From Caldilineaceae bacterium (GTDB taxonomy: Bacteria; Chloroflexota; Anaerolineae; Caldilineales; Caldilineaceae): 64,000 nucleotides of DNA. The stretch spans positions 62,001-126,000 of the forward strand of contig JAGRCP010000080.1 of assembly GCA_020433455.1 (NCBI GenBank). Direction: 5' to 3'. The position numbers and the translations under genes were made by a program. The notes under the pieces are model-generated. The model did not search any database. It was not told the DNA's origin and was given only the letters and a program-made list of their open reading frames with translations. This document shows positions 1 through 64,000 of this stretch, one piece after another (position 1 is the first letter of the stretch; each line of letters starts with the position of its first letter).

Positions 1-1196
1 CCCGTACCCGGTCCGCCCGTCAGCACGGTGAGGGGATGGGTCAACGCCGTTTGAACGGCCACACGCTGTTGAGGAGCCAATTCCAGCCCATTGTTGCGCC
101 CCGCGGTAAAGAAGGCCGCTTCCCAGTTAAACCGATTAGCGGCAAAGGTCGCGAGGCGGCTGGGGCCGGGTCGGGCCAGGCGGGCCAACTGGTTGGCCAC
201 GCCCGTCTCACTGTAAAAGAGGGGCGTCAGATAAACATCCCGCTTCTCGCGCAGGAGCGCCTCAGCCGTGTGCATGGTATTGGGCGCATAGAGGGTTCCG
301 GCTTCAGCCAGCAGGCGGGGCGTTTCTTCGGCCAGGGCCGGCGCGGGCGACGCCAGGGCTTCGCCGCCCGGCTCATCTACCAGCTTCACCTGATCCTCCC
401 GCCACAGTTCCAGCAGGCCGATGCCAATCTGGCGTCGCTCTACAGCGAGCAGTTCCGCCGCCTGCCCAGCCAGTTCATCAATGGGAAGGAAAACGTGACC
501 ATTATCGGTAGATTGATTCAGGGCGTAGGTGACGCCCGCGGCTACCCGCCGGGGCGAGTCAGGCGGAATGCCCAACGCCTGGGCAATTTTGTCCGCGGTC
601 AGAAAGCCGATGCCGTAGATATCCCGGGCCAGGCGATAGGGATCGTCCTGAACGATACGGATGGCGTCATCACCGTAATATTTATAGATCTTCGTGGCGA
701 GACCGGTGCTCACGTCGTGGCTCTGGAGGAAAATCATCACTTCCTTGATGGCCTGCTGTTCCGCCCAGGCCCGGGTAATCATCTGCACCCGCTTTTTGCC
801 TACGCCGGGCACCTCGCTGAGGCGCGCCGGCGTCTGCTCGATGACTTCCAGCGTCTCCAGCCCAAAGTGCTTGACGATGCGCCTGGCCGTCACCGGGCCT
901 ACGCCCTTGATGAGGCCGCTGCCCAGATACTTCTCCATTCCCGCGATGGTCGCGGGCAGGACGGTCCGCAGGGTCTCCACGGCAAACTGGCGGCCGTAGT
1001 CGCCGTGCACCGTCCAGCGCCCGTGCAGCTCCACGCTTTCGCCCACGTTGATGGAAGGCAGATTGCCCACGATGGTGATTTCGCCGTCCGAGGCGAACGC
1101 CCGTCGCCGCTCAGGCGCCAAGCGCGCGACGGTATAGCCGTTTTCTTCATTGTGGTAGGTGACGCGTTCGATCACGCCGCGCAGGGTATCGGTCAT
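1..1196 (-). CDS. recD2: ATP-dependent RecD2-type DNA helicase, 5' part (cut by window edge)
   Basis: This is the first 398 codons of an SF1B helicase of the RecD2 family, read on the minus strand from the ATG at 1196-1194; the frame stays open to the window edge. The N-terminus (MTDTLRGVIERVTYHNEENG) is typical of RecD2. It is followed by helix-hairpin-helix-like segments (GSGLIKGVGPVTARRIVKHFG, then EVPGVGKKR) and a DPYRLARDIYGIGFLTAD stretch usual for the family. The last readable residues are TVLTGGPGTG, the start of Walker A, so the motor domains lie outside the window. RecD2 acts alone, without RecBC, as a 5'-3' helicase in DNA repair. An extended -10 box (TGGTACAAT, 1238-1230 on the minus strand) lies about 35 nt upstream of the start. 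Confidence 0.9.
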   Translation of the reverse strand, partial: MTDTLRGVIERVTYHNEENGYTVARLAPERRRAFASDGEITIVGNLPSINVGESVELHGRWTVHGDYGRQFAVETLRTVLPATIAGMEKYLGSGLIKGVGPVTARRIVKHFGLETLEVIEQTPARLSEVPGVGKKRVQMITRAWAEQQAIKEVMIFLQSHDVSTGLATKIYKYYGDDAIRIVQDDPYRLARDIYGIGFLTADKIAQALGIPPDSPRRVAAGVTYALNQSTDNGHVFLPIDELAGQAAELLAVERRQIGIGLLELWREDQVKLVDEPGGEALASPAPALAEETPRLLAEAGTLYAPNTMHTAEALLREKRDVYLTPLFYSETGVANQLARLARPGPSRLATFAANRFNWEAAFFTAGRNNGLELAPQQRVAVQTALTHPLTVLTGGPGT

Positions 1197-1229
1197 GGGT
1201 GGTGGCGAGGTAGGAATAGAGTCCGCAGC

Positions 1230-1238
1230 ATTGTACCA
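1230..1238 (-). promoter_or_regulatory. Extended -10 promoter element of recD2
   Basis: Minus-strand TGGTACAAT, a TGN extension plus a -10 box, lies 34 nt before the recD2 start. No good -35 is visible at 17 nt. The same TGG-extended box occurs before hsdR, dnaE, mreB and moeA in this window. Confidence 0.5.
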
Positions 1239-1409
1239 CAACCGATGCCCGCCTGCTCCACGTAGGGAGCGAAGTTGCGGAGCGGCGGAGTAGCGGGGCG
1301 GGTGCATTGGGGGCGGGGACGGATTGTCTTGCCGGCGCGGATTCAGCAGGCGGCTCCACGTTTTGTCCGCCTCGAGTGCAAATAAATTGCTAAAACGCGG
1401 GGGACCAAA

Positions 1410-1446
1410 AAAGAGGGAGCAGCGAACTTTCTGCTGCTCCCTCTTT
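1410..1446 (-). terminator. Rho-independent terminator of hppA
   Basis: A perfect 14-bp stem (1410-1423 with 1433-1446) encloses a 9-nt loop and is followed on the minus strand by a run of T. It starts about 75 nt past the hppA stop, as expected for an intrinsic terminator. Confidence 0.85.
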
Positions 1447-1521
1447 GGTAATCAAACTTGCCTTATCTCCAGCCGACGAGACAATTATGCTTTTGTCATG
1501 GTCCTGGCCGACAACATGCTA

Positions 1522-3549
1522 TTAGAACAGACCGGCGCCAAATGTGGAGGCGAAGACCAGGCTGACGATGCTCATGAGCTTGATGAGGATGTTGAGCGCA
1601 GGACCGCTGGTGTCCTTAAAGGGATCGCCCACGGTGTCGCCGATGACCGCGGCCTTGTGCGCGGGCGAATTCTTACCGCCCATCTCGCCCGTCTCAATCC
1701 ACTTTTTGGCGTTGTCCCAGGCGCCGCCGGAGTTGGCCATCATGACGGCCAGGAGGAAGCCCGATGCGATAGAGCCGACCAGCATGCCGGCCAGCGCTTC
1801 CGCGCCCAGAATATAGCCTACGGCCAGGGGGGCGATCACCGCCAGAGCGCCGGGCAGAATCATCTGGCGCAGGGCATTGTCGGTGCTGATGGCCACGCAG
1901 GTCGCGTAGTCCGGCTTGCCCGTACCGTCCATGATGCCGGGAATTTCGGCAAATTGACGGCGCACTTCCAGCACGATGGCGTAGGCTGCCTTGCTCACTG
2001 CCGTCATGGTCAGCGCAGCAAAAACATACGGCAGCACCGCGCCGATGAGGATGCCCGGAAGCATGGTGCCGTCCAGCAAATTCAGGCTTTCGATTTCCGC
2101 CGCGCCCACATAGGCGGCCATGAGCGCCAGTGCCGTGAGCACGGCTGAGCCGATGGCAAAGCCCTTACCCGTGGCGGCCGTGGTGTTGCCCAGGCTATCC
2201 AGAGAGTCGGTGCGCTCGCGCACATAACCGGGCAGCTCGCTCATTTCGGCAATGCCGCCGGCATTGTCGGCCACGGGACCGTAGGCGTCGGTCGCCAAGG
2301 TAATGCCCAGCGTGCTCAACATGCCCACGCCTGCCAGGGCCACGCCATAGAGGCCGGCCGTCAATGACCCGTCAGCCCGATAACCCAGCTTCAAGCTCAG
2401 CAAAATGGAGAAGGCGATAATCAGCACCGGCGCCAACGTGCTCATCATGCCTACGGAGAGGCCCTGAATGAGGAGCGTGGCCGGACCGGTCTCCGCAGCC
2501 TTGGCTATGCTCTTGGTGGGATTATAGGTAAAAGCCGTGTAATACTCGGTGAAGAAAGCAATGGCATTCCCCGCAATCAGGCCGATAAGGATAATCACCC
2601 AATAAAGATAGGAGACGCCCGGCGCCAGCAGCACCATGATAATGGCAAGGAAGAGGACAATCCCCGACGACGCCCAGGTGGCATTACGCAGGGTAGAGAG
2701 CAGCTCTTCCTGGGTAGCGTCCTCTTCTGTCTTGATGAGGAAGGTGCCCAGGATGGAGGCGATAACGCCCACGGCAGCAATAAGGAAAGGCAGACCGACG
2801 AAGGCCAGTTCCGAGCCGTTGGCCATGACCGCGCCCAGGGTAGCCGCAGCGATGATGGAACCGCTATAGCTCTCGAAAAGGTCCGCCCCCATACCGGCAA
2901 CGTCGCCCACATTGTCGCCGACGTTGTCGGCGATAACGGCCGGGTTGCGGGGATCATCTTCGGGGATGCCCTGCTCCACTTTTCCTACCAGGTCTGCGCC
3001 CACATCAGCGGCCTTGGTGAAGATGCCGCCGCCTACCCGGGCGAAAAGCGCGATGCTGGATGCGCCAAAGCCGAATCCGGTAACGTAGCTCACATTGCCG
3101 TCAAAGAGCAGGTAGAGGATGGTCAGGCCCAGAATACTGAAGCTGACTACGGCCATACCCATGACCGAGCCGCTGCTGAACGCGACGTGCAGGCCGTCGT
3201 TCAGGCTGCGCTCAGCGGCCGCGGCCGTGCGCACATTGGCCTGCACCGCAATCCGCATCCCCAGGTAGCCGGCCGCGCCCGACGCCAGTGCGCCGACCAC
3301 AAAACAGATGGCCGTGGGCACGTTCAGAAAGAGGGTGATGACCCCACCGACGACGACCACGAAAACGGCCAGATAAAGGTACTCGTGATTCAGAAAAGCG
3401 GATGCGCCTTCCTGGATGGCCGAAGCGATGTTACGCATGGTCTGATTGCCCATATCTTCCGCCATGACGTTGCGGACCTGCCAGACGACAAAGCCCAGGC
3501 CGACCAGACCCATCAACAATGCAAATACTACCGATACGTTACCTTGCAA
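1522..3549 (-). CDS. hppA: Membrane-bound K+-dependent pyrophosphatase (ion-pumping)
   Basis: A 675-residue multi-pass membrane enzyme that couples PPi hydrolysis to H+ (or Na+) export; length and topology fit the family. The pyrophosphate-binding signature [11 protein letters not shown] is near residues 178-188, and the acidic motif [20 protein letters not shown] is near 203-224. The loop [10 protein letters not shown] near residue 455 has Ala and Gly where K+-independent enzymes have Lys and Thr, so K+ dependence is predicted. H+ and Na+ specificity cannot be separated by eye. The start is TTG at 3549-3547, chosen because AAGGAGGAG sits about 6 nt upstream and the hydrophobic N-terminus begins there. 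It is monocistronic, with its own terminator. Confidence 0.96.
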
Positions 3550-4222
3550 GATACTCCTCCTTAGCCTGCTGGATTAACCGAACTCAATTTATTGCGAACA
3601 ATCAATCTCTTCTCAATGAAATGCATCAACACGCGTTTTTTACACGCGCGACAATGATTGATCGATCAAGAGTGGGAAATTTCTGCTCATGGACAGGCAT
3701 AACCGAACAACACGCGGCAGACACCTGATGGCTGTTGTTAGCAAAATGTGGCGCATTTACCCATAGGCAGAATGCGATCCATTGTAATTTGCCCGTCAGG
3801 TCACGTCAAATTCCCGGCCCGTGACGGGGATTTCGTGGTTCCCGACACAGATTCGCATGCAGATTCTACAGAAGTAAAGTCAGCAAAAGCCAAACTGTGT
3901 ATTATACAAGACGGCCATCATGCCTATCAGGGCGTCAACGCGCTCTTTCTCAGGCTGGGTTGAGACAACAAAAAAGCCGTTTAGCCTAATTTTAAGCCAA
4001 CTGACTCGAGGAAACTGTGTAATTTTCCTGTTAATCTTGCCGGGGCCCTTAATTCAATCATTACAATATTGAAATTTAATATGGATAATTGGGTTATCGT
4101 AGGACAACCGTACGATCAGTGGATAATAACGTGCATTATTGTGTGCTATCTTTGTCCGTACTGCCAAATTAAACATAAAGTTAAAATGTGGCGACGATGA
4201 AATTTTAATCAGGAGGAGAGCT
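3550..4222. other. Intergenic region between divergent hppA and the RHS gene
   Basis: 673 bp that must hold the promoters of both divergent genes. No convincing protein gene is seen. On the minus strand a TTGAGA/ATAAAT pair with an 18-nt spacer (3616-3587) could serve hppA. On the plus strand GATAAT preceded by TG at 4120-4127 could serve the RHS gene, though its -35 is poor. The stretch is visibly more AT-rich than hppA. Confidence 0.4.
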
Positions 4223-7200
4223 ATGTCTCGCCGTTCTTGCTATGTGCTTGTTAACATTCTGTTGGTCGTCGTACTGTTACTGCAAGTCACTATCCCCGTC
4301 TTTGCGGGAAATAGCCATGAAGTCATCACCGAACAAGCGTTCGCCGGGAATACTGAACGATTCAGCGCGCCGGAACTGCCTGGTAAGCAAGGCGAGAGCC
4401 AAGCGCTTCTTAAAGTTCCAGACAGCAACCTTACCGTTCAGCGCCCCCATTCCCGTATGTCGCCGGGTATTTTTCCAACGCGAGAGAACCAGCGCAACAA
4501 TATATCCGTGGAGGGATTATTACCAACGATACCCAATCCGGCTATTGAGATTAGAACGCCCGATTTTCTCGCAACAGCGGCTTGGCATCCAGAGTTACTT
4601 ACATCAATCGGAAATACGCCGACTCAGCAGGATGAACCAATTGATGATCAGCCGGTAGTGAATGAAGGAGCGGATAAGGCATCAGGCTCGTTTAAGATGT
4701 TCCTACCCGTCTTGAAAAACGGTCCTGCAACGCCTGTTTCCCCGCCGCCTCAGCAAGTGACCGATATTCCGTTGAACCCGGGCGTCTTTCGATTCGGCCT
4801 TGATGATGATTCGGTCGCAGATGGTGTTATTGTCACCCAAATCGCACTTGTAAGCACCGCGAATCAAATTCTTCCGTCTAACTTTCTTCCCCAAAGTCCG
4901 CTTGTCCGAGTCGACGGCATTTGGTCGGCAAATGATAGCCAGGTGACCTACCTCGATCCCAGCAGTATTCCCATATTTTCGGAAGATGGCACAAAGCCGC
5001 AGCCAAAGCTTTCACAACGGTTTGCTACCGTACGTTTTGAACTGGAAGACAACTATGACGCCGGCCGCCGCCTGTCAATCGCTTTCCGTGCGCATCATAG
5101 CGCCAAGTGGGAGCTCCTCAGCTCACAACAAAATTCTGAAGCACGCACAATTGAAGCCAGAACCGACAGACTCGGGTCTTTCATTGTGGTTGAAAACACG
5201 GTCTTCAATGCTGACAGTGAACCAGGTGCTGCTAAAGCAGCGTCCGCCCATGCCGGCGTAGAGGTTATCGTTGACGAGCTAGATGCAGGCTTTGCGCATG
5301 AAACAGTGGGCGACGGTGTATTTGAGTCATCAAATTGTACGCCTGACGGTTGTTGGGCCGGGCATGCATTCTATACACTTAATCGCTCACCCTATAATTC
5401 TGGGCCGCTCAACGAGCCGATTGATTGGGGGATTTGGACGCCTACTCTACCTCAACCGGGCACTTATGTTGTTTCAGTGTTCATTCCGGCGCAAGACGCC
5501 TACACATCCGGCGCGCTCTATTATGTCACCCACAATGGCCAGCTTGACGCCTTTGCGGTTAATCAAGCCGTTTATAGCGGTGCGTGGGTTGATTTGGCCG
5601 CATTAGAATTTGCTGCAGACGGGCAGGAAAATGTGATTCTGGAAGATGTTGTTCCGGAACAGAGCATTGCAGCTGTCCGAATCGGCTTTGACGCGATTAA
5701 ATTTACGTTATGTGATGATCCTGCGGCTTGCGACGTCCAGTTCCCGGCCTTGGCGCCGCCGCTCACCGCGGCTCAACTCCAACGCTTACGCGATTTGGGC
5801 ATCCAGCCCTATCAAGTGCGTGGAGCCGATCCGGTTAGCTTCTCAACCGGAAATTACAGTATGGAAGTACCCCTCTTTAGCCTGCCGGGCGTAGGCGATC
5901 AGAGCATCGATATGGACCTGGTCTATAACTCCCAGGACTTCCGTGAAGACCGGCTGGGGTACGGTTGGTCATTCCCCTACAATGCCCGCGCCCAGCATTA
6001 CAGTGACAACTCAGTCAGCATCACGTTGGCAGATGGCCGTACCTATCTCTACACGGCCGATGGTGACGGTTATACGCGGCCTGACGGAGTATTCGCAGAG
6101 CTAACGCGTGAAGATGACGGAAATTTACGGTGGGAAGATCCGTTGGGAACAACCCTTATTTTCACAGAGCACATCTATGGCATCGGCGTTCTAAACACCT
6201 GGATTGACCGCCAAGGCAACGAGCTAACTTTCGAGCATGATCTCAGCGTGCTCTCAAGCTGGCTCTATCCAGACCCGGTTCCGATTCCGCCCTTGCTTTC
6301 TATCACCGATCAAGCCGGTCAGGAGGTAACGTTCGAGTCAGACGACGACGGACACATTACTCAGGCCGAGCTGCCCGACGGTCGGACTTTCCACTTTACG
6401 TATGATGACGAAGCCAATCTGACTGAAATTCAGGACGCGAATGGCGGCACACGTCGCTATGAATACGATGACTCACATCGCATTATCCGTCATTGGGATC
6501 CGGAAAACATCATGTATCTGGAGAACATTTATGACGATGAAGACCGAGTCATCGAACAAATAGATGCCAGCGGGACCCATCTCGACATCAGCTATGATGA
6601 CGATAATAAAATTACTACGTTTACCGATAACCTGGGCAATATAAGCAGATACTACTATGATGACTTGAATCGCGTCATCCAGAGCGAGGATGCGCTAGGG
6701 AATAGTGAACATACCGTTTACGACGATCAGTACAATATTGAGTCCTTTACTGACAAAAACGGCAATACCTGGACCTATACCTACGATGACGCAGGCAACA
6801 TGTTATCGGTTACCGATCCCCTGGGTTATACCACCTACTACGCATACAACGATACCAACGATCTAACCGGCATCATCGATCCGCTAGGTCGCACCACGGC
6901 CTATGAATATAACGAAGACGGCCGTACTACGCGCATCATTTTTCCTGACGGCGTATCCCAAATGGCTGCCTATAATGAGGCCGGGGATATGCTGACCCTG
7001 ACGGATGCCAATGGTCACATCGCGGCATATTTCCATGACTCAACAGGCAATCTGCAGGAAGTGATCGACCCGTTAGGCAATATCACGTCATATGCCTACG
7101 ATGCTACCGGCCGCATGACACAGATGACCGACGCCAACGGCCACAACGCCCAGTTCGTCTACGACGGCAATGACAATGTGACGCGCATTGTGGACCCCAA

Positions 7201-10200
7201 AGGCCAGGCGACGGAGTTTGTCTACGATCTCAATGACAACTTGGTCCAGGTCACAGACCGTCGCGGCGGCGTGATGACCTTCGAGTATGACGAAAACCTT
7301 AAACTCATCAGAGAGACGGACCCCCAAGGCCATAGCACATCTTACGATTATGACCTGATGTACAACCGCATCTCCATGACCGACGCCAATGGCCACACAA
7401 CACTCTATCGCTATGACGATATTTACCAGTTGCTCGAACTGGAAGACGCGTTAGGCAATGTTACAGACTTTGCCTATGACGCCAATGGCAACGTAACCGC
7501 AGTCACCGACGCCCTGAATCAGATCAGCGCGTACGAGTATGATGCGCTGGACCGCCTGGTTATGATGACCGACGCGTTGGGCGGAGAGACGGGCTACGTC
7601 TACGATGAAGTCAGCCGCCTCACCAGCGAGAACAATCCGCGCGGTGCGATCACGCGCTATGAATACGACCTGCGCGACCGCATGGTCAAAACCCTTGACG
7701 CGCTCAACGGCGAATGGACGGCAACTTACGATGCAGTAGGTAATATGCTAAGTACAGCCGACGCCAATGGTCATACCCGTGCCTTCGTTTACGATGCCGC
7801 GGACCGCCTGATCACCGAGACTGACGCGGAGGGCCATGCCACCGGCTATGCGTATGACGGCGTGGGGAATATCGTGACCGTGACCAATCCACGGGGCTTT
7901 GCCACAAACTTCACCTACGACGCCAATGATAACGTGGTCCAAATCACCGATGCACGGGCAGGCATTACCGACTTTGCTTACGACGCGGAAGATAACCTGA
8001 CCGTGATCACTGACCCCGACGGCCATGGTACAAGCTACATCTATGACCTGGACGATTTGGTCATTGCCGTCACCGACGCTGAAAATCAGACGACTGCCTA
8101 CGTCTACGATCCTGTCCACAACGTCACGCAGATGACGAACGGAAACGCCAATGTCTGGAGCTACGCCTATGATGCGCTCAATCGGCCGGTGCTGCAGACC
8201 GATCCGCTCCAGCAGACCCAAGTCTACACCTACGATGAATTGGGACGTCAAACCTCAGTAACAGATGAGAGCGGCGTGGTGACAAACTTCGCCTATGATG
8301 CGCTGGATCGCCTCATCACCCGCACAGAGAATGTGCAGACAGGCGTTACGCCCGACGCCAAAACCAACGTCACAACGGCCTTCTCTTATGATGCAGTAGA
8401 CAATTTGCTGCAGGAGATGGACGGTAACGGCAACCCCACAACCTATGCATATGACCTGCTGGACCGCATGACCCGCAGTGAAAATGCCGAACAGGAAGTC
8501 ACGCTATTTGCCTATGATGCCGTGGGCAATCTGATCACGCTGACCAATCCCCGGGGATATGCCACTAATTTCGCCTATAACAACGACGATCTGCTGGTGC
8601 AGGTGACCGATGCCTTGCTGGGCGTAACCCGCTTCGGCTACGACGCCAACCACAACCGCACGGATATCACTGACGCCAACTTTATCGTGACCCACAGCGT
8701 CTACGATGAACTGGATCGCCTCAGTGCGGAAATCCGCAACCACAAGCCGGGCGAGCCGGGCGACAGCGAGACCAACGTCACCATTGCATACGCCTACAAC
8801 GCCGACAGCACGCTTGCGTCTATGACCGACCCCAACGGCAACCTCACTCGATACGAATATGACGGCATCCACCGCCTTGTCACCGAGACCGACGCGCTGG
8901 ACGGCATGACCCACTACGAATACGATGCGGTGAGCAACCTGCTGGCCCTGATTGACGCCAACGACCACCGCACGTCCTATCAATATGATGCCCTCAATCG
9001 TCAGGTCGCCATGACCGATCCGGAAGCCCACCAGGAAACGTACGGCTATGATCCCGTGGGCAACCTGGTGACTCTCACCAATGGGCGCGGCTTCACCACC
9101 GACTTCGAATACGACAATCTCTATCGCATGACTCGCATGGTGGATGCCAAGGCCGGCACGGTGCTGGCCACCCACGACGCCATGGGCAACGTGCTGAGCC
9201 TGGTCGATCAGAACGGCCATCCCCAGACCTTCGCCTACGATAAGGTCTATCGCGTTCTAAGCCATACGGACGCCGAAGGGTACGTCACGGCCTTCGGCTA
9301 CGACGAGAACGGCAATCGCACGTCTCTCACTGACGGCAACGGGCACCTGACCCAGTACGTCTTTGATGAGCTGGATCGCCTTAGCGCAGTCATCAACGCT
9401 GAGGATGAAACTACATCATTCGTCTATGATCCCGTAGGCAACCAGATCGACATGCGGGAAAATGACGGCGTAGTCACCCACTACGAGTATGATCCTATCT
9501 ACCGCCTCAGCGGCGTCATCCAGAACTATATTCTGCCCGCCCAGGCGGATCACGAAACCAACGTGCCTTATGGTTATGACTACGATGCTAACGGTAACCT
9601 GACCTCCATCACCGATCCCCTGGCCCACATCACCCGCTTCCAGTACGATGCGCTTGACCGCATGGTGCAGGAGGTCAACCCTCTGGACAACGTGTGGGAA
9701 TACGGCTACGACCCGGTGGACAACCTTGTCAGCCGCCTGGATGCCAATGGCGACCTGACCCAATACGCGTACACTGCCGATGGCCTGCCGGCCCGGATCA
9801 GCTATCCCGACGGTACGGGAATTGATTACGCTTATGACGCCAACCACAATCTGGTGGAGATGGTGGACAGCCTGGGGACCAGCACGTGGACCTTCGACGA
9901 ACTGGACCGCATCACCCAGGCCGTGGACGCGCACAACCGGACGCTGGGTTACGCCTATGACCCTGTAGGCAACCGAACTTCCGTCACCTATCCCGACGGC
10001 AACACCGTCACCTACGCCTATCTGGACAACGACTGGCTGCGTCGAGTGGAGCTGCCCGATGACCAGTGGACCGAGTACGCCAAGGACGGCGTGGGGCTGA
10101 CCACCAGCATCGTCAACAGCAACAGCACGGTGACCGAGCAGAGCTATGACAAAGCCAACCGCATGCTGAGCACCGCCACTGTGCAGACCAGCGGCGCGCA

Positions 10201-12313
10201 GAAGACCGTCAGCAGCTTCCAGTACACGCTGGACGATGTTGGGCAGCGCATTCAAACCGTGGCCGAATACGGCTGGCGCAACCCGCCGGTTGTGACCACG
10301 GACTACACCTATGATCCCATTCGCCGGTTGGTTCGTTCACAGACCGATGAGGGCGTCTGGACACAATATGGTTTTGACGCCGCGGGCAATCGTCTTTCAT
10401 TACAGACCAACGACGACGCGCTCTCGCCCAAGCCTTTTGACGAGCAGACGCTGAGCTACACCTACAACGACGCCAACCAGCTCCTCAGCGTGCTGGATGA
10501 GACGAGCGGCAGCAACGGCCAGCCCCAGAAAGAGAACGACAAGGCGGCCCAGGCTCTCTACGCCCTGCGCCATGAGATTGCAGCCCAGCGGGGCAAGCAC
10601 ATCAGCGAGAACGCGGCCGACGCACTCACGGCGGCCATCGATAGCCTGCTGGCCGATCTGGCCGCACCCAAGCCGCCCAAGAGCAACGAGCTTGCTGCGA
10701 GCATCGCCGATCTGAGCGACCAGGTGCAGGCCTACCGCGCGTCGGGCGACATCGACAACGACGGCATTGCCAACAGCCTGCTGGCCAAGCTGGACAAGGC
10801 CGGCCAGGCCGTGAGCGGCGGCAACGGCAATGGCGACGATCTCCAGGCCCAGCTCTTCACCTATGACGCCAACGGCAATCGCATCAACGAAACCTGGCCC
10901 GGCCCCCAAGGTCCGCCCATCCAGGGAACCGACTACGCCTACGATTACGAGAATCGCCTGATTCAGGCCCTCAACTATCAGGGCGACCGGGTTGACCGGG
11001 ACGTTACCACCATGCAGTACGACGGCCTCTTCCGCCGCCTGACCAAGAGCTACGATCCCAAGCAGGGGAACGGCGGCATCAAGACCACCGAAACCCTCTT
11101 CGACGGCCTGGACCCGGTGGCCGAGTACAGCCTCTGGAACGGTCAGTACGCCGACTTCTACCGCGGCGATCTTAACCGCATGGTTGCCATGCAGAGCTAT
11201 CCCAGCAGCCAAATGGACTGGTACACCTATGACGGTCTGGGCTCCGTCACTGGGTTGACCGGCCACGGTGGCCAGAGCGTCCACGACTATCGCTACACCG
11301 ACTACGGACTGGTCGCGCCGGTCAACGGCAACTGGACCGAGCCCCACAACCAATATACCTACACCGGCCAGGAATGGGACAACGAGACGGAACTGCTCCA
11401 CTTCTACGCCCGGGACTACGATCCGGTCACCGGCGTGTGGATGCAGCAGGATGTGTATCGGGGTCGGTTGGCAGAGCCGATGACATTGCATCGATATGGG
11501 TATGTTGGTGGGAATCCGGTATCCTCTTTCGATTATTATGGCTACGTTATTTGCGGCGGGGCATGTATTGGCGCAGCTATTGTTATTGGAGCAAAAGCGC
11601 TTGACTACGGCTGGACAGCCTATGATATCTGGCAAGCCCAAAGGACTTTGTCGAGTGACACGGCTTCCAACGAAGAAAAGATACTTGCGGCTTTCGATTT
11701 AGTATTAGCGGGGGCATTTGAGGGAATTGAGCCGGATGACCTAACCCCAATCGGTGTTCCGCTTGATGATGTGGCACGAAAACTTGCCATGAAGCAAATA
11801 AAAAAGGAGATCAAAGAGAACGGTGTCGAGAGTGGAATAAGAAAGGCAAGAGAGTTATTTGGCGACAAGGTTGACGATGTTTTGCAGAAAGCTGGTCTAC
11901 ATTCTGGTAACACCGCAGCGCGCTATCTCCAAAAAAGTGTGGATGATCTATTGCAAGGCGGACACGCTATCCAACGGCATGGACCTCAAGTCTCGAAGCA
12001 ATTCCTTATTGATCGATTAAAAAAGGGCGAGATACCGGTAGCTTCAAAATTCAAGTCCAAAACAAGCATGACTGATAGCATTCGGAAAGTCCTAGATGGC
12101 AATAGCTCCGAAATTTTAGATTGGGCAACTTGGTCAAGCAGCGGCCAAAGAAAGGTGTTTGAGTTAGATACCGGAACCACCATTGGTGATGGATACAAAC
12201 TTTTACATGATGGGCAGGCAGCTATTCAGGTAGATATGAGCAAAATCAAAGTTGTTTTAGAATCTAAAGGTGACGGAGGATGGTTTATCGTAACCGCTTT
12301 TCCTATACCATGA
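4223..12313 (+). CDS. Secreted RHS/YD-repeat polymorphic toxin with RNase A-like C-terminal domain
   Basis: 2696 residues. The ATG at 4223 is chosen because AGGAGGAG lies just upstream and a Sec signal peptide follows (hydrophobic core, then VFAG). Visible order: an N-terminal region to about 345; a golvesin-C-like beta domain, about 346-497 (W.P.LP..G.Y, GAWVDLA); the RHS entry segment DPVSFSTGNY; dozens of ~21-residue YD repeats from about 720; a non-YD helical insert, about 2091-2212; then the RHS core end HFYARDYDPVTGVWMQQD (about 2393-2410). After NPVSSFDYYGY comes a variable tip. Its last ~118 residues (GGHAIQRHG, SKF, VVLE, GWFIVTAFP) match the pattern of the bacterial CdiA-CT RNase A domain, so tRNA/RNA cleavage in a competitor cell is inferred. 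The tip and the next gene are AT-rich unlike the core, a sign of module exchange. Confidence 0.93.
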   Translation: MSRRSCYVLVNILLVVVLLLQVTIPVFAGNSHEVITEQAFAGNTERFSAPELPGKQGESQALLKVPDSNLTVQRPHSRMSPGIFPTRENQRNNISVEGLLPTIPNPAIEIRTPDFLATAAWHPELLTSIGNTPTQQDEPIDDQPVVNEGADKASGSFKMFLPVLKNGPATPVSPPPQQVTDIPLNPGVFRFGLDDDSVADGVIVTQIALVSTANQILPSNFLPQSPLVRVDGIWSANDSQVTYLDPSSIPIFSEDGTKPQPKLSQRFATVRFELEDNYDAGRRLSIAFRAHHSAKWELLSSQQNSEARTIEARTDRLGSFIVVENTVFNADSEPGAAKAASAHAGVEVIVDELDAGFAHETVGDGVFESSNCTPDGCWAGHAFYTLNRSPYNSGPLNEPIDWGIWTPTLPQPGTYVVSVFIPAQDAYTSGALYYVTHNGQLDAFAVNQAVYSGAWVDLAALEFAADGQENVILEDVVPEQSIAAVRIGFDAIKFTLCDDPAACDVQFPALAPPLTAAQLQRLRDLGIQPYQVRGADPVSFSTGNYSMEVPLFSLPGVGDQSIDMDLVYNSQDFREDRLGYGWSFPYNARAQHYSDNSVSITLADGRTYLYTADGDGYTRPDGVFAELTREDDGNLRWEDPLGTTLIFTEHIYGIGVLNTWIDRQGNELTFEHDLSVLSSWLYPDPVPIPPLLSITDQAGQEVTFESDDDGHITQAELPDGRTFHFTYDDEANLTEIQDANGGTRRYEYDDSHRIIRHWDPENIMYLENIYDDEDRVIEQIDASGTHLDISYDDDNKITTFTDNLGNISRYYYDDLNRVIQSEDALGNSEHTVYDDQYNIESFTDKNGNTWTYTYDDAGNMLSVTDPLGYTTYYAYNDTNDLTGIIDPLGRTTAYEYNEDGRTTRIIFPDGVSQMAAYNEAGDMLTLTDANGHIAAYFHDSTGNLQEVIDPLGNITSYAYDATGRMTQMTDANGHNAQFVYDGNDNVTRIVDPKGQATEFVYDLNDNLVQVTDRRGGVMTFEYDENLKLIRETDPQGHSTSYDYDLMYNRISMTDANGHTTLYRYDDIYQLLELEDALGNVTDFAYDANGNVTAVTDALNQISAYEYDALDRLVMMTDALGGETGYVYDEVSRLTSENNPRGAITRYEYDLRDRMVKTLDALNGEWTATYDAVGNMLSTADANGHTRAFVYDAADRLITETDAEGHATGYAYDGVGNIVTVTNPRGFATNFTYDANDNVVQITDARAGITDFAYDAEDNLTVITDPDGHGTSYIYDLDDLVIAVTDAENQTTAYVYDPVHNVTQMTNGNANVWSYAYDALNRPVLQTDPLQQTQVYTYDELGRQTSVTDESGVVTNFAYDALDRLITRTENVQTGVTPDAKTNVTTAFSYDAVDNLLQEMDGNGNPTTYAYDLLDRMTRSENAEQEVTLFAYDAVGNLITLTNPRGYATNFAYNNDDLLVQVTDALLGVTRFGYDANHNRTDITDANFIVTHSVYDELDRLSAEIRNHKPGEPGDSETNVTIAYAYNADSTLASMTDPNGNLTRYEYDGIHRLVTETDALDGMTHYEYDAVSNLLALIDANDHRTSYQYDALNRQVAMTDPEAHQETYGYDPVGNLVTLTNGRGFTTDFEYDNLYRMTRMVDAKAGTVLATHDAMGNVLSLVDQNGHPQTFAYDKVYRVLSHTDAEGYVTAFGYDENGNRTSLTDGNGHLTQYVFDELDRLSAVINAEDETTSFVYDPVGNQIDMRENDGVVTHYEYDPIYRLSGVIQNYILPAQADHETNVPYGYDYDANGNLTSITDPLAHITRFQYDALDRMVQEVNPLDNVWEYGYDPVDNLVSRLDANGDLTQYAYTADGLPARISYPDGTGIDYAYDANHNLVEMVDSLGTSTWTFDELDRITQAVDAHNRTLGYAYDPVGNRTSVTYPDGNTVTYAYLDNDWLRRVELPDDQWTEYAKDGVGLTTSIVNSNSTVTEQSYDKANRMLSTATVQTSGAQKTVSSFQYTLDDVGQRIQTVAEYGWRNPPVVTTDYTYDPIRRLVRSQTDEGVWTQYGFDAAGNRLSLQTNDDALSPKPFDEQTLSYTYNDANQLLSVLDETSGSNGQPQKENDKAAQALYALRHEIAAQRGKHISENAADALTAAIDSLLADLAAPKPPKSNELAASIADLSDQVQAYRASGDIDNDGIANSLLAKLDKAGQAVSGGNGNGDDLQAQLFTYDANGNRINETWPGPQGPPIQGTDYAYDYENRLIQALNYQGDRVDRDVTTMQYDGLFRRLTKSYDPKQGNGGIKTTETLFDGLDPVAEYSLWNGQYADFYRGDLNRMVAMQSYPSSQMDWYTYDGLGSVTGLTGHGGQSVHDYRYTDYGLVAPVNGNWTEPHNQYTYTGQEWDNETELLHFYARDYDPVTGVWMQQDVYRGRLAEPMTLHRYGYVGGNPVSSFDYYGYVICGGACIGAAIVIGAKALDYGWTAYDIWQAQRTLSSDTASNEEKILAAFDLVLAGAFEGIEPDDLTPIGVPLDDVARKLAMKQIKKEIKENGVESGIRKARELFGDKVDDVLQKAGLHSGNTAARYLQKSVDDLLQGGHAIQRHGPQVSKQFLIDRLKKGEIPVASKFKSKTSMTDSIRKVLDGNSSEILDWATWSSSGQRKVFELDTGTTIGDGYKLLHDGQAAIQVDMSKIKVVLESKGDGGWFIVTAFPIP
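10495..10860 (+). other. FIMAH-like helical insert inside the RHS repeat barrel
   Basis: About 120 residues without YD repeats interrupt the array. The first part (AAQRGKHISENAADALTAA) resembles the C-terminal half of FIMAH-type modules. The second part (SGDIDNDGIANSLLAKLDKA) resembles their N-terminal half, so the halves appear in swapped order. The match is from memory of the family pattern, not from a search. Confidence 0.45.
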
Positions 12314-12324
12314 TTGAGACTTTC

Positions 12325-12374
12325 TGATATAATGTTTAAACCTCGTGCTTGTCAACCAAGTACGAGGTTTAAAC
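12325..12374 (+). promoter_or_regulatory. Extended -10 promoter and 18-bp hairpin between toxin and immunity genes
   Basis: An extended -10 (TG at 12325, TATAAT at 12328-12333) is followed at once by an inverted repeat of two 18-nt arms (12334-12351 and 12357-12374) with a 5-nt loop and one G-U pair. No T-run follows, so it is not a standard terminator. It ends 28 nt before the immunity ATG and could give that gene its own expression or protect its mRNA. Confidence 0.55.
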
Positions 12375-12402
12375 ATGCGAATCGTTTGTTTGAGTGAACA
12401 CA

Positions 12403-12861
12403 ATGTCTCATAATTCAAAGTATATACATGAAAAAATTATCCGCCGTTCGCAAACTGGCAGTTATTGTTTGACTCTCGACCTTAATGAAATATTAATCTG
12501 TGTAAATAAATATGTTGTTTCAATTGGGTTTATCTCTATTGGAAATAGCTGGATCGAGATATCAAGAGATGATGCACGAAAAACCTTGCAATACCTCTTG
12601 AAATATGACATAGCATATTCGCTACCAATACGCAATGATGAGCAAGTTGAACAAGAGATAGAAAGTTTCTTTCAAGAATTTGAAGAAGATTGTCGATACT
12701 TTTCTAATGGTGATTGGTTTAGGATTGATAAGGATTCTGTCACTAATGCTGCAAAGTCGATTGCAACATGGTCCCCTCTTTCATCTTCAGCATTCGATGG
12801 TGGTGTCGTCGGCATATGTCGTAATTATATAGGTTTGATTTGGATCAAGAGTAATGATTAA
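12403..12861 (+). CDS. Probable immunity protein for the RHS RNase A-like toxin
   Basis: 152 residues from ATG 12403; a GTG at 12394 would add three residues, and neither start has a strong ribosome site. I recognise no family. The protein is acidic, lacks a signal peptide or membrane segment, and is rich in Trp, Asp and Glu, as expected of a cytoplasmic inhibitor of a basic nuclease tip. The assignment rests on position: it lies 89 nt downstream of a polymorphic toxin, on the same strand, with the same AT-rich composition as the toxin tip. Confidence 0.65.
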   Translation: MSHNSKYIHEKIIRRSQTGSYCLTLDLNEILICVNKYVVSIGFISIGNSWIEISRDDARKTLQYLLKYDIAYSLPIRNDEQVEQEIESFFQEFEEDCRYFSNGDWFRIDKDSVTNAAKSIATWSPLSSSAFDGGVVGICRNYIGLIWIKSND

Positions 12862-13433
12862 ACTTATGCCAGAATGAAACATGCGGTTTTTATTTAGATG
12901 TGAGAAGTGATGAATTAAATTACGAACCGCTGTTTTCAAATTGGCATCAGTTTAGCAAGTAATTTCTACGAGTGACCAACTGATTGACTGACAGATTTAT
13001 ACTGGCGTTAATCTTCCTCTAATGTTAGGTGCCAAAGAGGTGATTTCAGTAAGATTCCGATCTGCATATAGTGCCTTCCAATTTCCTGTACACAGCATAC
13101 AGACTGTAAAACTGTCGAATTCTCCGCAAATCGTCTCTCATACTTTGTGTCAGTCAATCAGGCGTGACCAATCAACTCAACGATACTCATGTTTTCCTGA
13201 ATCAGGATATGCGGGATCAGTACGTATCGCCATGGTCTTCCGCTGTGTTGCTGAGCGCGAGCGCCTGCGGCGCGACACCATTCTTCGACCGCGGCGCGTT
13301 TGGTGACGGCTCAGGGGACTTGCGGCGCAGTGTTCTTCTTGGGCTCCAGCAGGTAAATAGTATCGGCGTCTCAACTACCACATGACCTATGGGACCCAAA
13401 TATCTTCGATCACCTCACCAATCGGGCTGATCG
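12862..13433. other. Gene-poor region between the immunity gene and the insertion sequence
   Basis: About 570 bp. Composition shifts from AT-rich to GC-rich near 13230. An open frame at 13164-13385 (73 codons) matches nothing I recognise and has no clear ribosome site. The stretch looks like decayed or junction DNA left by exchange of RHS tips. Confidence 0.4.
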
Positions 13434-14301
13434 TTAGAAGCTGTTTGAAAAGTAGCGGCTGTCAGCCAAGTCGTGGAAAATGTTGTGTTTGTGAAGACGC
13501 AACGATATCCAACCGACTTAACTGACAGCCAGTGGAACATTATCCAGGATCTGATTCCACCGGCCAAACCTGGGGGAAGACCACGCAGCTTGGATATGCG
13601 TGAAGTGGTGAACGGAATTCTGTACGTAACAATCAGTGGAATTCAATGGCGCATGTTGCCGCACGATTTTCCAGCATGGCGGAGCGTGTATGAGTATTTC
13701 TACCGATGGCGAGACGACGGGACCTGGCAACGCATTCACGACACGTTGCGAGCAAGAGTTCGCCAAAAAGAAGGTCGACACAAACATCCAACGGCAGGAA
13801 GTATAGACAGCCAAACTGTCAAAACAGGCGTGACGCCGTCCGGGATTCGTGGTTTCGACGGCGGCAAGCTCACCACTGGACGCAAACGTCATATTCTGGT
13901 GGATACGAATGGGCTTTTGCTTGCTGTTTTAGTCACAGCCGCATCTGTCCAGGACCGAGACGGCGCTCGCTTGCTGCTTCAATCGCTAGCCGGTTTCTGC
14001 AAAAAGTTACGTATCATTTGGGTCGACGGTGCTTATCGAGGTCCACTTCAGGATTGGGTCGCCCAAAACTTTTGGTTTCGTCTCGTCCCTGTTCTCAGGC
14101 CTGAGGGTGCCAAAGGCTTTTCCCTCTTGCCTCGCCGATGGGTTGTAGAACGCACCTTTTCATGGCTTGGTCTCAATCGACGGCTTGTCAGGGATTATGA
14201 GCGACTGCCCGCCAGCAGCGAAGCCTTCATTCATATTGCTATGATTCGGCTTATGATTCGACGTCTTGAGCCTACCTAACACCTTTTCAAACAGCTTCTT
14301 A
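13434..14301 (+). mobile_element. Complete IS5-family (IS1031-like) insertion sequence with TTA target duplication
   Basis: The element spans 13437-14298 (862 bp). Perfect 16-bp terminal inverted repeats (13437-13452, GAAGCTGTTTGAAAAG, and its complement at 14283-14298) are flanked by a direct repeat TTA (13434-13436 and 14299-14301). A TNA target and a single transposase frame fit the IS1031 group. Matching ends and an open transposase suggest recent insertion and possible activity. Confidence 0.9.
13473..14279 (+). CDS. IS5-family DDE transposase
   Basis: 268 residues, full length and uninterrupted, from GTG 13473 (GTG 13485 is an alternative). An N-terminal insertion-element domain (LTDSQWNIIQDLIPP) precedes the DDE catalytic core: first Asp in GSIDSQTVKT, second in IWVDGAYRG, and Glu in VVERTFSWLGLNRR. 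The stop lies 19 nt before the right end of the element. It cuts and joins the element's 16-bp ends. It is the only gene of the element. Confidence 0.94.
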   Translation: MENVVFVKTQRYPTDLTDSQWNIIQDLIPPAKPGGRPRSLDMREVVNGILYVTISGIQWRMLPHDFPAWRSVYEYFYRWRDDGTWQRIHDTLRARVRQKEGRHKHPTAGSIDSQTVKTGVTPSGIRGFDGGKLTTGRKRHILVDTNGLLLAVLVTAASVQDRDGARLLLQSLAGFCKKLRIIWVDGAYRGPLQDWVAQNFWFRLVPVLRPEGAKGFSLLPRRWVVERTFSWLGLNRRLVRDYERLPASSEAFIHIAMIRLMIRRLEPT

Positions 14302-14678
14302 GCAAATCCGCCCGGCTGCAGCCGCCAAGACAGCCCGAAGCCAACATCGAGTTAGCTACCTCATGACCCATGGACGCCTCTTGCCCCGGCGATACTGCCT
14401 GACAGGAACCACCCCAAGGCGCGTGTAGTGTGACCGTGCTGTCGGCTAGTGGCGCGATGATCGGTGTGGCAGTCAGAATCATCAAGGGTAGAATAAAAAG
14501 CTCACAAAACCAAGAATCCTGGCAAACTCGCCGGGATTCTTGATATGCGGCTCATATAGACGCATCCTCCAGGCAAACCTTTGTGGTATAATCCCTCGGC
14601 GCAACACGGCATTTGCCGCCAACAACATGACCCCAATGCCGGCTAAATCCAAACCAAAGATGATAACGCCCAACCCAG
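14302..14678. other. Intergenic region between the insertion sequence and hsdR
   Basis: 377 bp. It contains a 13-bp imperfect hairpin (14511-14523 with 14530-14542, 6-nt loop) with T-rich DNA on its minus-strand side, a weak candidate terminator. The hsdR promoter lies nearer the gene. Open frames on the minus strand run through the hairpin and are judged spurious. Confidence 0.4.
14584..14592 (+). promoter_or_regulatory. Extended -10 promoter of the hsd operon
   Basis: TGGTATAAT, a perfect extended -10, lies 86 nt upstream of the hsdR ATG. No -35 of quality is seen at 17 nt. Confidence 0.6.
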
Positions 14679-17057
14679 ATGAACGAAGCTGATACTTGCC
14701 GCATGTTAGTTGAACCGAAACTGCGTGACGCCGGCTGGGAGACGCCGCCTTATTCGGTCCTCTCCCAACCCGTTATCGCGCCGGGGCGGATCGTGCCCCA
14801 GGGCAAGAGAGCCAAACGCCGGGACGCTCAGCGGCCCGACTATCTGCTCCGCTACGCTCCCCACCTGACCGTGGCCGTGGTCGAGGCCAAGCGGGACACA
14901 TTGCCGCCGGATCGGGGCCTGCAACAGGCCAAGGAATACGCGGAGAAGCTGGGGCTCAAGTTCGCCTACGCCACCAACGGCAACAAAATCGTCGAGTTCA
15001 ACTACCTCACCGGACGCGAGCGGGTGCTCGATACATTTCCCACGCCCGCTGAACTGTGGGGTTGGCTCTACCAGGGCCAGTCCGCCGAAATTGAGGAGGG
15101 GCTGCTCACGCCCTACTACCGCTTCCCCAACATGGACGCGCGCTATTACCAGGAGATCGCGATCAACCGGACGGTCCAGGCGATCCTGGGCGGGCAGCGC
15201 CGGGCGCTGCTGACCATGGCCACCGGCACCGGCAAGACCTTTGTCGCCTTCCAGATCTGCTGGCGGCTCTGGGAGAGTCGCTGGAACGCTGCCGGTGAAC
15301 ACCGCCGCCCCAAAATTCTCTATCTGGCCGACCGCAACATTTTGGTCGACGATCCCAAGGACAACCGCTTCATTCCCTTTGGCGACGCCCGCCACAAGAT
15401 CGAGGGCGGCCGGGTGATCAAGAGCCGGGACATCTATTTTGCCATCTATCAGGCAATCGCCCGGGATGAAAACCGCCCCGGTCTCTACCGGGAGTACGCG
15501 CCCGATTTCTTCGATCTGATTATCGTGGATGAGTGCCACCGGGGCAGCGCGCGGGATGACAGCAACTGGCGCGAGATTCTGGACTACTTCGCGCCCGCCT
15601 ACCAGATCGGCATGACGGCCACGCCCCTGCGCGAGGACAACCGGGATACCTATCGCTACTTCGGCAACCCGCTCTATACCTATAGCCTGCGCCAGGGCAT
15701 CGAGGACGGCTTTCTCGCGCCCTATCGGGTGCGCCAGGTGGTCTCCGACGTGGACGCGCTGGGCTGGCGGCCCTATGCGGGACAGACGGACATGCACGGA
15801 GAGGCGATCCCCGATGAAGTCTTCCAGACCAAGGATTTCGAGCGGGTCCTGGTGCTCAAAGAACGCACCGCGGCCATTGCCCGTCACCTGACCGACTATC
15901 TCAAGGAGAACGGTCGCTTCGGCAAGACCATCGTCTTCTGCGTGGATCAGGAGCACGCCGGCGTCATGCGCCGGGAACTGGCCAATCTCAACGCCGACCT
16001 GATACGGCGCGACCCGGACTACGTGGTCCGCATTACTTCGGAGGAAGGGGACATCGGCCGCGGTCATTTGGGCCGCTTCAAGGATCCGGAGCGGGAGACG
16101 CCCGTGATTGTCACCACCTCCAAGCTCCTGACCACCGGCGTGGATATTCCTACCTGCAAAAACGTAGTGCTGGTGCGGGTCATCAACAGCATCACCGAGT
16201 TCAAGCAGATTATCGGTCGGGGAACCCGGGTGCGCGAGGAGTACGGCAAGCTCTTCTTTACCATCATCGACTACACCGGCTCAGCCATGCAGCGCTTTGC
16301 CGACCCGGACTTTGACGGCGAGCCGCTGGAGATCACCGCGGTGGAGATGGACGCGGCCGGTAACACTGTAGCCGAGGCGGAGGTGACAACCCTCTCTCCC
16401 CTTGAAGAGGAGTCTGCGTTCGGGAACGCAACCGCTGAGGGAAGCTGGCGCGTGATCGGCGAAGGCGATGGTGCAGACGGTGAGGCGCGCAAGTACTACG
16501 TGGACGACGGCCGGGTGGAGATTGTGGCCGAGATGGTCTACACCCTGGATGCCGACGGGCGACGCTTGCAGGCTCTCAGCTATACCGAGTATGCCGAACA
16601 GACCATGCGGACGCTCTACAACTCCCGGGTCGAGTTTCAGCACGGCCTGGCCGAGAGCGCACAGCGACGCAAGATCGTCGCAGCCCTGGCCGACCGGGGC
16701 GTCGATTTGGATGAATTGCGTCGGGTGGCCGACCAGCCTGACGCCGACCCCTTCGACCTGCTCTGCTATCTGGCCTACGGCGGCCCGCTCTACACCCGGC
16801 GGGAGCGGGCCGAACGGCTGCGTCGCAACCGGCAAGACTTTTTTGAGCGGTACGGCCCCGAGGCCCGGGCCGTGCTCAGCGATCTGCTGGACAAGTATGT
16901 GGAGCACGGCATGGCCCAATTCTCGCTACCCGATCTGCTCAAGGTGCCGCCGATCTCCACACGTGGCAATATCGTCGAGATCGCCCGCTACTTTCACGGC
17001 GGAGAAGGGCTCTATCAAGCCGTCGATCAAATGCAGACGCTGCTGTATGCAGCGTAG
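14679..17057 (+). CDS. hsdR: Type I restriction enzyme, R (endonuclease/translocase) subunit
   Basis: 792 residues. It combines an N-terminal PD-(D/E)xK nuclease (Asp in RPDYLL near residue 52, VEAK near 68-71) with SF2 helicase motors: Walker A ATGTGKT near 178, DECH near 282, motif III MTATPL, and a C-terminal arginine-finger motif in IIGRGTRVREE. The C-terminal ~180 residues resemble the EcoEI-type R-subunit tail. With HsdM and HsdS it translocates and cuts DNA whose target lacks methylation. It is first in an operon. A 9-nt gap carrying a ribosome site leads into an unrelated Tat-protein gene instead of hsdM, which is odd. A decayed copy of two of its segments is found at 22726-22834. Confidence 0.95.
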   Translation: MNEADTCRMLVEPKLRDAGWETPPYSVLSQPVIAPGRIVPQGKRAKRRDAQRPDYLLRYAPHLTVAVVEAKRDTLPPDRGLQQAKEYAEKLGLKFAYATNGNKIVEFNYLTGRERVLDTFPTPAELWGWLYQGQSAEIEEGLLTPYYRFPNMDARYYQEIAINRTVQAILGGQRRALLTMATGTGKTFVAFQICWRLWESRWNAAGEHRRPKILYLADRNILVDDPKDNRFIPFGDARHKIEGGRVIKSRDIYFAIYQAIARDENRPGLYREYAPDFFDLIIVDECHRGSARDDSNWREILDYFAPAYQIGMTATPLREDNRDTYRYFGNPLYTYSLRQGIEDGFLAPYRVRQVVSDVDALGWRPYAGQTDMHGEAIPDEVFQTKDFERVLVLKERTAAIARHLTDYLKENGRFGKTIVFCVDQEHAGVMRRELANLNADLIRRDPDYVVRITSEEGDIGRGHLGRFKDPERETPVIVTTSKLLTTGVDIPTCKNVVLVRVINSITEFKQIIGRGTRVREEYGKLFFTIIDYTGSAMQRFADPDFDGEPLEITAVEMDAAGNTVAEAEVTTLSPLEEESAFGNATAEGSWRVIGEGDGADGEARKYYVDDGRVEIVAEMVYTLDADGRRLQALSYTEYAEQTMRTLYNSRVEFQHGLAESAQRRKIVAALADRGVDLDELRRVADQPDADPFDLLCYLAYGGPLYTRRERAERLRRNRQDFFERYGPEARAVLSDLLDKYVEHGMAQFSLPDLLKVPPISTRGNIVEIARYFHGGEGLYQAVDQMQTLLYAA

Positions 17058-17066
17058 GAGCACGCT

Positions 17067-17909
17067 ATGTCTTTGTCCAGAAGAGAGCTCATCGGCCTGT
17101 CTGCCGGATCAATTGCAGGCGGCCTTCTGTCGGTGGGTCATTTGAATGCAAGTCAGGACACAGCGTTTGCCAAGCTCTCAGATAAGCAATATGGCGGCTC
17201 GGATCTGGCAGGCTGGACCACTATTGTGGGTGACGGCATCTATGCCGCACCCGGCGAATCGCCTGTCACCGAGCAAGATATCGAAACAATACACAATAGG
17301 ACATACAGCGACCTTCGGGCCAACCTGCTTGAGCGACGCATCATGGCTCATAACCTCAGCTTTCACCGCATCAACGACCCTGCCGCGTTTGATTTCGTGC
17401 ATACTGCCGGCTATCGTTTTCGGCTACCTTCGGAACTTTTTTCCCCGTCGTTGGAGGCGCAGACTTTGGAAGGCGGTCTGGCCGTTTGGGACGGGGCGCA
17501 GAGCAGGCTGGATTATCACGTGTTTTTCCAATGGCGCCTTAACCGTTACGACGATGTCTATAAGGAAGTTGCCACCTGGACTGTGGCCGACGACGGTTCA
17601 TGGCAGCCGGTCGGCTATCTGGAACCGGATGATCAATGGCATGATTTTCAGGTGATCGTGGATTTCTCGCGCAAGACGGCCGCGCTTACCATTGACGGTG
17701 TTCCCCTTCCGACCTGCATTGCAGGCACGCCCAAACCCGCTTCGTGGGGATCGGAGATCAGCGCCCGGCTACACGCCGAAATCATCAGCATCTATCCCGG
17801 ACCAGCGGGAGAGGGGAAGTTACACAAAGCACACTTCAAAGATTGGTATTGGCAATGGCAATCCTCTGACGCTTGCCGAGTCCATCTACCCATGGTCGCC
17901 AATCCATAG
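17067..17909 (+). CDS. Tat-exported beta-rich protein of unknown function, embedded in the hsd operon
   Basis: 280 residues from ATG 17067, with AGGAGCA just upstream. The N-terminus SLSRRELIGLSAGSIAGGLL is a textbook twin-arginine signal, so the folded protein should be exported. The rest is rich in aromatic residues and beta strands. A segment with WHDFQVIVDF and AALTIDGVPLP resembles a concanavalin A-like (LamG-type) jelly-roll strand pair, which I infer only from the pattern. It ends in VHLPMVANP, a short hydrophobic tail. It lies 9 nt after hsdR and 28 nt before the likely hsdM start, on the same strand, so it is probably co-transcribed with the restriction genes although it acts outside the cytoplasm. 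No catalytic motif is recognised. Confidence 0.8.
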   Translation: MSLSRRELIGLSAGSIAGGLLSVGHLNASQDTAFAKLSDKQYGGSDLAGWTTIVGDGIYAAPGESPVTEQDIETIHNRTYSDLRANLLERRIMAHNLSFHRINDPAAFDFVHTAGYRFRLPSELFSPSLEAQTLEGGLAVWDGAQSRLDYHVFFQWRLNRYDDVYKEVATWTVADDGSWQPVGYLEPDDQWHDFQVIVDFSRKTAALTIDGVPLPTCIAGTPKPASWGSEISARLHAEIISIYPGPAGEGKLHKAHFKDWYWQWQSSDACRVHLPMVANP

Positions 17910-17937
17910 CAACACAACCGGAAAGCAGAAATCACTT

Positions 17938-19509
17938 TTGGCACGCACACGCAATAGCGCTTCCAAAGCGCCCAAAACCAGCGCAACCCAACTACGCAGC
18001 ATCGTCAAATCTGCGCGCGACGTCATGCGCAAGGACAAGGGTCTGAGCGGCGATCTCGATCGCCTGCCCATGCTCACCTGGATCATGTTCCTCAAATTTC
18101 TTGACGACATGGAGAACATCCGCGTGGTGGAGGCGACCCTGGCCGACACCCATTACCAACCGGTCATCGTTGCGCCCTATCGCTGGCGCGACTGGGCCGG
18201 CCGGCCCGACGGCATCAGCGGCGACGATCTCAAGGCCTTCATCAATCAGGACGAGTGTGTGCGTCCTGACGGCAGCCGGGGACCGGGGCTCTTCAAATAT
18301 CTACGCGGCCTTCAGAGCAGCGACGGTCACGGGAGAGAAGAGATCATCGCGACTGTCTTCCGGGGCGTCAACAACCGCATGGAGAGCGGCTACCTGCTGC
18401 GCGATGTGATCAACCTCATCAACGACATTCGTTTCGATTCGTCGGAAGAGATCCACGTCCTCAGCCACCTGTACGAGACCATGCTGCGCGAGATGCGCGA
18501 CGCCGCGGGCGATTCGGGCGAGTTTTACACGCCCCGGCCGGTGGTCCAGCTCATGGTCGCGGCCACCGATCCCCGCCTGGGCGAGACGGTGCTGGACCCG
18601 GCCTGCGGCACCGGCGGGTTTCTGGTAGAAGCCTATACCCACATGGCAGACCAGTGTGAAACCGGCGAAGATCGCCGTCTGTTGCAGGAAAGTATCGTGG
18701 GCGGCGAGGCCAAGCCTCTGCCCTACTTGCTGGGAGAGATGAACCTGCTCTTGCACGGCATGGATTCGCCCAGCATTGCCTACGGCAACAGCCTGGCCCA
18801 ACCGTTAACCGGTATTGGCGATGGTCAGCGGGTGGACGTAATCCTGACCAACCCGCCCTTCGGCGGCGAGGAGGAGCGGGGCATTCTGGGCAACTTCCCC
18901 GAGGATCGCCAGACCGCGGAGACGACCCTGCTTTTCCTGCAGGTGATCATGCGCCGGCTGCGGCGGGCCGGCGCGGGTGCGGATCGGGGCGGCCGGGCCG
19001 CGGTGGTCGTGCCCAACGGCGCCCTCTTCGGCGACGGCGTGGCCGCGCGCATCAAGGAAGAGCTGCTCAAGGAGTTCAACCTGCATACCGTCGTGCGTCT
19101 GCCCAACGGCGTCTTTGCACCCTATACCAACATCCCCACCAATCTGCTCTTCTTCGAACGAGGCGGGCCCACCGGGACGATTTGGTATTACGAGCACCCG
19201 CTGCCCGAAGACCGCAAGAACTACACCAAAACCAAACCGCTGCGCTACGAGGAATTCAAGCCGCTACTCACCTGGTGGCATGATCGTCACGAGACCGAGC
19301 AGGCATGGCGGGTATCGGCGGATGACGTGCTCGTGTATGACGATGACGGGGGAGTGGTATCAGTAAATCTGGACATCAAGAATCCAAACAGCGACGACTC
19401 GTTCCAGAACATGCCGCCCGGGCAACTGGTAGACGAAATAGTTGCAAAGGAGCAGCGGATCCTCATTTTAATGGATGAAATCCGCTCAGCTTTGGCGGAG
19501 TCGTACTGA
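17938..19509 (+). CDS. hsdM: Type I restriction-modification DNA methyltransferase (M subunit)
   Basis: N6-adenine methyltransferase of a type I system. The start is put at TTG 17938, after the preceding gene's stop; 523 residues result. The frame is open further upstream to ATG 17692, but that part overlaps the Tat gene and looks unlike HsdM. Visible are the helical N-terminal domain (MLTWIMFLKFLDDME), the SAM-binding motif I DPACGTGGFLVEAY, and the catalytic NPPF in VILTNPPFGG. The C-terminus ends in a coiled helix that usually docks on HsdS. The TGA stop overlaps the hsdS ATG by one base (TGATG), implying coupled translation. The complex would be M2S, or R2M2S with HsdR. Confidence 0.94.
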   Translation: MARTRNSASKAPKTSATQLRSIVKSARDVMRKDKGLSGDLDRLPMLTWIMFLKFLDDMENIRVVEATLADTHYQPVIVAPYRWRDWAGRPDGISGDDLKAFINQDECVRPDGSRGPGLFKYLRGLQSSDGHGREEIIATVFRGVNNRMESGYLLRDVINLINDIRFDSSEEIHVLSHLYETMLREMRDAAGDSGEFYTPRPVVQLMVAATDPRLGETVLDPACGTGGFLVEAYTHMADQCETGEDRRLLQESIVGGEAKPLPYLLGEMNLLLHGMDSPSIAYGNSLAQPLTGIGDGQRVDVILTNPPFGGEEERGILGNFPEDRQTAETTLLFLQVIMRRLRRAGAGADRGGRAAVVVPNGALFGDGVAARIKEELLKEFNLHTVVRLPNGVFAPYTNIPTNLLFFERGGPTGTIWYYEHPLPEDRKNYTKTKPLRYEEFKPLLTWWHDRHETEQAWRVSADDVLVYDDDGGVVSVNLDIKNPNSDDSFQNMPPGQLVDEIVAKEQRILILMDEIRSALAESY

Positions 19510-20702
19510 TGGTCGATTGGCAGCAGTCCACCCTTGGTCGTGTCCTTACAAAGGCAAATGAATGGACCGAAATTGCGCCTAATACACTGTACAAGCAAGT
19601 TACGGTAAAACTATGGGGTAAAGGCGTTGTTCTTCGCAGAGAAGTCCAAGGCAGCCAGATCGCAGCCAAACGTCAACGTGTCGTGAGCCCTGGACAATTT
19701 ATTCTTTCTCGAATTGATGCAAGAAACGGCGCTTTCGGTCTGGTTCCGGAAGAGCTGGCCGGAGCAATCGTTTCCAATGATTTCCCCTCTTTTCGAATCG
19801 ACGCCGACAAGCTAATGCCCGAATATTTGGCTTGGCTCAGCAAAACGAGCGAATTTGTCGAACTTTGCCAATTAGCAAGTGAGGGCACAACCAATCGTGT
19901 GCGTCTGCAAGAGGATCGCTTTCTACAATTGACCATCCCCCTCCCGCCATTGGACGAGCAGCGGCGCATCGTCGCGTGCGTCGACGCGCTGGCCGCCCGC
20001 ATTGCCGAAGCCCAGGCTCTGCGGTCCCAGGCCCTGGCCGAGGCGGAGGCCGTGATGGGGGCGGCCGCCGATAGACTATTTTCGGGCGGTAATTGGCCCA
20101 CTGCTAGTGTTGATGAGATTGTTGGGCGGAAGAATCTGCGCAATGGGAAATCCGCTAAACCAACGTCCGGTATTTCAGATATTCGCTGTTTGAGATTGTC
20201 TGCATTGAGGAATGGCCGTATTGACTGCACTGATGCAAAATCTGTGCCAATTCATCGTGATGACGCTGAACCGTATTTCGTCAAACCTGGCGATGTTTAC
20301 GTCGTGCGGGGAAACGGTAGCCTTGATCTGGTTGGACGAGCCGGGATAATTGATAACATTGTCGATGATCTAATTTTCCCTGACTTGTTCATCAAAGTGC
20401 CACTACAAGATACGCCATTAATGCCCGAATTCTTTGTTAGATGGTGGAATAGTGCTCACATGCGAAGCAAAATTAAAGCCGCGGCCAAGACTACTTCTGG
20501 AATCTGGAAAATAAATCAAGGGCACATTTCTTCATTTATGGTACCGCTGCCAAGCGTTACGGAACAACGCCGTATCGTCGCGCATCTCGACGTGCTCCAA
20601 GCAAAAGTGGACGCGGTCAAGGATCTGCAAGCCGCCACCCAGGCCGAGCTGAACGCGCTCCTGCCCGCCGTGCTGGATCGGGCGTTTAAGGGAGAGCTGT
20701 AG
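19509..20702 (+). CDS. hsdS: Type I restriction-modification specificity subunit
   Basis: 397 residues with two target-recognition domains (about 1-140 and 190-345). Each is followed by a conserved helical spacer: IPLPPLDEQRRIVACVDAL and VPLPSVTEQRRIVAHLDVL, ending in the paired LF.G and AFKGEL signatures. The two half-sites give a bipartite target that cannot be read from sequence alone. The target-recognition domains are more AT-rich than the conserved helices, the usual mosaic of exchanged specificity domains. It is translationally coupled to hsdM and last in the operon. Confidence 0.95.
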   Translation: MVDWQQSTLGRVLTKANEWTEIAPNTLYKQVTVKLWGKGVVLRREVQGSQIAAKRQRVVSPGQFILSRIDARNGAFGLVPEELAGAIVSNDFPSFRIDADKLMPEYLAWLSKTSEFVELCQLASEGTTNRVRLQEDRFLQLTIPLPPLDEQRRIVACVDALAARIAEAQALRSQALAEAEAVMGAAADRLFSGGNWPTASVDEIVGRKNLRNGKSAKPTSGISDIRCLRLSALRNGRIDCTDAKSVPIHRDDAEPYFVKPGDVYVVRGNGSLDLVGRAGIIDNIVDDLIFPDLFIKVPLQDTPLMPEFFVRWWNSAHMRSKIKAAAKTTSGIWKINQGHISSFMVPLPSVTEQRRIVAHLDVLQAKVDAVKDLQAATQAELNALLPAVLDRAFKGEL

Positions 20703-20840
20703 CACACGTTTATATTGAACATTGCTGATTGTCTCGTCCTGAAAGTCTCCAGTTGCCAAAATAAGAGAGCGACGTCAATAATGGGAACACGTCTACGCGC
20801 GCAATACGATTGACAAAGACCAGGAGATTTCGAGTTCAAC

Positions 20841-21443
20841 ATGGCTGACAAAGAACGTTTACAGGCATTCTACGATGCAGGTCCAGTCCCCTGGGATCGC
20901 GCGGAGCCGCCGCCGGAGGTGATGCAGGCGGCCGCGGAATGGACGCCCGGCCGCGGGCTGGACCTGGGCTGCGGGTTGGGGCGCGCGTCCATCTATCTGG
21001 CCCAGCGCGGCTGGCAGATGGACGGAGTCGACTTTATCCCCGCGGCGATTGCCGAGGCCCAGGCCCGAGCGGAAAGCGCGGGCGTCTCCGAACAGATTCA
21101 CTTCTACACGGGTCCGATCACTGAACTGGATTTTCTCCATCCCGGCTACGATATGGCGCTGGACGTGGGCTGTGCGCACGGGTTGTCGGAGGAAGAGCTA
21201 TCCCTCTATCACGACCAGTTGACGCGGCTCCTCAAGCCTGGTGCGCACTATCTGCTCTTCGCACATTTAACCCGGGAAGGCGACGAACGAAGCTGGCTGG
21301 ATGAGGCGCGGTTGCGCGCACTCTTTGCCCGCGGCTTTCAGTTGGAGAAGGTGGAATACGGCGAGACGGTGGTCAATGAGCAGGCCCCCTGGCGCTCGGC
21401 GTGGTTCTGGTTTCGCCGCGTTGACGCGTCGCAAAGTTCGTGA
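20841..21443 (+). CDS. Class I SAM-dependent methyltransferase
   Basis: 200 residues. It has a Rossmann methyltransferase fold with motif I LDLGCGLGRASIYLAQRG (near 32-49), then the acidic residue of strand 2 in MDGVDF and a DVGCAHGL motif. Overall layout is like thiopurine/tellurite-type (TehB-like) small-molecule methyltransferases, but no substrate motif is clear. It has its own ribosome site (CAGGAG, about 13 nt upstream) and is separated from hsdS by 138 bp, where a TTGACA is visible but no matching -10. Whether it belongs with the defence genes is unknown. Confidence 0.85.
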   Translation: MADKERLQAFYDAGPVPWDRAEPPPEVMQAAAEWTPGRGLDLGCGLGRASIYLAQRGWQMDGVDFIPAAIAEAQARAESAGVSEQIHFYTGPITELDFLHPGYDMALDVGCAHGLSEEELSLYHDQLTRLLKPGAHYLLFAHLTREGDERSWLDEARLRALFARGFQLEKVEYGETVVNEQAPWRSAWFWFRRVDASQSS

Positions 21444-21502
21444 GCCCGCGTTTCCGGTTTGCCGTGTCCCTTCAGACGTATTGCGATATTGGGATGGATG
21501 TA

Positions 21503-21540
21503 TTGACACGCCAAACGCGCGCGACTACAATGTAGGCGCG
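21503..21540 (+). promoter_or_regulatory. Sigma-70 promoter with overlapping palindromic operator for the toxin-antitoxin pair
   Basis: TTGACA (21503-21508), a 17-nt spacer and TACAAT (21526-21531) form a near-consensus promoter. A 21-nt palindrome with 10-nt arms and one mismatch (21520-21540) covers the -10. That is the place where an antitoxin or antitoxin-toxin complex would bind to repress its own operon. Confidence 0.75.
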
Positions 21541-21597
21541 TACGATGCGGGCACGCATTGACACGGTGCAGTATAAATCCGCTACCGAGGTGAACTT

Positions 21598-21879
21598 GTG
21601 AAAAAAATCGGGGTCAGGGATTTGAAGAGTCGCCTAACAGCCGTAATCCGTGCGGTCCGCGAAGACGCGGTCGAATATACGGTCACTGTACATGGCCAAC
21701 CCGTGGCGGTCATCCGTCCCTACACTGTTACGGAAGAGGCTGACCGCCGCAGCCGCCAAATCGCCGATGAACTGTCCCGTCTGGATCAGCTGGCCGGGCA
21801 AATTGGCGAAAATTGGGCGGCGTCGCAAGCCGGCGTGGAGATCCTTGAGGAAATGCGCGAGGAAAGCGCATGCCGGTGA
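21598..21879 (+). CDS. Phd/YefM-type antitoxin
   Basis: 93 residues from GTG 21598, with GAGGTGA upstream. The N-terminus KKIGVRDLKSRLTAVIRAVR and the strand YTVTVHGQPVAVIRPY are the signature of the Phd/YefM DNA-binding fold. The C-terminal helix (residues 50-93, acidic) is the expected toxin-neutralising segment. It overlaps the downstream PIN toxin gene by 10 nt, the usual coupling of type II modules. Autoregulation is likely through the palindrome over its promoter. Confidence 0.88.
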   Translation: MKKIGVRDLKSRLTAVIRAVREDAVEYTVTVHGQPVAVIRPYTVTEEADRRSRQIADELSRLDQLAGQIGENWAASQAGVEILEEMREESACR

Positions 21880-22274
21880 TCGATGCAAGCGTGTTTGTGG
21901 CCGTCGTCAATCACGCTGACCGGCATCATGCGCCATGCCGCACATGGTTTGAAGAAGCGCTATCCCAGGGGAATAGGCTAATCGCGCCAAGCATCCTCGT
22001 AAGTGAGACTGCGGCTGCCATTAGCCGCGGGGTCAATGATGCCGCGTTGGCTCTTGCCGTCACAGCTGCGTTGACTGAATCAACGATCGTCGAACTGGTG
22101 CCGATCACCGCCGCATTGGCAACGACCGCAGCAGACATTGCAGCAACATATCGCATCCGCGGCTGCGACGCGATCTATGTCGCGCTGGCGGCGTCAGTCG
22201 ACGAGCCGCTGGTCACGCTTGACCGCCAACAAGGCGCACGGGCAAGTGAGCTGATAAAAATATATTCGCTCTGA
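21870..22274 (+). CDS. vapC: VapC-type PIN-domain ribonuclease toxin
   Basis: 134 residues of PIN fold. The acidic metal site can be placed: Asp in VIDASVFVAVV, Glu in LVSETAAA, Asp in RGCDAIYVALA and Asp in LVTLDRQQ. All four are present, so the toxin looks active. VapC toxins cleave tRNA or rRNA when the antitoxin is lost. Here the partner is a Phd/YefM rather than a VapB type, a mixed pairing that is known. The gene starts inside the antitoxin gene and ends 3 nt before the following truncated cysteine desulfurase. Confidence 0.9.
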   Translation: MPVIDASVFVAVVNHADRHHAPCRTWFEEALSQGNRLIAPSILVSETAAAISRGVNDAALALAVTAALTESTIVELVPITAALATTAADIAATYRIRGCDAIYVALAASVDEPLVTLDRQQGARASELIKIYSL

Positions 22275-22277
22275 GAA

Positions 22278-22766
22278 TTGCTTATGTCCCATACTCCCTC
22301 ACCTTCCATCTATCTGGACCATTCGGCCACCACGCCCGTGCGGCCTGAAGTGATGGCGGCCATGGAGCCGTATTTTGCCGAATTTTACGGCAACCCCAGC
22401 AGCATCCATGCCGTGGGGCGGCGCAGCGGCGCGGCCCTGACCCGGGCCCGGCGCACGGTGGCCGAACTGCTCCACGCCCGGCCCGGCGAGATCATCTTTA
22501 CCGGTTGCGGCACGGAGAGCGACAATGCTGCCTTGCGGGGCATGGCCCTGGCCCGACGCGCCGACACCGGAGCGGATCGCCTCATCACCCTGCCCATCGA
22601 GCACAAAGCCGTCCTCTACACCGCCCAGGACTTGCGCGATCATTTCGGTTTCCGCCTCACCCTCGTTCCTGTAGACGCGACCGGGCGCGTGGCCGCGGCT
22701 GACGTTATTGCCGCGCTGGGCGACGGGGACACCTACCGCTACTTCGGCAACACTCTATACCTATAG
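22278..22766 (+). pseudogene. Truncated cysteine desulfurase (NifS/IscS-like), 5' fragment
   Basis: The first ~150 codons encode a normal class V aminotransferase N-terminus (YLDHSATTPVRPEVM, YGNPSSIHAVGR, IIFTGCGTESDNAALRG, IEHKAVL). Just after AALGDGDT the reading becomes YRYFGNTLYL and stops, and that tail is hsdR sequence. The PLP-binding lysine and the active-site cysteine, both in the missing C-terminal ~230 residues, are absent, so it cannot be functional. A normal family member has about 380-400 residues. It starts 3 nt after vapC, and its 3' part is nowhere in the window. Confidence 0.88.
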
Positions 22767-22834
22767 GACATGCATGGAGAGGCGATCCCCGATGAAGCCC
22801 TCCAGACCAAGGATTTCGAGCGGGTGTTGGTGCG
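22726..22834 (+). pseudogene. Decayed fragment of an hsdR gene fused to the cysteine desulfurase remnant
   Basis: 22726-22766 resembles hsdR 15643-15685 (ACCTAYCGCTACTTCGGCAA and onward, with a 2-nt deletion). 22766-22833 resembles hsdR 15788-15855 (CCAGACCAAGGATTTCGAGC within it) with few mismatches. The 102 nt between those segments of hsdR are missing. It is a remnant of another hsdR copy, or of gene conversion with the nearby one. Confidence 0.85.
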
Positions 22835-22863
22835 GGTCAATTATTAGGGCTTAAGGCAACCAC

Positions 22864-24318
<1,455 letters not shown>

Positions 24319-24700
24319 GGGGGGCATTATAGCGGAAAGCCGGGGAAAGAGGAGAAACGGCGTTGGTTGCCAATCAACCGGGCTACCGAACAGCATCCGC
24401 TGAACCGGGCTCGGTTATCCTGCCGGTATTGTGTTGACCGGTAGCGGGAGGGCACGGAGGCCCTCCCCTACCACGCCTCCGCCTTCCGTGCGGAAATTAA
24501 CCTTTGCCTCCAGCATAAAACGCCGCCGAATTGGGCCCCGGCGGTTGGGAGATGACCAGGCATTTTGGTATAATCGGGGGTGCGGTCGAACATCAGTTCT
24601 TGGTTATGTAAACTGACTTTGCTGCACTGTTCCGGCCTCCTCTTATGCGCGATTTTGATACCGCTCTTTTTCGTCACAGCTATTCTGATCAACCATCCTT
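24319..24700. other. Divergent regulatory region between the O-antigen-ligase-like gene and dnaE
   Basis: 382 bp. It carries the minus-strand TATAAT at 24331-24326 and the dnaE promoter at 24566. A GC-rich hairpin (24440-24453 with 24460-24472) lies between them and has no T-run. No protein gene is supported. Confidence 0.5.
24566..24574 (+). promoter_or_regulatory. Extended -10 promoter of dnaE
   Basis: TGGTATAAT, with a TTGGGA that could act as -35 at 24545-24550 (18-nt spacing), lies 126 nt upstream of the dnaE ATG. Confidence 0.6.
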
Positions 24701-28873
<4,173 letters not shown>

Positions 28874-29000
28874 GCTGGGAAATGGCCCGAAATAGCTGGA
28901 AATCGGCTATGGGGAATTGATGGCATAGCGGCGCTATGCTACCATGCTTGCGAATTTCGCCAATCCAATCTTTCGCACACGATTATTTCAGGAGGTTTTC

Positions 29001-30629
29001 ATGCTTCAGACAATGTCCCGCCGGGCGCTGGCCCTGCTTGTCGTCAGCTTCGCCCTGCTGCTGACGGCGTGCGCCATGCCCGCCGCGCCGACCACTGACG
29101 CCGGCGACGGTGCAGACGCCGCACCCATGGCCGCCGAAGGTCCCGGTACGGCCCAGGTTGTGTACGATCTGCCCGATTTGGCCGGTCGCACCATTGTAGC
29201 GGCCATGGCCAACGATTACACGCCCTTCCAGTTTGTTGACCCAGCGTCGGGCGAGGCCGTCGGCTGGGAATACGACGCCATGTACGAAATCTGTCGCCGC
29301 CTCAACTGCACGATTGACTGGCAAACCAGCGCCTGGGAAACCATGATCCCCGCGGTGGCTGAGGGTCAGTTCGACATGGGCATGGACGGCATCACCATCA
29401 CTGAAGAGCGGGCCCAGCAGGTGGACTTCTCCGACCCCTACATCAACTCCCAGCAGTTCATGCTGGTGCGGGCGGGCGAGGATCGTTTCGCCGCGCCGGA
29501 GGACTTTGCCGCGGATGAGGCGCTGCTGGTGGGTGCGCAGGCAGGCACCACCGGCTTCTACACCGCGGTCTACGATATTCTGGACGGCGACGAGGCCAAT
29601 CCCCGCATCAAGCTTTTCGACAATTTTGGGGCTTCGGTTCAGGCGCTGCTCAACGGCGACGTGGACCTGGTGCTGGTGGATGCGGCGTCGGGTCGGGGCT
29701 ACATCGGAGCCAATCCCGATGCGCTGGAGATTGTGGGCGATGCCCTCACCTCGGAAGAGTTCGGCTTCATCTTCACGCCCGGCTCGGACCTGGTCGATCC
29801 CGTTAACGCCGCCATTGCCTCCATGCAGGCTGACGGCTATCTGGAATACCTGAACACCAAGTGGTTCTTCCTCACCGATCCCAACGGTGAAGACGTCTAT
29901 GATGCGCTGCCGGATTTGGCGGGTCGCACCATTGTGGCAGCCATGGCCAACGACTACACGCCCTTCCAGTTTGTTGACCCAGCGTCGGGCGAGGCCGTCG
30001 GCTGGGAATACGACGCCATGTACGAAATCTGCCGCCGCCTCAACTGCACGATTGACTGGCAGACCAGCGCCTGGGAAACCATGATCCCCGCGGTGGCTGA
30101 GGGCCAGTTCGACATGGGCATGGACGGCATTACCATCACCGAAGAACGAGCCCAGCAGGTGGATTTCTCCGCTCCCTACATCAACTCCCAGCAGTTCATG
30201 CTGGTGCGGGCGGGCGAGGACCGTTTCGCCGCGCCGGAGGACTTTGCCGCGGATGAGGCGCTGCTGGTGGGTGCGCAAGCAGGCACTACCGGCTTCTACA
30301 CCGCGGTCTACGATATTCTGGACGGCGACGAGGCCAATCCCCGCATCAAACTTTTCGATAATTTTGGGGCTTCGGTTCAGGCGCTGCTCAACGGCGACGT
30401 GGACCTGGTGCTGGTGGATGCGGCGTCGGGTCGGGGCTACATCGGAGCCAACCCCAATGCGCTGGAGATTGTGGGCGACGCCCTCACCTCGGAAGAATTC
30501 GGCTTCATCTTCACGCCCGGCTCAGACCTGGTCGATCCCGTCAACGCCGCCATTGACTCACTTACCCAGGACGGCTATCTGGAATACCTGAATACCAAGT
30601 GGTTCTTTGAGTACGATCCGAGCAGCTAA
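29001..30629 (+). CDS. Lipoprotein with two near-identical amino-acid-type solute-binding domains
   Basis: 542 residues from ATG 29001, preceded by AGGAGG. The lipobox LLTAC puts the lipidated cysteine at residue 24. Two complete SBP_bac_3 domains follow, offset by exactly 738 nt (246 residues). Both begin DLAGRTIVAAMANDYTPFQF and end YLEYLNTKWFF. They differ at only a few residues, such as SDPYI in the first and SAPYI in the second, and NPDALEI and NPNALEI. The family binds polar amino acids for ABC import. No permease or ATPase gene is adjacent, so the transporter partner is elsewhere or the protein acts as a sensor. A strong terminator ends the single-gene transcript. Confidence 0.93.
   Translation: MLQTMSRRALALLVVSFALLLTACAMPAAPTTDAGDGADAAPMAAEGPGTAQVVYDLPDLAGRTIVAAMANDYTPFQFVDPASGEAVGWEYDAMYEICRRLNCTIDWQTSAWETMIPAVAEGQFDMGMDGITITEERAQQVDFSDPYINSQQFMLVRAGEDRFAAPEDFAADEALLVGAQAGTTGFYTAVYDILDGDEANPRIKLFDNFGASVQALLNGDVDLVLVDAASGRGYIGANPDALEIVGDALTSEEFGFIFTPGSDLVDPVNAAIASMQADGYLEYLNTKWFFLTDPNGEDVYDALPDLAGRTIVAAMANDYTPFQFVDPASGEAVGWEYDAMYEICRRLNCTIDWQTSAWETMIPAVAEGQFDMGMDGITITEERAQQVDFSAPYINSQQFMLVRAGEDRFAAPEDFAADEALLVGAQAGTTGFYTAVYDILDGDEANPRIKLFDNFGASVQALLNGDVDLVLVDAASGRGYIGANPNALEIVGDALTSEEFGFIFTPGSDLVDPVNAAIDSLTQDGYLEYLNTKWFFEYDPSS
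29166..30629 (+). repeat. 738-bp in-frame tandem duplication within the binding-protein gene
   Basis: Unit 1 (about 29166-29903) and unit 2 (about 29904-30629) are nearly identical at the DNA level, including synonymous sites, with an offset of 738 nt. The duplication is recent or kept uniform by gene conversion. Confidence 0.92.
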
Positions 30630-30670
30630 ACTCGGTTGATTGGCGCGTCAAAGGTGAATATTTGACCCGT

Positions 30671-30711
30671 AACTCGTGATGCGTGACAGCTCCTGTCACG
30701 CATCACGAGTT
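30671..30711 (+). terminator. Rho-independent terminator after the binding-protein gene
   Basis: A perfect 19-bp stem (30671-30689 with 30693-30711), a 3-nt loop, then TTTTCTTTTC. It lies 41 nt after the stop and separates this gene from the convergent ppk2. Confidence 0.95.
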
Positions 30712-30745
30712 TTTCTTTTCTTATTTCCCGTTTTCTCGCCGCAGC

Positions 30746-31675
30746 CTACTCCTCACCCAACAACATTTCCCTGGCCTTGGTCAGCTCCGCTAAATGTTCA
30801 TCGTTCACTTCGGGATAGTGGGGATTGATCTCCATGAGCTTGTCGGCTACGATGGCTGCTACCGCCAGGCGGGTGAACCACTTGTGATCGGCGGGAACGA
30901 CATACCAGGGCGCGCTCCGGGTGCTCGTCCTGGCCAGCATTTCCTCGTAAGCGCGGGTGTAATCATCCCAGTATGCCCGCTCGCGGGCGTCAGCTTCGGA
31001 AAACTTCCAGTTCTTTTCGGGTCGGTCAATGCGTTCCAGAAAACGTTCCTTTTGCTCATCCCTGGAAACGTTGAGGAAAATCTTCACGATATGAATGCCC
31101 TGGTTGGTCAGGTACTTTTCGTGGTTATTGATCTCCGCATAGCGCCGCGTCCAAACATCTTCGTCCTTTAACTCGGGCGGCAGATGTTGACCGTCCAGAA
31201 TCGCGGGATGCACCTTCACCACCAGCACTTCCTCATAATATGAACGATTAAAAATGCCGATGCGTCCCCTTTCCGGCATTGCCTTGTGAGTGCGCCACAG
31301 GTAGTCATGATCCAGCTCCTCGGGACTGGGCGCCTTGAAGCTGTAGACCTGGGTGCCTTGGGGGTTCAGCCCGCGCATGACGTGCTTGATGGCGCTGTCC
31401 TTGCCGGCGGCATCCCGGGCTTGCAGAATGATGAGCAGGGCATCGGTGTTTTCCGCGTAGAGCCGCTCCTGATATTCAAAAAGGAGGCTGATGCCGTCCT
31501 TGAGCATTTTCCGCGCTTCTTTTTTCTTGATAAAGCTGCCCTTGTAGCCGGGATCGTAATCGCTCAGTTTGACCTTCTTTTTGGCCGGCGCGACCACAAA
31601 AGGCCGGATAAAATCGGCGATATCCTGTTGCCGATCGCCATCATCTTCAAACGGTTCTTGTTTCTTCTTCGCCAT
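30746..31675 (-). CDS. ppk2: Polyphosphate kinase 2 (polyphosphate:nucleotide phosphotransferase)
   Basis: 309 residues, cytoplasmic, one PPK2 domain. Walker A-like ILQARDAAGKDSAIKH lies near residues 80-95, the lid/Walker B region GRIGIFNRSYYEEVLVV near 137-153, and the basic segment ERIDRPEKNWKFS follows. These single-domain enzymes use polyphosphate to phosphorylate nucleoside mono- or diphosphates; AMP and ADP cannot be separated by eye. The gene lies 137 nt downstream of fadD on the same strand. A link is plausible, since fatty-acid activation releases AMP and PPi and this enzyme could recycle the AMP. That link is inference. Confidence 0.93.
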   Translation of the reverse strand: MAKKKQEPFEDDGDRQQDIADFIRPFVVAPAKKKVKLSDYDPGYKGSFIKKKEARKMLKDGISLLFEYQERLYAENTDALLIILQARDAAGKDSAIKHVMRGLNPQGTQVYSFKAPSPEELDHDYLWRTHKAMPERGRIGIFNRSYYEEVLVVKVHPAILDGQHLPPELKDEDVWTRRYAEINNHEKYLTNQGIHIVKIFLNVSRDEQKERFLERIDRPEKNWKFSEADARERAYWDDYTRAYEEMLARTSTRSAPWYVVPADHKWFTRLAVAAIVADKLMEINPHYPEVNDEHLAELTKAREMLLGEE

Positions 31676-31812
31676 CTCTTTCTCCCTTCTTTTGCCTCGT
31701 CAGGCGGCTAAACGCGAATCGGACGGATTTCACGAATCTGCGCGGGTCTTAACCCCCCGCGCAGTCCGCTCGATCCGCCCGATTTGCACTCTATCCAGGC
31801 TACGGGGCCGGT

Positions 31813-33549
31813 TTAGCCCTGCTCGCTCTCGTAGCGTTCCTTCTCTTCCTGCACCAGTTCGCGCCGCAACACCTTGCCGATTTGGGTCTTGGGCAGCTCA
31901 TCCCGGAACTCGTACAGGCGCGGCACCTTGTAGGGGGCCAGATTTTCCCGGCAATAGGCGTCGATCTCTTCCTGGGTTGCGCTCTTGCCGTCGCCCAGCA
32001 CAATGAATGCCTTCACCGTCTCGCCACGCTTGGGGTGGGGTGATCCGATGACCGCAGCTTCCATAATGGCCGGGTGGGCGAAGAGGACCTCCTCCACCTC
32101 GCGCGGCACAATGTTGTAGCCGCCGGCAATGATGAGGTCCTTCTTGCGGTCCACAATGTAGAAGTAGCCGTCATCATCCATTTTGGCGATGTCGCCGGTG
32201 TGCAGCCAGCCGTCGGGGCTGAGCGTCTTAGCCGTCTCGTCATCCCGCCCCCAATACCCCTTCATGACCTGGGGACCCCTCACCCGCAACTCGCCTTCGT
32301 CGCCCACGGGCAGTACGGTGAATTCTCCCTGCTCATCGGGCTCCAGCGAGATGATTTGGGCGCCCGTATTGGGCAGCGGCAGGCCGATGGAGCCGATACG
32401 CCGCTCTCCGTAAATGGGATTGGCGTGGGTGACGGGCGAGGTTTCGGTCATGCCGAAGCCTTCGACCAGGCGTCCGCCGGTGATCTCCTCGAACTGCTGC
32501 GCAACCTCCACCGGCAGGGCCGAGCCGCCACTCAGGCATGCCTTGATGGAGCGCAGGTTATACTCCTGCACCTTGGGGTGATTGATGATGCCGATATACA
32601 TGGCCGGCACGCCGGGATAGAGAGTGACTTTTTCGTTCTGGATTACATCCAGAATATGGCTCGTGTTGCGCGGGTCTGGCACAATGACCAGCTCGCTGCC
32701 GGCAAAGATAGTAAAGAGCATGGCCACAGTCATGCCGTAGACGTGAAACGCGGGCAAAGCGAAAAGGGTTCGCTCCTTGCCATACTCAATTTTGGCAAAC
32801 CAGGCGTCCATCTGAGCGGAATTGCCCACCAGGTTGTGATGGGTAAGCATGGCGGCTTTGGGCACGCCCGTGGTGCCGCCCGTGTATTGGAAAAGGACCG
32901 GATCATCCAACGCGACCTTGACGTCCGGCGGCGACGAAGGCTGGGTATTCAGTAGGCTGCCGAAGCGATGAATATCCGACGCCTCAGGTACGTCAGCCAT
33001 CTGGCCTGCGCTGCGTACCTGACGCTCCACCAATTTGCTGAAAGGCCAGCTCAACGAGTCGGGCACATCGGCAACAATGACATTCCTTACGTTTACCTGA
33101 TCCCGAATCTGTTGCAGGCGGGGGTAGAGACCGCTCATAATGATGATGGTCTCTGCACCGCTGTCCGAAAGCTGATGATGCAACTCCCGGGGCGTGTAGG
33201 TGGGATTGGTGTTGACGACAGTTCCTCCAGCTTTGAGAACGCCGTAAAAGGCAATGACGGTCTCCGGCAGGTTCGGCAGCATGATAGCCACCCGATCGCC
33301 CGGCTTGACGCCCATGCCGATCAGCGCATGGGCAAAGCGATTGCTCTGCCGATCCAGCTCCCGATAGGTCATTCTGGATTGAATAACCAAGCCGAGGGGC
33401 AGGTATTTAAGCACCATGCGCACGGCAATATTGTTCGGGTACTTTGCCGCTGAATCGTGCAGCACTTCGTGCAGGGGGATCGCGGGGATATCAATGGTTG
33501 TCGGCACGCCTTCCTCGTAGTGAGCGGTCCAGGGATGCTCGGAATACAT
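31813..33549 (-). CDS. fadD: Long-chain fatty-acid-CoA ligase
   Basis: 578 residues from ATG 33549, chosen because AAAGGAGGGG stands just upstream; the open frame continues to 33639 but without family similarity. It is an adenylate-forming enzyme with the AMP-binding P-loop YTGGTTGVPKAA (about 216-228), the GYWGRDDET region, TGDIAKMDDDGYFYIVDRKK with the hinge DRKKDLI, and the C-terminal catalytic Lys in PKTQIGKVLRREL. It turns fatty acids, ATP and CoA into acyl-CoA, AMP and PPi at the inner membrane face. It is transcribed toward ppk2 and divergently from the OsmC-like gene. Confidence 0.94.
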   Translation of the reverse strand: MYSEHPWTAHYEEGVPTTIDIPAIPLHEVLHDSAAKYPNNIAVRMVLKYLPLGLVIQSRMTYRELDRQSNRFAHALIGMGVKPGDRVAIMLPNLPETVIAFYGVLKAGGTVVNTNPTYTPRELHHQLSDSGAETIIIMSGLYPRLQQIRDQVNVRNVIVADVPDSLSWPFSKLVERQVRSAGQMADVPEASDIHRFGSLLNTQPSSPPDVKVALDDPVLFQYTGGTTGVPKAAMLTHHNLVGNSAQMDAWFAKIEYGKERTLFALPAFHVYGMTVAMLFTIFAGSELVIVPDPRNTSHILDVIQNEKVTLYPGVPAMYIGIINHPKVQEYNLRSIKACLSGGSALPVEVAQQFEEITGGRLVEGFGMTETSPVTHANPIYGERRIGSIGLPLPNTGAQIISLEPDEQGEFTVLPVGDEGELRVRGPQVMKGYWGRDDETAKTLSPDGWLHTGDIAKMDDDGYFYIVDRKKDLIIAGGYNIVPREVEEVLFAHPAIMEAAVIGSPHPKRGETVKAFIVLGDGKSATQEEIDAYCRENLAPYKVPRLYEFRDELPKTQIGKVLRRELVQEEKERYESEQG

Positions 33550-33878
33550 CGCCCCTCCTTTGAGTATAGGGTAAAAGCTGATTGGATTTAGGGAGCAAAA
33601 ATAAGCCGGGTCGCAACGCACATTCAAGCACACATTCAAATGTATACGCGGTACAGAAAATTTACCTGACTGTCGTTCCGGTCCGGTTGCGGCGAACTAT
33701 CGGCTGCACGGCAATTCCTCCATACGGTTATCACCGCGGTCGCATTTCAATATAACCGCTTCCTTTGACAACAGGACGGGGGGCAACATATACTCAGTTA
33801 AGGAAATGGAGACGCCGAAAGGCCTAACGTAACGTTCATCATAGCGGGAAAGCGACGATTTCGTCAAAGCGAGTTGAT
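33550..33878. other. Divergent regulatory region between fadD and the OsmC-like gene
   Basis: 329 bp without a supported gene. On the plus strand TTGACA (33765-33770), an 18-nt spacer and TATACT (33789-33794) make a good promoter for the OsmC-like gene, ending 84 nt upstream of its ATG. No convincing fadD promoter was picked out. Confidence 0.6.
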
Positions 33879-34316
33879 ATGTCAAAAACGCGCGTAAAAT
33901 GGGTGGAAGAAAGAACCTTCCTGGGCATTGACGTCAACGGAAACAGCGCAGTCATGTCGGGCAAGGACGGGCCCGGCGTCAGCCCCATGCAGATGTTGCT
34001 GCTGGGGTTGGGCGGTTGCTCTCTTATCGACGTCAACATAATTTTGGATAAGCAGCGTACGCCTGCCGCAGGGGCGGAGGTGGAGATTGATTCTTTCCGC
34101 CGCAGCGAAGGCGATTATCCCCGCCCGTGGGAGACCATCCACATGCACTTTATCATCTACGGCGATGATCTGGACGAGAAGAAGGTGGAGCGGGCTGTCC
34201 AGTTGAGCATTGACAAATATTGCGGCGCGCATGCCACCTTGGCCGGCACGGCCAAAATTACCCACGATTTTGAGATTCGGGCTGCTCAGGAGGCGAATAA
34301 AAGAACCGATGGCTAA
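33879..34316 (+). CDS. OsmC-family peroxidase-like protein
   Basis: 145 residues with the OsmC/Ohr fold. The two redox cysteines are present at about Cys47 (LGGCSLIDV) and Cys115 (DKYCGAHATL), and GPGVSPMQMLLLGLGG is the family's dimer-helix signature. OsmC proteins reduce organic or lipid hydroperoxides with these cysteines. This one is nearer the YhfA-like branch than Ohr, judged by the missing Ohr motifs. It overlaps the next gene by 8 nt, so the two are translationally coupled. Confidence 0.9.
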   Translation: MSKTRVKWVEERTFLGIDVNGNSAVMSGKDGPGVSPMQMLLLGLGGCSLIDVNIILDKQRTPAAGAEVEIDSFRRSEGDYPRPWETIHMHFIIYGDDLDEKKVERAVQLSIDKYCGAHATLAGTAKITHDFEIRAAQEANKRTDG

Positions 34317-35106
34317 GAACAGACGGCTTTCCAACTCCACTCTTGTCGAACAGGTAATCGATCGAGCCCTCAACTCGTTAGATGATGCGGACGCGCAGGC
34401 CGCCGCACAGCGCATCAATGAATTGCGTCCGCGTTTTTCCCAGGAGAATGAAGCCGTCGATTTGGACGCGTTGATCCGCACGCTCATCCAACGCAAGGCT
34501 GTTCAAACCGGCATGGTAGGGGCGGCTACGTCGGGCGCGGCCTTTATTCCCGGCCTGGGAACATTGACAACGCTGGTGTTGGGCACAGCTGCCGATCTGA
34601 GCGTGAGCCTGCGCCTCCAAACCGAGTTAGTGCTGGAGATTGCCGCAGCCTCCGGTCACGAATTCTCCTCCGACGAGTGGCGCAACGCGGTCATGTTGGT
34701 CACAGGCGTAAGCGTCGGCGCCGAGCAACTCTTCACCGAAGCAGGCAAGCGTCTGGCCCGCAAGAGTTCGCGTCGCTTTGCCGGACGCAGCTTTGTCAAG
34801 GCCATCCCCGTTATCGGCATTATCGCTTCAGCTGCCGCCAATATGCTGGCAACCTACGTCATCGGCAAGCGCGCCCAGGCTTACTTTGTCCTCGGTCCTG
34901 GGGCCATGGAATCGCCGGCCGACATTGTCCGATCCCTCTCCGGCGTAGACGAGCGGATGCTGCTCCAGGCGCTGGGCGATGCATTCCAGACAATCGGCAG
35001 CGCTTTGGCCACCGGCATAACCGGTGCGGGTCGGCAGGTTGCAAGTGCGGGCGCAACGGGCCTCGGTGCGATCCCTGTTCGTCTGACGCGCGGGCGTAAC
35101 GAATAA
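34309..35106 (+). CDS. EcsC-family protein
   Basis: 265 residues from ATG 34309; the longer open frame to 34210 lies inside the OsmC gene and is not used. The helical, glycine-rich core (AAFIPGLGTLTTLVLGTAADL, residues about 80-100) and the later IPVIGIIASAAANMLATYVIG hydrophobic hairpin (about 165-185) match the EcsC/DUF697-like pattern. Function is not established; EcsC proteins are linked to membrane and secretion physiology in other bacteria. AGGAGG lies about 15 nt upstream. The gene is coupled to the OsmC-like gene, which hints at a role in oxidative or membrane stress, by inference only. Confidence 0.75.
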   Translation: MAKNRRLSNSTLVEQVIDRALNSLDDADAQAAAQRINELRPRFSQENEAVDLDALIRTLIQRKAVQTGMVGAATSGAAFIPGLGTLTTLVLGTAADLSVSLRLQTELVLEIAAASGHEFSSDEWRNAVMLVTGVSVGAEQLFTEAGKRLARKSSRRFAGRSFVKAIPVIGIIASAAANMLATYVIGKRAQAYFVLGPGAMESPADIVRSLSGVDERMLLQALGDAFQTIGSALATGITGAGRQVASAGATGLGAIPVRLTRGRNE

Positions 35107-35165
35107 ACTTGTAGGTTTCTCTTTCTGGTTCCTCGTTTCTATTTTCTCATTCCGGAGTTTTTTTC

Positions 35166-36944
35166 ATGCGAATGTCGCAGCTTTTTTTCCAAACCCTGCG
35201 CGAGGTCCCCGCAGATGCTGAGATCGTCAGCCACCAGCTTATGCTGCGGGCCAGCCTCATGCGCCAACTGGCTGCGGGCATTTTTGATTACATGCCCCTT
35301 GGCCTGCGCGTCAAGCACAAGTGCGAAAACATCATGCGCGCCGAGATGGACGCCATCGGCGGTCAGGAAGTCGTTCTGCCCGTGGTCCATCCCGCCGAGG
35401 TGTGGCAGCGCAGCAACCGCTGGTACGAAATCGGCAGCGATTTGATGCGTATGAAAGATCGGAGTGATCGCGACATGGTGCTGGCCATGACCCACGAAGA
35501 GGTGATGGCCGATCTGGTGCAGCAGGTGGTGAGCAGCTATCGCCAACTGCCTTTTATCCTCTACCAGATTCAGACAAAGTTTCGGGATGAGCCCCGACCC
35601 CGGGCCGGCATGATCCGCGTGCGCGAATTTACCATGAAGGACGCCTACACCTTCGATCTGGACGGGGAAGGTCTGGACGCCGTCTACCCCCAATTTTACC
35701 AGGCCTACTTCAACATTTTCCGCCGCTGCGGGCTGGACGTCATCGCCGTAGAGAGCGACGTGGGCATGATGGGCGGGACCATGGCCCACGAATTTATGGC
35801 CCTTACCCCCATCGGCGAAGATACCCTCCTCCTCTGCGACGCCTGCGGTTATAAGGCCAATCGCCAGGTGGCCGAGTTCCGCAAGCCCGCGCCGTCGGAG
35901 GAAGAGGCGCTCTCCCTGGAAGAGGTCTACACGCCCGATGTAAACACCATCGCCAAGCTGGCTGAATTCCTGGATATTCCCGAAAGCAAGACCGCCAAGG
36001 CCGTCTTCATGGTGGCGGAAATGGCGGATGACAAGGGCGACCCGCGTGAACAGTTCGTCTTTGCCGTGGTGCGGGGCGATATGGAACTGAACGAGACCAA
36101 GCTGACCAACGCGATCAAGGCCCGCCGCCTGCGTCCGGCCCGGGCGGAGGAGATTCAGGCCATCGGTGCGGAGGCGGGCTACGGTTCGCCTATCGGCATT
36201 GACCGCGCTCAGACCCTCCTGATAGTAGATGATCTGGTCGCCGCCGCCCCCAACCTGGTGGCGGGCGCCAACAAGGCGGGCTACCACTTCCGCAACGTCA
36301 ACTATGGCCGGGATTATGAAGCCGATATCGTGACGGATCTGGTTGCAGCGGGGGAAGGAGACGCCTGTCCCGTCTGCGGCCGGCCCCTGCACGCCGTGCG
36401 CGGCGTGGAGGTGGGCAACATCTTCAAGCTGGGGACCAAGTATAGCGAAGCCATGGGCGCCTACTACCTGGATGAGAACGGCGAGCGCAAGCCCATCGTC
36501 ATGGGATCGTACGGCATCGGCACGGGGCGCCTCATGGCTTGCGTCATTGAGGAACATAACGACGAATTCGGCATCAAGTGGCCCATCACCATCGCGCCCT
36601 ATCAGGTGATGATTGTGGGATTGGGCACGGCCAAGCAGCCCGACGTGATCGAAGCAACCGAGCGCATCTATGCCGAGTTGACGGCTGCGGGTATTGAGAC
36701 GCTCTATGATGACCGGGACGAGCGCGCCGGGGTTAAGTTTAACGATGCCGATCTTCTGGGCATTCCCTTGCGCCTGACCGTGGGCGGAAGGGGGCTTAAG
36801 AGCGGGCAATTGGAACTTAAGCTGCGCCGGGACGGCAGTCAATACGATATTCCGACGAATGACGTAGTCGCCGCACTAAAGCGGATCATCGCCGAGGAAG
36901 AGGCGCTCATCCGGGCGACGCTCGCGGAAGAGACGCTGGCGTAA
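35166..36944 (+). CDS. proS: Prolyl-tRNA synthetase (bacterial type, with editing domain)
   Basis: 592 residues, class II synthetase. Motif 1 region is LMLRASLMRQLAAGIFDYMP, motif 2 FRDEPRPRAGMIRVREF (about 138-155) and motif 3 MGSYGIGTGRLMACVIE (about 445-461). Between motifs 2 and 3 lies the YbaK-like insertion (about 225-400) that clears Ala-tRNA(Pro), which marks the bacterial form. The C-terminal anticodon-binding domain (about 475-592, TIAPYQVMIVGLG, LYDDRDERAGVKFNDAD) is complete. It is single, with a CCGGAG ribosome site and a terminator after it. Confidence 0.97.
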   Translation: MRMSQLFFQTLREVPADAEIVSHQLMLRASLMRQLAAGIFDYMPLGLRVKHKCENIMRAEMDAIGGQEVVLPVVHPAEVWQRSNRWYEIGSDLMRMKDRSDRDMVLAMTHEEVMADLVQQVVSSYRQLPFILYQIQTKFRDEPRPRAGMIRVREFTMKDAYTFDLDGEGLDAVYPQFYQAYFNIFRRCGLDVIAVESDVGMMGGTMAHEFMALTPIGEDTLLLCDACGYKANRQVAEFRKPAPSEEEALSLEEVYTPDVNTIAKLAEFLDIPESKTAKAVFMVAEMADDKGDPREQFVFAVVRGDMELNETKLTNAIKARRLRPARAEEIQAIGAEAGYGSPIGIDRAQTLLIVDDLVAAAPNLVAGANKAGYHFRNVNYGRDYEADIVTDLVAAGEGDACPVCGRPLHAVRGVEVGNIFKLGTKYSEAMGAYYLDENGERKPIVMGSYGIGTGRLMACVIEEHNDEFGIKWPITIAPYQVMIVGLGTAKQPDVIEATERIYAELTAAGIETLYDDRDERAGVKFNDADLLGIPLRLTVGGRGLKSGQLELKLRRDGSQYDIPTNDVVAALKRIIAEEEALIRATLAEETLA

Positions 36945-36969
36945 TTTATTTGGGCGCAGAGAAAATCCG

Positions 36970-37012
36970 GAGATCACAGGGGCGTTTGTTGTCCTCTGTG
37001 ATCTCTCTTTTT
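36970..37012 (+). terminator. Rho-independent terminator of proS
   Basis: A 13-bp stem with one G-U pair (36970-36982 with 36993-37005), a 10-nt loop and a following TCTTTTT tract. It begins 26 nt after the proS stop. Confidence 0.85.
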
Positions 37013-37043
37013 CCGGCCTCTACTTTCCTGAAGATACAAAACT

Positions 37044-38438
37044 ATGCTCCCTGATCCAACGACCGCACCCGCGGATTTCGCCTACTACAACGTCATCGAC
37101 CAGATCTATCACGTGGAGTGGTCCGCACCCAAACTGGCGCGCCTGGAATTACTGCGCCGTTCCATTCGCACCCTCTGGCCAGATGGTCACCCCACCCGCC
37201 TGCTTCATGTCGCGGGCACGGGCGGCAAAGGCTCTACCTGCCGCTTTCTGGAGGTGGGCCTGGGTACGGTTGCACGCGCCGGCTCTTTTATGAGTCCCCA
37301 CATCTTTGATTACCGGGAACGCTTCAGCATCAACGGCGAATTTGCCGCGCGTGAATCCATTATGCGGGCGTGGGAGACGCGCGTCAGGCCCTTTTGCGTC
37401 CAACTGGCTTTGGATGAGCCGCATCATGCGCATAGCTTTCTGGAGACGTCCATTCTCATTGCCCTGGTTCTCTTCCAGGAAGCGGGCATAGAATGGGCCG
37501 CGATTGAGACAGGCGTAGGCGGGCGCTATGATCAGACCCGGGCCCTGGACGTGGAAGCGACGCTTCTTACCAACGTGGGCAGCGATCACGCCCACATGCT
37601 GGGTCGGGAACAGTGGCAGCGCGCGCTGGACAAGGCGGGCATTGCCCGGCCCGCGGTTCCCTTTTTTACCAGCGCGCAGGATGAATTGACGCTGAAAGTG
37701 GTGCGGGAGATCTGCGCCGCCGTCGGCGCGCCGCTGCAGATTGTGGGCGCGGCGGATGTGGAGGCGCTGGGGGAGGACCTTGCCGCCTGGTTCGATCCAC
37801 CCACGCCGCCCGATTCGCTCCTCAACGCGCATTACCAGCGCTGGAATGCCGCGCTGGCCCTTGCCGCTATCCGCGGTCTGCTGCCGGATATCGATCAGCG
37901 CGTCGTGCTGGCCGCCTTCCGCGACGCTCAGTTACTGGGCCGCTTCTGGCAGGTGAATGAGTATACCTACGCCGACATTGCCCACAATGCGGAAAAGATC
38001 GCGGCCTTGGCCAAAGAAATCGACGTGCGCTTTGCCGGTCGTGGGCGCATCCTGGTCGTAGGCCTATCGGGCCGGCGCGCGCCTCTGCAAGTTTTCCCTG
38101 CTCTGGCCGACATAGCCAAGGCCATCATTGTCACCGGCGCTTCCTTTAAGGGGCAGGACCCCGGCGAGGTCCGCCGTCAGCTCGACGCCCTCAACCTGGA
38201 TATTCCCACGCTGGTTATCAGCGAGCCGCGTCAGGCGCTGGAACTGGCCGACTCCATGCGCCACGACGATGACGTTATCATCCTCACCGGCTCGACTTAC
38301 ATGATCGAACAGGTGCTTAACCCTGACCCCTATTTGCGCACCATGAGCGCAACCTTCGGCTGGCGCATGGACGAGAAGACCAAAGCCAGCGGCACCGTTA
38401 CGCTGGACCTGCCGACCGGACCGTCGGTGGTACGCTGA
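37044..38438 (+). CDS. FolC-like Mur ligase (folylpolyglutamate synthase family)
   Basis: 464 residues. The ATP-binding loop is HVAGTGGKGSTCRFLE (near residue 55; FolC usually has AGTNGKGS, so Asn is Gly here). FMSPHIFDYRERFSINGE and the ETGVGGRYDQTRA and LLTNVGSDHAHMLG segments follow the FolC order of the central domain. The C-terminal domain has GRFWQVNEYTYADIAHN, where FolC normally reads DGAHN. Most likely it adds glutamate to folates, but the two motif changes leave room for another amide ligation. It is followed after 15 nt by a glycosyltransferase on the same strand. Confidence 0.82.
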   Translation: MLPDPTTAPADFAYYNVIDQIYHVEWSAPKLARLELLRRSIRTLWPDGHPTRLLHVAGTGGKGSTCRFLEVGLGTVARAGSFMSPHIFDYRERFSINGEFAARESIMRAWETRVRPFCVQLALDEPHHAHSFLETSILIALVLFQEAGIEWAAIETGVGGRYDQTRALDVEATLLTNVGSDHAHMLGREQWQRALDKAGIARPAVPFFTSAQDELTLKVVREICAAVGAPLQIVGAADVEALGEDLAAWFDPPTPPDSLLNAHYQRWNAALALAAIRGLLPDIDQRVVLAAFRDAQLLGRFWQVNEYTYADIAHNAEKIAALAKEIDVRFAGRGRILVVGLSGRRAPLQVFPALADIAKAIIVTGASFKGQDPGEVRRQLDALNLDIPTLVISEPRQALELADSMRHDDDVIILTGSTYMIEQVLNPDPYLRTMSATFGWRMDEKTKASGTVTLDLPTGPSVVR

Positions 38439-38453
38439 ATTGAGGCGTGCAAC

Positions 38454-40970
38454 GTGAGGCGTGACGGCGTGAAGCGCGGCACAGCGCGCACACAGGCGAT
38501 TTGGCTGGGCCTGGCGGCGGTTGTCGCGCTCAACGTGCTGGGCAGTCTTTACTGGATCCGGCGCAATGTGGTCATGGTGGGGCGTGATCCCGGCGGCCAC
38601 CTGGAGCGCACCCTGCGCGCCGCGGATATCCTCCACGCGCCGTCGGTTCACACCCTCTTCGATCTCTTTACCCTCCACGACTATCGGCCGCCCCTGCTCT
38701 ACATTGCCGCGCAGCCTTTCTACGCGCTCTTCGGCATCAGCATGGACAGCGCGCAGCTCACCAACGTCTTCTTTTTTGTGACGGTGCTGCTCCTCACCTT
38801 CCTGCTGGCTCGAACGGCAATGGCCGACGATGGGGCCGACGGGTACGCGCTCCTCGCGGTTGTCCTCACCGGCCTGCTGCCCATGATGGCCGCTATGTCC
38901 CGGCTTTTTTACATGGAGCATCTGCTCACCACGTTGCTGCTCCTGAACATACTGGCCCTGCTCAAGAGCGACGGTTTTCAACGCCGGGGATGGAGCCTGG
39001 TCTGGGGCGCGAGCCTGGGATTCGCGCTCCTCACCAAGTGGACCGCCCCCATTTACATCCTTCTGCCTACGCTTTGGGTGCTGTGGCGCGCCGATTTTAT
39101 CGGGCGGCAGAGGCGTGCGTTGCGCAATATCCGCCTGGACTGGCCGCGCCTGGGCATGAGTCTGGCCGGCGCGCTGGTCATCACGGCGCTTTGGTATCTG
39201 CCCAATCGCACAGCAGCCCGGGAGATGTTTCTGGGCGATTGGATGGCCCTGCTCTGGGTGATGAGCCTGGCTGCGCTCTTATATGCGTGGCGCATGCCCA
39301 GGAAGATGCTGAACAACGTGTGGACGGCCGTACTCCTCGCTCTGGTTATCGCCAGCGTCTGGTACTTCCCCCGCATCGATTTCCTCTCCCGCCTGTCGGA
39401 CGTGGCTTTCGGTACCGACCGGGGCAATCAGGAATCGGTCAATCTTTTGCGCCTGAGCAACTATACCCGCTACTTCACCATGTGGGCGCAGGAACTGATG
39501 GGTCCTTTGGCTACGCTGCTCATTCTGCCGCCCGCGCTGTTGATTTGGCTGCGCCGCGCGTTCGGCCGGCAGCGCGTCCGGCCGGGAATCATGGCGCTTT
39601 GGTTCACGCTGCTCTCTGCCTATGTCCTGCTCATGTTTCTGGCCCAGGCCACATCCCGCAACATTGCACCCCTGGCGCCCATCGTCTGCATTCTCATTGC
39701 CGATAGCCTGCGGGACGTGCGCCGACCCGTGGCCATATTCCTGGCCGGGTTGTGGATCGGCGTGCTCCTCTTCCAATGGTCAATCTACACGTTTGATGAA
39801 CTGGCCCCCGTCCAGGAACGGACGCCGGCCCTTTGGACCACAGGCGACTACATGGCCTGGCCCGCTACCCGGGGTACGGATCCCGGCTACTGGATCCAGC
39901 CCGATGTGCTGGACCAGATCGATCCGCCGGGCGCCGCGCTCGACGCCCGGCCCGTCACGTTCGGCATGCTGGTCGATTCCCGGGAAATCCACCGGGGTTC
40001 CTTCCGCTACCTCATCGGTGCGCAAGGACGCAACGTAGAGTTGACTGCACTTTCCGAGCCGGAGACGGGCAGTTGGAGTCACCTGTTGGCCAATGAGTGG
40101 GTGCTGGTTAAGGACGGCGATCCGGGCGATATTGTGGAGCCGGGATTGAGCGTACTGGCGCGCATTCAGGCCGGCGATCCTCTCTTCACGCGCCTCTACG
40201 CGCCGGTGAAGGAGTATCCGCTGCCCGACGGCGATACGGTCACGCTTTATCGCCGCAGCGAGGGCCACCCCCGCCCCACCGATTTCCCGGTCATCCTTAT
40301 CGAGACCCAAGGCATCGCCGAGGCGATCAACCGCTGGTGGAGCGGGCATGCAACTCTCTTTATCTCTAATGCGGACACGGCAACCTGGGTGGGGATCCAC
40401 GATCTGGTCGCCGACGACATCCGCGTGCCGCGTGCCGGGGAAACGCTTGAGGACCTTTTGGGCGCGGATGCCCGGGAAGTGATCATGGCCGTCACCCGCT
40501 ACGATACGGCCGACGTTCAAGCGTGGCTGCGGGGCAACAGCCGCTTCATCACCGAAGTCGGCGACGGCGAATTCCGGCTTTCGCTTTTTGCCCGGCCTGT
40601 GCGCCCGTTGGACGCGCTGCCGGTCCGCTCAGCCTGGGAAGCCGTCAGCGTGGATGAGTTGCGCAGCTATGCCGCCGTTGCCCCGGGCGAGGCCCTGCCG
40701 GTTGATCTGGCGCTGTCGGGCCAAACCGACGGTACGCGTAAACTCTCTGTGCGGCTAATGGACGCAGCGGGCAACGCGGTCTGGCAGCGGGACGTCACGG
40801 CCGAGCCCGCCGTACGCCTGACGCTCCTCGTCCCGCCGGATGCGCTGCCGGGCGCCCATACGCTGCGCGCCGTCCTTTATGACGGCGCGACGGGGGAAAC
40901 CTTCGCCGATCGTACAGGGGAGGCGGCGGCGTTGCTTACTGAGGTAATGGTCGAGTCCCCGGCTCAATAA
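38454..40970 (+). CDS. Large polytopic glycosyltransferase (ArnT/PMT-like, GT-C fold)
   Basis: 838 residues from GTG 38454. About 10-12 membrane segments fill the first ~470 residues. The acidic first loop VGRDPGGHLERTL (about 41-54) carries the Asp expected of lipid-phosphosugar-dependent GT-C enzymes, followed by YRPPLLYIAAQPFY. The C-terminal ~360 residues form an extracytoplasmic part with beta-rich sequence and no recognised motif. It would transfer a sugar from a polyprenyl-phosphate donor to a lipid or protein outside the membrane. The acceptor is unknown. It probably shares a transcript with the folC-like gene; xylB converges 37 nt downstream. Confidence 0.78.
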   Translation: MRRDGVKRGTARTQAIWLGLAAVVALNVLGSLYWIRRNVVMVGRDPGGHLERTLRAADILHAPSVHTLFDLFTLHDYRPPLLYIAAQPFYALFGISMDSAQLTNVFFFVTVLLLTFLLARTAMADDGADGYALLAVVLTGLLPMMAAMSRLFYMEHLLTTLLLLNILALLKSDGFQRRGWSLVWGASLGFALLTKWTAPIYILLPTLWVLWRADFIGRQRRALRNIRLDWPRLGMSLAGALVITALWYLPNRTAAREMFLGDWMALLWVMSLAALLYAWRMPRKMLNNVWTAVLLALVIASVWYFPRIDFLSRLSDVAFGTDRGNQESVNLLRLSNYTRYFTMWAQELMGPLATLLILPPALLIWLRRAFGRQRVRPGIMALWFTLLSAYVLLMFLAQATSRNIAPLAPIVCILIADSLRDVRRPVAIFLAGLWIGVLLFQWSIYTFDELAPVQERTPALWTTGDYMAWPATRGTDPGYWIQPDVLDQIDPPGAALDARPVTFGMLVDSREIHRGSFRYLIGAQGRNVELTALSEPETGSWSHLLANEWVLVKDGDPGDIVEPGLSVLARIQAGDPLFTRLYAPVKEYPLPDGDTVTLYRRSEGHPRPTDFPVILIETQGIAEAINRWWSGHATLFISNADTATWVGIHDLVADDIRVPRAGETLEDLLGADAREVIMAVTRYDTADVQAWLRGNSRFITEVGDGEFRLSLFARPVRPLDALPVRSAWEAVSVDELRSYAAVAPGEALPVDLALSGQTDGTRKLSVRLMDAAGNAVWQRDVTAEPAVRLTLLVPPDALPGAHTLRAVLYDGATGETFADRTGEAAALLTEVMVESPAQ

Positions 40971-41007
40971 CCCGCGGACAACGGAAGCCCTCTGCCGCCC
41001 CTCCCGG

Positions 41008-42474
41008 CTATTCGGCGTAAAACTGTTCGGCGAGCGCCCCAAGCGCAAGGTATTCGTCCGTCACGTTCTGCATGGAGCGGGTTCTCGGCACGTTTTCGAC
41101 GATGACTGCCGGGGACCAGGCGTCCCGCACCTGCTCGACATTTTGGTTTGTCAACACGGTCGCGGCCTGTACGCAAGCGCCTCGGGCAGTGGCTTCCGGC
41201 ACATCCAGCAAGTTGACGGGAGATTGGAGCAAATCGGCCAGCACCTGACGATAGGCCGGAGAATTCGCGCCGCCGCCGGTGACCACGACGCGGCCGTCCG
41301 CCGCCAGCCCCGATTCCTTCAGCACGTTATGGCCGGCCACAAGCCCCAGAAGTACGCCCTCGAACGCGGCCAGCGCCAACTGTTCCCGGGTCGTGTTGTT
41401 CGTCAGGTTGGCCAACATGCCTTGCGTAAGCGGTCGATTGGGCGAGCGCTCTCCATCAAAATAGGCCGCCAGGACCGGCCGCGCTTCGTTAATGGGCGCG
41501 GCCAGGGCCAGTTCGGCCAGTTCAACGTGATTGACGCCCAGCAGGCGCGCAAAGGTATCCGTAACTTTGGTCGCATTCAGGGTGCAGACCAGGGGCAGAT
41601 AGCCTCCGGCTGCGTCAGCCACGCAATTGACCAGGCCGCTGAAATCCATGACCGGCGCTTTTGCTACGCTCATGACGACGCCGGACGTGCCCAGGCTGTA
41701 GAGCACCTCGTTTTCGGCCAGGCCCAACCCCAGCGCTCCTGCGTGTTGATCCCCCGCACCCGGCCCCACAATCACGTCGGGACGCAGCCCCAGCTCGTGG
41801 GCGACGCGGGCGTGAAGCGTACCGGCTGCCTCACTGGGCTCCAGAACCGTCGGGAGGACAGGAGCCCAGTCAATTCCCTCATCGATCACGTCTGCCAGCA
41901 GATTCGTCAGCCAATTCCCCTCCACGCTGAAGTAGCCGGTCCCCGATGCGTCGGAGTGATCGGTAACGTGGCGGCCGGAAAGCCGGTAGGTCAGCCAGTC
42001 ATGGGGGACGCATATGTGCCGCAAATGCTGCAAGTGTTCGGGCTCGTGTTGGGCAACCCAGGCCAACTTGGTAATCGTAAACGCAGCCGTGGGAACGGAC
42101 CCGACGGTGCGCACCCAGTAATCTACGCCCAAACGATCCACCATGGCCGCGGCCTGGGGCGCTGAGGTCGTATCGTTCCACAGCTTGACCGGGCGCAGGA
42201 CCTCTCCCGCGCCGTCCATGAGAACCAGTCCGTGACATTGGGCGGCAACGCTGATTGCATCAATCGAGTTGGGGGCAATGCCGCCCGCGGTCAGGGCATT
42301 GTCCAGCGCGATGGTAAATGCGCGCCACCAATCGTCGGGATCCTGTTCGCTGACGGGGGGGTAGGTTGGCGGCAGGGGACTCTTGCCCGTGCTTAATAAC
42401 GCGCCGGTATCCGCATCGCGTAATTCCACGGTGCATGATTGGGTTGAGCTATCTACGCCTGCAACGATGGGCAT
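41008..42474 (-). CDS. xylB: FGGY-family carbohydrate kinase, xylulokinase-like
   Basis: 488 residues with the ribokinase/hexokinase-type double fold. The N-terminal phosphate loop is AGVDSSTQSCTVEL, the substrate region includes AAQCHGLVLMD and LWNDTTSAPQA, and the catalytic Asp is in GPGAGDQHAGALG (about residue 239). The ATP-site glycine loop is VVTGGGANSPAYRQVLADL, typical of XylB. It phosphorylates a keto-sugar or polyol, D-xylulose being the default guess. It is last in the minus-strand set with the SIS isomerase and SorC regulator, opposite the sugar ABC importer. Confidence 0.9.
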   Translation of the reverse strand: MPIVAGVDSSTQSCTVELRDADTGALLSTGKSPLPPTYPPVSEQDPDDWWRAFTIALDNALTAGGIAPNSIDAISVAAQCHGLVLMDGAGEVLRPVKLWNDTTSAPQAAAMVDRLGVDYWVRTVGSVPTAAFTITKLAWVAQHEPEHLQHLRHICVPHDWLTYRLSGRHVTDHSDASGTGYFSVEGNWLTNLLADVIDEGIDWAPVLPTVLEPSEAAGTLHARVAHELGLRPDVIVGPGAGDQHAGALGLGLAENEVLYSLGTSGVVMSVAKAPVMDFSGLVNCVADAAGGYLPLVCTLNATKVTDTFARLLGVNHVELAELALAAPINEARPVLAAYFDGERSPNRPLTQGMLANLTNNTTREQLALAAFEGVLLGLVAGHNVLKESGLAADGRVVVTGGGANSPAYRQVLADLLQSPVNLLDVPEATARGACVQAATVLTNQNVEQVRDAWSPAVIVENVPRTRSMQNVTDEYLALGALAEQFYAE

Positions 42475-42597
42475 GGGGAATTCCTTTTGTCTGCTTTTCT
42501 ACAAAATCACGTGTGACAGCAAGTTGAAAATTTGATCCGGCTTATTCATCGGCGACCCGTACGGTCGCCCACTGCATTGCCGCGTTTGCCGCTTCTC

Positions 42598-43206
42598 TCA
42601 CTTATCGATTTGCGTACGAATAAGTTCCACCACCCCGCCGGAAGGATGGGTCTGTATCAGGGTGGCGTCATCAAAACCGTGGAGCTTTTTGGTGGCCAGG
42701 CAAAGCGCGTCGCAGATTGCACCGGCCGTCAGCGTGCTGCCCATGGGGTAGATGCCGTCGCCTTCGGCTTGCGTAAAAGCGGGCTGGGTCAGCACCAAAT
42801 CACTCCGCTCCGCCAGCGGTGAATCCGGCTGCCACGTCAGGCTGATGACCTTGCCGCCCCTTTCCCGGGTCACCTGGGCAAAATCATTGATCTCCGCGCT
42901 CCGGCCGGCTTTAGAAAAGGCGACGAGAATATCGCCCGGACGGACGGCGGCCGAGGGGCCATGCAGCGCATCGGCCGGATGGACGAAAAACGCGCGGGAG
43001 CCGGTTGTGGAAAGAACGTGGCTCAGCCTGCGGGCAATGGTGCCGGACGTCCCCGACCCCGTCGTCATAATGATGCCGGAGCAATTGCTGAGCATATCCA
43101 CCGCCGTCACAAACGTATCGTCGAGCATGTCCGCCGTCGCGGCCAGCGCTTCGGCCTCCATACGGATAAAGTGGCGGGCTTCAGCCAGAATCGCTTTCTT
43201 GTCCAT
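42598..43206 (-). CDS. SIS-domain sugar isomerase (6-phospho-3-hexuloisomerase-like)
   Basis: 202 residues, a single SIS domain. The sugar-phosphate loop is [17 protein letters not shown] (about 47-63), with [21 protein letters not shown] (about 82-102) and a C-terminal Glu/His helix. Size and layout match phosphohexuloisomerase-type and arabinose-5-phosphate isomerase-type proteins without CBS domains. It would interconvert phosphorylated keto- and aldo-sugars made by the adjacent kinase, which is an inference. It lies between sorC (upstream, 82-nt gap) and xylB (downstream, 123-nt gap) on the same strand. Confidence 0.82.
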
Positions 43207-43288
43207 GCGACTAAATTCTCCTCTATGTTTGCTTGTTGTAATGCGCTGTAATAAATAGGTTTATGGTTGGTTTGAATTAATGCTGCGG

Positions 43289-44272
43289 TTAATCCGATAA
43301 CAAGCGCACCGCGGCCGCGGAATCCGTCACAAGGACATTGATCAAGCCGGCGGACAGTGCGCCGCGGATCGCCCGCACTTTGACATCACCGCCGGCTACG
43401 CCGATGACCCGGTCGATTTTTCGCAGGCTGGCCGGCGTAACGGCAATAAGACGCGCGTCCAAATCCCGCTCTGCGTCCTCGCTCAGCAGCCTTCCCTCTT
43501 CGGTAAAAAAACGCCCGCAGACATCGCCCACGTACCCGGCATTGACCAGATCCAGCACTTCAAATGAGTCGGCGTATCCGGCGCGCAGCCATTGTGAGAT
43601 GCGGGGATCGGTGGCGCCGATGCCCACCAGCGCCACGTCGGCTCGATTCGCCAGGCTCAGCGTTTCGAGGACCGGCGGCTCGTTGAGAAGACTCTGGGTG
43701 AGTCCGGCATCTTTGACCACAATCGGCGCGGGTAAGTATCGATACGTGCCGCCCAGCTTTTCGGCAACCAGCCGCGGCAATTCAACCCCGCCGATGAGGG
43801 AACCGCCCGCCGCTCCGCACATTTGCACGGCGGTTATGCTGATGGGCCCCGCGACATGAATTGCCTGTATCGTGCTGTATACGGCGCTGCCCCACGAGAT
43901 GCCTACAATATATTCGTCACGCAGGCAGCTGATGAGGAGACGCGCGGCCAATATTCCCAATCCGTCAATCATCTGCGAATACGACAGATCGTTGCTGAGC
44001 AGCACCCTCGCCGCCTTGAGCTGGAATTTGTTTTGCAACTGCTCGGCAAGCTGCATGTCGGATTGCCAGGGATAGTGTACGGTTATGCGCACGATCCCCT
44101 CATTGCGCGCCTCTTCCAGCAAGCGTGAAATGGTGGAGGGGTGGCGTTCGATTTGTTGTGCAATCTCGCGCTGGTTAAAGCCCTGTTCGTAATATAAATG
44201 GGCTACCCTGGCCAACAGGTTGAGGTATTCTGAATGTTCGCGCTCTTTTGAGGATGTTGATTGGGAAGCCAT
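43289..44272 (-). CDS. SorC-family sugar-responsive transcriptional regulator
   Basis: 327 residues. An N-terminal helix-turn-helix (about 28-58, GFNQREIAQQIERHPSTISR) precedes the SorC/CggR effector-binding domain (about 75-327: ILAARLLISCLRDEYIVGISWG, VGIGATDP, VGDVCGRFF). SorC regulators bind phosphorylated sugars and control nearby sugar operons. This gene is first of the leftward kinase/isomerase set and diverges from the ABC importer, so it likely controls both. Confidence 0.92.
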   Translation of the reverse strand: MASQSTSSKEREHSEYLNLLARVAHLYYEQGFNQREIAQQIERHPSTISRLLEEARNEGIVRITVHYPWQSDMQLAEQLQNKFQLKAARVLLSNDLSYSQMIDGLGILAARLLISCLRDEYIVGISWGSAVYSTIQAIHVAGPISITAVQMCGAAGGSLIGGVELPRLVAEKLGGTYRYLPAPIVVKDAGLTQSLLNEPPVLETLSLANRADVALVGIGATDPRISQWLRAGYADSFEVLDLVNAGYVGDVCGRFFTEEGRLLSEDAERDLDARLIAVTPASLRKIDRVIGVAGGDVKVRAIRGALSAGLINVLVTDSAAAVRLLSD

Positions 44273-44666
44273 AAATAGTCTCCGCGCTATTCCTTAACGA
44301 CACTGTTGCGCATTTCCGCTGATTAGGCTCTAAGCATTTCCAAAAGGAACGAAACACTTTCGCAATACACTACTTGACAAAAAAATAGACCGATGCTAAT
44401 TTTGTACACAAATGTGCGCGTGAATGCAATATAATGCAGGGTTGTTGCGTAAGTCAAGGAGATGATATTGTTTTCCCCGCCATTCTGGGCCGATCATCCC
44501 GACAATCCGCTTGTAGCCCATGCACAGATACCGCTTCCCGTTTCGCTGGTAAATTCCGATATTCCCTTCTTCCCCCATCAGAAAAAATAAAGCAAGCATT
44601 GTTTCTTTGGTAGTACTGCTTTGGCGATACAAAGGCGAGCAAAATAAGTCAGATAAGGAAACCACT
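44273..44666. promoter_or_regulatory. Divergent control region of the sugar locus
   Basis: 394 bp between sorC and the permease gene, more AT-rich than its flanks. TTGACA at 44374-44379 with TAATTT about 17 nt on, and a separate TATAAT at 44430-44435, are the promoter candidates for the importer. No clear SorC operator palindrome was identified and no gene is supported. Confidence 0.5.
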
Positions 44667-45668
44667 ATGCGGCGTTGGAGATTGCCTGAAGAGACCGGCA
44701 TTTTTATCATCTTGGTTGTAGTTGCCATTGTCATGAGTTTTCTTTCCGAAAATTTCAGGACAATGAGCAATCTTCAAATTCTGCTGCTTAATGGTGCAGT
44801 CATTGCTTTTCTGGCAATGGGGCAAACCTTTGTTTTGCTGACCGGCGGAATCGACCTCTCAACAGGCTCTAATATCGCCATGACCGGCGTATTAGCCGCG
44901 GTGGTTATGAAGGCGGGCCTTTCCTGGCCCATTGCCGCCCTCATTGCAATCTTGGCTGGTATGGCCTTGGGCATGTTCAACGGCTACTTCATTCACCACG
45001 TAGGGCTGCCGCCTTTTATCGTCACGTTCTGTACGTTCGGCGTTGCCGCAAGTATTCCCCTCATTATTACCGGCGCAAATTCCGTTTCGGTCAAGGACCC
45101 CGGTTTCGCAGTTATTGGGCGCGGCCACATGTTGGGGATGCCCATGCCCATTTTCCTCGTGATCGTCGCCGCCGTTATTTTGACCATAATCCTGCGCTAC
45201 ACGCCTCTGGGCACTCAAATCTACGCCGTGGGCGGCAATGTAGAGGCCAGCCGATTGGCCGGCGTCAATATCGGCCGCATCATCCTGACCGTATACGCGG
45301 TCAGCGGCATTTGCGCGGCCATGGGCGGACTGATTACCGCCAGCCGCCTCATGGTCGGCTATCCGTCCGCCGGGTCGGGGAATGAGCTTTTCTTCTCCAT
45401 TGCCGCCGCCGTGGTGGGCGGCGTAAGTCTCTTCGGCGGCGTCGGCAGTATTCCCGGCGCGCTGCTCGGCGCGATCCTCATCGCGACGGTCTCTAATGGG
45501 ATGAACGTTCTGGGCGTCCCCAGTTATTGGCAGCCGCTGGTCATCGGGTTGATCATTCTTGCCGGCGTAACCCTGGATACCTATCGTCAAAAAGTATCGA
45601 TCAGCGATATCTTCCGCTCCCCCAAACGTGACGCCCACGCGGCGTCCTCTCTTGATTCGGTAAGCTAA
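44667..45668 (+). CDS. Ribose-type sugar ABC transporter permease
   Basis: 333 residues from ATG 44667 (AAGGAA upstream; the longer frame from 44607 adds no family sequence). About 9-10 membrane helices; FLAMGQTFVLLTGGIDLSTG (about 47-66) and the motif EASRLAGVNIGR, which contacts the ATPase, are diagnostic of the BPD_transp_2 (RbsC/XylH-like) family. It forms the membrane channel with the downstream binding protein and double ATPase. It is first in the importer operon, before the binding-protein gene, an order slightly unlike E. coli rbs. Confidence 0.92.
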   Translation: MRRWRLPEETGIFIILVVVAIVMSFLSENFRTMSNLQILLLNGAVIAFLAMGQTFVLLTGGIDLSTGSNIAMTGVLAAVVMKAGLSWPIAALIAILAGMALGMFNGYFIHHVGLPPFIVTFCTFGVAASIPLIITGANSVSVKDPGFAVIGRGHMLGMPMPIFLVIVAAVILTIILRYTPLGTQIYAVGGNVEASRLAGVNIGRIILTVYAVSGICAAMGGLITASRLMVGYPSAGSGNELFFSIAAAVVGGVSLFGGVGSIPGALLGAILIATVSNGMNVLGVPSYWQPLVIGLIILAGVTLDTYRQKVSISDIFRSPKRDAHAASSLDSVS

Positions 45669-45866
45669 TCGCCTGTCGTACCGGCCGCAAAATGATAGAT
45701 GTTCCCAGGATTTTACTTAAGGGGTCATAGACATTTTGCTGATTTCGGGACGGCGGAAAATTATAAGCCTGTAGAAAAGGAGGGTGAAGATAAAGAGCAT
45801 ACGCGTACCTTGCATGAACCAAAATCAACAATGGAACATCAATCAATACCTAAGGGGAACCTCACG

Positions 45867-46919
45867 ATGAAAAGACTTTATCTTTTAGTTCTGGTTGTGA
45901 TGCTTATGGGCGTCAGCGCATGTTCTGCACCTGCATCAACTCCCGCAGCCGATGATTCAGCAGGCGCTTCCGCCGAAACCACGACGACGGAATCCACTAC
46001 CACTGAATCCACGCTTACCCAACCCGGCGACATTCCCCGGCCCGAAGCCTGCGACAGCGAGAATCCGTTCATTGCCGTGGCGCTGCCTAACCTGACCAAT
46101 CCCTATTATGTGGCCATGAAGCAGGGTTTTGAAGATGCGGCGGCTGAGGCGGGTTTCGATGCCGAGGTCCAGGTTGCGAACAATGATGATGCCGAGCAAT
46201 TGGCGCAGGTGCAGGCAATGTTGCAGAAAAACCCCTGCGCCCTGGCGCTGAACGGAGTGAAATCTGAGCCTGCGGCCGCCCTGGTGAAGTCGGCCAATGA
46301 TGCCGGCGTGCCCGTCTTCACGGTGAACGTGATCGTCTCTCCGGAAGCGATGGCCGATCAGGGTGCGACCATTGTGCAATATCTGGGCGCCGATAACAAG
46401 GAAGGCGGAGCCCAGATTGCGCGTCAGATCCTGGGCGATTTGGGCGCTGAAGCGGAGCTGAAGATCGGTTTTGTAACCGAGCCGGATGAAGTCCCCACGC
46501 TCCTGCGCGATGAGGGCTTCGAAGAAGCCATTGCCGCGGATCCGAATGCAGAGGTCGTGGCGAAGGTTGACGGCAACGTCAAGCCCGATGACAGCTTGCA
46601 GGTGACGACGGAATTGTTGCAGGGCAATCCGGACATTAACGTGATTTTTGCCAATACGGGGCCCGCGGCTTACGGCGCGCTCCAGGCGCTCCAGTCCCTG
46701 GGCAATACGGATGTCAAGCTGTACGGCTTCTGCGCCTCTGAAGAGCCGCTTACGGAACAGTACCGGGGCTGCGTAGCCCAGGAACCGTATGATTACGGCG
46801 TCCGCGTAATCGGACAAATCCAAAGCTGGCTTGACGGCGGAACCCCTGAGCCCGAGATTCTTCGTCCGCTGAAGCTCTTCTCGACAGGCGAGACCCCTGG
46901 GCCGGGTGAAGTAGGCTAA
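45867..46919 (+). CDS. Sugar ABC transporter substrate-binding lipoprotein
   Basis: 350 residues from ATG 45867, chosen for the AGGGGAACC ribosome site and the signal sequence. The lipobox GVSAC puts the lipidated cysteine near residue 19, followed by a Ser/Thr/Ala-rich linker. The body is a periplasmic-binding type I fold (Peripla_BP_4): IAVALPNLTNPYYVAMKQGF, a NNDDAEQLAQVQAML segment and a hinge near the end. It would bind a monosaccharide or polyol outside the membrane. A 12-bp stem-loop follows the gene. Confidence 0.92.
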   Translation: MKRLYLLVLVVMLMGVSACSAPASTPAADDSAGASAETTTTESTTTESTLTQPGDIPRPEACDSENPFIAVALPNLTNPYYVAMKQGFEDAAAEAGFDAEVQVANNDDAEQLAQVQAMLQKNPCALALNGVKSEPAAALVKSANDAGVPVFTVNVIVSPEAMADQGATIVQYLGADNKEGGAQIARQILGDLGAEAELKIGFVTEPDEVPTLLRDEGFEEAIAADPNAEVVAKVDGNVKPDDSLQVTTELLQGNPDINVIFANTGPAAYGALQALQSLGNTDVKLYGFCASEEPLTEQYRGCVAQEPYDYGVRVIGQIQSWLDGGTPEPEILRPLKLFSTGETPGPGEVG

Positions 46920-46942
46920 CGCTCCATTTTGATAGGTTGCGC

Positions 46943-46979
46943 GTGGCGGACATCAGACAGAAGCAATGATGTCCGCCAC
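46943..46979 (+). promoter_or_regulatory. Intercistronic stem-loop between binding-protein and ATPase genes
   Basis: A perfect 12-bp inverted repeat (46943-46954 with 46968-46979) with a 13-nt loop and no T-run. In other sugar ABC operons such elements stabilise the binding-protein mRNA, so more of it is made than of the ATPase. Confidence 0.6.
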
Positions 46980-47017
46980 ATAAAACCCGATTGGGCTTAA
47001 TTCATGACTGTGGATGG

Positions 47018-48583
47018 ATGACAATGGACCAACATACTCTTAACAATCATTCGAATATGTTAGAAGCGTCAGGGGTGAGCAAGTTTTTTTCCAACGTGCC
47101 CGCCCTGAGCGATGTTTCCATTGTCGTCCGTCCCGGTCAAATAACCGGACTGGTTGGACATAACGGCGCCGGGAAATCAACCTTGCTCAAAATTCTCTCC
47201 GGCGTTTATCGACCGGATAGAGGCTCCGTACGCTTGAATGGCGAGACAGCCGAACTCAATACGCCTTCCGTGGCCCAGGCAAAGGGCATCTCAACCGTAC
47301 ACCAGGAACTCTCGCTCCTCCCCAATCTGACGGTGACCCAGAACGTCTTCCTCGCGCGGGAACGGGCGCGTCTGGGCATGCTCCAGCGGGACGTGATGCG
47401 GAATGAAGCCCAGGCTATGGTAGAGAAGTTCGATCTTGACGTGGACGTACGCAGAAATCTGGGCGATTATTCGGTTGCCACGCGCCAGCTCCTTGAATTG
47501 GCGATTGCCACCCATCGCAAGGCCCAGTTTCTGCTGCTTGACGAGCCGACCACAAGTCTGGAAGGGGCCCAGATCGATAAGCTTTTAGAAACGATTCGGG
47601 ACCTGGCTGATGAACAGGACGTGGGCATTCTCCTCATCGACCATAAGCTGGATGAGATCTATGCGGTAGCCGATACCATCGTCGCATTGGTGGATGGCCG
47701 GATTCAGATCAACGCGCCCATCAAGTCGATTAAGCGCGAGGAAGTTATCCGCGCGATCACGGGAGATGACGCCGCGGGCGAGACCCTTTCTGCAACCCTC
47801 GCCCCGGCCGGCTCACCCGCATCGGAAACCGGCAAACAGACGCCGCTCGATTCCCAGATCACGCTGAAAGTTACAAATCTTCGGACAAATAGCGGCCTGC
47901 GCGATATCAGCTTGACGGCCTATTCGGGCCGGGTGTTGGGTATCTACGGGTTGGTAGGAGCCGGACGCTCGGAGCTTCTGCGCACGCTAATCGGCCTGGA
48001 TACCATCGTGTCCGGTCAAATCGAACTGTTCGGACGTCCCTATAAGCCGCGTAATCCTGCTTCCGCACAGCGTGCCGGCATCGTCTATTTGACCGAAGAA
48101 CGCAAGCAGGACGGTATCATTCCGCCCCTGGATTCACGGGTAAATGTATCCCTGCCGATTCTGGAGCAATTCCGCCGCTGGGGGCTGCTCAACCTGGGCA
48201 AGATGGGAGATGAAGCCAACAAGTATCTGGATACGTTTAAGGTCTACGGAGACCGCAGCCGCCCGGTTGTGAATCTCTCCGGCGGGAATCAGCAAAAAGT
48301 GCTCTTTGCCCGGGTGTTGGCGCAGGAGCCGAAGGTGCTTTTGTTAGATGAGCCCACCAAGGGCGTCGATATCGGCGTTAAGGTTGATATCCATCGCCAT
48401 GTTCGCAAACTGGCCCACGAAGAGGGCTTGACGGTCATTGTCGTCTCCAGCGAAGAGGAAGAGATTCTCGAAGTTTCCGATGAAGTTGCCGTCTTCGTCA
48501 ACGGAACCTGTGACGGGAAAAGCGAGCCGGCCGAAAATTTGACCGCTGCCCAACTGCGCCGCGCGGCCTGGATCCCCGAATAG
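47018..48583 (+). CDS. Sugar ABC transporter ATP-binding protein with two nucleotide-binding domains
   Basis: About 521 residues; start uncertain among ATG 47018, ATG 47024 and TTG 46991. Domain 1 has Walker A GHNGAGKST (about 47-55), a changed signature YSVATRQLLEL in place of the usual LS.GQ, and Walker B FLLLDEPTTSLEG. Domain 2 has the non-canonical Walker A GLVGAGRSELLRT expected of RbsA-type proteins, a full signature LSGGNQQKVLFARVL and Walker B VLLLDEPTKGVDIG. The split of competent and degenerate sites is normal in this family. It powers the importer formed with the two preceding genes. Confidence 0.92.
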   Translation: MTMDQHTLNNHSNMLEASGVSKFFSNVPALSDVSIVVRPGQITGLVGHNGAGKSTLLKILSGVYRPDRGSVRLNGETAELNTPSVAQAKGISTVHQELSLLPNLTVTQNVFLARERARLGMLQRDVMRNEAQAMVEKFDLDVDVRRNLGDYSVATRQLLELAIATHRKAQFLLLDEPTTSLEGAQIDKLLETIRDLADEQDVGILLIDHKLDEIYAVADTIVALVDGRIQINAPIKSIKREEVIRAITGDDAAGETLSATLAPAGSPASETGKQTPLDSQITLKVTNLRTNSGLRDISLTAYSGRVLGIYGLVGAGRSELLRTLIGLDTIVSGQIELFGRPYKPRNPASAQRAGIVYLTEERKQDGIIPPLDSRVNVSLPILEQFRRWGLLNLGKMGDEANKYLDTFKVYGDRSRPVVNLSGGNQQKVLFARVLAQEPKVLLLDEPTKGVDIGVKVDIHRHVRKLAHEEGLTVIVVSSEEEEILEVSDEVAVFVNGTCDGKSEPAENLTAAQLRRAAWIPE

Positions 48584-48626
48584 ATACGGCTTTGCCGGAA
48601 TCCGAACAAACCATCAATAATCACGG

Positions 48627-50582
48627 CTACAGCCGCGCAATCTCCTCGCCCATTCTCCCCGTCTCATAGCCGCCCAACTCTTCCACCGCAGCGGCAAAAC
48701 CCGATTCCCGCTCCCGAATCAAATCAAGCAGCGGCGCAAGCAGCTCGCTTTCATAGTGCTGCACAGGAATAACCAAGTCGTAACGTTCGTTGAAAAGCGG
48801 CACAAAGTCCAGGTCCAGCGCACGCGCCGCGCCCAGGATGCCCAGCCCGCTGTCGGCCGCCCCGCTCTTGACCGCGGCGGCAACAGCCAAATGCGTGTAC
48901 TCCTGACGCTCGTAGCCTTCGATCTGCCGCGGATTGAGCCCCTGCTGCTGGAGCTGATAGTCCAGCAGCACCCGGGTTCCCGCTCCCCGCTGGCGATTGA
49001 TAAAGACCACATCCTCCCGTAGCAAATCTGCCAGGGTTGTGATGTCCTTGGGATTGCCGGGAGGCACAATCAGCCCCTGCACCCGGTTGACAAAGCTCAA
49101 CACCACCGCCTCGACGCCGTGGGGCGTCAGCAGGCGGCGAATATAGCTCAGGTTGTATTCGCCCGTCTCCTCATCCAGCAAATGGGAGCCGGCCAGGTGC
49201 GCTTCGCCCCGCTGGAGGGCCAGGAGCCCGCTCAGGCTGCCCACGTGCGCCGAGGTCAGCGTCAGGTCCGGGCGACGACGGCGCAGGCGGTCGGCCAGCA
49301 GATCCAGGGTTAAATCGTGGCTGCCGATGGCCACGATGGTGCGGTCAATGGAGTCGGGCGTACGCAGCAACTCCACCGTCACTTCTTCGCCTGCGTGGTG
49401 GCCCTCGGAAAAGCGCGGGATGGTGACGATGCCGTCGGCCTTGACCAGGGACATGATGACGCCCGCGCCCCGGGCTAACGGCGTGGCGACAATGCGCTCT
49501 CCCACCCGTCCCAGGGTCACGCGCATGAACTCATCTTCGCCCATGGGGGAGAGAGTCTTCCGGGCCAGCACGGCCTGAAGCGTAGGGCGAGCCGGCGGCT
49601 GAATGCCCTGCCAGCGGTAGAGGAGCGGCTTGACGATGATGTCGAAGGTCATGGCCGCCGAGACGGGGTAGCCGGGGATCCCCGCCAGCGCCTTGCCTTT
49701 GGCGACGCCCAGAATAACGGGATGGCCCGGACGCATGGCGATGCCGTGGACGCAGAGCGTGCCCAACTCCTCCACGATGGAAGCCGTATAATCTTCCGAA
49801 CCGGCTGATGATCCCGCGTTGACGACTACCAGATCGTGATCGGCCAGCGCGGCCTCCACCGCCGACTTGATGGCGTCGTATGTGTCGGGCTGAATGGGCA
49901 GGCGATGAACAATGCAGCCCGCTTCCTCAGCCTGTGCGCCCAAAACCAGGGAGTTATATTCGATAATCGCGCCCGGGGTCAGGGGATCGCCCGGCTGTAC
50001 CAGCTCCGTGCCCGTGGGCTGGATCGCCACCCGGGGACGGCGATAGACCTTCACGTCCGTATGACCGCTGCCGGCCAGCGCACCCAAATCCTGGGGCCGC
50101 AGAAGGTGATTGGCCGGCAACACCAATTCCGTTGCTACTATATCTTCGCCCATGGGCCGTACGTATCGCCACGGCGGGCTGGCCGCCATAATTTCGATGG
50201 CGCCGCTCCCGTCATCCGCCACAAAGTGAGTGTCCTCAATCTTGATGACGGCGTTCGTCGCCGCCGGCATGGGATCGCCCGTATCCACGGGCATGGCCTC
50301 TTCGCCCACCCGCAGGCGCTTGGGGCTGGTCTCCGTCGCGCCATGGGTGCTCTCGGCGCGTACGGCGTAGCCGTCCATGGCCGCGGCGTGATAGTGGGGG
50401 GAAGAAATCCGGGCCCAGACCGGTTCCGCCGTCACTCGTCCGGGCGCTTCCGCCAGCGGGATCGTCTCCGCGTTCAGGGGCTGAAGCAGACCTTCGGCTT
50501 CCAGCGCGGCATGCCAGCTCGCCAAAGCTTCGCTCAGTGCGACGTCGTGGAGATAGATGTTGCGTTCGTGAATGTCGGACAT
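48627..50582 (-). CDS. moeA: Molybdopterin molybdenumtransferase (MoeA) fused to a periplasmic-binding-like domain
   Basis: 651 residues from ATG 50582; ATG 50600 is possible and would add six. MoeA signatures in order: AAAMDGYAVRAE, MPVDTGDPMPA, the TGTELVQPGD loop, PGHPVILGVAKG and GIPGYPVSAA. MoeA inserts molybdenum into molybdopterin-AMP. From about residue 420 the protein continues with a PBP-like domain (IVAIGSHDLTLDLLADRL, AHVGSLSGLLALQRG, GLILGILGA-type end), a known MoeA-LysR/PBP fusion thought to sense molybdate or a cofactor form. The leader holds a large inverted-repeat structure. Convergent with the sugar operon. Confidence 0.93.
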   Translation of the reverse strand: MSDIHERNIYLHDVALSEALASWHAALEAEGLLQPLNAETIPLAEAPGRVTAEPVWARISSPHYHAAAMDGYAVRAESTHGATETSPKRLRVGEEAMPVDTGDPMPAATNAVIKIEDTHFVADDGSGAIEIMAASPPWRYVRPMGEDIVATELVLPANHLLRPQDLGALAGSGHTDVKVYRRPRVAIQPTGTELVQPGDPLTPGAIIEYNSLVLGAQAEEAGCIVHRLPIQPDTYDAIKSAVEAALADHDLVVVNAGSSAGSEDYTASIVEELGTLCVHGIAMRPGHPVILGVAKGKALAGIPGYPVSAAMTFDIIVKPLLYRWQGIQPPARPTLQAVLARKTLSPMGEDEFMRVTLGRVGERIVATPLARGAGVIMSLVKADGIVTIPRFSEGHHAGEEVTVELLRTPDSIDRTIVAIGSHDLTLDLLADRLRRRRPDLTLTSAHVGSLSGLLALQRGEAHLAGSHLLDEETGEYNLSYIRRLLTPHGVEAVVLSFVNRVQGLIVPPGNPKDITTLADLLREDVVFINRQRGAGTRVLLDYQLQQQGLNPRQIEGYERQEYTHLAVAAAVKSGAADSGLGILGAARALDLDFVPLFNERYDLVIPVQHYESELLAPLLDLIRERESGFAAAVEELGGYETGRMGEEIARL

Positions 50583-50607
50583 GGAGATTGACCGCCCCAT
50601 AAAATAG

Positions 50608-50666
50608 GCCGCATAAAACAGGCTGTCAATCAAGCTGACCGGCGGTGCGCTTGATTGACCTATGCG
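50608..50666 (-). promoter_or_regulatory. Structured leader of moeA (candidate cis-regulatory RNA)
   Basis: Two nested stems lie between the promoter and the start. The inner is a perfect 11-bp stem (50625-50635 with 50649-50659). The outer is 8 bp, pairing GCCGCATA near 50608-50615 with TATGCGGC near 50661-50668, separated by a few unpaired bases. The 3' arm ends only about 8 nt before the alternative ATG at 50600. It does not match the Moco riboswitch consensus as I remember it. Confidence 0.55.
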
Positions 50667-50690
50667 GCGGATATGCGTAGATTGGTTATC

Positions 50691-50699
50691 ATAGAGTAT
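50691..50699 (-). promoter_or_regulatory. Extended -10 promoter of moeA
   Basis: Minus-strand TGGTACAAT near 50703-50695, the same TGG-extended box as before recD2, upstream of the leader stems. Exact end positions are approximate by a few bases. Confidence 0.45.
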
Positions 50700-50833
50700 T
50701 GTACCATCGCCCCGACTATTTTTGGATGTTGCGCAGCATCCACAGTTTGCTACAATGGTACTGCTCCAGCCGGCATTTCTATCCACCGACGGCTTCATTT
50801 TCTGCGATAGCCGTCCCCCTGTCGAGGACTCGT

Positions 50834-52777
50834 ATGACAATCCGCGCCTATTTTTTGCCGTTCCTTCTCTTCAGCATCGCCTTATTCGCCGCGTGCAGCG
50901 GACCGCCGGAGCGGGGGGACAGCTACGTCATCACCATGAAGGACAACTTCTTCGAACCGGCCGAGTTGCGCATTCCTGTCGGCGCGTCGGTTACGTTTGT
51001 CAATGCGGGTGAAGCGCCGCATAACGCAGTCGCAAGCAATGGCTCCTGGTCCACTGAAAGCGCTTTCGGCAGCCTGATTATGCTGGCGGGGGACGAGACG
51101 ACCCTCACCTTTGACGAGCCGGGCGTTTCACCCTACTACTGCACCTTTCACGGTACGGCCCAGGGCGCGGGCATGTATGCAACCCTGATTGTGGGCGATG
51201 AGACGGTGGTGGAAGAAGTCGAGCCGGTCGCCGCGCCGGAGCGCGCCGGCGAAAGCGTCACCCGCCATGTGCCCGCGGATTATCCCACCATCCAGTCGGC
51301 TGTGGACGCGGCTGCGCCGGGCGATCTGGTGCTTATCGAGCCGGGCGTCTATCGGGAACAGGTCAACGTCAGCACGCCCAATCTGGTCATTCGGGGTACG
51401 GATCGCAACGCGGTCATCATCGATAGTGAATTCCAGCGCGACCACGGCATCTTTATCGCGGGAGCAGACGGCGTGGCTGTGGAGAACCTTACGGTGCAAA
51501 GCGCACGCATCAACGGCCTTTTCTGGACCAACGTCACCGGCTACCGCGCGTCGTACGTCACGGCCATCGATGCATCAGTCTACGGCATCTACGCTTTCGA
51601 TTCTACGGACGGGCTCTTTGAGTACTCCTACGCTTCCGGTTCCCGGGATTCGGGCTTTTACATCGGTCAGTGCGATCCGTGCAACGCGGTCATCGACCAC
51701 GTCATCTCCGAGTACAATGCGCTGGGCTATTCGGGTACCAACGCCAGCCGTCAGATATTCCTGCTCAACTCCATCTGGCGCAATAACGGCGTGGGCATCG
51801 TCCCCAATACGCTGGACAGCGAGCTGCTGCCGCCCGTGAAGGAAGTCACCATCATGGGGAATGCCGTCTACAACAACGGTCGCATGGACGTGCCCATGCG
51901 GGCCGGCGAATGGCCCATCAACGGCAACGGCATTGCGCTCATGGGCAACAAGCGCAGCCTGGTAGAGCGCAACCGGATCACCAATCACTGGAATAACGGC
52001 ATTTACGTTGCGCCCATGCTGGACGACAATTTTTACAGCAGCGACGAGAACATCATTCGCAATAATGTGGTGGAAGGTTCAGGGCGGGCGGACCTGGCGC
52101 TGGGCGGTCCGGCCGGTCCGGGCAACTGCTTCCAGGGAAATGACGCGGCCACGAGCATGCCGCCGGGATTGTCCACGCTCCTTTCCTGCAACGGGCCGCG
52201 CCTGCCCTTGCGCCTGGAGCTGACGGCTTTCACCGATATGGCAGGCCGTGCAGTTCAGGGCGCGCAAGGCTGGAACCCGCAAATCCCCATCGGTTCCGTG
52301 CCCAAACCGCCGCCCCAGCCCCAAATGCCCGGCGGGGCGGAGGCCCCCGTCCGCCCCGCGGTTAACGTCTTCGCTGATTACCCGCTGGACATGGACGCCA
52401 TTACCGTCCCCGATCTGCCCGACGGCGTGACGGTTACTCAGACCAAAACGCCCACGCTTTTCGGCCTGCTCGTGGGCGGCTATTGGATCAACACCCTCTT
52501 CGGTCTCTACGGCGGCCTGGCGCTTATGAGCCTCTTCGCCCTCTGGCTGGCCCTTGCGCTTTGGGACCTCTCCACCGACACCGCTCGCCGCAGCCGCGGC
52601 AGCGTGCTGGGCTGGACGGGCGCGATCCTGTTTGTGCCGCTGCTGGGCCTGATCGCCTATTACGTTGCCGGCAAATCGCGCTTGCCCGTTTGGGCGCGCC
52701 TCTTCCTGCTCATCGTTCCGCTGCTGGTTTATATCGCCGTCGTTCTCGGGACGCTGTTGGGATCGGGGGCGATATGA
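50834..52777 (+). CDS. Membrane-anchored lipoprotein: cupredoxin + parallel beta-helix + PLDc_N-like membrane tail
   Basis: 647 residues from ATG 50834 (GAGGA upstream). The lipobox LFAAC puts the lipidated cysteine at residue 21. Residues about 30-120 are a plastocyanin-like cupredoxin with all type 1 copper ligands: His in APHNAV, and Cys, His and Met in YYCTFHGTAQGAGM. Residues about 150-480 are right-handed beta-helix repeats (DYPTIQSAVDAAAPGDLVLI, NGIYV, NRITNHWNNG), the NosD/CASH type. After a Pro-rich linker, two or three membrane helices from about 549 (GYWINTLFGLYGG, VPLLGLIAYYVAGKS) match the PLDc_N pattern. A role in extracytoplasmic copper or electron transfer is inferred from the ligands and the adjacent multicopper oxidase. 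Confidence 0.85.
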   Translation: MTIRAYFLPFLLFSIALFAACSGPPERGDSYVITMKDNFFEPAELRIPVGASVTFVNAGEAPHNAVASNGSWSTESAFGSLIMLAGDETTLTFDEPGVSPYYCTFHGTAQGAGMYATLIVGDETVVEEVEPVAAPERAGESVTRHVPADYPTIQSAVDAAAPGDLVLIEPGVYREQVNVSTPNLVIRGTDRNAVIIDSEFQRDHGIFIAGADGVAVENLTVQSARINGLFWTNVTGYRASYVTAIDASVYGIYAFDSTDGLFEYSYASGSRDSGFYIGQCDPCNAVIDHVISEYNALGYSGTNASRQIFLLNSIWRNNGVGIVPNTLDSELLPPVKEVTIMGNAVYNNGRMDVPMRAGEWPINGNGIALMGNKRSLVERNRITNHWNNGIYVAPMLDDNFYSSDENIIRNNVVEGSGRADLALGGPAGPGNCFQGNDAATSMPPGLSTLLSCNGPRLPLRLELTAFTDMAGRAVQGAQGWNPQIPIGSVPKPPPQPQMPGGAEAPVRPAVNVFADYPLDMDAITVPDLPDGVTVTQTKTPTLFGLLVGGYWINTLFGLYGGLALMSLFALWLALALWDLSTDTARRSRGSVLGWTGAILFVPLLGLIAYYVAGKSRLPVWARLFLLIVPLLVYIAVVLGTLLGSGAI

Positions 52778-52950
52778 TGGCTGAAGATTGTGGGGAGACT
52801 ATGAGGTTGGAGATTGGGAGATTAAGAGATTGGCGGTTGCAGCTCCAATCTCCCAATCTCGGCCGCAGGCCCAATCTCATAATCTCCCAATCTCGACCAC
52901 AGGCCCAATCAACAAATAAACCAATCACCCAATCACCCAAGGACCCAACC
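52778..52950 (+). repeat. CCCAATCTC-type short repeat tract with a 14-bp palindrome
   Basis: Iterations of CCCAATCTC, CCCAATCAC and relatives run from about 52846 to 52944. A perfect 14-nt inverted repeat (52810-52823 with 52847-52860) joins one orientation of the unit to the other. No gene is seen. It separates two homologous membrane-protein modules. Confidence 0.75.
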
Positions 52951-53238
52951 ATGCAAACCTTCCTCTCCCTCTACCTTTACATCCTCCCCATTGCCCTCTA
53001 CGCCACGTGGGTAGGCATCGGGCTGTGGGAGATTGTGACCCGTCCGGACATGGGCCGCGGCGCGGCGTTGGGCTGGATGGCGGTCATTCTGCTGATTCCT
53101 GTTTTGGGCATTCTGGCCTACTATATCGCGGGTAAATCCGCTATCCCCGCGTGGCAGCGCGTGACGCTGGTGGGCGGCGGCGTTTTGGCCTATGTCGTTT
53201 TATATGCCGTGGGTTCTCTGGCGGGCGGCGTGGTGTAG
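52951..53238 (+). CDS. Small PLDc_N-like membrane protein, paralogue of the preceding gene's C-terminus
   Basis: 95 residues from ATG 52951, with three hydrophobic segments. LGWMAVILLIPVLGILAYYIAGKS aligns without gaps with LGWTGAILFVPLLGLIAYYVAGKS-type sequence at the end of the upstream protein, so the two share a duplicated module. PLDc_N segments occur at the start of cardiolipin synthases, but no phospholipase domain follows here. Function is unknown; it could be a partner or membrane scaffold of the cupredoxin protein or the multicopper oxidase 73 nt downstream. Confidence 0.72.
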   Translation: MQTFLSLYLYILPIALYATWVGIGLWEIVTRPDMGRGAALGWMAVILLIPVLGILAYYIAGKSAIPAWQRVTLVGGGVLAYVVLYAVGSLAGGVV

Positions 53239-53311
53239 GGCCGGCAGGGGAATCGCATGCGGAGCAGACGAATGGCTGTTTTTCCCTTCGGCCGTTGGGA
53301 GATGATGCTTG

Positions 53312-54430
53312 ATGAGTGATAACCAGCGCAGTGAAAAATCGCGGCGCGCCGTCACCCGGCGGGCGCTGGTACAGGGCGTAGGCCTGAGCGGAGCCGCGCT
53401 CCTCGGTGCGGGGGTGACCCGCGGTGCGCTCCGTCGCAGCCAGGCCCAGGAAGCGATCGATGACGCCCATAATCACGATCTGGACATTCCTGTGGGCGAT
53501 GCGCTGACCCGTAACCAGTACGGCGGCATCTACGATCCGCCTGAATTGCTGGACGGGAATGCGCTGGACGCGCATACCTTTCCGCCGCCCCGGGACGACC
53601 TGCCGCCGGGCAGCACACGCGAATTTACGCTGGATGTGGTGGAGACGCATATTGAGATCAGCCGCGACCTGGCCGTCTACGCCTGGACCTATCGCCTGGC
53701 GAGCGAGCCTCTGGTCAGCGGGGGCGACGCAAGCGCTCCGGTTATCGTCCACGGCGCGGGCAACGGCTCGGCGCCCGGGCCGATTTTGCGCGTCAAGGAG
53801 GGAGATCAGCTGCGCATTACCCTGCGCAACCGCACGGAGCGCGCCCACAATCTCCACTTCCACGGACGTCATAGCCCGCAGATGGACGGTTGGGAACCTA
53901 TTCCTCCCGGCGGCGAGACCGTCTATGAGCTGACGGCCGGCCCTTTTGGCGTCCATCCGTATCACTGCCACGTCATGCCCATCGCCCAGCATATTGCCAA
54001 GGGCATGTACGGCGCGCTCATTGTGGATCCGCCGGAGCCGCGACCGCCGGCGCAGGAAGTGATGCTCATGCTCTGCGGCTGGGATCCCGACGAGAGCGGG
54101 CGCAGCTCGGTGGCCACGTGGAACGGCATTGCCGGCTATTACGGCAAGTTCCCCATCAAGGTGACCGCAGGCGACCCCGTGCGCGTCTACGTACTCAACA
54201 TGCTGGAATATGAGCCGGTCGGCTCATTCCATCTCCATGCCCAGACTTTTGACGTCTTCCCCGCGGGCACGCGCCTCACGCCCGCAGCCCACACCGACGT
54301 GATCACCCTGGGCATAGCCGAGCGGGCCATCCTCGAATTTACCCTGCCCGAACGAGGACGCTATATGTTCCACCCCCATCAGCATCACCTGATGGAACGG
54401 GGCGCGATGGGCTGGTTCAGCGCGATCTAA
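53312..54430 (+). CDS. Two-domain multicopper oxidase (type 1 copper in domain 1), Tat-exported
   Basis: 372 residues from ATG 53312 (GGGAG upstream). An N-terminal twin-arginine signal is visible (TRRALVQGVGLSGAALLG). Domain 1 carries HNLHFHG (type 1 His plus type 2/3 His) and YHCHVMPIAQHIAKGM (His-Cys-His, His, Met), so the blue copper is in domain 1. Domain 2 has FHLH and HPHQHH without the Cys, completing the trinuclear site at the interface. His where copper nitrite reductases have Asp in the first motif argues for O2 reduction rather than nitrite reduction. The substrate is unknown. The upstream cupredoxin protein is a natural candidate electron partner, by inference. Confidence 0.88.
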   Translation: MSDNQRSEKSRRAVTRRALVQGVGLSGAALLGAGVTRGALRRSQAQEAIDDAHNHDLDIPVGDALTRNQYGGIYDPPELLDGNALDAHTFPPPRDDLPPGSTREFTLDVVETHIEISRDLAVYAWTYRLASEPLVSGGDASAPVIVHGAGNGSAPGPILRVKEGDQLRITLRNRTERAHNLHFHGRHSPQMDGWEPIPPGGETVYELTAGPFGVHPYHCHVMPIAQHIAKGMYGALIVDPPEPRPPAQEVMLMLCGWDPDESGRSSVATWNGIAGYYGKFPIKVTAGDPVRVYVLNMLEYEPVGSFHLHAQTFDVFPAGTRLTPAAHTDVITLGIAERAILEFTLPERGRYMFHPHQHHLMERGAMGWFSAI

Positions 54431-54531
54431 CCGGCTATCGACCGCCCGGAAAGATTGACAAAGCGCCTATGGGGGGCTAGGATTTTGAGTAACGTAAACT
54501 ACCTCAAAATTTTGTCTAGAAAGCAGTTTTT

Positions 54532-56619
54532 ATGTCTATTTCTCATCCAACTGAACAATCCCAGTTCAAGCGGATGCGCAGCAAGGCCGCGGCGATACTT
54601 GATCGCACCACCTTGCCCGAAGAAGCTATCATCGTCGGTACGGCCTTAATTGTAGGAATCGGTACGGGCTTGGGTGCGGTTATCTTCATCCGCCTGCTGG
54701 AACGTATTCAGGCCCTGACGTATTTGGCCCAAATGTCCATGGGCATGGCCGTCGGCACGGTGGTCATGATGACGTTGGCGGGCGTGGTCGTGGGCGCCAT
54801 CATCCAGCAGTGGGCCAGCGAAGCCAAGGGCCACGGCGTGCCCGAGGTGATGGAAGCCGTGGCCATTCGGGGCGGGCGGATCCGGCCGCGGGTGGCTGTA
54901 GCCAAAATTCTGGCCTCCTCCCTGACCATCGGCACGGGCGGTTCGGCCGGACGCGAGGGACCGATTGTCCAGGTGGGCTCCGCCCTGGGTTCCACGTTGG
55001 GACAATTGTTTCATTTTTCCGAAGAGCGGGTGCGGACCCTGGTGGCCTGCGGCGCCGCAGCGGGCATTGCCGCCACATTTAACGCCCCCATCGCCGGGAC
55101 CATCTTCGCGCTGGAAGTAATTTTGGGCAGCTTCACCATCCGTTACTTCGGCGGAGTCGTCATCAGTTCCGTCGCTGCCAGCATTGTCAGCCGGGCCTTG
55201 CTCAGCAGCCGCCCGGCCTTCAGCGTCCCGGCCTACCCGCTTTCCAACCTGGGTGAGATTCCCCTCTACATCACGCTGGGCGTTCTGGCCGCGCTGGTGG
55301 CCGTTCTCTTTATTCGGGTGCTCTACGCGGCCGAGGGTTGGTTTGATGATTGGAAGATTTCCCTGCCCGTCAAAACGGGTCTGGGCATGTTCCTGACCGC
55401 TCTGATCGGCATCTTTTATCCGGGGCACATGGTGCTGGGCGCGGGGTTGGATGTGCTGGGCGAGGCCATTGCCGGGAACGTCGATTTGACCATGGGGCTG
55501 CTGCTGGCGCTGCTCGTGGGCAAGATGCTCACCACAACCCTTACCCTGGGGTCGGGCAACTCGGGCGGCGTCTTTGCGCCCAGCCTCTTCATGGGGGCGA
55601 TTTTGGGCGGCATGGTGGGACAAATCGGGCATGCCTTGTGGCCTGGGGTGGTGATCAACCCTGGCGCGTATGCGATTGTGGGAATGGCGGCCGTCTTTTC
55701 CGGCGCGGCCCGGGCCCCCATTACCGCCGTGCTTATCGTCTTCGAGATGTCGAATGACTATCAGCTCATTCTGCCGCTTATGCTGGCGACCGTGCTTTCG
55801 ACCCTGCTGGCGGAGCTGCTCTTCCCCGAATCCATCTACACGCTCAAACTCAAGCTTAAGGGCATCTCGCTGGAGCGCGGCCGGGATCAGGACATTCTGG
55901 AGAGCGTGACGGTCAAAGAGGTCATGACGCAGCGGGTGGAAACCGTGCCTGTGGAGATGACTCTGGTTGAACTCTCAGACCGTTTCTCCCAAACCCATAC
56001 CCACGGCTTCCCCGTCGTGAACGATACGAATGAACTGGCGGGTATCGTGACGATCAGCGATTTGGACCTGGCCATTCACGATGAAAAGCCGCGCAGCACA
56101 ACCGTGTTGTCGATTGGGACGCCGCGCAGCCGCCTGCTGGTCGCCACGCCCGACGAGACGGTGGGCGAGGCGCTTGCACGTATGGGCGCGCGCGGCCTGG
56201 GCCGTCTGCCCGTGCTGGAAAGTCAGAACTCCAACCATCTGCTGGGCGTGATTAAGCGGCATGACATCATCCGCGCTTATACCATCGCCCTCAGTCGCCG
56301 GGCCGAGTTGCAGCATCGGGCCAAGCGTATGCAGATCCGCAACATTGACGGCACCCGTTTTGCCGATTTGACCATTGAGCCGACCGATTTTGCCGCGGGC
56401 AAGCCCCTCCACAAGATCGCCATGCGGATGCCGGGTGAATGCATTCTGGTCTCCATTCGTCGCAACGGTCGCATCCTCATCCCTCATGGCGATACTCTTT
56501 TCCAGCCCGGCGACACCGTCACCGCATTCGTTCAGTCCGACAACATAGACGCTATCCGGGCGGTCTTCCAGCGCGGGGAGACTGAACAGCCCCAAACTGC
56601 CGGCGCGTCTTCCGTGTAG
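54532..56619 (+). CDS. ClC-family chloride channel/transporter with CBS pair and TrkA-C domain
   Basis: 695 residues. The membrane part (about 30-440) has GTGGSAGREGPIVQVGS (selectivity region with the gating Glu, about 135-151) and GSGNSGGVFAPSLFMG (about 340-356, second anion site). A CBS pair follows (about 460-590: VKEVMTQRVETVP; HGFPVVND), then a TrkA-C-like domain (about 605-690, ILIPHGDTLFQPGDTVTAF). The gating Glu is kept, so either an H+/Cl- exchanger or a channel is possible. The CBS and TrkA-C parts probably sense nucleotides. It is followed 15 nt on by a paralogue. Confidence 0.93.
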   Translation: MSISHPTEQSQFKRMRSKAAAILDRTTLPEEAIIVGTALIVGIGTGLGAVIFIRLLERIQALTYLAQMSMGMAVGTVVMMTLAGVVVGAIIQQWASEAKGHGVPEVMEAVAIRGGRIRPRVAVAKILASSLTIGTGGSAGREGPIVQVGSALGSTLGQLFHFSEERVRTLVACGAAAGIAATFNAPIAGTIFALEVILGSFTIRYFGGVVISSVAASIVSRALLSSRPAFSVPAYPLSNLGEIPLYITLGVLAALVAVLFIRVLYAAEGWFDDWKISLPVKTGLGMFLTALIGIFYPGHMVLGAGLDVLGEAIAGNVDLTMGLLLALLVGKMLTTTLTLGSGNSGGVFAPSLFMGAILGGMVGQIGHALWPGVVINPGAYAIVGMAAVFSGAARAPITAVLIVFEMSNDYQLILPLMLATVLSTLLAELLFPESIYTLKLKLKGISLERGRDQDILESVTVKEVMTQRVETVPVEMTLVELSDRFSQTHTHGFPVVNDTNELAGIVTISDLDLAIHDEKPRSTTVLSIGTPRSRLLVATPDETVGEALARMGARGLGRLPVLESQNSNHLLGVIKRHDIIRAYTIALSRRAELQHRAKRMQIRNIDGTRFADLTIEPTDFAAGKPLHKIAMRMPGECILVSIRRNGRILIPHGDTLFQPGDTVTAFVQSDNIDAIRAVFQRGETEQPQTAGASSV

Positions 56620-56634
56620 TAGCGCTTCCCTCCC

Positions 56635-58764
56635 GTGAGCCAGGCGCCTTCCGCTCCTCCAAACTCATCTGATTCGGCTGGAGCCGAGAGGACGCCTGGC
56701 GCGCGACGGCCGTCCAGCCTGACCCGCTTTCTTTTTTCCCGCAGCCAGCCCTTCATTCGCCAACTGCTCTTGCGGCTGGAATTGCCGGAAGACGTCGTCA
56801 TTCTGGGCAGCGCGCTCATTGTGGGGCTGGGGACAGGGCTGGCCGCTGTCCTCTTCGTCATGATGCTCAATACGGTGCGGCGTCTGGCGGATCTCTCCCG
56901 GGTCTATCTGGGAGAAATTACGGGCACCATTCTCATCATGACCCTGGCCGGCTTTGTCGTGGGCGTGCTGATTGAGCGCTGGGCCAAGGAAGCCCGGGGC
57001 GGCGGAATTCCCGACGTGATGGAAGCGGTTGCCGTTTCCGGCGGTTATATTCGTCATCGGGTCGCCGAAGCGCGCATGGTGGCTACCTCTATCACCATCG
57101 GCTCGGGCGGCTCCGGCGGACGCGAGGGGCCGGTGGTCCAAATCGGCGCCGGCCTGGGATCGACGCTGGGGCAACTCTTCCATTTTTCCGAAGAACGTAT
57201 GCGCACCCTGGTGGCCTGCGGCGCGGCCGCGGGCATTGCCGCGGTTTTTAACGCACCCATCGCCGGTTCTATCTTCGCCATGGAAGTGATTCTCAACAGC
57301 TTCAACGTGCGTTACTTCGGGGCGGTGGTCATCGGCGCCGTCGCATCCAGCGTGGTGGCGAGAGTGCTGTTGGGCGATCGTCCGGCCTTTACCGTGCCCG
57401 CCTATCCCCTGCACCACGTGGGGGAACTGCCTATCTATGCCGGATTGGGCGTCATCGCTGCATTTGTCGCCATCCTCTTTGTCAATGCCCTCTTTCATAC
57501 CGAAGCCCTCTTCAACCGGCTGCCCGTTCCCCTGCATTGGCGAACGGCGCTGGGCATGCTGCTCACGGCTTTTATCACCCTTGTTTTGCCTCGGGAACAC
57601 GTGTTGGATTCGGGGCTGGTGCTGGTGGGAACGCTGATTACGGAGAATGTGCATCTGCCCGTCATGCTGCTCCTGGCGCTGCTGGCGGCAAAGCTGGTTG
57701 CCACCAGCCTGACTTTGGGATCGGGGAACTCGGGCGGCGTCTTTGCCCCCAGCCTCTTCATGGGGGCGCTGCTGGGCGGCGCGGTGGGCACATTCGCCAA
57801 TAGCCTCTGGCCCCAGGTCGCGCCCAATCCGGGAGCCTATGCCATTGTGGGCATGGCCGCAGTCTTCGCGGGCGCGGCCCGGGGGCCCATCACCGCCGTG
57901 CTCATCGTCTTTGAGATGTCGGGTGACTATAAGCTCATTCTCCCTCTCATGATGGCCACCGTTATCTCCACCGTGCTGGCCGAATCCCTCATGAGCGACT
58001 CCATTTATACCCGGGAGCTGCGTAAACGGGGCATCTCTCTCCAATATGGGCGGGATGTGGACGTTATGCAGAGCGTGCTTGTAAATGAAGTGATGACGAC
58101 CGATGTCAAAGGCGTCGAGCCGAGCCTGACCATCAGCGATCTGTCCGAACTCTTTGCCCTTTCTCGCACCCACGGCTTTCCCGTTTTGGATAATGCCCAG
58201 CGGCTGTTGGGCGTTGTCGCCCTCAGCGATCTGGACCGCGCGCTCATCAATGAGCTGCCCGCTCACACCCCCATCATGGAAATCGCCACCCCCTTTGACC
58301 ACCTGCTGCTGGCTCTGCCTGATGAAACCATGTGGGAAGCGCTGACGCGCATGGGCACCCGCGGCCTGGGACGCCTGCCGGTCGTTGACCCCCATGAGCC
58401 GACGCGTCTGGTTGGGATCATCAAGCGGTCGGATATCATCCGCGCCTACAATATTGCCCTCACCCGTCGGGCCGAGCGTCAGCACCAGGAAAAGCACGCG
58501 CGGCTGCGTAATATTGACGGCACCGAATTCCTTGAAATCGATCTCAAGCCGGGCGACGCGGCAGTCGGCCGAACGCTGCAGGAAGTCGCGAGCAATATTC
58601 CCCGCCAATGCATTCTCGTCTCTGTGCGGCGTCACGGCCGCGTCCTCATTCCCCACGGCGACACCATTTTCGAGGCGGGCGACCACGTGACTGCATTTGT
58701 CAACAGCAGCGATCGGGAACAGGTGATCGCCCGGCTACGCGACAGGCTGTCCGTCCACGCATGA
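56635..58764 (+). CDS. Second ClC-family protein with CBS pair and TrkA-C domain
   Basis: 709 residues from GTG 56635, 15 nt after the first copy. Same order of domains: ClC membrane region with GSGGSGGREGPVVQIGA (about 154-170) and GSGNSGGVFAPSLFMG (about 362-377), CBS pair (about 480-610), TrkA-C (about 620-705). Sequence similarity to the preceding gene runs the full length, so it is an old tandem duplication; the membrane parts match far better than the CBS parts. Co-transcription suggests a heteromeric or jointly regulated anion transporter. A GC-rich hairpin without T-run follows (58779-58814). Confidence 0.92.
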   Translation: MSQAPSAPPNSSDSAGAERTPGARRPSSLTRFLFSRSQPFIRQLLLRLELPEDVVILGSALIVGLGTGLAAVLFVMMLNTVRRLADLSRVYLGEITGTILIMTLAGFVVGVLIERWAKEARGGGIPDVMEAVAVSGGYIRHRVAEARMVATSITIGSGGSGGREGPVVQIGAGLGSTLGQLFHFSEERMRTLVACGAAAGIAAVFNAPIAGSIFAMEVILNSFNVRYFGAVVIGAVASSVVARVLLGDRPAFTVPAYPLHHVGELPIYAGLGVIAAFVAILFVNALFHTEALFNRLPVPLHWRTALGMLLTAFITLVLPREHVLDSGLVLVGTLITENVHLPVMLLLALLAAKLVATSLTLGSGNSGGVFAPSLFMGALLGGAVGTFANSLWPQVAPNPGAYAIVGMAAVFAGAARGPITAVLIVFEMSGDYKLILPLMMATVISTVLAESLMSDSIYTRELRKRGISLQYGRDVDVMQSVLVNEVMTTDVKGVEPSLTISDLSELFALSRTHGFPVLDNAQRLLGVVALSDLDRALINELPAHTPIMEIATPFDHLLLALPDETMWEALTRMGTRGLGRLPVVDPHEPTRLVGIIKRSDIIRAYNIALTRRAERQHQEKHARLRNIDGTEFLEIDLKPGDAAVGRTLQEVASNIPRQCILVSVRRHGRVLIPHGDTIFEAGDHVTAFVNSSDREQVIARLRDRLSVHA

Positions 58765-58778
58765 AGTTTCGCCCGGGC

Positions 58779-58814
58779 GTGCCGGATTTTCCCCGCGGGC
58801 GGGGCGGCCGGCAC
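58779..58814 (+). terminator. Possible terminator hairpin after the ClC pair
   Basis: Nested GC stems (GTGCCGG at 58779-58785 with CCGGCAC at 58808-58814, plus CCCCG/CGGGG inside), 15 nt after the stop. No T-run follows, so termination is uncertain. Confidence 0.4.
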
Positions 58815-58869
58815 GTCCGGCAGAATGTGCAGCGCCTTGGGTGATTCTTTTCGACGGAATTTGCGACTA

Positions 58870-58878
58870 TGGTATACT
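58870..58878 (+). promoter_or_regulatory. Extended -10 promoter of the mre operon
   Basis: TGGTATACT with TTCGAC at 58850-58855 (17-nt spacing) lies 145 nt upstream of mreB. The long leader has no obvious structure. Confidence 0.55.
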
Positions 58879-59023
58879 GCAATGTAATTTGCCTGCATTC
58901 AGGCTGCAAAAATATTTGACGCAAGCTGCGATTTGATTCGATAAATTATCATTGATGCAAACTGTATGGACGCACTGTTTTCAGCGAAGCGCCCGCGTCT
59001 CAGTCTCTTGGAGTTAACCGTCT

Positions 59024-60094
<1,071 letters not shown>

Positions 60095-60112
60095 ACCAGG
60101 CGCCCTCTGCTT

Positions 60113-61063
60113 ATGCGCAATACGCAACGACCGTCCCGCTCACTGGGTGATATGGGGCTGCGCGTCGCCATTCTGGTCCTGGCCGCACTCCTGCTTATGG
60201 CCCTTCAGGTGACGGGCCGGCTGCAACCGCTCCAGAGCGCGATTACCCAATTTACCTCCCCCGCGCAGACCAGTTCTTCCGGCGCGGCCGCCTCGGTCAA
60301 CGAGATGATAACGACCTTGACCGAGTTGCGCTCTCTGCGCCGTCGCGCCGCCGAGCTGGAGCAAATTAACGCCAATCTCCAGGTAGAAAACTTTCGCCTG
60401 CGCGAGGTGGAACGGGAAAATCAGGACCTTCGCACCCTCCTGGCTTTTGCCGAAACCCGGCCCGGCCTGGAACTGCGGGGCGCGCAGATCGTCGCCCGGG
60501 TCATCGGCCAGGAAAGCAACAATTTCCTTGACTTCATCATGTTGGACCTGGGCGCTGAACACGGTATCGAAGTGGGGATGCCGGTGCTGACGGATCAGGG
60601 GCTGGTGGGGCGCATCAGCGAGGTGACGAACACCACTTCCAAGGTCCTTCTCATCACCGACTCCAGCAGCGCGGTCAATGCGATTTTGCAGAGCAGCCGG
60701 GTCAGCGGCGTGGTGCGGGGTAATCCCGGCGGCAATCTGCTCATGGACTATATCCCCCAGGGCGTGCTCTACAGCGTGGGCGAGATTGTGCTCACATCCG
60801 GTTTGGGCGGCAACTTCCCCAAGGGCATTCCCATCGGCCAGGTGATCCAGATCAACCAACGCGATATTGACGTTTTCCAACAGGCCGTGGTCCGCCCCAC
60901 GGTGGATTTCAGCAGCCTGGAATTGGTCATGGTGGTCACGAATTTTGACCCGCTGGAGAATTTGCCTTCCCTCATTGCGCCCGTAGAGGGAAATGGCGCA
61001 GAGGGAGGCGACGGAGCAGAGGGTGATGCTTCGGCTCCGTCTGAGACGCCGGTCGCGGAATAG
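60113..61063 (+). CDS. mreC: Rod-shape determining protein MreC
   Basis: 316 residues. One membrane helix (about 16-36, VAILVLAALLLMALQVTG) is followed by a coiled coil (about 65-105, LRSLRRRAAELEQINANLQV) and the double beta-barrel periplasmic domain (about 120-285: GMPVLTDQGLVGRISEV, NPGGNLLMDYIP, VVRPTVDFSSLELV). The C-terminal ~30 residues are Gly/Ala/Glu-rich and disordered. It links MreB to the periplasmic PBP2. It starts 18 nt after mreB. Confidence 0.95.
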   Translation: MRNTQRPSRSLGDMGLRVAILVLAALLLMALQVTGRLQPLQSAITQFTSPAQTSSSGAAASVNEMITTLTELRSLRRRAAELEQINANLQVENFRLREVERENQDLRTLLAFAETRPGLELRGAQIVARVIGQESNNFLDFIMLDLGAEHGIEVGMPVLTDQGLVGRISEVTNTTSKVLLITDSSSAVNAILQSSRVSGVVRGNPGGNLLMDYIPQGVLYSVGEIVLTSGLGGNFPKGIPIGQVIQINQRDIDVFQQAVVRPTVDFSSLELVMVVTNFDPLENLPSLIAPVEGNGAEGGDGAEGDASAPSETPVAE

Positions 61064-61081
61064 CCCGCGAGGCCCTGCTCT

Positions 61082-61630
61082 ATGACCCGAGGGTGGCTCT
61101 ATTATCTGATGGTCCCGCTTCTGGGCCTGGCCGCGCTTTTCCAGTCAACCATTGCCACGCGCCTGGTGGTGCGGGGCGTGAAGCCGGACCTGGTGCTGGT
61201 GCTGCTCCTGATCGGCGTTATGCTCTATGGTCCCAAAGCCGCGGTGGTCTGGGCTTTCGTGGGCGGCATCTTTCTGGACATATTCAGCGGCGGCCCCATG
61301 GGCGCTTCCAGCCTGGCGTTGATGGCTGCGGTGCTGGTCACCGGCCTCAGCTATCGCACCCTGTCCCGCTATCATCTTCTGGTTCCCATTGGGGTGAGCA
61401 TCGTGGGAACCGTCACGTATGGAGCCGTCTATCTGGCCATTTTGTTTGTGCTGGACGGCCTGGCCGGCGCGGAATGGTTGCGTCTGCCCCAGTATAATGC
61501 TCCTTTCTGGCTGACCATGCAGACGGTCGTCGGACCGGCCGTGCTCTATAACACCACGGTGATTCTCCTCACGGTTCCCTTTCTGAATCGCGTACCGGAA
61601 ACTTCTGAAGCGGAAACAGCGTTTTCGTAG
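61082..61630 (+). CDS. mreD: Rod-shape determining protein MreD
   Basis: 182 residues with five or six membrane helices. The pattern VKPDLVLVLLLIGVMLYGPKAAVVWAFVGG, DIFSGGPMGASSLALM and a Leu-rich C-terminus fit MreD. A small integral component of the elongasome. 18 nt after mreC and 6 nt before the PBP2 gene. Confidence 0.93.
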   Translation: MTRGWLYYLMVPLLGLAALFQSTIATRLVVRGVKPDLVLVLLLIGVMLYGPKAAVVWAFVGGIFLDIFSGGPMGASSLALMAAVLVTGLSYRTLSRYHLLVPIGVSIVGTVTYGAVYLAILFVLDGLAGAEWLRLPQYNAPFWLTMQTVVGPAVLYNTTVILLTVPFLNRVPETSEAETAFS

Positions 61631-61636
61631 GATAGC

Positions 61637-63850
61637 ATGTACGGCAATGATCCCCGCGGCCCCATCAATTTGAGTCGCGAACGCGAAACGAATACAGCGA
61701 CCTGGGTGGTGCGGCTCTTTCGAGTCGGCATCTTTTTGTCGTTCCTTCTCCTTGTCGGCCGACTCTATCAGTTACAGATCGTCCAGGGAACGAACTATCG
61801 GGTCAGCGCCGACGAAAACCGCTTTCGCCTGGAGGAAACGGCTGCACCCCGAGGGGTCATTTACGACAAGACCGGCCAGATTCTGGTGCGCAATCATCCG
61901 AGCTTTGAAGTTTCCATCGTGCCGGAAGACCTGCCTTTTAACGATCCGGAGACGCCGGATGTTGACGAGGAGCGGGCGGAAATCGAGCGCATTTTGCGCA
62001 TGCTCCAGGTCGATACGGATCCCGGGCCCGCTATTCGCATGGGCGAAATCATGTTCCGTCGCCTGGGGCGCATCGATTTTGCCGATACGGCAGAGGCCGC
62101 TGGCGTAGAGCTGAACTTTGTTCTGGCCCCCGGGCCCGTAGAACTGGTTGATGGTCAGGAAGTCTCTACACCCATTCTCATTCCCGACCTGAGCGAACCG
62201 CTGCCGTTGGAAGGACTGGTTGCACTGGTGCTGCGTCTCGTCCAAATTAAGGGCCAGGGCAGCGCGTCTCAACCCATTCCCGTCCTGGATCTGGTCGACC
62301 CGAATCGGGCCTTTGAAATTGTGGAAGAAAGCTATGCCCTGCCCAGCCTGCGCGTCAACGAGGTGCCGATTCGCCTCTATACGTACGGGGATCTCTTTAG
62401 CCACGTCCTGGGGTTCATGGGGCCGATCCCTGCTGCGGTCGCGGAAGAATACGAAGCCAATGGCTACACTAATCCCAATGAACGCGTCGGCCTTAACGGC
62501 CTGGAATACTCGTATCAGACGGAGTTGCGGGGGCTGCCCGGCTACAAAAATGTCGAGGTGGATATCCTGGGCCGACAGATGCGCACCGTGGGGCAGGTCA
62601 TCGATCCGGTTCCCGGTTCCAATTTGATTCTGAATCTGGACTGGCGGCTGCAGGACGCCATGGCCCGGGAACTGGCCGCGGCAATGGAAGAACAGGATGC
62701 GCCATGGGGCGTTACCATCGCCATGAATCCCCAGACCGGCGCAATTCTGGGCATGGTCAGCCTGCCGCCCTACGATAACAACATTTTCGCCGAAGGCATC
62801 AACGAGGAGTACCTGGCCTTGGAAGCGGACGAGCGACGTCCGCTTATCAACTACGCCATCGGCGGCCTCTACCCGCCCGGCTCCACCTTTAAGATGGTTC
62901 CCTCGACGGCTGCGCTCCAGGAAAAGGTGATTGACAAAGAGACCCAGATTCGGGACAGCGGTCCTATCTACTTGCCCAATCGCTTCTTTCCCGACGACCT
63001 GAGCCAAGCCCAGGAGTTCGTGAGCTGGAATCATGCGCTGGGCATTGTCCATGGTCCGCTGAACGTGGTTGATGCGCTGGCGCTCTCCAACGATATTTTC
63101 TTCTACTGGATCGGCGGCGGCTTTCCGCCGGCGGATTTTATCGGGTTGGGCTATCGGCGGCTGGCCGACTGGGCTAAGCTTTTCGGTTACGGCGAACCGA
63201 CGGGCATCGATCTGCCGGGCGAGGTGGGCGGCCTGGTGCCGGACGACCAGTGGAAGCGTCAGCTTTATGCCGAGAGCTGGACAACGGGCGACAGCTACAA
63301 CATGGCTATCGGTCAGGGCTATCTGCTCTCTACGCCGCTCCAGGTGCTGGTCAGTACGGCGGCCGTGGCCAACGGCGGCAAGGTCATGGAGCCTCAGATC
63401 GTCTACCAGGTAGTGGATTCGGCCGGCGGTCTTCAGCGTGACTTTACGCCTAAAGTGCGGCGGGAATTACCGTTAGATGACGGCGTAATCGAAGCCGTAC
63501 AGGAGGGCATGTGGACTGTCGTCAATGCCGATTACGGAACGGCTACCAATGCGCGGGTTCCCGGCGTTACGGTAGCGGGCAAGACGGGAACGGCTGAATT
63601 TTGCGAATATGAGCCCGAGTTGGAGGACTGCCGCCGGGATGAGGACGACAACCTGCCCACCCATGCCTGGTTTGTAGCCTACGCGCCGTATGAGAATCCT
63701 GAGATTGCTGTGGTAACATTTGTGTATGACGGCGGCGAGGGGTCTGAAGTCGCCGCCCCCGTGACCCAAAAAATTCTCCAGGCTTATTTTACGGAGATCA
63801 ATCCGATGATTGACCCGCCGGCTGATGAGGCGGCGGAGGAGCCCCAGTAG
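61637..63850 (+). CDS. mrdA: Penicillin-binding protein 2 (elongation transpeptidase)
   Basis: 737 residues. One N-terminal membrane helix (about 30-50), a dimerisation domain (about 55-330) and a transpeptidase domain. The catalytic motifs are SxxK in PPGSTFKM (Ser about 416), SxN in ALSNDIFFY (about 483) and KTG in VAGKTGTAEF (about 647). The dimerisation domain holds an extra stretch (about 95-230, acidic, DVDEERAEIERIL) that makes the protein longer than typical PBP2 (about 630). It crosslinks peptidoglycan during elongation. rodA is not in the window. Confidence 0.95.
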   Translation: MYGNDPRGPINLSRERETNTATWVVRLFRVGIFLSFLLLVGRLYQLQIVQGTNYRVSADENRFRLEETAAPRGVIYDKTGQILVRNHPSFEVSIVPEDLPFNDPETPDVDEERAEIERILRMLQVDTDPGPAIRMGEIMFRRLGRIDFADTAEAAGVELNFVLAPGPVELVDGQEVSTPILIPDLSEPLPLEGLVALVLRLVQIKGQGSASQPIPVLDLVDPNRAFEIVEESYALPSLRVNEVPIRLYTYGDLFSHVLGFMGPIPAAVAEEYEANGYTNPNERVGLNGLEYSYQTELRGLPGYKNVEVDILGRQMRTVGQVIDPVPGSNLILNLDWRLQDAMARELAAAMEEQDAPWGVTIAMNPQTGAILGMVSLPPYDNNIFAEGINEEYLALEADERRPLINYAIGGLYPPGSTFKMVPSTAALQEKVIDKETQIRDSGPIYLPNRFFPDDLSQAQEFVSWNHALGIVHGPLNVVDALALSNDIFFYWIGGGFPPADFIGLGYRRLADWAKLFGYGEPTGIDLPGEVGGLVPDDQWKRQLYAESWTTGDSYNMAIGQGYLLSTPLQVLVSTAAVANGGKVMEPQIVYQVVDSAGGLQRDFTPKVRRELPLDDGVIEAVQEGMWTVVNADYGTATNARVPGVTVAGKTGTAEFCEYEPELEDCRRDEDDNLPTHAWFVAYAPYENPEIAVVTFVYDGGEGSEVAAPVTQKILQAYFTEINPMIDPPADEAAEEPQ

Positions 63851-63947
63851 GCTTCGGCTGTCGAGCGAGGTTCCAGCCCGGTTGTCGGGCGAGAGCCGTA
63901 TCCCGCTCTGTCAGCAGTCCGTTTTTTATGCAAAAGGAGCAGCCATC

Positions 63948-64000
63948 ATGGCCGCCGAAGAAAACCCGCTCGAGCGTCGGCGCGATGAACACGCGACCTT
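63948..64000 (+). CDS. Start of an unidentified gene cut by the right edge
   Basis: ATG 63948 has AAAAGGAGC 8 nt upstream and opens a frame of 17 codons (MAAEENPLERRRDEHAT) to the window end. The charged start could be the N-terminus of a lysyl-tRNA synthetase, but too little is present to decide. Confidence 0.5.
   Translation, partial: MAAEENPLERRRDEHAT

Follow-up and report, generated by a model that had tools for sequence, protein, structure and literature searches.

Organization of the hsd Operon

The window analyzed here, a 64,000-nt stretch of a contig from a Caldilineaceae bacterium (Chloroflexota), carries a complete EcoAI-type restriction-modification operon with the gene order R-M-S. 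The hsdR gene (14679..17057, + strand) encodes a 792-aa type I restriction subunit of the EcoAI/FtnUII family with the Pfam domains ResIII and EcoEI_R_C; its match to NCBIfam NF046051 (1.9e-298) reaches 992 bits against a cutoff of 550, and it is a full EcoAI-type R subunit. The type I DNA adenine methyltransferase of 523 aa (Pfam N6_Mtase, 2e-61) is encoded by hsdM (17938..19509, +), whose TTG start at 17938 has the same position in two related operons (L055 and L056). It is followed by hsdS (19509..20702, +), encoding a 397-aa specificity subunit recognized by Pfam (Methylase_S) and PADLOC (Specificity_I). A gene for an IS4/5-type transposase (13473..14279, +; Pfam DUF4096 and DDE_Tnp_1) is located 400 nt upstream of hsdR.

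Inside this operon, between the subunit genes hsdR and hsdM and in the same direction, lies the gene of a 280-aa protein (17067..17909, +), referred to here as P0001, which bears a Tat signal and is predicted to form a ConA-like, lectin-like jelly roll. The gene is present in a single copy in the genome, consists of 280 codons with an ATG start and is separated by exactly 9 nt from hsdR and by 28 nt from hsdM. Its putative ribosome-binding site, (A)GGAG (17056..17060, +), overlaps the hsdR stop codon and ends 6 nt before the ATG. The spacings, the common strand and the separate ribosome site are as described in a first-pass annotation of this DNA. The same site lies in the loop of a 5-bp hairpin (AGCGT-AGGAGC-ACGCT, 17051-17066) situated over the hsdR stop. 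A search of the insert for terminators and promoters returned none, the sole weak terminator prediction being this hairpin over the ribosome site, and because neither element is visible, hsdR, the P0001 gene and hsdM are likely to be read from one transcript.

Other parts of the window hold features of their own. The region 4139-12861 encodes a 2724-aa RHS-repeat protein with a C-terminal CdiA-CT RNase A toxin domain and, after it, a 155-aa ORF (12394-12861) with no Pfam match at the position where an immunity protein would be expected. At 22278-22833 there is a truncated cysteine desulfurase gene (138 of 371 profile positions), the end of which is fused to an hsdR relic. Two segments of this relic align with the intact gene, 22723-22766 with 15640-15685 (87%) and 22766-22833 with 15788-15855 (93%), and from these matches the stretch 22723-22833 is read as the remnant of another hsdR that has been lost and that carries a deletion inside the remnant. 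A recent tandem duplication (29169-29869 and 29907-30607, 95% over 704 nt) and an old one (54764-56531 and 56933-58700, 67% over 1.8 kb) were also observed.

The P0001 Family, Its Export Signal and Predicted Fold

We found that P0001 is a member of an unnamed, predicted Tat-exported family, 36–56% identical and sparse across Chloroflexota. Since homologues with this degree of identity occur in other genera, the ORF is not a chance one. Of the 222 genera sampled in its own class, whole-genome searches detected the family in 9 (own genus included), and a second class yielded it in 2 genera out of 78; within its own taxonomic family, only 2 of 17 genera possess it. Three weak matches (L010-L012, E 1e-5 to 6e-4), which are partial or doubtful, were excluded from this count, and searches of the classes of genomes G639 and G502, both made over one set of 158 genomes, brought in no further lineage. 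No relative was found by P0001 scans of genome contigs and viral contigs or by tblastn against plasmids and phages, and the family was thus not seen among the phages and plasmids searched. P0001 has no family match in Pfam, NCBIfam, PADLOC or PHROGs and no convincing sequence match in the PDB; the PADLOC comparison, which tests for known anti-phage defence proteins, gave 0 families.

An alignment of 15 family sequences contains 39 invariant columns, and the conserved W, H, D, E, N and R residues suggest a working site. Many members end with a short LPxh tail (e.g., HLPMVANP, FLPFVR, YLPIVLG, FLPTVSR), located at 17879-17906 in the window and present also in L013, L014, L015 and L030 to L033; it is possibly a surface-protein motif in the phylum. 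As a general sorting motif the tail was rejected: it occurs in 11 of 350 ORFs against 1.5 in shuffled sequences, but 8 of the 11 belong to the P0001 family. Similar strings were noted at the end of an unrelated 845-aa ORF in L014 (IFLPVIAR) and inside the RHS protein of the window (KMFLPVLKNG).

The N-terminus of P0001 reads MSLSRRELIG and continues into a hydrophobic stretch; the signal region with its twin-arginine motif SRRELIG comprises residues 1-35 (17067..17171, +) and is disordered in the structural model. Among the 14 homologues aligned, all 13 whose N-terminus lies in open frame have RR or RK in the corresponding position, and the Pfam TAT_signal profile matches three of the 15 aligned family members, P0001 not being one of the three. 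TatC is encoded in the genome. The features by which a Tat substrate was judged (twin-arginine motif, hydrophobic region and a Tat translocase in the genome) are therefore all present, and we infer that P0001 is exported by the Tat pathway. The clear twin-arginine signal noticed in the first-pass annotation is supported by this conservation and by the presence of TatC.

AlphaFold2, run on the 15-sequence alignment, returned a model with a mean pLDDT of 83 and a pTM of 0.80, in which residues 1-33 are disordered and residues 38-269 (17178..17873, +; pLDDT mostly >90) form a two-sheet jelly roll of about 230 residues, as in the ConA-like lectin/glucanase fold. A jelly roll had already been suspected from the sequence, and the prediction agrees. 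Foldseek gave 249 matches at E<=0.001, among which glucanases, lectins and alginate lyases reached E values of around 1e-6. The best structural match is the BT_1020 sialidase (VIA Z 15.4, 3.5 Å over 172 residues), followed by the sialic-acid-binding domain of the Vibrio cholerae sialidase (VIA Z 13.9) and, with Z about 13, by numerous legume lectins. Overall, the sialidase binding domains (2w68 and that in 5mqr) and the legume lectins (2eig, 2pel) share the jelly roll over residues 38-269, the full span of the structural alignments, with Z of 13–15. In sequence P0001 is unlike them: identity to the structural matches is 6–11%, and none of the sequence databases named above links the two. The structure predicted for P0001 is thus a jelly roll of the concanavalin-A type, similar to the carbohydrate-binding domains of sialidases and to legume lectins; taken with the export signal, this fold points to an extracytoplasmic role in carbohydrate binding or processing. 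PL7 alginate lyases and GH16 enzymes were both among the fold matches, but no enzyme was assigned. The SELR stretch of P0001 resembles what we take to be a PL7 motif; other family members do not conserve its R, for which reason no PL7 assignment was made.

Genetic Context of P0001 Homologues

The context of 14 homologues from 10 lineages was examined over 3.7–18 kb. None of the 14 loci, some on short contigs, contained hsdR, hsdM or hsdS (blastp 1e-4; tblastn E<=1). The lone tblastn match, a 56-residue methylase motif at E 0.009 in L015, is explained by a type IIG-like methylase. Neighbors differ between most lineages and include purL, a thioredoxin gene with an MFS transporter gene, response regulators with a cyclase, panE with a seryl-tRNA-synthetase-like gene, and glycosyltransferase-like genes (the last two names given partly by eye). 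Where two homologues come from one genus, they share their context, as would be expected of resident genes. The context is incomplete for six of the 14 homologues (L013, L014, L015, L018, L030 and L031), whose contigs end within ~1.3 kb of the gene; the contig ends may reflect repeats adjoining it.

No defence gene was found among the examined neighbors in nine of the 10 other lineages. The remaining one is L015 (3-8543): close to the homologue, opposite-strand genes encode a DrmMI/type IIG-like methylase and a DrmD-like helicase, and a tyrosine recombinase gene lies to its other side. There is a small chance that this proximity to DISARM/type IIG-like genes reflects a defence role of the family.

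As one of two options, the first-pass annotation had proposed that P0001 could be secreted and work at the envelope as a component of the restriction system, and it named homologues in random contexts only among the outcomes that would speak against such a link. A type I subunit would be expected to recur with hsdR, hsdM or hsdS in unrelated genomes, and this was seen in 0 of 14 other loci, some of them on short contigs. None of the homologues lies between hsdR and hsdM, and their contexts are unrelated; the outcome named against the proposal is largely what is seen, and the proposal is not supported.

The hsdR-hsdM Junction in Related Operons

The junction could be read in 13 other related R-M operons of the same class and in 34 of other phyla, mostly Proteobacteria. 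Seven of the 13 same-class operons carry unrelated inserts of about 0.7–2 kb at this place: DUF433 with DUF5615 (L055), a Y1/REP-type transposase (L056), a second one assigned by resemblance with no Pfam match (L062), an OLD-like AAA ATPase (L057), DUF559 within repeats (L063), a MazE-like gene with PIN (L064) and GmrSD/DUF262 (L067). Only 57–150 bp separate the two genes in the remaining six. The closest readable relatives of the window operon (HsdM 75–80% identical) possess cargo unlike that of the window and unlike each other's. As would be expected at the insertion point of an rlo-type gene, related hsd operons therefore carry either other genes (7/13) or none (6/13) at the junction, the empty state being deduced from systems whose HsdR identity is well under 70%.

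In the other phyla hsdR and hsdM usually overlap by about 4 bp, and inserts were found in five of 34 operons. They encode a DUF6236-like protein (L082:5864-6967), GmrSD with SIR2-like and HerA-like proteins between hsdR and hsdM of a Desulfovibrio type I operon (L085:2049-7001), a nucleotidyltransferase with a small partner (L094:5903-6995), a HEPN protein (L095:6312-6986) and a pair with DUF5131 (L099:5288-6888). In L085 a SIR2-HerA pair is thus nested inside a restriction operon, and the inserts of L082, L094, L095 and L099, of little-known function, are candidates for new defence genes. Since differing inserts are held by 7/13 operons of the class and 5/34 of other phyla, the hsdR-hsdM junction is a slot filled repeatedly with different genes.

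Composition and Divergence of the Inserted Gene

The P0001 gene has a GC/GC3 of 0.55/0.60, as compared with 0.63/0.81 for hsdR and 0.62/0.78 for hsdM. The low GC3 is suggestive of a separate origin; it is no clean marker, and composition stays only suggestive, because hsdS is likewise low (0.52/0.52). No target duplication was seen at the insert, and a single 11-nt inverted repeat (16975-16985/18049-18059) lies inside coding sequence, with ~0.2 expected by chance (an estimate).

P0001 is placed on a long branch. Of 47 columns in which every other lineage agrees, it departs from eight (I97, T98, N130, T146, G151, P160, W161 and G166), whereas the other lineages depart from 0–5. Such divergence would fit changed or relaxed constraint after a move, and could also represent a new specificity.

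Discussion

The window operon corresponds to EcoAI/EcoEI-type (type IB) systems of the order R-M-S, all three subunits matching in order and family, and differs from them in that an additional gene keeps R and M 880 nt apart. Insertion of genes into type I operons has been described before. The type I loci of Campylobacter jejuni are reported to carry unrelated, strain-variable ORFs between hsd genes, the rlo and mlo genes, with rloF belonging to DUF262/GmrSD (Miller et al., 2005, via PMC5183652, PMC4619093, PMC2610378). The rloF family also occupies the hsdR-hsdM slot of L067 and L085. In Campylobacter the insertion points are the hsdR-hsdS and hsdS-hsdM junctions, whereas the P0001 gene, the order being R-M-S, is found between hsdR and hsdM and not between hsdR and hsdS. 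It works like an rlo insert, although it does not count as rlo under the strict Campylobacter definition. It further differs from rlo cargo in having an export signal and no defence-family match; we found no exported rlo product in the cited papers. The other precedent is prrC, embedded in the EcoprrI type IC operon much as the P0001 gene is in its own, and encoding an anticodon nuclease that is cytoplasmic and held by the restriction complex (PMC3874165, PMC12707154); PrrC is invariably linked to type IC systems (PMC2610378), whereas P0001 bears a signal for export and belongs to a family with no other link to hsd genes. The earlier statement that no type I system with such a part is described thus holds for an exported product, of which we found no description in the cited papers, and fails for inserted genes as such, known from rlo/mlo and prrC. 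The arrangement is of a known kind; its exported, not obviously defensive cargo is unusual.

We consider it quite probable that the P0001 gene is a passenger in the hsdR-hsdM junction slot of a type I restriction operon, because its homologues reside in unrelated contexts and the junction holds other unrelated genes in related operons. The gene would have landed in a slot whose unrelated contents change between related operons, and is probably transcribed with the operon. Its product, with the signal seen and TatC present, would be exported folded by the Tat pathway and, judging by the predicted ConA-like jelly roll, may act outside the membrane in binding or processing carbohydrate. P0001 would do its own job and not serve as a subunit of the restriction enzyme; for the gene, the benefit of the slot may lie in operon expression at an insertion point harmless to hsdR and hsdM. 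That it might be a passenger had been offered as an alternative in the first-pass annotation, and this alternative is favored by the unrelated contexts of homologues and by the other genes, or none, at the junction of related R-M operons. Some observations speak against it. The tight spacings of 9 and 28 nt and the overlapped ribosome site look settled rather than fresh. The slot is not neutral, since many of the other cargo genes are defence or toxin genes, and the homologue in L015 has DISARM/type IIG-like genes nearby, albeit on the other strand.

A rival reading is an envelope partnership, in which an exported lectin-like protein would coat or modify surface glycans and lower phage adsorption, giving an outer layer of defence from the same transcript. 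The position of the gene within the operon in the shared direction, the frequent defence-type content of the slot (GmrSD, SIR2-HerA, OLD-like, toxin-antitoxin) and L015, which adjoins the DrmMI/type IIG-like methylase, DrmD-like helicase and integrase genes, would suit it. We nevertheless regard it as unlikely, as the family does not recur with type I systems, nine of 10 other lineages lack a defence gene among the examined neighbors, P0001 has no PADLOC match and the operon copy has lost family-invariant residues. A slightly less likely version is that P0001 was recruited as an envelope-side glycan-binding accessory, so that one transcript would provide both a phage-adsorption barrier and an intracellular DNA barrier, with L015 as a second instance. 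About as improbable as the envelope partnership is that the insert matters mainly as a regulatory spacer, separating the translation or transcription of hsdR from that of hsdM and lowering one relative to the other. The 880 nt in the window operon, set against an overlap of about 4 bp in proteobacterial relatives, and the diverse inserts tolerated at one place would agree with a spacer; on the other hand, insert length and sequence are not conserved, six of 13 class relatives have only 57–150 bp, and the intact reading frame, signal and fold of P0001 would be unneeded for mere spacing.

Two further readings have very little probability. P0001 might be a guard or effector of the PrrC type, sensing inhibition of the restriction enzyme and acting on the cell, for which prrC provides the precedent of a gene embedded in a type I operon; the Tat signal, however, would put P0001 outside the cytoplasm where HsdRMS works, its predicted fold is a jelly roll and not an ATPase or nuclease, and the family does not recur with hsd genes. 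An artefact of assembly or gene calling could be suspected in a draft assembly of 172 contigs, but it is hardly credible for a window well inside a 147-kb contig, with tight gene spacing at both junctions and a product that is a conserved family member.

With the passenger reading preferred, the locus illustrates that operon position can mislead: a gene can be tightly packed within a defence operon without being part of it. In the EcoAI-type hsdR-hsdM slot, toxin-antitoxin, GmrSD, SIR2-HerA, HEPN and OLD-like genes make up most of the contents, and screening this junction could be a simple route to new defence genes.
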